A stretch of 20,296 bases of DNA, from the IMG/VR virus record IMGVR_UViG_3300024358_000414, positions 1 through 20,296 of that record, one strand, 5' to 3'. The notes beneath the pieces are model-generated. The model saw only the letters and a list, made by a program, of their open reading frames with translations. It was not told the DNA's origin and made no database searches. A program made the position numbers and the translations under genes. Positions 1-20,296 of the stretch are shown piece after piece (position 1 is the first letter of the stretch; the number at the start of each line of letters is the position of its first letter). The stretch comes from a virus.

Positions 1-2506
<2,506 letters not shown>

Positions 2507-2511
2507 TTATT

Positions 2512-2835
2512 TTATACTCCGAAACTTGACCCGCAACCGCAAGTAGTAGTTGCGTTAGGATTCTTTATTGTAAATTGAGAGCCCATTAGCTCTTCTTTAT
2601 AATCTATTTCTGCACCTTGCAGATACTGCATACTCATGCTGTCTACTAGCACTTTAAACTCGTCCAAAGGGATTTCAAAATCGTCTTCGTTTACTTCTTC
2701 ATCAAACGTAAAACCATAGCTAAAACCGCTGCATCCGCCGCCTTGTACAAAAGTACGCAGAGCTAGTTTAGGATTGCCTTCTTCATAGAGTAAATCCTTA
2801 ATTTTTTCTTTTGCTGACTGGGAAATAGTAATCAT
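2512..2835 (-). CDS. iscA: IscA/HesB-type iron-sulfur cluster assembly protein
   Basis: This 107-aa protein has the full A-type Fe-S carrier signature: GGGCSGF with Cys35 and the C-terminal CGC pair (Cys99 and Cys101). The spacing and total length match IscA/ErpA/HesB proteins. In cells this family binds Fe or a [2Fe-2S]/[4Fe-4S] cluster and passes it to target enzymes. The frame opens further upstream at 2862, but ATG 2835 is chosen because GAGGG lies 5 bases before it and the family alignment starts there ([12 protein letters not shown]). GATAAATA at 2853-2860 makes it a late gene, and it directly precedes the giant virion protein. The assignment to the family is firm; whether it acts like IscA, ErpA or SufA cannot be told. 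Confidence 0.93.
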
Positions 2836-2852
2836 GATTGCCCTCGATATGG

Positions 2853-2860
2853 TATTTATC
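2853..2860 (-). promoter_or_regulatory. T4-type late promoter (GATAAATA) for iscA and the virion gene
   Basis: The minus strand reads GATAAATA followed by C, one change from the T4 late consensus TATAAATA. The same variant precedes the tail-fibre gene at 8493-8500. It ends 17 bases before the chosen iscA start, which leaves room for a short leader with the GAGGG ribosome site. Confidence 0.65.
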
Positions 2861-2894
2861 AAAAGGATTTTATAACCTTAATGTAAATACAATT

Positions 2895-3182
2895 ATGTAC
2901 TTAGGACAAGAATACGCACAACAATGCCATTATCGCAAGAGCAAGTATGGTACTATGCATGCCTATATGCGTAAAAAAACTGTGCTGATATTTCAGTGCG
3001 ATTGTTGCAGCGGCATGTTTAAGCGCGACAAGGGCAACATGGATCCTAAACGCTTAAACAATAACGTCTATCATGTTTGCGGTGACTGCGATGCTAAAAA
3101 GTTTGCCCAGAGTAAAGGCGTAGAAGCGAGAAAAGTTTGGGATATGCCTGTCAGTAGTCTTAAGACGATAGACCAACTCTAG
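2895..3182 (+). CDS. Small CxxC/CxxC zinc-finger phage protein
   Basis: This 95-aa plus-strand gene starts at ATG 2895 (MYLGQEYAQQ). It has a treble-clef or zinc-ribbon-like pair of knuckles, C35-DC-C38 and C62-GD-C65, separated by a basic stretch (MFKRDKGNMDPKRLNNNVYH). HNH-like or simple zinc-ribbon folds are both possible, but no catalytic HNH triad is obvious. It is divergent from iscA, with 59 bases between the starts. It converges on sodA/sodB and overlaps its 3' end by 23 bases. No good Shine-Dalgarno sequence is visible before ATG 2895. An upstream extension to 2838 exists but would run through the iscA promoter and leader. It resembles small zinc proteins common in T4-like aquatic phages; function unknown. 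Confidence 0.75.
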   Translation: MYLGQEYAQQCHYRKSKYGTMHAYMRKKTVLIFQCDCCSGMFKRDKGNMDPKRLNNNVYHVCGDCDAKKFAQSKGVEARKVWDMPVSSLKTIDQL

Positions 3183-3717
3183 AACTAATAACGTTCCAGT
3201 TAACGATTTTCCACTGATTGTTTAGGTAACCCTTTTTATCAGCTTGATAATCTAATGCCCAGGCATGTTCCCACCAGTCAATTAAGAATACAATATCCAT
3301 CTTAATTTCGTGATTTTTAATGGTTTTAATTTCACCATTACGAGCTAGATACACCCAGCCGCTGCCTTGAATAGACATAGCAGTTTTTTCAAATTCTTTC
3401 TTAAAATTATCAAAGTCTTTAAAATGTTTAGCAATAAACTCGCCCGCAGACCCATCTGGCTTGTTAGTGCCTTTTGGTGCTTGAAATTGTGTAAAATATA
3501 AGTCATGCAAGAATGCGCCAGCTTCGTTAAAATCTGGATCGCCTTCACCTGAATTATATCGATCTACATAGGCTTTGTAAAGTTTACCGTAATGATAGTC
3601 CAGCGACTGTTTACTTAGGCTACGCCCGAGTTCAGTTTTTCCGTAAGGTAGCGGAGTTTGCGTTAAGGTCTTAGTTGTTTTGCCTTCGTTTAAAACATAT
3701 TTGATAAAATTATACAT
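3160..3717 (-). CDS. Fe/Mn-family superoxide dismutase
   Basis: This 185-aa protein matches the iron/manganese superoxide dismutase family, which converts superoxide to oxygen and hydrogen peroxide. Metal ligands are visible: His42 in DYHYGKLYKAYV, His71 in AFLHDLYF, and Asp147 and His151 in DWWEHAW. Tyr50 matches the active-site Tyr34, and GSGWVYL and NQWKIVNWNVISSR are standard blocks. Two second-shell positions differ. The His30 position of E. coli Fe-SOD is Leu46, and the usual active-site Gln seems to be His136 (KNHE), with Gly67 at the alternative Gln site as in Mn-type enzymes. The metal cannot be decided. ATG 3717 has no strong ribosome site. A 128-base gap with possible RNA structure separates it from the upstream glycosyltransferase gene. 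Confidence 0.93.
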   Translation of the reverse strand: MYNFIKYVLNEGKTTKTLTQTPLPYGKTELGRSLSKQSLDYHYGKLYKAYVDRYNSGEGDPDFNEAGAFLHDLYFTQFQAPKGTNKPDGSAGEFIAKHFKDFDNFKKEFEKTAMSIQGSGWVYLARNGEIKTIKNHEIKMDIVFLIDWWEHAWALDYQADKKGYLNNQWKIVNWNVISSRVGLSS

Positions 3718-3732
3718 GGTTTAATATTTACC

Positions 3733-3740
3733 TATAAATA
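3733..3740 (+). promoter_or_regulatory. T4-type late promoter (TATAAATA) facing the SOD-glycosyltransferase gap
   Basis: A perfect TATAAATA reads rightward, away from the SOD start and into a gap that contains no plus-strand gene. Late transcription would begin about 5-7 bases downstream, right at the start of the foldable segment 3745-3844. Chance occurrence in AT-rich DNA is possible. Confidence 0.5.
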
Positions 3741-3744
3741 TTCA

Positions 3745-3844
3745 GTCAAGTGGTCAACAGGGCATCCAAGGATCCTCAAGCTACTTTTTTCCCTGTTTCT
3801 GGGTAGCACAGCCAACGTGAGCACGAGGTAAATTGGCACTTGTC
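3745..3844 (+). ncRNA. Candidate structured RNA with a possible pseudoknot (unidentified)
   Basis: The 128-base gap between the SOD start and the glycosyltransferase stop has no credible ORF but can fold. A closing stem pairs CAAGT (3747-3751) with ACTTG (3838-3842). A perfect 7-bp stem pairs AACAGGG (3756-3762) with CCCTGTT (3791-3797). GCTAC (3780-3784) in its loop can pair with GTAGC (3803-3807) outside, giving an H-type pseudoknot. GCCAACGT (3811-3818) folds on ACG (3823-3825) and TTGGC (3833-3837) as a bulged hairpin abutting the closing stem. Strand is uncertain: a late promoter on the plus strand would start transcription at 3745-3747, whereas on the minus strand the element would be a leader for SOD. 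It does not match a tRNA, a hammerhead core or a riboswitch that I recognise. Confidence 0.4.
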
Positions 3845-3845
3845 A

Positions 3846-4793
3846 CTATATTTTTATATCTACGTATTCTTCACGATACTTGTCAAAGTGACTATCGTAT
3901 AATCCCAAATTTCTTATTTTTATTTTAAGCAATTGATATTGTTCGTCTGTCATATCTCCCCAGGCTCTATGATTTATAGATACCCAGGCTTGATGGGGTA
4001 TTTTTCCTATGCTGTCGATGAACTTAGCAAATTCTAAACTAAAATTCTTGTTATCTCTTAAAAAGTGGCCAGCCCAGCTAGGAGCCTCGTAGTGGAATTT
4101 ATCAAAACCCCCTTGCTTTTCTGCCCAAAGATAGTAAAGGGTAAATTCACTTTTGATTCTAGATGCTGTCCTAAACCACGACGAAAATTCACCCAGAGTA
4201 GATTTTGTTTTTAGCAGTGAACAAACTAGCTCTGTATTAAAAAATAACGGAGTGCAAATGTTTAAAGTCTTTTCGTTGGGTTTAACATTTTGGAGATTTA
4301 GAATATTAGAATAGTCTTCCCATATAGACATAGGCATATTAAAAATGGCCGGCCTGTAGGGCAACTTGCCGTCTATGATTGGGTACATGGATGTACCCCA
4401 TGCATTTGTTAAAAAATTTTGACTGTCTAATAAAAAGTAACCAACAGCTTGAATTTTTTCAGCTATCGCCAATTTGAGTATTTGTTGTGTTTCCCAACCT
4501 ACTGCCCAAGGATTTTTATCACTAGGTATCCATGTATTCCAATCATTTATAAATTGATCTCTGTATAAAACTGTTACATTAAATCGATCGTATTCTTTAG
4601 ATATGTGCTCAAAGTGTGCATTCCAGTGATCGAGCTTTTCCTTGGGTTCGTTTACAACAATATATAAATCTGTTTTAGCATAATCTTTGGGCAACCAAGT
4701 GTTGTAGTAAGTTTTCATACTTTCAGCCTGCAAACATAACATTGGCAGGTCTCGTATACAAGTTACAACGACTATTGGTAAATTTTTATGCAT
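3846..4793 (-). CDS. Glycosyltransferase-like protein (DUF6492-like)
   Basis: This 315-aa soluble protein begins with a beta-strand block typical of GT-A nucleotide-sugar folds (LPIVVVTCIRDLPMLCLQAE). It continues with a hydrophobic strand leading to an acidic residue (AVGYFLLDSQNFLT), which could be the metal-binding region, although DSQ is not a canonical DxD. The C-terminal half has TPLFFNTELV and SEFTLYYLWAEK, patterns I associate with the DUF6492 glycosyltransferase-like family. The role could be modification of virion or host surface glycans, but no acceptor can be deduced. ATG 4793 has only a weak ribosome site. The 55-base gap to the divergent gene at 4849 is very AT-rich. The CDS is solid; the enzymatic call is moderate. 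Confidence 0.65.
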   Translation of the reverse strand: MHKNLPIVVVTCIRDLPMLCLQAESMKTYYNTWLPKDYAKTDLYIVVNEPKEKLDHWNAHFEHISKEYDRFNVTVLYRDQFINDWNTWIPSDKNPWAVGWETQQILKLAIAEKIQAVGYFLLDSQNFLTNAWGTSMYPIIDGKLPYRPAIFNMPMSIWEDYSNILNLQNVKPNEKTLNICTPLFFNTELVCSLLKTKSTLGEFSSWFRTASRIKSEFTLYYLWAEKQGGFDKFHYEAPSWAGHFLRDNKNFSLEFAKFIDSIGKIPHQAWVSINHRAWGDMTDEQYQLLKIKIRNLGLYDSHFDKYREEYVDIKI

Positions 4794-4818
4794 ATTTTAA
4801 TATAGTAGCATATATAAT

Positions 4819-4826
4819 TATAAATA
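4819..4826 (+). promoter_or_regulatory. T4-type late promoter (TATAAATA) for the basic small protein
   Basis: A perfect TATAAATA ends 22 bases before ATG 4849. AAGGAG follows at 4833-4838, so promoter, leader, ribosome site and start are all in the expected order. Confidence 0.75.
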
Positions 4827-4848
4827 AATCACAAGGAGAAAATCAATC

Positions 4849-5076
4849 ATGATTGGATTTTTTAAAAAACTATTTGGCAGTAAAACAGCAGAAGCAACAC
4901 AACCAGAAGCAGCACCGTACAAGGTTGAAACGCCTGTGGTTGCAGAACCAGCACCGGTTGCTGAACAAGCATCACAAGCTATGGTGGAGTCAGTAGCACC
5001 TGCTAAAAAGCCTCGTGCAAAGAAACCTGCAGCAGCCAAAAAGCCACGCAAGCCAAAACAACCAAAACAATCTTAA
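4849..5076 (+). CDS. Small basic Ala/Pro/Lys-rich late protein with an H1-like tail
   Basis: This 75-aa plus-strand protein has three parts. The start is short, hydrophobic and basic (MIGFFKKLFGSK) and could form an amphipathic membrane-binding helix. A Pro/Ala/Glu-rich acidic linker follows. The tail, from residue 51 on, is built from AKKP/KKPR repeats like the C-terminal domain of histone H1 or bacterial Hc1 and AlgP-type proteins. DNA or RNA binding, or condensation of phage DNA near the membrane, is an inference from composition only. The late promoter at 4819-4826 and AAGGAG 10 bases before the ATG support the start. Its TAA overlaps the TAA of the convergent 82-aa gene within one TTAA. 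Confidence 0.82.
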   Translation: MIGFFKKLFGSKTAEATQPEAAPYKVETPVVAEPAPVAEQASQAMVESVAPAKKPRAKKPAAAKKPRKPKQPKQS

Positions 5077-5321
5077 TCGAATCTTTTAAGTTTTTCTAGG
5101 TACTGATTGAATTCAATCAGTATCTTTTCTTTTTGCTTGCCGATATCGTCGGATACAGCCTGCTGATCCAACTCTTCGAGTCGCTCTCGAAGAGTTTCAA
5201 TACGATGAATTAATTGTTCTCTAGATAAGTTTGAGCCTGATTGTACAGTTCCATGCTGGCGAGGTTTTTGCCCTTGCTTTCGCACATGATGTCGAATTGG
5301 TTTAGAAAATTTATTGCCCAT
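5073..5321 (-). CDS. Small coiled-coil protein overlapping uvdE
   Basis: This 82-aa frame has a basic N-terminus (MGNKFSKPIRHHVRKQGQK) and a heptad-rich helical C-terminus (LIHRIETLRERLEELDQQ... then KILIEFNQYLEKLKRF) that looks like a genuine coiled coil. Its first 112 bases lie inside the 3' end of uvdE in another frame. No good ribosome site precedes ATG 5321. A GTG at 5285 is the only other early start seen and would still overlap by 76 bases. The part downstream of uvdE (5209-5073) is not covered by another gene, which supports real coding. The start is uncertain and the function unknown. Confidence 0.65.
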   Translation of the reverse strand: MGNKFSKPIRHHVRKQGQKPRQHGTVQSGSNLSREQLIHRIETLRERLEELDQQAVSDDIGKQKEKILIEFNQYLEKLKRFD

Positions 5322-6238
5322 TCGTTAGTTTTGTAATTCCAGTAAAAATCTGAATGTGCTCTTAGTTTTTGTTTTTTGTATCCAGATTCTAAGAGCAGTT
5401 TGTAATCTGGCATAGTGTTTGGGCAATGCCCAACAAGTATATCTTCTCGAGATACGGAGTAATGCATAGTAGGACGAACGCCGCGCCAACTATCAACAAC
5501 CTTCTTGATTCTGTCCTCAGTAGGATCAATGTATTCTCCTTCTCTGATCCAATGATGATGTATATCAAGCACAATAGGGACAAGATCAGAAATAGTAAGG
5601 CAGTCATCTAAACCCCAAGAATTTTCTTCATTCTCGATAGTAATGCAATTACGTGCTTCAGGACTAAGTCGTTTGTAAGCACTTCTAATGCCGTCTGGGC
5701 CTTGTTTGCCTGAGATATGTACATTAATCTTAAAGTCTTGAAATTTCTTACCGTAGCCCATGTATCGAGCCATGTCGGTATGATATTCAAATTCTTCTAT
5801 AGATCGTTGAACAATGCCTTCGTTAACACTAGCAAGAACAACAAACTGGCCAGGATGCATAGAAACACGGGTACCGCTTGCACGAGCACTATCACCGATA
5901 AGGCTAAAATTGCGCTCAAGATAGCTGACAACGTCAGACTTACGCCAAAAATAACTCCAGCTAGGCTCGGTATAAGCAGGAAGAATGTCGCTACTAAGGC
6001 GAACCATCCTAAGATTTTCATCAAGACCTCCTACACGGTCTACAAGATTTTTTGTAGCCGTAATGTTTCGAACCATCAGGTCCCACAAGCGTTGTTCGGC
6101 AACGTCTTTGCTTTGTTTATTTAACCAAGTTATGGTTGTTGTGCCAGTGTTATACTGACTTGCATCGGCATCTTTTTTGATGCCATCTACTTGATCGGCG
6201 TGATCGATCCATTTACACGCAAAGCCTATTTTGCCCAT
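5210..6238 (-). CDS. uvdE: UV damage endonuclease (UvdE/UVDE family)
   Basis: This 342-aa protein matches UVDE, a metal-dependent TIM-barrel endonuclease that nicks DNA 5' to UV photoproducts and some other lesions. Conserved metal-site blocks are in order: RVSMHPGQFVVLAS, INVHISGKQGP, ITIENEENSWG, VPIVLDIHHHW, MHYSVSRED and HSDFYWN. ATG 6238 is chosen over an upstream TTG (6316) for three reasons: MGKIGFACKWIDHAD is the natural family start, AAGG lies upstream, and the ATG shares one base with the stop of the preceding small gene (TAATG). It is the third gene of the unit driven by the promoter at 6989-7016. A role in repair of phage DNA in sunlit water is an inference. Confidence 0.95.
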   Translation of the reverse strand: MGKIGFACKWIDHADQVDGIKKDADASQYNTGTTTITWLNKQSKDVAEQRLWDLMVRNITATKNLVDRVGGLDENLRMVRLSSDILPAYTEPSWSYFWRKSDVVSYLERNFSLIGDSARASGTRVSMHPGQFVVLASVNEGIVQRSIEEFEYHTDMARYMGYGKKFQDFKINVHISGKQGPDGIRSAYKRLSPEARNCITIENEENSWGLDDCLTISDLVPIVLDIHHHWIREGEYIDPTEDRIKKVVDSWRGVRPTMHYSVSREDILVGHCPNTMPDYKLLLESGYKKQKLRAHSDFYWNYKTNEWAINFLNQFDIMCESKGKNLASMELYNQAQTYLENN

Positions 6239-6420
6239 TACCAATGCCTTATAACGCCTGCAATTATGAAAAAGTTTGTGATAATGTATATTAACACAAT
6301 TAACGTACGAATGCAAGCGATTCGGTCCGCCTCGGCGTCCGAACTGCCTGCTTTTTCGCCTAGAGCTTTAGCCCAAATGCGCCACATTTTATCCTTCGTA
6401 GATTGCTGAGTTGGCTCCAT
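6238..6420 (-). CDS. Small single-pass membrane protein
   Basis: This 60-aa protein (MEPTQQSTKDKMWRIWAKAL...) has a polar N-terminal half and one C-terminal transmembrane helix (TLIVLIYIITNFFIIAGVI) ending in RHW. The frame extends to a TTG at 6435, but ATG 6420 is the more likely start. It overlaps the end of the QueD-like gene by 32 bases, and its stop forms TAATG with the uvdE start, which argues that it is translated. Function unknown. Confidence 0.75.
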   Translation of the reverse strand: MEPTQQSTKDKMWRIWAKALGEKAGSSDAEADRIACIRTLIVLIYIITNFFIIAGVIRHW

Positions 6421-6916
6421 GTTCGAACACTTCAACAGATTTAACTCTCACACTTGGATTGATTGGATAACGCATATTACCATTTGCTAACAGCTCTGCC
6501 ATTTTGTCATATGCCATTTTAGCAAACATTTCGCAACCTACAGCAGGTACAATGCGTAAATCGCAAACACCTTGTCTGCGATATGGTTCTACTTGCACAC
6601 GCTCCGCATTGCCATCGTGTTCTGGATTTGAACTCCAGCCACTCATTTCTTTAAAACGATCCAGCATAGGGTCATCTTCTGCAATTACCAAAGTATGGTC
6701 AAACATATAGTCTGCCCACTCTTTGAATACCTTTAGTCCACCAAAGTCCATACACCAATTTTTGTCATCTAGTGTATCACATTCAAATATGAGTTTGATA
6801 CCAATTGAATATCCGTGTAGTGTTGAGCAGTGACTATGTGTGGCACGCCATTGTCTAAAACAGCATGATAAGCCGCGATCGTTTCCGTAAGTTTTTGTTG
6901 AATAGAATTTTGCCAT
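6389..6916 (-). CDS. QueD/6-pyruvoyl-tetrahydropterin synthase-like protein
   Basis: This 175-aa T-fold protein belongs to the 6-carboxy-tetrahydropterin synthase/PTPS family. In cells QueD turns dihydroneopterin triphosphate into 6-carboxy-tetrahydropterin for preQ0 and queuosine. Visible landmarks are the zinc and catalytic block RATHSHCSTLHGY (His27, His29, Cys30, His34), FDHTLVIAEDDP, VPAVGCEMFAK and VFEHGANSA with Glu165. The usual HGH motif is HGY here, so the zinc site is not standard. It leads a unit with a small membrane gene and uvdE. AAGGAG sits 6 bases before ATG 6916 and a near-perfect promoter lies 73 bases upstream. No queC, queE or guanine-transglycosylase gene is in the window, so the product cannot be decided. 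Confidence 0.88.
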   Translation of the reverse strand: MAKFYSTKTYGNDRGLSCCFRQWRATHSHCSTLHGYSIGIKLIFECDTLDDKNWCMDFGGLKVFKEWADYMFDHTLVIAEDDPMLDRFKEMSGWSSNPEHDGNAERVQVEPYRRQGVCDLRIVPAVGCEMFAKMAYDKMAELLANGNMRYPINPSVRVKSVEVFEHGANSAIYEG

Positions 6917-6988
6917 TGTTATCTCCTTTAGATTAGCAATGGCGGCAGAATTTATATTGCGGGATGACGCCTAAGGCCGCATAATGTA

Positions 6989-7016
6989 ATTATACAGTTT
7001 TGTATTATAGAGTCAA
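6989..7016 (-). promoter_or_regulatory. Sigma70-type promoter for the QueD-uvdE unit
   Basis: The minus strand shows TTGACT (7016-7011), a 16-base spacer and a perfect TATAAT (6994-6989). Transcription would begin near 6982, giving a leader of about 65 bases with some self-complementarity (AATG-CGGC against GCCG-C-CATT). The -35 box begins 3 bases after the stop of the tail-fibre gene. Confidence 0.85.
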
Positions 7017-7018
7017 CA

Positions 7019-8473
7019 TTATTGGCGACTAATTGTGCCAAATGGTAACCATTGTCCTGGAGCGCCGCCGTCAATACAAACCCAACCAATATAGTTGTCT
7101 ACAGTTGGATTGGAATTCCAGCAGATATCTCCTTTGCTGAATGAACCGCTATTTGGCGCACTCGTACCAGTTACAAATTTTTTGTTTGCAAATTGAATAT
7201 TTCCACTAACAGCAAAATCAACACCCTCTGGTGGCGTATTGATTCCTACAGTCATTTGACCGAATACTTTAACTGGTTTTCTATTGTCTTGTTTATCGCC
7301 AATAGCAATTTCGTTTCGATCTGCGTAAAATGTTTCTTGTCCTAATACTTCGAGTACAATTTTTTGATTTGATGCTAAACGACTGTTTGTGATAGTAAAT
7401 TCATTTCCGTCATTAAACAAAATGTTTTTAGCATTAATAACAGAACGTGTAGCATTGATTCTTTCAAAGAAAGTTGCTTCGCCTTCTACATTTAATTCTT
7501 CTAAAGTTCCTAATTTAGAAATGTTTGATTGTGTAACAGAGCTTCCTAGTCCTTTTGATGAAAGTAATGAAACACCATTAATCATGTAACTTTGATCTTC
7601 TGCTAAGTCGATTGATTCAGTACTCCATAATCTATCTGGGCCAGCCATCATGATAAACTGACGCATATTACCAGTTCCGGTCCAAATAAGTCCTTGACCG
7701 TAGATTGCTCTATCTCTGCTGGTTTTAAATTCTAAAGGTTGATATCTGTCAATTCTGTTATCAGCAACAACAGTATCAACAGTTAGAGTTCCGTAGATTC
7801 TAACATCAGCATTTTTAGTTGATTCGTTTCCAAACACAACTTGCCCGTTACTCTTTATAGCAATTCTTGGTAAGTTATCAGTTACTAGTTCTAGATCGTG
7901 ATTAGTATAAGTTCCTATTTGTGCTAGGTTGTCTCTAGGAGAACTGACTATTACTTCTACGTTGTTATCAACAACACTTAAAACGCCGTTAGGGTTGTCT
8001 GTGTTTAGACCTAAACGTCCAAAAGAACTATTGAAATGTGCAAAATCTCCAACAGTTGCATCGCCTGTAACTGTAAGTTTACGCAATGAACCTAATTCTT
8101 TTAAGTTACTTCTTGTAATTGAGCCGCCAAGACTTTCTTTGTCAATAACAGGTATATTGTCGATTCGATATGATTTATTTGCTGCAAGGTCAATATCAGC
8201 ATCAGTCCATAATCTTGCACCCGAACGATATGCCAGCTGAACTGATCCTGTTGGCCATGTCCAGTGTAAACCCTTGCTGAATAGTTCTGTTTCTGATTCA
8301 ACCGTCCAGTTAATATTTTCAAAAACAATATCAATTGGTGGCTGATCTTGGTCCAGCACTTTTAACGAGTTTACAGTAAGTGTACCTTCAACACTTACAT
8401 CACCCTGTACTTTTTCTACAGAGAGTGTTTTAATAATGATTTTGTCGTCTTGGATCGTAAAAATTTGGCTCAT
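7019..8473 (-). CDS. Tail-fibre-like virion protein with an internal duplication
   Basis: This 484-aa protein is beta-rich and low in Cys, as for phage fibres. It contains a duplicated module: residues about 24-215 (GTLTVNSLKV, GLHWTW, RLWTDADIDLAANKSYRI, GSITRSNLKELGSL) and about 222-395 (GTLTVDTVVA, GLIWTG, RLWSTESIDLAEDQSYMI, SSVTQSNISKLGTL). A partial third start follows (KVFGQMTVGINTP). The C-terminal 60 residues (GDICWNSNP..GWVCIDGGAPGQWLPFG) match a cap found at the ends of fibres in T4-like aquatic phages. ATG 8473 follows the late promoter at 8493-8500. It may form part of a trimeric fibre; receptor binding is an inference. Confidence 0.85.
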   Translation of the reverse strand: MSQIFTIQDDKIIIKTLSVEKVQGDVSVEGTLTVNSLKVLDQDQPPIDIVFENINWTVESETELFSKGLHWTWPTGSVQLAYRSGARLWTDADIDLAANKSYRIDNIPVIDKESLGGSITRSNLKELGSLRKLTVTGDATVGDFAHFNSSFGRLGLNTDNPNGVLSVVDNNVEVIVSSPRDNLAQIGTYTNHDLELVTDNLPRIAIKSNGQVVFGNESTKNADVRIYGTLTVDTVVADNRIDRYQPLEFKTSRDRAIYGQGLIWTGTGNMRQFIMMAGPDRLWSTESIDLAEDQSYMINGVSLLSSKGLGSSVTQSNISKLGTLEELNVEGEATFFERINATRSVINAKNILFNDGNEFTITNSRLASNQKIVLEVLGQETFYADRNEIAIGDKQDNRKPVKVFGQMTVGINTPPEGVDFAVSGNIQFANKKFVTGTSAPNSGSFSKGDICWNSNPTVDNYIGWVCIDGGAPGQWLPFGTISRQ

Positions 8474-8492
8474 AATAAAGTCTCTTGTCCTG

Positions 8493-8500
8493 TATTTATC
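8493..8500 (-). promoter_or_regulatory. T4-type late promoter (GATAAATA) for the tail-fibre gene
   Basis: GATAAATA followed by C on the minus strand ends 19 bases before ATG 8473. It is the same variant and the same spacing class as at 2853-2860. Confidence 0.7.
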
Positions 8501-8524
8501 TTAGACTAAGAGTATCCTACAGCC

Positions 8525-8552
8525 AAAAAAAAGCCCAGTTAACCTGGGCTTT
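8525..8552 (-). terminator. Strong intrinsic terminator
   Basis: On the minus strand, AAAGCCCAG, loop GTTAA and CTGGGCTTT form a 9-bp stem that runs into a total of eight or nine T residues. It lies 5 bases after the stop of the 397-aa gene, and separates the early-type unit from the late fibre gene. It is the only clear intrinsic terminator in the window. Confidence 0.93.
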
Positions 8553-8556
8553 AATC

Positions 8557-9750
8557 TTATGCTACTTTGAGTAGCACAGTTTCTTCGTTAATGCGTCCGT
8601 TCATTTTAGTGTCTGTAGCATTAATTTCGTCTAAGAATTTACGCAACTGTACTTTACCTGCAGCTTTAAATTCTTTGAGCTTTTCTTCAGGCTTACGAAT
8701 AGTTTTTTGTATGCTAGTATGCTCGTTGAATCCTGTAATTGTAGTGCCTTTAACACCGAGTTCCATGTATTCGTTGGCAACATATTTGCCAAGTTTACGT
8801 GTTTTAGTGTTAAACACCCACAATTCTTTGCTACCAATAATGTCTGCTGGATTGATAGATACCAGCTTCAAAGGCTCGTCAGTCTTCTTGAACTTGAGTT
8901 TAGCAACAATTTTATCTTTAGGAACAACTTTAGCCTTACGTGGCTTACGATTAACTTTGGCTTCTTGCCCAAGCATATCACACGCACTCATAATTTCTTG
9001 ATAGAATGCAATCAAATTTTTAATTTGTTTGCGACTGCGATGGCTGTAACCTTCGCGCAACTGTTCGTCGGCGTTACCACTAGCAAGTTCTTCAAGTTCT
9101 GCCAAGTCACGGCTGTAAAAACTTTTAATAATACGTGCATGGGCAGCTTTGGCTTCTTTACCTTTGAGTAAGTTCAAAACTTTAAATGCTTTAGGATCAA
9201 AATTTTCTGGATCTGTTTGAAAACTTTCAATAGCGTCTTCAATTTCTTCAGTCATTTTGTAAGCAGATTCACGTACACGATCTTGGATCGATGGGGTAAA
9301 CACCGCAGGTTTTTCAACTTTGGTTTCTGCTTCTTCGTCAATGTCGTCTTTACCTTCACGAATCACTTCGTTAATGCGTTCGCGCAACCAAGCGGCTGTA
9401 TCGCGCCCATTGTTAAAATCTGCACGAACAGCAGGCATACCGCGAAGCAGACAACTTGCGATTGCACCCATAGTTCCGCCACAACGATTATCTTTGGTTT
9501 TCTTAAATGATTGGATGTCGTCTTTGGTGCAACCAATACTAGTCATCCATTTGATAACAGCAGGCTTCAAATCTTTACTGCTAAATTCCAAACGGTAGTA
9601 GTCCATAGCATTACGGAATTTTTTATTAAACTCGTCAGCAGATAGACTCTCAGCATCGTCCCAAGTTGGACTATGATCTTTGGGTGCTTTGGTACGATGT
9701 GCAATCACTTGCTTTTTGGTTACACGAGTTTTGGTTGCAGCTTTAGCCAA
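8557..9750 (-). CDS. Uncharacterised T4-like phage protein (397 aa, TTG start)
   Basis: I do not recognise a domain. The sequence has a Lys/Arg-rich N-terminus (MAKAATKTRVTKKQV), a helical body with ATMxx-like segments (RCGGTMGAIASCLLRG), a charged region and a C-terminal beta-rich part (ELWVFNTKTRKLGKYVA, then LGVKGTTITGF). Similar proteins occur in aquatic T4-like phages. The TTG at 9750 is chosen because AGGAG sits 6 bases before it. The frame extends to a TTG at 9774, but transcription from the perfect promoter at 9782-9810 would begin about there, leaving no leader. The gene forms a single-gene unit closed by the terminator at 8525-8552. The basic character would fit nucleic-acid binding, but this is not shown. 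Confidence 0.85.
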   Translation of the reverse strand: MAKAATKTRVTKKQVIAHRTKAPKDHSPTWDDAESLSADEFNKKFRNAMDYYRLEFSSKDLKPAVIKWMTSIGCTKDDIQSFKKTKDNRCGGTMGAIASCLLRGMPAVRADFNNGRDTAAWLRERINEVIREGKDDIDEEAETKVEKPAVFTPSIQDRVRESAYKMTEEIEDAIESFQTDPENFDPKAFKVLNLLKGKEAKAAHARIIKSFYSRDLAELEELASGNADEQLREGYSHRSRKQIKNLIAFYQEIMSACDMLGQEAKVNRKPRKAKVVPKDKIVAKLKFKKTDEPLKLVSINPADIIGSKELWVFNTKTRKLGKYVANEYMELGVKGTTITGFNEHTSIQKTIRKPEEKLKEFKAAGKVQLRKFLDEINATDTKMNGRINEETVLLKVA

Positions 9751-9781
9751 TTTATGCTCCTGGTTAATTAACAATACAAGT

Positions 9782-9810
9782 ATTATAGCACCGAAATGTA
9801 CTTATGTCAA
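9782..9810 (-). promoter_or_regulatory. Perfect sigma70 consensus promoter
   Basis: TTGACA (9810-9805), a 17-base spacer and TATAAT (9787-9782) match the consensus at all 12 positions. The -35 box overlaps the end region of the radical SAM gene (stop at 9804-9802 lies in the spacer). Start of transcription is expected near 9775. Confidence 0.93.
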
Positions 9811-11172
9811 GCTCTTGCATTCAGCATACAGCTCCGCTAATTCTGGAAATGTGTCCAAAAAATTGGTATTTCTGCGTTTATCGTGCTCATCAAAAAACAA
9901 AGCAAAATCTTTTAGATAATTGGCTTCTCGTTGCTCACCAAACAAGTATTGGATTCGCTCCAATTTAGAAACTTCCCAACCGTGGAATCCTTTACCATCA
10001 CAGTAATTTGACTCCATAAATTTTATTTGTTTTGCTATTTGAGCCTTGTATTCTAACGGAAGTATTCTAACACTCATCCATTTTGGATTATCCAAATAAG
10101 GAATGTCTAAATTGATTGAACGATCCGGGTCGTAGTGTTTTAATTTCATTAACAATACATCTTTTAAAAATTCTGTGTATGAAGTAACAGAAAGAGCATT
10201 GTAAGTTGACATTATACTAAAGTTTGCTTTCGGCACTTCGCTTAAGAATCTATGACAATTGTCTAGCCATGTGTCGTAGTTCATGCCGTTTCTGATATAT
10301 TCAGCTTTTGCGCCATACGCTTCGGCACTTGTAAACAACGTAAATCTTTTAACAGCATTTGTTTCTTGAATGATTTTAATCTTGTCAAGAAATTTATCAA
10401 ATAGTTTGTCAGGTAAAACACAATTACTGTTAATAGCAAGTTCTAAATTAGGGTTAGGGTTTTCAATAATATAGTCAAGAACTTTAAAGGTATCTTTACT
10501 CATTAAAGGCTCACCACCTGTGATACGGAATGTATGAAGTGTTGGATAAATTTCCGGCCACCATTTCCAAAATGCTTCAACATATGGATTATGTTCCTTG
10601 ATAGGAATAGGCATTTTACCTTGATGCTTAGTGTGTTCTAAATTATTGTATTGAAGTGTAGTAGGATACCCACCAAATTTTTCAATTTCTTCCATCCACT
10701 TGCTAGAAATGTGTGGACTACAATAGGCACACTTAAAGTTACAAGCATGACTAAAACTAACTTCAAGATAAGTTGGCTTTATGTTATGTTCCCAGCCTGC
10801 TTCCATCACATCAAAATAACGAGACTTGCCTGCCCATTCGTCTGTGCTTTTATAGATCCTATCACTAAAGATATCTGAATCGGTTGGCGCAGAGTCTTCA
10901 ACTTGCCAGCAAAAATGACACTCTTCTGGTCTACTACCAGTCATCATCATTTTACGTTGTTCTTTTTTAAACTTTGTATTGTGTAAAGCACTAGGATCCT
11001 CTAAAATTTCTTCTAAAGGAATTTGATGTGTATTTGGATGATGGCAACTATGTGTATGTCCGTTTTGCAAATGCAAAGTGACTTGAAGCCACTTTGCAAG
11101 ACACATACCAGGACCGGTTCGATCTAATATTGTTTTAGCTTTTCGAAGCCAAATGATTCTTTCATCTTTCAT
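9802..11172 (-). CDS. Twitch-type radical SAM protein
   Basis: This 456-aa protein carries the radical SAM [4Fe-4S] motif CNFKCAYC (about residues 144-151) and the S-adenosylmethionine GGEP motif (about 219-222). An upstream CHFC (85-88) within RPEECHFCWQVED and other N-terminal Cys and His residues (HTHSCHHP) could bind an extra cluster. I recognise the overall pattern, including SHACNFKCAYCSPHISSKW, from twitch-domain radical SAM proteins of aquatic phages. The substrate is unknown. QueE is unlikely, because QueE has a different Cys spacing. ATG 11172 overlaps the TGA of the Trp-rich gene as ATGA. It is the last gene of the unit started at 14945. Fe-S dependence gives a possible link with the phage iscA, but that is inference. 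Confidence 0.9.
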   Translation of the reverse strand: MKDERIIWLRKAKTILDRTGPGMCLAKWLQVTLHLQNGHTHSCHHPNTHQIPLEEILEDPSALHNTKFKKEQRKMMMTGSRPEECHFCWQVEDSAPTDSDIFSDRIYKSTDEWAGKSRYFDVMEAGWEHNIKPTYLEVSFSHACNFKCAYCSPHISSKWMEEIEKFGGYPTTLQYNNLEHTKHQGKMPIPIKEHNPYVEAFWKWWPEIYPTLHTFRITGGEPLMSKDTFKVLDYIIENPNPNLELAINSNCVLPDKLFDKFLDKIKIIQETNAVKRFTLFTSAEAYGAKAEYIRNGMNYDTWLDNCHRFLSEVPKANFSIMSTYNALSVTSYTEFLKDVLLMKLKHYDPDRSINLDIPYLDNPKWMSVRILPLEYKAQIAKQIKFMESNYCDGKGFHGWEVSKLERIQYLFGEQREANYLKDFALFFDEHDKRRNTNFLDTFPELAELYAECKSLT

Positions 11173-12002
11173 GTCCAAAGACTCTCGCGAATCTTGATAA
11201 GACGAATCATCATTTCTTCCTCTTCCTTAGTATATGCTTCTTCAATTTCTCGAAGTTTTTTATGTGCTTCATCGCTCATCTTTTTAAGTTCAGGGGTCTT
11301 ATCGGCGCTACCAAAACTTAAACGACCACCGTTGGCCGCACGACTTGCTTCACAGTAAGCACTCCAACCACTGGCATCGTACGCATCAGGGCGATTGCGA
11401 TATGTCACAGTCCACCAAGTATAAAGCTCGATAATTTCTTTGGCGGCCTTGGCTTGATAAGTTGGTTCAGCTAGATGTTTTTCACCTTCGTCAAGGAACT
11501 CTTCGTTGGTTAATGTAGTAGCCCAGCGTAGATATTCAAGCCCAGCTTCTGGGCAACGCCATGTACGCCAACGCAACCAACCTTTACGGTACCATGGAAC
11601 ATTGAACTTAGTCTTAGCTTCATCACTCCAAATGCAGTGATGCCACGCTTGTTCTATTTCAACAAAATCCACAAGCTCGTTGAACAAACAAGGAAGAAAG
11701 CGATTGCCAACGTCGCTCCAATTACCAGGTTTAATGTCTCGAGGATGTGCGGTAAGACGATGGCTGTGACTAACCCAGCGATTATTAATATAATAGCGTA
11801 TGTCATTTAGACGATCCGGAATGTAATAAACAAATTTTTGAAGATAGTCGAGTCCTTCTTCGGCAATCCACCAACGAATAGGATGTGCGGCTTTTGCACG
11901 ATCTTCCCAGTCGTTCCATTCTTCACTGGTGCCGCACTTGAGCTTTGGTGTGCCACGCAACCAATCCGCAAACGGTCCGATTGTCCAATAATGACTACGC
12001 AT
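11169..12002 (-). CDS. Conserved Trp-rich T4-like phage protein, unknown function
   Basis: This 277-aa protein is rich in Trp, Tyr and His (RWWIAEEGLDYLQ, YYINNRWVSHSHRLTAHPRD, FLPCLFNELVDFVEIEQAWHH, RWRTWRCPEAGLEYLRW) and ends in a charged helical tail. I recognise it as a widespread uncharacterised protein of cyanophage-like and other aquatic T4-like phages. No catalytic motif is certain. ATG 12002 follows the BI-1 stop by two bases, with AAAAAGGA before it. Its stop overlaps the radical SAM start (ATGA), so the two are translationally coupled and may act together. The ordered His and Asp residues could suggest a metal site; this is a guess. Confidence 0.85.
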   Translation of the reverse strand: MRSHYWTIGPFADWLRGTPKLKCGTSEEWNDWEDRAKAAHPIRWWIAEEGLDYLQKFVYYIPDRLNDIRYYINNRWVSHSHRLTAHPRDIKPGNWSDVGNRFLPCLFNELVDFVEIEQAWHHCIWSDEAKTKFNVPWYRKGWLRWRTWRCPEAGLEYLRWATTLTNEEFLDEGEKHLAEPTYQAKAAKEIIELYTWWTVTYRNRPDAYDASGWSAYCEASRAANGGRLSFGSADKTPELKKMSDEAHKKLREIEEAYTKEEEEMMIRLIKIRESLWT

Positions 12003-12004
12003 TT

Positions 12005-12703
12005 TTAATCCTTTTTATCACCAAACAACTGCAATAGACTTAAGAAAATATTGATAAAATCTAGGTACAGAGTCAATGCACCGGTCACTTCTGCGGCAGG
12101 GCTCGAATCAGTACTAACAATTTCTCGAATTTGTTGTGTATCATAAGCAGTTAGGCCCATGAAGATCACAATAGCTAACGCACTAATTACCATTTGCATA
12201 ACTGTGCTACCAATAAAAATATTGATAAGACTAGCAATAACAATGGCAATCAAGCCAACAAACATAAATTTACCTAGGCTATCTAGATCCTTTTTGGTAA
12301 AGTAACCATAGAAGCTCATAGTACCAAACAATACTGCTGCGCCCATAAATGCACTAACAATACTGTGCATAGTATAAACAGCAAAGATAACAGCAAAGCT
12401 CAAGCCCATCAAAGCCGCAAAACCTGCTAGAAGTGCAATAGCAATTTCTTTTGGCGGGTTAGCGTTAAGGGCAATAGTAACTCCAAAGACTGCTAATAGC
12501 GGTGCAAAGATCACCACATAGTGCATAATACCTGTGAAGAAAAATTTCACAAGCTCGGGACTAGTTCCTACAAAGAAACTGACCATCATGCTGACTAAAG
12601 TAGCAAGTCCCATGTAGCCATAAACACGGCCCATAGCTTGATTTACTTCGCCAGCGGTGCGATAGTTAATAATACCATCGCTTGCATAGTTATGTCCAAA
12701 CAT
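12005..12703 (-). CDS. Bax inhibitor-1/YccA family membrane protein
   Basis: This 232-aa protein has about seven hydrophobic helices (LATLVSMMVSFFVG, YVVIFAPLLAVFGV, IAIALLAGFAALMG and others) and the family's C-terminal hallmark GALTLYLDFINIFLSLLQLFG, with AYDTQQIREI before the last helices. BI-1 proteins are pH-sensitive ion-leak channels; the bacterial member YccA inhibits the FtsH protease. In a phage it may protect membrane proteins from host FtsH, as has been considered for lambda CII/FtsH control. That role is inference. ATG 12703 follows MazG by three bases, with AAGGAG overlapping the mazG stop. Confidence 0.93.
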   Translation of the reverse strand: MFGHNYASDGIINYRTAGEVNQAMGRVYGYMGLATLVSMMVSFFVGTSPELVKFFFTGIMHYVVIFAPLLAVFGVTIALNANPPKEIAIALLAGFAALMGLSFAVIFAVYTMHSIVSAFMGAAVLFGTMSFYGYFTKKDLDSLGKFMFVGLIAIVIASLINIFIGSTVMQMVISALAIVIFMGLTAYDTQQIREIVSTDSSPAAEVTGALTLYLDFINIFLSLLQLFGDKKD

Positions 12704-12706
12704 AGT

Positions 12707-13078
12707 TTACTCCTTAGTTAAAAACTTATTTAATTCGGGCGGTGTCCAGCCCACGGGTTTTAAGACTTTACCATCTTCACGTTTACGAACTTTGCCAGTT
12801 TCTTTATCAATCTTAGCAAAGTTAGTTCGCATGACTTCTTTCCACGCACCCTCAGCATCTGCACCCATGCTGTGTAGTGCGCCAATAGTCACAACTAGTA
12901 TGTCTGTTAGTGCGTCTACAATTTCTACGCTATCGCATTTGGCAATGGCTTCGTCTAGTTCTTTCTTTTCTTCTTCAATCAACTTAATGTACAAATTAAA
13001 TTGATCGACACTCCAATTATCTACAACCTGATCACAAGCCCTCATAAACTTTTCTTGATCACGAAATGGATTAGTCAT
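12707..13078 (-). CDS. MazG-like nucleotide pyrophosphohydrolase
   Basis: This 123-aa protein fits the all-alpha NTP pyrophosphohydrolase superfamily (MazG/HisE/dUTPase-2 type). The metal-binding pattern is visible as EEEKKELDEA (Glu36-Glu40) and EIVDALTDILV (Glu52, Asp55, Asp59). The C-terminus (KVRKREDGKVLKPVGWTPPEL) is common in phage members. Such enzymes cleave (d)NTPs or related nucleotides to the monophosphate; in phages roles in nucleotide clean-up or (p)ppGpp control have been suggested. The frame opens far upstream, but ATG 13078 is preferred because AAGGAAA precedes it and the earlier part overlaps the preceding gene in another frame. Confidence 0.85.
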   Translation of the reverse strand: MTNPFRDQEKFMRACDQVVDNWSVDQFNLYIKLIEEEKKELDEAIAKCDSVEIVDALTDILVVTIGALHSMGADAEGAWKEVMRTNFAKIDKETGKVRKREDGKVLKPVGWTPPELNKFLTKE

Positions 13079-13088
13079 ACATTTTTCC

Positions 13089-13334
13089 TTATATTGTATT
13101 GTTAATTTCCGGTTCTTTACCTTCTGTACAGGGAATCGGCCTGCCATAAAAATCTAGCATGAGCGTCCCCCAAATTCTACCGTTGTCTTCGAACTCTACA
13201 AAGATCCTTCCATAGGCACAGAATGTTCTTGTTTCAGTTACGGGCTTTGGCTCTCTGACAACATTTACAGCTAATCCAAGCAACAAGGATATGCAAACGG
13301 TCCAGACAACCAATGCCCAATGAAAAAATTTCAC
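13089..13334 (-). CDS. Small membrane-anchored protein
   Basis: This 81-aa protein starts at GTG 13334 with a single N-terminal transmembrane segment or uncleaved signal (FFHWALVVWTVCISLLLGLA). A short globular part follows (FCAYGRIFVEFEDNGR, then LMLDFYGRPIPC). Two Cys residues of that part, Cys39 and Cys69, could form a disulfide outside the cytoplasm. The GTG overlaps the stop of the 82-aa gene as GTGA. Function unknown. Confidence 0.8.
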   Translation of the reverse strand: MKFFHWALVVWTVCISLLLGLAVNVVREPKPVTETRTFCAYGRIFVEFEDNGRIWGTLMLDFYGRPIPCTEGKEPEINNTI

Positions 13335-13579
13335 TTTAGTGCTTCCATAGTCTGCCGCTTGGCTTCTTCCTTAACTTCTTCTTTGTGGATTGTTTGTAAT
13401 CCACGAAACATTTCTTCAACAACATGTATAATAGCGGCCTTACCGTCATCTGTCAAGTGACTGTATTCTGGACTTACACTACTTTCGTGCCAAACACGTT
13501 GATTTTTTGCTAACTCAAGCATTGCACCATACAACATATCCTTGTGCATACTGCGACGAATATCAAATCTTTTCGCCAT
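13331..13579 (-). CDS. Small alpha-helical phage protein
   Basis: This 82-aa protein (MAKRFDIRRSMHKDMLYGAM...) is predicted to be helical with a charged Glu/Lys-rich tail. No domain is recognised. The frame is open up to 13780, but that part is antisense-free overlap with the ligase gene. ATG 13579 is chosen because GAGGG sits 7 bases upstream and the overlap with the ligase gene is then only 17 bases. It is coupled to the next gene through GTGA. Confidence 0.8.
   Translation of the reverse strand: MAKRFDIRRSMHKDMLYGAMLELAKNQRVWHESSVSPEYSHLTDDGKAAIIHVVEEMFRGLQTIHKEEVKEEAKRQTMEALK
13428..13456 (-). promoter_or_regulatory. Possible internal sigma70-type promoter
   Basis: Inside the 82-aa gene the minus strand reads TTGACA (13456-13451), 17 bases and TATTAT (13433-13428), one mismatch to consensus. 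It could add transcription for the small membrane protein, mazG and BI-1 genes. It lies in coding sequence, so chance is possible. Confidence 0.4.
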
Positions 13580-14882
13580 TGTCAAACCCTCTAAAATGTA
13601 AGAAGCGCGGAAACCGTAGAGAATAACTTCCATCCTGGTTTTGTGTGATAGCGTCAGCACGGACTTCCACAATTTGACCAATAAGGGTTTCACGAGACTC
13701 CCAATAATTATCACGATCGGAATCACTAAAACCAGAACCGACGTTAACTCGAATTGACTTTCCATCATCCTCACCTTCACAAACTAAGGCACCCAATTTA
13801 CCTACGTTACGACCTGTGCCTTCTTCAACAGCCGTAACAGCTAACGATACTTCAATGAACGGTTTTAGTTTAAGCCAGCTGGCAGTTCTTTTGCATTCAT
13901 AAGGCGCATTAGGGTCCTTAATCATGATGCCTTCATAGCCGCCTTCTATTGCCTTTTGATTAATTTTTCTATATTGTTTGCGGCCTGCACTAGTATCGAG
14001 ATCAACTTCTTCGTGATCTAAACAAGTAACATTGGGCAAGTCTGCTTGATGTTTTTCTACCCAAGCCTTGACATAGGCACTACGAGTTGTTTGATCTTTG
14101 TCCCACCGACCTTCTTGAAACTTGTCAAAAGGACATAAATCAAATAAATGCAGAACAGCATCGTCTGCAGCAACATCACTCTTGCGATGCACTTGTTTCA
14201 TAAGGTCTTGAAAACTACTAGACATAACTTCGCCGTCTAACACTAGATCGTACTTAGGAGGGTCTTTCTTTACAACGGAACTGATTTGTTCTTTAATTTT
14301 CTCAAAGTTAACTAGCTCTTTACCATTGCGACTGAATTGATCCACACGGCCATCAGTATGGACGATAGTAATAACGCGAACGCCATCGAGTTTGACTTCG
14401 ATAAGTTTTTTTCCAGTAACTTTGGATTCATGATTAGCACTATCATGAGCAAGCTGGCAACTAAAAACAGGAACTGCATATTGAGGCCACTTCTTTTCTA
14501 CAACTTTGTTAATGGTCTTTTCGCTTGTACCACAGCGAAGATCCTTGATAAGAATACGGCGGTACCAACCATTCCATTCTGATTTAGTAGATTGCTTTAT
14601 GGCTTCAGCAACGGCATCACGGGCATCGTTGCCGGTGAGGTGACGATCACGTAAACTGATAGCAAGACTAATAAAATTGTTCCAATCAAGCCCAAGGCCG
14701 TCTTCATCTTTCTTCTCCGGTATTTGTTTAAGTCCAAAAGTTATCATCGAATCCAGAGCAAGACGACAGCCTTCAAAAAATTGATTGTTGCCTGCTTCTG
14801 CTTGTGCAAGAATAATTGCTTCTTTGTTCAAACGGCTAGGATGATCTTCGAGAGAAGAAATGACAAACTGGCAAGGATCGCT
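13563..14882 (-). CDS. ATP-dependent DNA ligase (T4 gp30 type)
   Basis: This 439-aa protein seals nicks in duplex DNA using ATP. Nucleotidyltransferase motifs are in order: motif I EVKLDGVR with the adenylated Lys164, motif III DLVLDGEVM, motif IV EGIMIKDP and motif V SWLKLKP. An N-terminal helical domain and a C-terminal OB fold (GQIVEVRADAIT..GSYSLRFPRFLHFR) flank them. Length is close to T4 gp30. The frame extends to TTG 14897, but GTG 14882 is chosen because GGAG lies 6 bases before it. It is the first gene after the perfect promoter at 14917-14945 and would serve phage replication and repair together with uvdE. Confidence 0.95.
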   Translation of the reverse strand, partial: SDPCQFVISSLEDHPSRLNKEAIILAQAEAGNNQFFEGCRLALDSMITFGLKQIPEKKDEDGLGLDWNNFISLAISLRDRHLTGNDARDAVAEAIKQSTKSEWNGWYRRILIKDLRCGTSEKTINKVVEKKWPQYAVPVFSCQLAHDSANHESKVTGKKLIEVKLDGVRVITIVHTDGRVDQFSRNGKELVNFEKIKEQISSVVKKDPPKYDLVLDGEVMSSSFQDLMKQVHRKSDVAADDAVLHLFDLCPFDKFQEGRWDKDQTTRSAYVKAWVEKHQADLPNVTCLDHEEVDLDTSAGRKQYRKINQKAIEGGYEGIMIKDPNAPYECKRTASWLKLKPFIEVSLAVTAVEEGTGRNVGKLGALVCEGEDDGKSIRVNVGSGFSDSDRDNYWESRETLIGQIVEVRADAITQNQDGSYSLRFPRFLHFRGFDNGEKI

Positions 14883-14916
14883 CACAATGAACTCCAATAG
14901 TTAACTTGATGTAACT

Positions 14917-14945
14917 ATTATACAGTCTATATATCAGTATGTCAA
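14917..14945 (-). promoter_or_regulatory. Perfect sigma70 consensus promoter for the ligase unit
   Basis: TTGACA (14945-14940), 17 bases and TATAAT (14922-14917) match consensus fully. The stop of the metallopeptidase gene (14936-14934) lies within the spacer. Transcription would start near 14910, leaving a short leader before GTG 14882. Confidence 0.93.
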
Positions 14946-15662
14946 GTGATTATTAGTACGAAATGGCTTGCCTGCATAAGCGTATTCTAATTGGCGCATA
15001 ATTTTTAGCTTCATTTGTCGTACTTTTGGGTGATCGTGGTTATTATTAAAAGCGGCTAGGAATCGTTGCCACATGGTTTTTCTTTTACGATTGGGTTGAT
15101 TTTTATCAAGATATTCTGCGATTCCTTTTGGATCCCAACCAAACATGTCAATCATATCGCAGGCTAAGTTAAAGGCGTGTGCGCCCATCTCGTCTCTATC
15201 TCCATAATATTCCTGTTGTTTGCGATCTTTGGCGTACTGAGCTGTACTTTGATACATAGGAATTGGTTTAAAGTTACGAGCACGGAACTGTCGTGTGTGT
15301 ATAATTTCATGCAACATAATATCCGAAAAAACTACACAAATTCGTTGCCAACGATATAGTGATAGTTTCATAGATTCAATGTCTGGAGGAAATGCTAGTT
15401 GAACTTCGATAAAACGACTATAGCCTTTGCGGTCATAGTCTGAATGGTACATGCCTCCTATCCAAATTTCGTTACCTTTTGCTTCTTTAAAACGTTCGCT
15501 AGTAACACGAATTGGAAGATGTTTTTTAAGATGTTTGCTAATTTTGCTAGAGATTTCGTCAATAGCTACCCGTCTGCCTACAAACTCGCTTTTAAGTTTG
15601 TAAAGCATTGAGTACAGCGTTTCGCGGTCCAGTAAAGACCAGTTGAATGCCTTGCGGGCCAT
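14934..15662 (-). CDS. HExxH zinc-metallopeptidase-like protein
   Basis: This 242-aa protein contains HEIIH (His118, Glu119, His122) in a helix (SDIMLHEIIHTRQF) and, about 36 residues on, DEMGAHAFNLA with Glu158 as a likely third zinc ligand. That is the arrangement of gluzincin-type metallopeptidases. The N-terminal 110 residues are basic and mixed alpha/beta. The late promoter TATAAATA at 15683-15690 and AGGAG before ATG 15662 make it a late gene. Capsid or scaffold processing, or attack on host wall or proteins at lysis, are possible; none is shown. It is not the usual T4 gp21 prohead protease, which is a serine enzyme. Confidence 0.8.
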   Translation of the reverse strand: MARKAFNWSLLDRETLYSMLYKLKSEFVGRRVAIDEISSKISKHLKKHLPIRVTSERFKEAKGNEIWIGGMYHSDYDRKGYSRFIEVQLAFPPDIESMKLSLYRWQRICVVFSDIMLHEIIHTRQFRARNFKPIPMYQSTAQYAKDRKQQEYYGDRDEMGAHAFNLACDMIDMFGWDPKGIAEYLDKNQPNRKRKTMWQRFLAAFNNNHDHPKVRQMKLKIMRQLEYAYAGKPFRTNNHLTY

Positions 15663-15682
15663 AGCACACTCCTACACAGTTG

Positions 15683-15690
15683 TATTTATA
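15683..15690 (-). promoter_or_regulatory. T4-type late promoter (TATAAATA) for the metallopeptidase gene
   Basis: A perfect TATAAATA followed by C on the minus strand ends 20 bases before ATG 15662, in the 59-base gap after clpP. A TATAAT also occurs in this gap near 15712, but its -35 match is poor. Confidence 0.78.
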
Positions 15691-15721
15691 GTGTACTACG
15701 GCTACCAATTATATACGCACT

Positions 15722-16312
15722 TTATGGGCGTTTTGTAACAATTTCGTCAACCAAGCCAAAATCAACAGCTTCTTGGGCACTCATAAAGTTGTCTCGTTCC
15801 ATAGCTGCATAAAATTCGTCAAAAGTTTTACCCTTTGAATTATGATTAACATAAATCTGGGTAAGATTTTGCTTCATTTTTAGGATCTCTTTTACTTGGA
15901 TTTCCATGTCTGTTGCTTGCCCGCCAGCACCACCGCTAGGTTGGTGAATCATGTGACGTGCATTTGGAAGCATTTTACGTTTGCCAGGAGCACCTGCTTG
16001 GGCTAGTAGACTGCCCATACTGCAAGCCTGTCCCATTACAATAGTCGCAACGTCCGGACGAATAAACTGCATAGTATCGTAGATTGCCATACCAGCGGTA
16101 ACAACACCGCCAGGACTATTGATGAAAAAACTAATATCTTCATTGCCTTGACTCTCCAAAAATAAGAGCTGTGCTACGATAAGACTAGCACTATGCTCGT
16201 TAACATCCGTGTCTAGCATAACGATACGGTCTTTTAATAGACGACTATAAATGTCGTAACTGCGTTCTCCACGAGCTTCTTGCTCAATTACCATTGGTAC
16301 CAAATGTGGCAT
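15722..16312 (-). CDS. clpP: ClpP-family serine protease
   Basis: This 196-aa protein is a full-length ClpP with an intact catalytic triad: Ser98 in [10 protein letters not shown], His123 in MIHQP and Asp174 in ERDNFMSA. It also has INSPGG and the FGLVDEI end. ClpP forms a tetradecameric chamber that degrades proteins fed by an AAA+ partner such as ClpX or ClpA. No such ATPase is seen in the window, so host ClpX/ClpA or another partner may be used. ATG 16312 shares a base with the stop of the small zinc-ribbon gene (TAATG), with GGAG upstream. It is the last gene of the envelope cassette and is probably transcribed from 17862 or 18954. Confidence 0.95.
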
Positions 16313-16488
16313 TACTCTTCTCCAAAAATATAAGCGGCCATTTTGCGCTCAGTTGTAGCTTCATCTTTCATAGCGCATTCAAAACAGATATTTTCATCGT
16401 TTGGACCGTAAGGTCTGCACTCATCTACTTTTCCGCACATTTCGCAAACTTCATCAGGTTGCTGTGCAATAAATCCTCGACCGCTCAT
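16312..16488 (-). CDS. 58-aa CxxC/CxxC zinc-ribbon protein coupled to clpP
   Basis: This short gene encodes 58 residues starting [20 protein letters not shown]. Cys15 and Cys18 (CEMC) and Cys35 and Cys38 (CFEC) form a compact zinc ribbon, with a further Cys24 between, followed by an acidic helical tail ending IFGEE. Start and stop are both coupled: its ATG overlaps the TGA of the two-TM gene as ATGA, and its TAA shares a base with the clpP ATG. A similar small zinc domain occurs at the N-terminus of ClpX, so an adaptor role is conceivable. That is inference only. Confidence 0.8.
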
Positions 16489-16970
16489 TCTTCAATACCT
16501 TCATACTCTGCAAGTTGTTTGCGGAAAACTTCTAGTTGTTCCATTAGGTTAACAAGTCCGTCGTGATTCATAGTGATAGCACTATATCCCATTTTGAATT
16601 CTAGTCGATTCTCGCTAGTCATACCTAGTGTGTAATAAGTTACAGCAGGCTTTTTAGGTTCGGGTGGAAGATAACCACCACCATCACCTCCGCCGTACTC
16701 TGTAGTTTCCTTTTGTTCAGGAAATGGAATTACATTACTGGGTTTCTTTTTAATCCAATTTAACATTTTTCTATCCCATTCTACATCCATGTTAAGCCAA
16801 CGTCCAACAGGTGGACACCAAAAAGGCATTGCTAATACTATAAGCCACACTAGTTGAATAAGCTCTGGTCTAATGTCTTTGTAGTATAACGCAACAGGCA
16901 AGCCAATACCTAGATAAATGGCGCCTGTCCAAAACATCCAGTAGCCGCCTGTGCGTTCAAATAACTTCAT
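16485..16970 (-). CDS. Two-TM membrane protein with a cytoplasmic C-terminal domain
   Basis: This 161-aa protein (MKLFERTGGYWMFWTGAIYL...) has two transmembrane helices (about residues 10-30 and 36-60). A Gly/Pro-rich linker (YGGGDGGGYLPPEPKKP) and a small C-terminal domain follow (YYTLGMTSENRLEFKMGYSA, then LVNLMEQLEVFRKQL). Only one base separates its ATG 16970 from the stop of the SPFH gene. The frame reaches a TTG at 16982, which would overlap that gene. I do not recognise the family by name; similar proteins occur in aquatic T4-like phages. Confidence 0.82.
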   Translation of the reverse strand: MKLFERTGGYWMFWTGAIYLGIGLPVALYYKDIRPELIQLVWLIVLAMPFWCPPVGRWLNMDVEWDRKMLNWIKKKPSNVIPFPEQKETTEYGGGDGGGYLPPEPKKPAVTYYTLGMTSENRLEFKMGYSAITMNHDGLVNLMEQLEVFRKQLAEYEGIEE

Positions 16971-16971
16971 G

Positions 16972-17769
16972 TTACTTGCCAATCACCACTTGACCTTTAA
17001 AGTCGTAGGGCACAACAACAGTATTGACTTTACCGTTCTTGATACCTTCGGCAATGTCTGCCTGTGCCTTAGCCTGCATGTATGCAATACTTTGGGCACC
17101 TTGGTTGGCTAGAGCTTGCATACGACGAGCTTCTGCTTCGGCAGTCTTTACTTCAACTTCTTTCTGCTTGAACTCGTTCTTGGCACGAACAAGAGCATTA
17201 GCAGATTCAACAACAGAGTCTGCTGGCACAATGTTACGAATTAACACTTGGCTAACAGTAATAGCACCGTCCAATTTCTCATCTACTAGAGTCTTTTGGA
17301 TTTGTTCGCGAATAGCCTGCTCCATCGGCTGACGATTATCAGCCATATCCAATGCTTCGTACTTTCGTGCTTCTTTATAGATAGCATTACGAGCGGCATT
17401 GTAAATGTAATTAAACATCAAATATGTGTCGCCGTCGTGCTTGATGTGGAAGGCTTTTGACTTGCTATTGTAAAGTTCAGCAACTTGGCTTTGGTTCAAG
17501 TTATAGATAACAATAGCATCAAAGTCTTTCATGGTGCTGTTATCTTTGGCAATAGGAGTCATGTCGTCAAGTTTGACGTTAACATCTTTGACTGGGAATG
17601 TAAGAACATCACCAATAATAACTTGGTTAAAACTACCGGGTAGTAGCTCTTCATTTTTAACTTGCTTGTCAAAGCCAACCCGCAAGCCAACTTCACCAGT
17701 TTCGATACGAGTACAGCCTGTAGCAAGAACTGCGGCGGCAATAAGACCAAGGGTTGCGATACGTTTCAT
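16972..17769 (-). CDS. SPFH-domain (prohibitin/stomatin-like) lipoprotein
   Basis: This 265-aa protein begins with a signal peptide ending in LATGC, so Cys19 is a likely lipidation site. It continues with an SPFH domain (TRIETGEVGLRVGF, LTFPVKDVNVKLDDM, about residues 22-190) and an Ala/Glu/Lys-rich coiled-coil tail (about 190-245, VRAKNEFKQKEVEVKTAEAEARRMQALANQG in part). SPFH proteins form rings or cages on membranes and often govern membrane proteases, as HflKC does for FtsH. A lipid anchor would place this one outside the cytoplasm. AAGGA precedes ATG 17769. It follows an internal perfect promoter and sits directly before a two-TM gene, a zinc-ribbon gene and clpP. Confidence 0.9.
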   Translation of the reverse strand: MKRIATLGLIAAAVLATGCTRIETGEVGLRVGFDKQVKNEELLPGSFNQVIIGDVLTFPVKDVNVKLDDMTPIAKDNSTMKDFDAIVIYNLNQSQVAELYNSKSKAFHIKHDGDTYLMFNYIYNAARNAIYKEARKYEALDMADNRQPMEQAIREQIQKTLVDEKLDGAITVSQVLIRNIVPADSVVESANALVRAKNEFKQKEVEVKTAEAEARRMQALANQGAQSIAYMQAKAQADIAEGIKNGKVNTVVVPYDFKGQVVIGK

Positions 17770-17781
17770 GTTTGTGTGTCC

Positions 17782-17958
17782 TTAAAATAAAATAACGATT
17801 GTTGTCATCACTGCTACTGCTAACAGTGAAACAATTATACTATAGCCAAGTGTCTTTGTCAAAGACCATTTTTCCTTTCCACTTAATGCTCGCCAGCTGA
17901 CAATACTAAAATGGATTAGAACCGCAAAGACTATGAATACTAACCAAAGTCTAATCAT
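17782..17958 (-). CDS. 58-aa two-helix membrane protein
   Basis: This short gene encodes MIRLWLVFIVFAVLIHFSIV..., with two transmembrane helices (residues about 3-21 and 40-57) joined by a basic loop (WRALSGKEKWSLTKTLG). Its ATG overlaps the TGA of the 44-aa gene as ATGA. The stop lies 12 bases before the SPFH start. A perfect promoter lies inside its coding sequence. It could be a holin-like or small regulatory membrane protein, but nothing specific supports a function. Confidence 0.72.
   Translation of the reverse strand: MIRLWLVFIVFAVLIHFSIVSWRALSGKEKWSLTKTLGYSIIVSLLAVAVMTTIVILF
17834..17862 (-). promoter_or_regulatory. Perfect sigma70 consensus promoter inside the 58-aa gene
   Basis: The minus strand reads TTGACA (17862-17857), 17 bases and TATAAT (17839-17834). 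Transcription would start near 17827 and give the SPFH, two-TM, zinc-ribbon and clpP genes their own transcript. Confidence 0.75.
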
Positions 17959-18089
17959 GGATTTTCCTTTTTTACTTCTTCTTTTTTACGTTCTATAGGA
18001 GGAGGAAAGTATGGCTCTATTACATAGTGGTTGGCACTCCACCAACCAAATGCTGTAACAAAGCCATAAAAGAATATCTCAAGGACCAT
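17955..18089 (-). CDS. 44-aa membrane-associated microprotein
   Basis: This gene encodes 44 residues beginning MVLEIFFYGFVTAFGWWSAN. One hydrophobic N-terminal helix is followed by a Pro-rich stretch (EPYFPPPIERKK) and a charged tail. Its ATG shares a base with the stop of the LPP20-like lipoprotein gene (TAATG), and its stop overlaps the next ATG (ATGA). The double coupling is the main evidence that it is translated. Confidence 0.68.
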   Translation of the reverse strand: MVLEIFFYGFVTAFGWWSANHYVIEPYFPPPIERKKEEVKKENP

Positions 18090-18643
18090 TATTGATCCAA
18101 TTCTTTAAATGCCTCCGGAGCACGTTTGATAGCCATTTCTTGAAGTTTGTGCTGTTCTTTAGCACGTTTCAAGATGTTAGCATCGCCTGTAGGGAGAGCT
18201 ACTAGAACATAGGTACGGAACCATTTACCTTCCGGTACTCGTTTAATTTCTTTAAGTTCAACGCCAGTAAGGTCAACTTTGTCGCAAGAGCTACGACTTA
18301 CCATTTCATTAATGCTAGTGGCAGAGTTTTCGCCTTCTGAACGATAGACCTTGTTACGCATACTCATTGTACCGCCAGCAGTCATACAGATTTTTCTGTA
18401 GGCATCGTCTTTAGCCAGCAAGTCTGCATAACTAAAGTCTGTGCTACGGCCTGTGCCTGCTTCATATACGGCACTGGTGCTGGACGGAACTTCATACATC
18501 CACTTTGGAGCCTTATCAATAGCACGTTCAACCAATTTTTCTTGGCGTTCACGTTCCATGTCAGCTCGTTTGCCGTAAGGATCAGTTGTACCGCAAGCAG
18601 CCAATACAGCAACAATCGGCAATAAGGTAAGTATTTTTTTCAT
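18089..18643 (-). CDS. LPP20-like lipoprotein
   Basis: This 184-aa protein has a lipoprotein signal (MKKILTLLPIVAVLAAC, lipidated Cys17). The mature part includes APKWMYEVP, VYEAGTGRSTDFSYADLLAKDDAYRKIC and a C-terminal helical region. The pattern of an APKW block, a G-T-G-x-S stretch and a helix with DAYRKIC resembles LPP20-type outer-membrane lipoproteins. The final Asp after position +1 is absent (Cys-Gly-Thr-Thr), so an outer-membrane destination is likely under the enterobacterial +2 rule, which may not hold in this host. It follows the entericidin-like gene with a TAATG overlap. Confidence 0.78.
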   Translation of the reverse strand: MKKILTLLPIVAVLAACGTTDPYGKRADMERERQEKLVERAIDKAPKWMYEVPSSTSAVYEAGTGRSTDFSYADLLAKDDAYRKICMTAGGTMSMRNKVYRSEGENSATSINEMVSRSSCDKVDLTGVELKEIKRVPEGKWFRTYVLVALPTGDANILKRAKEQHKLQEMAIKRAPEAFKELDQ

Positions 18644-18765
18644 TATTTTCCACTCATCTTTTCTTTAGTCCATTCAGCGGACGATTTGATATCCTGACCA
18701 ACACCTGCTACTGTAGAGCAAGCGGTCAGGGCCAGTGCTACCATTAATGCAAATACTACTTTCAT
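18643..18765 (-). CDS. Entericidin-like small lipoprotein
   Basis: This 40-aa protein (MKVVFALMVALALTACSTVA, then GVGQDIKSSAEWTKEKMSGK) matches the entericidin A/B pattern: a lipoprotein signal ending in xTAC, then C-[ST]-T-V-x-G-x-G-x-D-[IV], then a short amphipathic helix. In enterobacteria, entericidin B is a bacteriolytic small lipoprotein and entericidin A is described as its antidote. This sequence cannot say which activity, if any, is kept. It is coupled at both ends: ATGA with the 42-aa gene, TAATG with the LPP20-like gene. The small size makes the family call moderate. Confidence 0.72.
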   Translation of the reverse strand: MKVVFALMVALALTACSTVAGVGQDIKSSAEWTKEKMSGK

Positions 18766-18890
18766 TTTGCCATCTCCTGACTCTGTGTTTTAACTGTGTC
18801 TACACCTTTGTCTAGCATACGAGCAATGCCGGAAAACCCAACAGTAGCTAGTACCAATCCAAAGATAGTGCCTGCGATAAATGCCTTCAT
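18762..18890 (-). CDS. 42-aa hydrophobic protein, first gene of the envelope cassette
   Basis: This protein (MKAFIAGTIFGLVLATVGFS...) has one N-terminal transmembrane helix or signal and a short polar tail (GIARMLDKGVDTVKTQSQEM). It resembles small membrane proteins of aquatic T4-like phages. GAGG precedes the ATG, the perfect promoter at 18926-18954 lies upstream, and its stop overlaps the entericidin-like ATG (ATGA). Confidence 0.75.
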   Translation of the reverse strand: MKAFIAGTIFGLVLATVGFSGIARMLDKGVDTVKTQSQEMAK

Positions 18891-18925
18891 AAAGTTTGCC
18901 TCAATATGTTGTTAAACATGAGTAT

Positions 18926-18954
18926 ATTATATGTGAACTCAAGTCAAATGTCAA
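18926..18954 (-). promoter_or_regulatory. Perfect sigma70 consensus promoter for the envelope cassette
   Basis: TTGACA (18954-18949), 17 bases and TATAAT (18931-18926). The -35 box begins 1 base after the stop of the secreted Cys-rich protein gene. Transcription would begin near 18919. Confidence 0.93.
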
Positions 18955-18955
18955 G

Positions 18956-19480
18956 TCACCATTTGTCCACAACTGTCCAAAGTTCATCATTTTTGCATAT
19001 GACTCCTTTGGAAAACTGTAAACGTCCATTGTTATAGCGTTCACTAAAGTATCGACATTTGGTTCCTTTGAACATAAAGTAACCTTTTTTGGCTACAGTA
19101 CCAAATTCTGTTTCCAAACCTTCGTCACCAATTCTCAAAGGACGATTTCGTTGTGCGCTTTCGCTACACACTAACATAGTTTCGGACTGGTACTTGCCGC
19201 CTAGTCGCATGTTCAATTCACTCAAACCATATTCAATGGCTTTTTGGCAACTAATCTCTGGATCTCCGTAGTCTTCGTGTGTCCAATTTACATTATGTTT
19301 TTCACCGTCGATTATAATGCTAAACTTAACTTGACACTTTTGGTTACTTTTGATTTTAACCAAATCGTCAATATTGCCCATTTTGCGATCAGCAGTAACT
19401 TTACTAACCTGACGCACTTGGCAGTCTTCAGCTAGTACTGTTTGACTAATCAATGCCAAAAGAATGAGAAGTTTTTTCAT
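18956..19480 (-). CDS. Secreted Cys-rich protein
   Basis: This 174-aa protein starts with a Sec signal peptide (MKKLLILLALISQTVLA, cleavage before EDCQV) and has a mature part with six Cys residues, suggesting disulfides in the periplasm. No domain is recognised. ATG 19480 overlaps the TGA of the lipoprotein gene (ATGA); a TTG nine bases upstream (19489) is the only other start in frame there. Confidence 0.78.
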   Translation of the reverse strand: MKKLLILLALISQTVLAEDCQVRQVSKVTADRKMGNIDDLVKIKSNQKCQVKFSIIIDGEKHNVNWTHEDYGDPEISCQKAIEYGLSELNMRLGGKYQSETMLVCSESAQRNRPLRIGDEGLETEFGTVAKKGYFMFKGTKCRYFSERYNNGRLQFSKGVICKNDELWTVVDKW

Positions 19481-19731
19481 TGTTCGCAATTATAAACAAA
19501 CCACCACATGTGTTCTTTGAGCAAGGCATTATATTGCCTGTCTATGGCAGATAATTGATCAGGGTCTTCGTTGAAGTTTTTTATTTGCTGAATTCGTTTA
19601 AGCTCTTTAAACTGCTCATTCTTTTGTTTGCAAGAAAGTTGCCAGTTTAAAAGTTGTTCGTAAGTGGGCACAGGTGCGCTGTTACTGCACCCTGCCACTG
19701 TTGCAATCAACAAAGTGATTAAAAGTCTCAT
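19477..19731 (-). CDS. Small lipoprotein
   Basis: This 84-aa protein has a lipoprotein signal with VAGC (lipidated Cys15). A mostly helical mature part (YEQLLNWQLSCKQKNEQFKEL) with Cys34 and Cys82 follows. It is coupled to both neighbours through ATGA overlaps. It could be an Rz1-like spanin subunit by size, but it lacks the Pro-rich character of Rz1 and is not nested in an Rz-like gene, so no function is assigned. Confidence 0.75.
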   Translation of the reverse strand: MRLLITLLIATVAGCSNSAPVPTYEQLLNWQLSCKQKNEQFKELKRIQQIKNFNEDPDQLSAIDRQYNALLKEHMWWFVYNCEQ

Positions 19732-20174
19732 TGAGCTTTGTCATTGAGTTCTACGTTAGACAACGCTGCAATAGTTTGGAATTTATCCCAAGCCATTTTT
19801 GCAGCAGGATTATTTTCTAGCTCGTCGTTCGGCAATACTGCTTCTAGCCAAATATAAGGCATACGTCGAGGATGGGCACCAAACTGGCGAGGTTGGTGGA
19901 ATTTACCTTGTTCCCAAAGTTCAATACTGACACTACGGAAACGGTCTTCGTCTTCGTCTTTGTATTTGCCCCATTCAGGAAGACTGCCGCTGAACAATCC
20001 ACGCATAGAGTGGGTATCGTTGCCACCGCCGTATCCTTGCCAAATACTCTGCCACTGTTTGTCATCTCGTGGGTCAAAATCGGTTCTGGCTATAATAATC
20101 AAAACATCATCGATGTCAACTACGCCTTCGACAATATCTCGAACGCAACGGCTGTAACTAAGACCAATTTTCAC
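19728..20174 (-). CDS. Conserved T4-like phage protein, unknown function
   Basis: This 148-aa protein (KIGLSYSRCVRDIVEG, then VVDIDDVLIIIARTDFDPRD, and later GKFHQPRQFGAHPRRMPYIWLE) belongs to a conserved uncharacterised family that I associate with aquatic T4-like phages. It is soluble and acidic in the middle. The start is GTG 20174, overlapping the previous TGA (GTGA), and its own stop overlaps the next ATG (ATGA). Function unknown. Confidence 0.82.
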   Translation of the reverse strand: MKIGLSYSRCVRDIVEGVVDIDDVLIIIARTDFDPRDDKQWQSIWQGYGGGNDTHSMRGLFSGSLPEWGKYKDEDEDRFRSVSIELWEQGKFHQPRQFGAHPRRMPYIWLEAVLPNDELENNPAAKMAWDKFQTIAALSNVELNDKAQ

Positions 20175-20296
20175 TTTATTTCCAATCTTACTTGTTTAAT
20201 TGAATCCCATCGGAAACTCTTCCAATGTTTGTTTTCCAAATCATACACAGGGCAAACATCTTCATTTACCTTGCGTATGATTTGGAAAACAAACAT
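20171..20296 (-). CDS. Small ORF reaching the right edge (possibly partial or altered)
   Basis: The frame reads MFVFQIIRKVNEDVCPVYDL and then ENKHWKSFRWDSIKQVRLEI, Lys, stop; 41 residues if it starts at the ATG that begins exactly at the last base. GTGA coupling to the next gene supports that the 3' part is coding. The first 22 bases of the frame form one arm of a perfect inverted repeat, so the N-terminal residues may be an assembly product. The gene could extend beyond the window. Confidence 0.55.
   Translation of the reverse strand: MFVFQIIRKVNEDVCPVYDLENKHWKSFRWDSIKQVRLEIK
20225..20296. repeat. Perfect 22-bp inverted repeat at the window end
   Basis: Bases 20225-20246 are the exact reverse complement of 20275-20296, with 28 bases between. 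The right arm ends at the last base of the window. It may be a real hairpin, or a contig-end or fold-back artefact. Confidence 0.95.

Follow-up and report, generated by a model that had tools for sequence, protein, structure and literature searches.

A two-gene hairpin-SPFH module in a variable slot of T4-like phage genomes

Background

Do tightly coupled phage genes that run on one strand towards a protease constitute a single functional system? The question is raised by nine minus-strand ORFs (g1-g9, 18890 to 15722) in a 20,296-nucleotide viral sequence (IMG/VR record IMGVR_UViG_3300024358_000414, positions 1 to 20,296; hereafter the window), the longest relatives of which are T4-like, gp23-bearing contigs. 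The initial annotation, made from the sequence alone, described one early-expressed envelope cassette that starts at a perfect promoter and ends in ClpP. The packing it reported is real: three of the eight junctions are ATGA overlaps (g1/g2, g4/g5, g7/g8), three are of the TAATG type (g2/g3, g3/g4, g8/g9), and the remaining two are short gaps of 12 nt (g5/g6) and 1 nt (g6/g7). Tight gene overlap is nevertheless no proof of a single system, and the analysis of gene order presented here separates frame from cargo.

Results and discussion

Gene order around ClpP

The run opens with g1 (18762..18890, minus strand like all features below; 42 aa with a single hydrophobic N-terminal segment), g2 (18643..18765; a 40-aa entericidin-like lipoprotein) and g3 (18089..18643; a 184-aa lipoprotein weakly resembling LPP20), and closes with g9 (15722..16312), a canonical ClpP peptidase. 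Between g3 and g9 lie a 44-aa small membrane protein, g4 (17955..18089; phrog_3533, E 0.0038), the 58-aa two-TM hairpin g5 (17782..17958), the SPFH/Band 7 lipoprotein g6 (16972..17769), g7 (16485..16970), which combines a two-TM segment with a conserved soluble C-terminal domain and has no sequence relative in the PDB, and g8 (16312..16488), a 58-aa zinc-ribbon-like protein with paired CxxC motifs (phrog_18256, E 3.5e-10). Downstream of ClpP follow a T4-type late promoter box, TATAAATA (15683..15690), the metalloprotease-like g10 (14934..15662), which has no Pfam family and retains HExxH in 82 of 84, and an ATP-dependent DNA ligase (13563..14897).

We compared this order across the 48 ClpP clusters whose upstream sequence was long enough, drawn from the best 80 of at least 598 ClpP relatives, so that the counts cover near relatives; the window itself (L081) was left out. 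These clusters are not fully independent, because they were grouped by DNA or SPFH similarity and not by tree (the SPFH proteins of G010 and G011, for example, are near-identical). All nine genes occur in order in a single cluster, which is the window's own population. Upstream of ClpP, g1, g2 and g3 are found in 34, 36 and 37 of the 48 clusters, respectively, as against 3 for g4, 11 for the SPFH gene, 20 for g7 and 7 for g8. The initial annotation had proposed conservation of the order among related phages as a check on its nine-gene system, and at one cluster in 48 this check fails; with slot content varying freely, a single nine-gene system is rejected on these counts. Judged by gene order, the nine genes instead appear to combine, in a T4-like phage, a stable phage-gene frame with a swappable insert adjoining it. 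The apparent frame consists of the small envelope proteins g1-g3 and ClpP, followed by the metalloprotease and ligase, and the variable slot is placed between g3 and ClpP, where the window holds g4-g8. SPFH genes occur without canonical ClpP on three contigs of at least 140 kb and ClpP occurs without SPFH, for instance on one 345-kb contig, although such contigs may be fragments. By its genomic distribution, SPFH travels with the hairpin and not with ClpP, and the slot's core and strongest unit is apparently a mobile two-gene module of the hairpin g5 and the SPFH lipoprotein g6.

The labels of the frame lipoproteins are resemblances only, since both fall below their Pfam cut-offs: g2 reaches 17.3 bits against 23.3 for Entericidin (PF08085, E 0.0047) and g3 16.5 bits against 25.9 for LPP20 (PF02169, E 0.012), with one of 30 g3 homologues matching LPP20 at E<0.01. 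The fold search with g3 gave no match at E ≤ 0.001, the best named lead being HP1454 (4kzs, E 0.063). A mini-spanin pair of g1 and g2 was rejected by reasoning from length alone, with about 20 residues beyond the membrane. Of the family labels first proposed, SPFH and ClpP stand; most of the products are membrane or envelope proteins as stated, the exceptions being ClpP and g8. For g1-g3, and likewise for the hairpin with SPFH, a role directed at the envelope is plausible; one remodelling system ending in ClpP is not supported.

The SPFH protein and its hairpin partner

The g6 protein scores 66.3 bits against a Pfam cut-off of 23.6 for Band_7 (E 4.6e-18), falls in phrog_200 (E 4.2e-32) and has a predicted fold that Foldseek matches to PHB1/2 (E 2.3e-11), HflK/C (5.1e-11) and QmcA-YbbJ (2.6e-8), so that its SPFH/Band 7 membership is supported by both domain score and modeled fold. 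Comparison of the model structure gave Z of 13-16, with erlin and PHB at Z 16 by VIA, and the C-terminal helices (184-244) are present in the model. Sequence searches recovered no PDB relative by profile, no NCBIfam match and no BLASTP similarity to HflC. In a genome-contig scan, which finds close relatives only, the relatives are nearly confined to phages, with one in a MAG contig. The lipobox is LATGC and the predicted mature protein begins C-T-R-I-E-T-G-E-V-G. In E. coli, Thr at +2 after the lipidated Cys directs a lipoprotein to the outer membrane, a rule that may not be the host's; by it g6 would lie away from the cytoplasmic-membrane hairpin.

A two-TM hairpin gene lies directly 5' of 65 of 69 SPFH genes, as against 22 of 960 other ORFs, among near relatives. 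Within the best 80 of 392 SPFH relatives, g5 itself directly precedes SPFH in 41 of 44 clusters (its start taken there as the Met nearest to 58 aa); with the first ATG taken as the start instead, 40 of 42 copies are 58 aa long, the others being 77 (L058) and 57 (L072). The arrangement recurs in 38 of 39 S-CREM1-type loci, which were not dereplicated (39 of 40 were tested, L200 being too short upstream). Records with an SPFH match numbered 189; 11 named phages among them were examined, and 10 show the same arrangement. Exceptions are AM24, L065, L077, L193/L194, L216 and the MAG contig L235. The phage partners span 53-92 aa and are easily missed, because they are this small and sometimes unannotated, as in both Ackermannviridae records examined (Ea2809 and SM5). 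Their charge pattern is mixed, with the loop positive in seven of nine tested and the tail positive in two from Acinetobacter phages. With the low-complexity filter on, tblastn of g5 found no match in named phages and no similarity between hairpins of different phage groups; the distant hairpins are thus united by position and topology, not by sequence homology. At two loci a true prohibitin homologue (Prohibitin-2, E 6e-31), itself preceded at the N-terminus by two TM segments, replaces the pair in the same slot. A third, one-TM microprotein of 28-33 aa sometimes lies between hairpin and SPFH.

Promoters and expression timing

A perfect early-type sigma70 promoter (TTGACA-17-TATAAT, 12/12) lies 5' of g1 at 18926..18954, as first annotated. 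Sites with at most one mismatch and 17-nt spacing number 7 in the window, against 0.31 +/- 0.56 expected; at 9/12 matches there is no enrichment (27 against 22.9). Such a promoter, with at most one mismatch, precedes g1 in 30 of 39 cluster representatives on a background of 0.044 per 150 nt, and the ligase has its own (14945-14917 in the window), present in 61 of 82. The T4-type late box precedes g10 in 61 of 83 cases and none of 17 other gene families, and was found within 100 nt of no g1-g9 gene in the cluster representatives; in the window alone such boxes are not above chance (3 against 1.8 expected). Early expression of the run, as initially proposed, is thus supported, with the late box just after ClpP marking the predicted early/late boundary.

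The initial annotation overlooked a second perfect site (17834..17862), which lies within the coding sequence of g5, 5' of SPFH. With at most one mismatch it is present in 20 of 41 g5 genes (41 of 42 were counted, the 57-aa L072 being left out), against 0.8 +/- 0.86 under synonymous recoding, and the synonymous codons that it spans are skewed (TTG 23/24, ACA 19/23, AGT 26/33, ATA 15/17). The site is missing even at two mismatches in 16 of the 41, and these related sequences are not independent. The codon choice indicates that a promoter under selection is concealed within the hairpin gene, 5' of SPFH, a conserved internal element that would set SPFH and the genes downstream apart from g1-g4.

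ClpP and its candidate ATPase

The assignment of g9 to ClpP with a catalytic triad is borne out (E 2.7e-75, 252.7 bits), with Ser/His/Asp conserved in 63 of 63 aligned relatives (63 of 72 clusters, the others lacking a usable start or length). PRK00277 in NCBIfam is matched over its cut-off and the equivalog TIGR00493 below it (274.5 against 308.6). Of the features for docking a Clp ATPase, the axial N-loop and most pocket positions are kept; at Y60 and F112, which we take to be pocket positions, the residue is polar in 63/63 and Lys in 57/63, respectively. A full-length ClpA-like protein, encoded elsewhere in the genome, occurs on all 11 contigs of at least 95 kb with canonical ClpP and on none of three without, and its [IV]GF ClpP-docking loop is present in 11/11. 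The 200-bit line for 'canonical' was chosen after the scores were seen; the G015 ClpP, with an internal stop, scores 167.7 bits, and ClpA is absent there. ClpP as a protease partner of SPFH, of the NfeD1b kind, is rejected on its canonical character and its own candidate ClpA.

Relation to known systems

Near counterparts are the bacterial SPFH-NfeD operons (QmcA-YbbJ, YuaG-YuaF), in which an SPFH gene likewise adjoins a small membrane partner and of which QmcA-YbbJ matches the predicted fold of g6. The cited survey of these proteins places 229 of 353 SPFH1-type members in an operon with NfeD (PMC2636767), and the words 'phage', 'virus' and 'viral' do not occur in its main text. The phage pair differs in that SPFH is mostly a lipoprotein and its partner is an upstream hairpin alone of 53-92 aa; NfeD proteins have 140-150 aa and a soluble beta domain, which the 58-aa g5 lacks. 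Comparisons of the hairpin with YbbJ and YjeT, using single-sequence templates and hence a weak test, gave no similarity. HflK/HflC-FtsH shares with g6 the predicted fold and, putatively, the periplasmic side, and in E. coli a small gene, yjeT, comes after hflC; however, g6 has a lipobox instead of a TM anchor, which with the sequence searches above sets it outside the HflC/HflK family. PHROG 200, to which g6 belongs, comprises phage lipoproteins of Ackermannviridae and Acinetobacter phages under a name silent on the upstream hairpin. The closest parallel to the protease is the jumbo Agrobacterium phage Atu_ph07 (ClpX, ClpA, ClpP, ClpS), whose ClpP is 67% identical to g9. ClpA-like, ClpX and ClpS proteins also occur in window-related contigs (PMC6102473 for the jumbo-phage systems); these contigs differ in being gp23-bearing and T4-like and in having ClpP within a conserved early frame near ligase.

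Alternative explanations

One early nine-gene system, in which ClpP is the effector and receives envelope proteins from the SPFH, two-TM and zinc-ribbon products, would account for the tight overlaps, the shared strand and the early character of the genes up to the late box, and PMC2636767 describes one class of bacterial SPFH partners with a ClpP-type protease motif. Yet the freely changing slot, the separate occurrence of SPFH and canonical ClpP, the phages' own candidate ATPase for ClpP and the division of the unit by an internal promoter make it very unlikely. A role in the virion or its assembly, with SPFH packaged or organizing membrane-associated assembly, is highly improbable: as given in PMC10892097, the SPFH lipoprotein gp200 of the Kuttervirus Sajous1 yielded three spectra in CsCl-purified virions, but the capsid protein yielded 924 and the authors caution about debris, and the promoter motifs here are early-type, not late.

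It is conceivable, though unlikely, that the hairpin acts as an Imm-like blocker in the inner membrane, scaffolded by SPFH, such that later phages cannot inject. The early-type promoters agree with superinfection exclusion, T4 Imm resembles the short hairpins in size and topology, and a gene so annotated lies at most two annotated genes from SPFH in both Ackermannviridae examined; but searches of Pfam and PHROGs at E ≤ 0.05 placed none of 41 hairpins in an immunity or exclusion family, and the SM5 neighbor, 106 aa long, lacks any predicted TM segment. We give an equally low probability to counter-defence, whereby the module would keep the host membrane stable when abortive-infection effectors act or the phage depolarizes it, in the manner of PspA-linked SPFH proteins. 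Its mobility, slot-borne position and near restriction to phages, among the close relatives scanned, agree with this, as does a Bacillus SPFH protein stated in PMC8581546 to tie a phage-shock protein to the membrane; against it, PADLOC returned for SPFH nothing beyond a weak CorA match (E 0.0056) and none for six other proteins scanned, leaving no defence-family identity of weight.

Proposed explanation

We consider it reasonably likely that the frame-and-slot arrangement carries in the hairpin-SPFH pair an early two-component membrane scaffold, with ClpP acting apart with ClpA(P). Order, conservation, promoter motifs and predicted fold are read from the sequence, and from these we infer the membrane role. 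The frame would supply the early-transcribed g1 membrane peptide, the lipoproteins g2 and g3 and ClpP, followed by the late metalloprotease and early ligase genes. SPFH, lipid-anchored on the periplasmic side, may oligomerize into a prohibitin/HflKC-type dome, with the hairpin as its inner-membrane partner in the role that NfeD has for bacterial stomatins and the promoter within the hairpin gene raising SPFH early. ClpP would act separately as the peptidase of the phage ClpA(P) protease. The likeliest effect, though in itself rather doubtful, is that membrane proteins and lipoproteins of the phage persist because the dome fences off or diverts the host's quality control of membrane proteins (FtsH class) or its microdomains. 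An FtsH-type peptidase occurs in one of 26 contigs, which speaks against a direct FtsH link. A link to YccA and FtsH modulation through a BI-1 gene in the window (12005-12703) was rejected: it is nearer E. coli YbhL (38% over 233) than YccA (31% over 114), and no significant association with SPFH was seen (10/18 against 2/8, p 0.22).

Conclusions

The hairpin-SPFH pair is a widespread and largely overlooked module that probably serves phages early in infection in reshaping the host membrane. More tentatively, at least four families (Kyanoviridae, Straboviridae, Ackermannviridae and Schitoviridae) may share in it an unrecognized membrane organizer, a minimal viral counterpart of prohibitin/stomatin-NfeD systems combining a hairpin with a phage-specific SPFH protein, which would act early to re-partition host membrane and proteases, would often be driven from codons of the hairpin gene, and would be substituted in one phage set by a prohibitin with a built-in hairpin. 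Phage SPFH proteins are currently filed as 'lipoprotein' or 'hypothetical'; the near-constant pairing across unrelated phages provides a handle on their function and a minimal SPFH system amenable to structural and genetic work, and opens to test the idea that phages remodel membrane quality control in their hosts.

Gene organization of the cassette and its conservation

The nine minus-strand genes of the initial annotation were all recovered between 18890 and 15722, namely g1 (42 aa), g2 (an entericidin-like lipoprotein), g3 (a weakly LPP20-like lipoprotein), g4 (44 aa), g5 (58 aa, a two-TM hairpin), g6 (an SPFH lipoprotein), g7 (a two-TM protein with a soluble domain), g8 (a zinc ribbon) and g9 (ClpP). 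The cassette is flanked by g0, n1 and n2 upstream and by g10 and then a DNA ligase gene downstream. The claimed tight coupling also holds, as six of the eight junctions overlap (three ATGA and three TAATG) and the other two are short gaps, of 12 nt ahead of the SPFH gene and 1 nt behind it. The perfect promoter from which the cassette was said to run is present as TTGACA-17-TATAAT at 18954-18926 (-), and a second perfect copy lies at 17862-17834 (-), within g5 and directly ahead of the SPFH gene. The window holds seven such sites with at most one mismatch versus 0.31 +/- 0.56 expected, and no enrichment of looser promoter-like sites.

We grouped 184 loci into 127 clusters by DNA similarity and mapped 18 genes with iterated profiles; all counts concern near relatives, i.e. 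the best 80 of 392 matches for SPFH and the best 80 of at least 598 for ClpP. Downstream of canonical ClpP, g10 and the ligase are each present in 66 of 72 clusters. Among the 48 canonical-ClpP clusters with at least 3.5 kb upstream, n2 (39), g3 (37), g2 (36), g1 (34) and g0 (34) are well kept, and g7 (20), SPFH (11, two of them accounted for by prohibitin), g5 (10), g8 (7) and g4 (3) are patchy. The expectation of a shared gene order among related phages was not borne out, the full nine genes occurring in order only in the window's own cluster (1/48). The g3-to-ClpP interval is devoid of any mapped gene in 13 of the 37 clusters with g3, and in other loci it holds a BI-1 protein, a MazG-like protein, other lipoproteins, a prohibitin, or proteins that on our reading of their sequences appear peroxiredoxin-like or macro-domain-like. 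As judged from these comparisons, the frame of g1-g3, ClpP, g10 and ligase is conserved and its middle, occupied here by g4-g8, is a cargo slot.

A phage-encoded BI-1/TMBIM protein also occurs at 12005-12703 (-) of the window (Bax1-I, E 9.5e-55); it resembles E. coli YbhL more than YccA and has no confident PHROG family. BI-1 was detected in 12 of 26 searched contigs, and sits in the g3-ClpP slot of loci L097, L099, L137 and L152.

A conserved pairing of a two-TM hairpin with SPFH

A homologue of g5 was found in 42 of the 44 SPFH clusters made at 95% SPFH identity, lying immediately upstream in 41, with at most a micro-ORF of 28-33 aa between. When read from the first ATG, 40 of the 42 homologues are 58 aa long, even as identity to the first sequence drops as low as 29%. 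We also applied a sequence-independent rule, under which the neighboring ORF has to be 40-100 aa long, carry exactly two hydrophobic segments (called by a Kyte-Doolittle rule) and end within 120 nt of the gene. Such a neighbor precedes 65 of 69 SPFH genes versus 22 of 960 other ORFs of at least 150 aa from the same loci (Fisher p 2e-78, ignoring relatedness of the sequences), and none of 73 ClpP genes. The rule misses four SPFH genes: that of L065, whose hairpin lies 4.5 kb upstream; that of L077, where the upstream ORF of 44 aa has a single hydrophobic segment; and those of L117 and L123, the prohibitin loci. Among loci of the S-CREM1 type, 38 of 39 satisfy the rule with 24 distinct hairpins, one gene intervening in the exception (L216). 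In L193 and L194 the hairpin is split over two reading frames and fails the rule.

Eleven named phages were examined out of 189 records with an SPFH match. An upstream hairpin is present in the Synechococcus phages BUCT-ZZ01 (58 aa) and S-CREM1 (53), in B23 (54), in Acinetobacter phage PhT2 (90), and in R2919 (83), phiAB441 (92), At2 (84) and nACB1 (85). It is also found, as an unannotated ORF immediately ahead of the SPFH lipoprotein gene, in Erwinia phage phiEa2809 (64 aa, L086 about 2800-3000) and Salmonella phage SM5 (69 aa, L236 about 1760-1970); AM24 is the lone phage with no adjoining hairpin. As tblastn recovered no g5 relatives in named phages, the link between hairpins across groups is one of position and topology. 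Our search, which picks up close relatives only, yielded one SPFH relative in the genome contigs scanned; no hairpin precedes SPFH in the single bacterial MAG contig (L235).

In 13 representative loci listed, a third microprotein of 28-33 aa with one TM segment, absent from the window, lies between hairpin and SPFH. A 28-aa version occurs at L005:7910, L007:6805, L014:5694, L100:1996 and others, and a related 28-33-aa form in L022, L073, L061 and L012. Its sequence stays similar while the DNA differs, the L005 and L014 proteins being identical and that of L007 one residue off. The slots of L117 (3947-4873) and L123 (4154-5083) instead contain, directly ahead of g7, another SPFH protein, whose sequence marks it as a true prohibitin homologue (Band_7 E 7e-30; Prohibitin-2 E 6e-31). 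Its open frame starts with two TM segments (4-20 and 56-72), and it is possible that it represents a natural hairpin-SPFH fusion, the two loci being closely related and the start codon uncertain.

The SPFH protein

The lipobox of g6 is followed by C-T-R-I-E-T-G-E-V-G. Across the 60 of 70 representatives with a simple lipobox pattern, the +2 residue after the lipobox cysteine is Thr in 53 and Asp in none; no lipobox is present in the SPFH proteins of S-CREM1 and B23. No PDB relative of g6 was found by sequence profile at E<=0.01, and the fold predicted by AlphaFold2 (pLDDT 77.9, pTM 0.60) matches human prohibitin, HflK/C, stomatin, erlin and QmcA-YbbJ.

The nearest known design is the bacterial SPFH-NfeD operon (PMC2636767); however, the phage hairpin lacks an NfeD domain and is not similar to YbbJ. 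The words "phage", "virus" and "viral" are absent from the main text of that article, "Evolution of prokaryotic SPFH proteins". No description of a hairpin-SPFH pair in phages was found among the titles and abstract openings listed by searches of a full-text library. Three spectra of a Kuttervirus SPFH protein, possibly debris, are reported from purified virions (PMC10892097), which at least suggests that the protein is made.

Promoters and timing of expression

Within g5, codon choice strongly favors the synonyms that form TTGACA and TATAAT: Leu TTG in 23/24 (background 0.25), Thr ACA in 19/23 (0.33), Ser AGT in 26/33 (0.23) and Ile ATA in 15/17 (0.15). Embedded sites with at most one mismatch occur in 20 of 41 g5 genes versus 0.8 +/- 0.86 (maximum 3) in 200 synonymous recodings, and those with at most two in 25 versus 4.6 +/- 1.9 (maximum 11); the remaining 16 lack the promoter. 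All 25 share a 17-nt spacer, and they occupy two registers, at 66 nt and at 78 nt from the g5 end. Shared ancestry makes the p-values weaker, but the presence of a second register speaks for selection acting on the embedded promoter. Where it works, SPFH and the downstream genes could be transcribed without g1-g4.

An early-type promoter (at most one mismatch) precedes g1 in 30 of 39 representatives and the ligase in 61 of 82 (background 0.044 per 150 nt). For late promoters we used TATAAATA, the T4 late box consensus. It occurs at most 100 nt ahead of g10 in 61 of 83 cases (background 0.006 per 100 nt), and the 17 remaining gene families have no such box within that distance ahead of them; its count in the window alone is not above chance. 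This distribution suggests that g1-g9 form an early stretch ending at ClpP, with a late g10 next, and so the motifs lend independent support to the early expression proposed initially. The g10 product (14934-15662, (-)) has no Pfam family and carries an HExxH motif in 82 of 84 sequences; it looks like a late, metalloprotease-like protein. Several loci have a second g10 copy about 1.6-5 kb upstream of n2.

ClpP and its probable phage-encoded partner

The catalytic triad ascribed to g9 is present in 63 of 63 aligned relatives, and by its sequence g9 is a canonical ClpP. On the 14 contigs of at least 95 kb among the 26 searched, a full-length ClpA-like protein accompanies canonical ClpP (over 200 bits) in 11 of 11 versus none of the three contigs devoid of it (Fisher p 0.003). 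Their scores, at best 899.7 bits, stay below the curated ClpA cut-off of 993 bits. In all 11 of these N-domain-containing unfoldases (L244-L254; contigs G003, G004, G007, G008, G010, G011, G013 and G018-G021) the two Walker A motifs are kept, as is an [IV]GF loop in the place of IGL in E. coli ClpA. Their co-occurrence with canonical ClpP and these kept motifs make a phage-encoded ClpAP likely. ClpX exceeds its cut-off in three of the 26 contigs, and ClpS does so in seven. An FtsH-type M41 peptidase domain lies in a 601-aa frame on the L160 contig (G025, 17643-18209).

Such phage-encoded Clp proteins have precedents: Atu_ph07 encodes ClpX, ClpA, ClpP and ClpS (PMC6102473), other jumbo phages have ClpP or ClpA (PMC7824862), a lineage of large aquatic phages carries ClpA (PMC12619734) and marine viral genomes include ClpP (PMC5332604).

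Genomic context and possible function

The window comes from a 20,296-base virus record and its relatives were taken from IMG/VR, where the longest reach 364 kb. The T4 capsid family gp23 is present in all 10 contigs of at least 140 kb among the 26 searched, indicating that the long relatives are T4-like. The window's close population (100% SPFH identity) was observed in four contigs (L001-L004). Host-like enzymes abound in the window, all on the minus strand: an IscA-like Fe-S protein (2512-2862), an Fe/Mn superoxide dismutase (3160-3717), a UvdE endonuclease (5210-6316), a PTPS-like enzyme (6389-6916) and a radical SAM protein (9802-11178).

What the sequences show is that hairpin and SPFH are paired in a conserved way, that their promoter motifs are of the early type and that the fold predicted for SPFH is of the prohibitin type. 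We infer that the two build a membrane-associated dome, with the hairpin acting as the inner-membrane partner of SPFH. Such a pair might serve in superinfection exclusion or, with a similarly low likelihood, in protection of the membrane. Our leading guess, itself tentative, is that the hairpin-SPFH pair may control host membrane proteolysis or microdomains.
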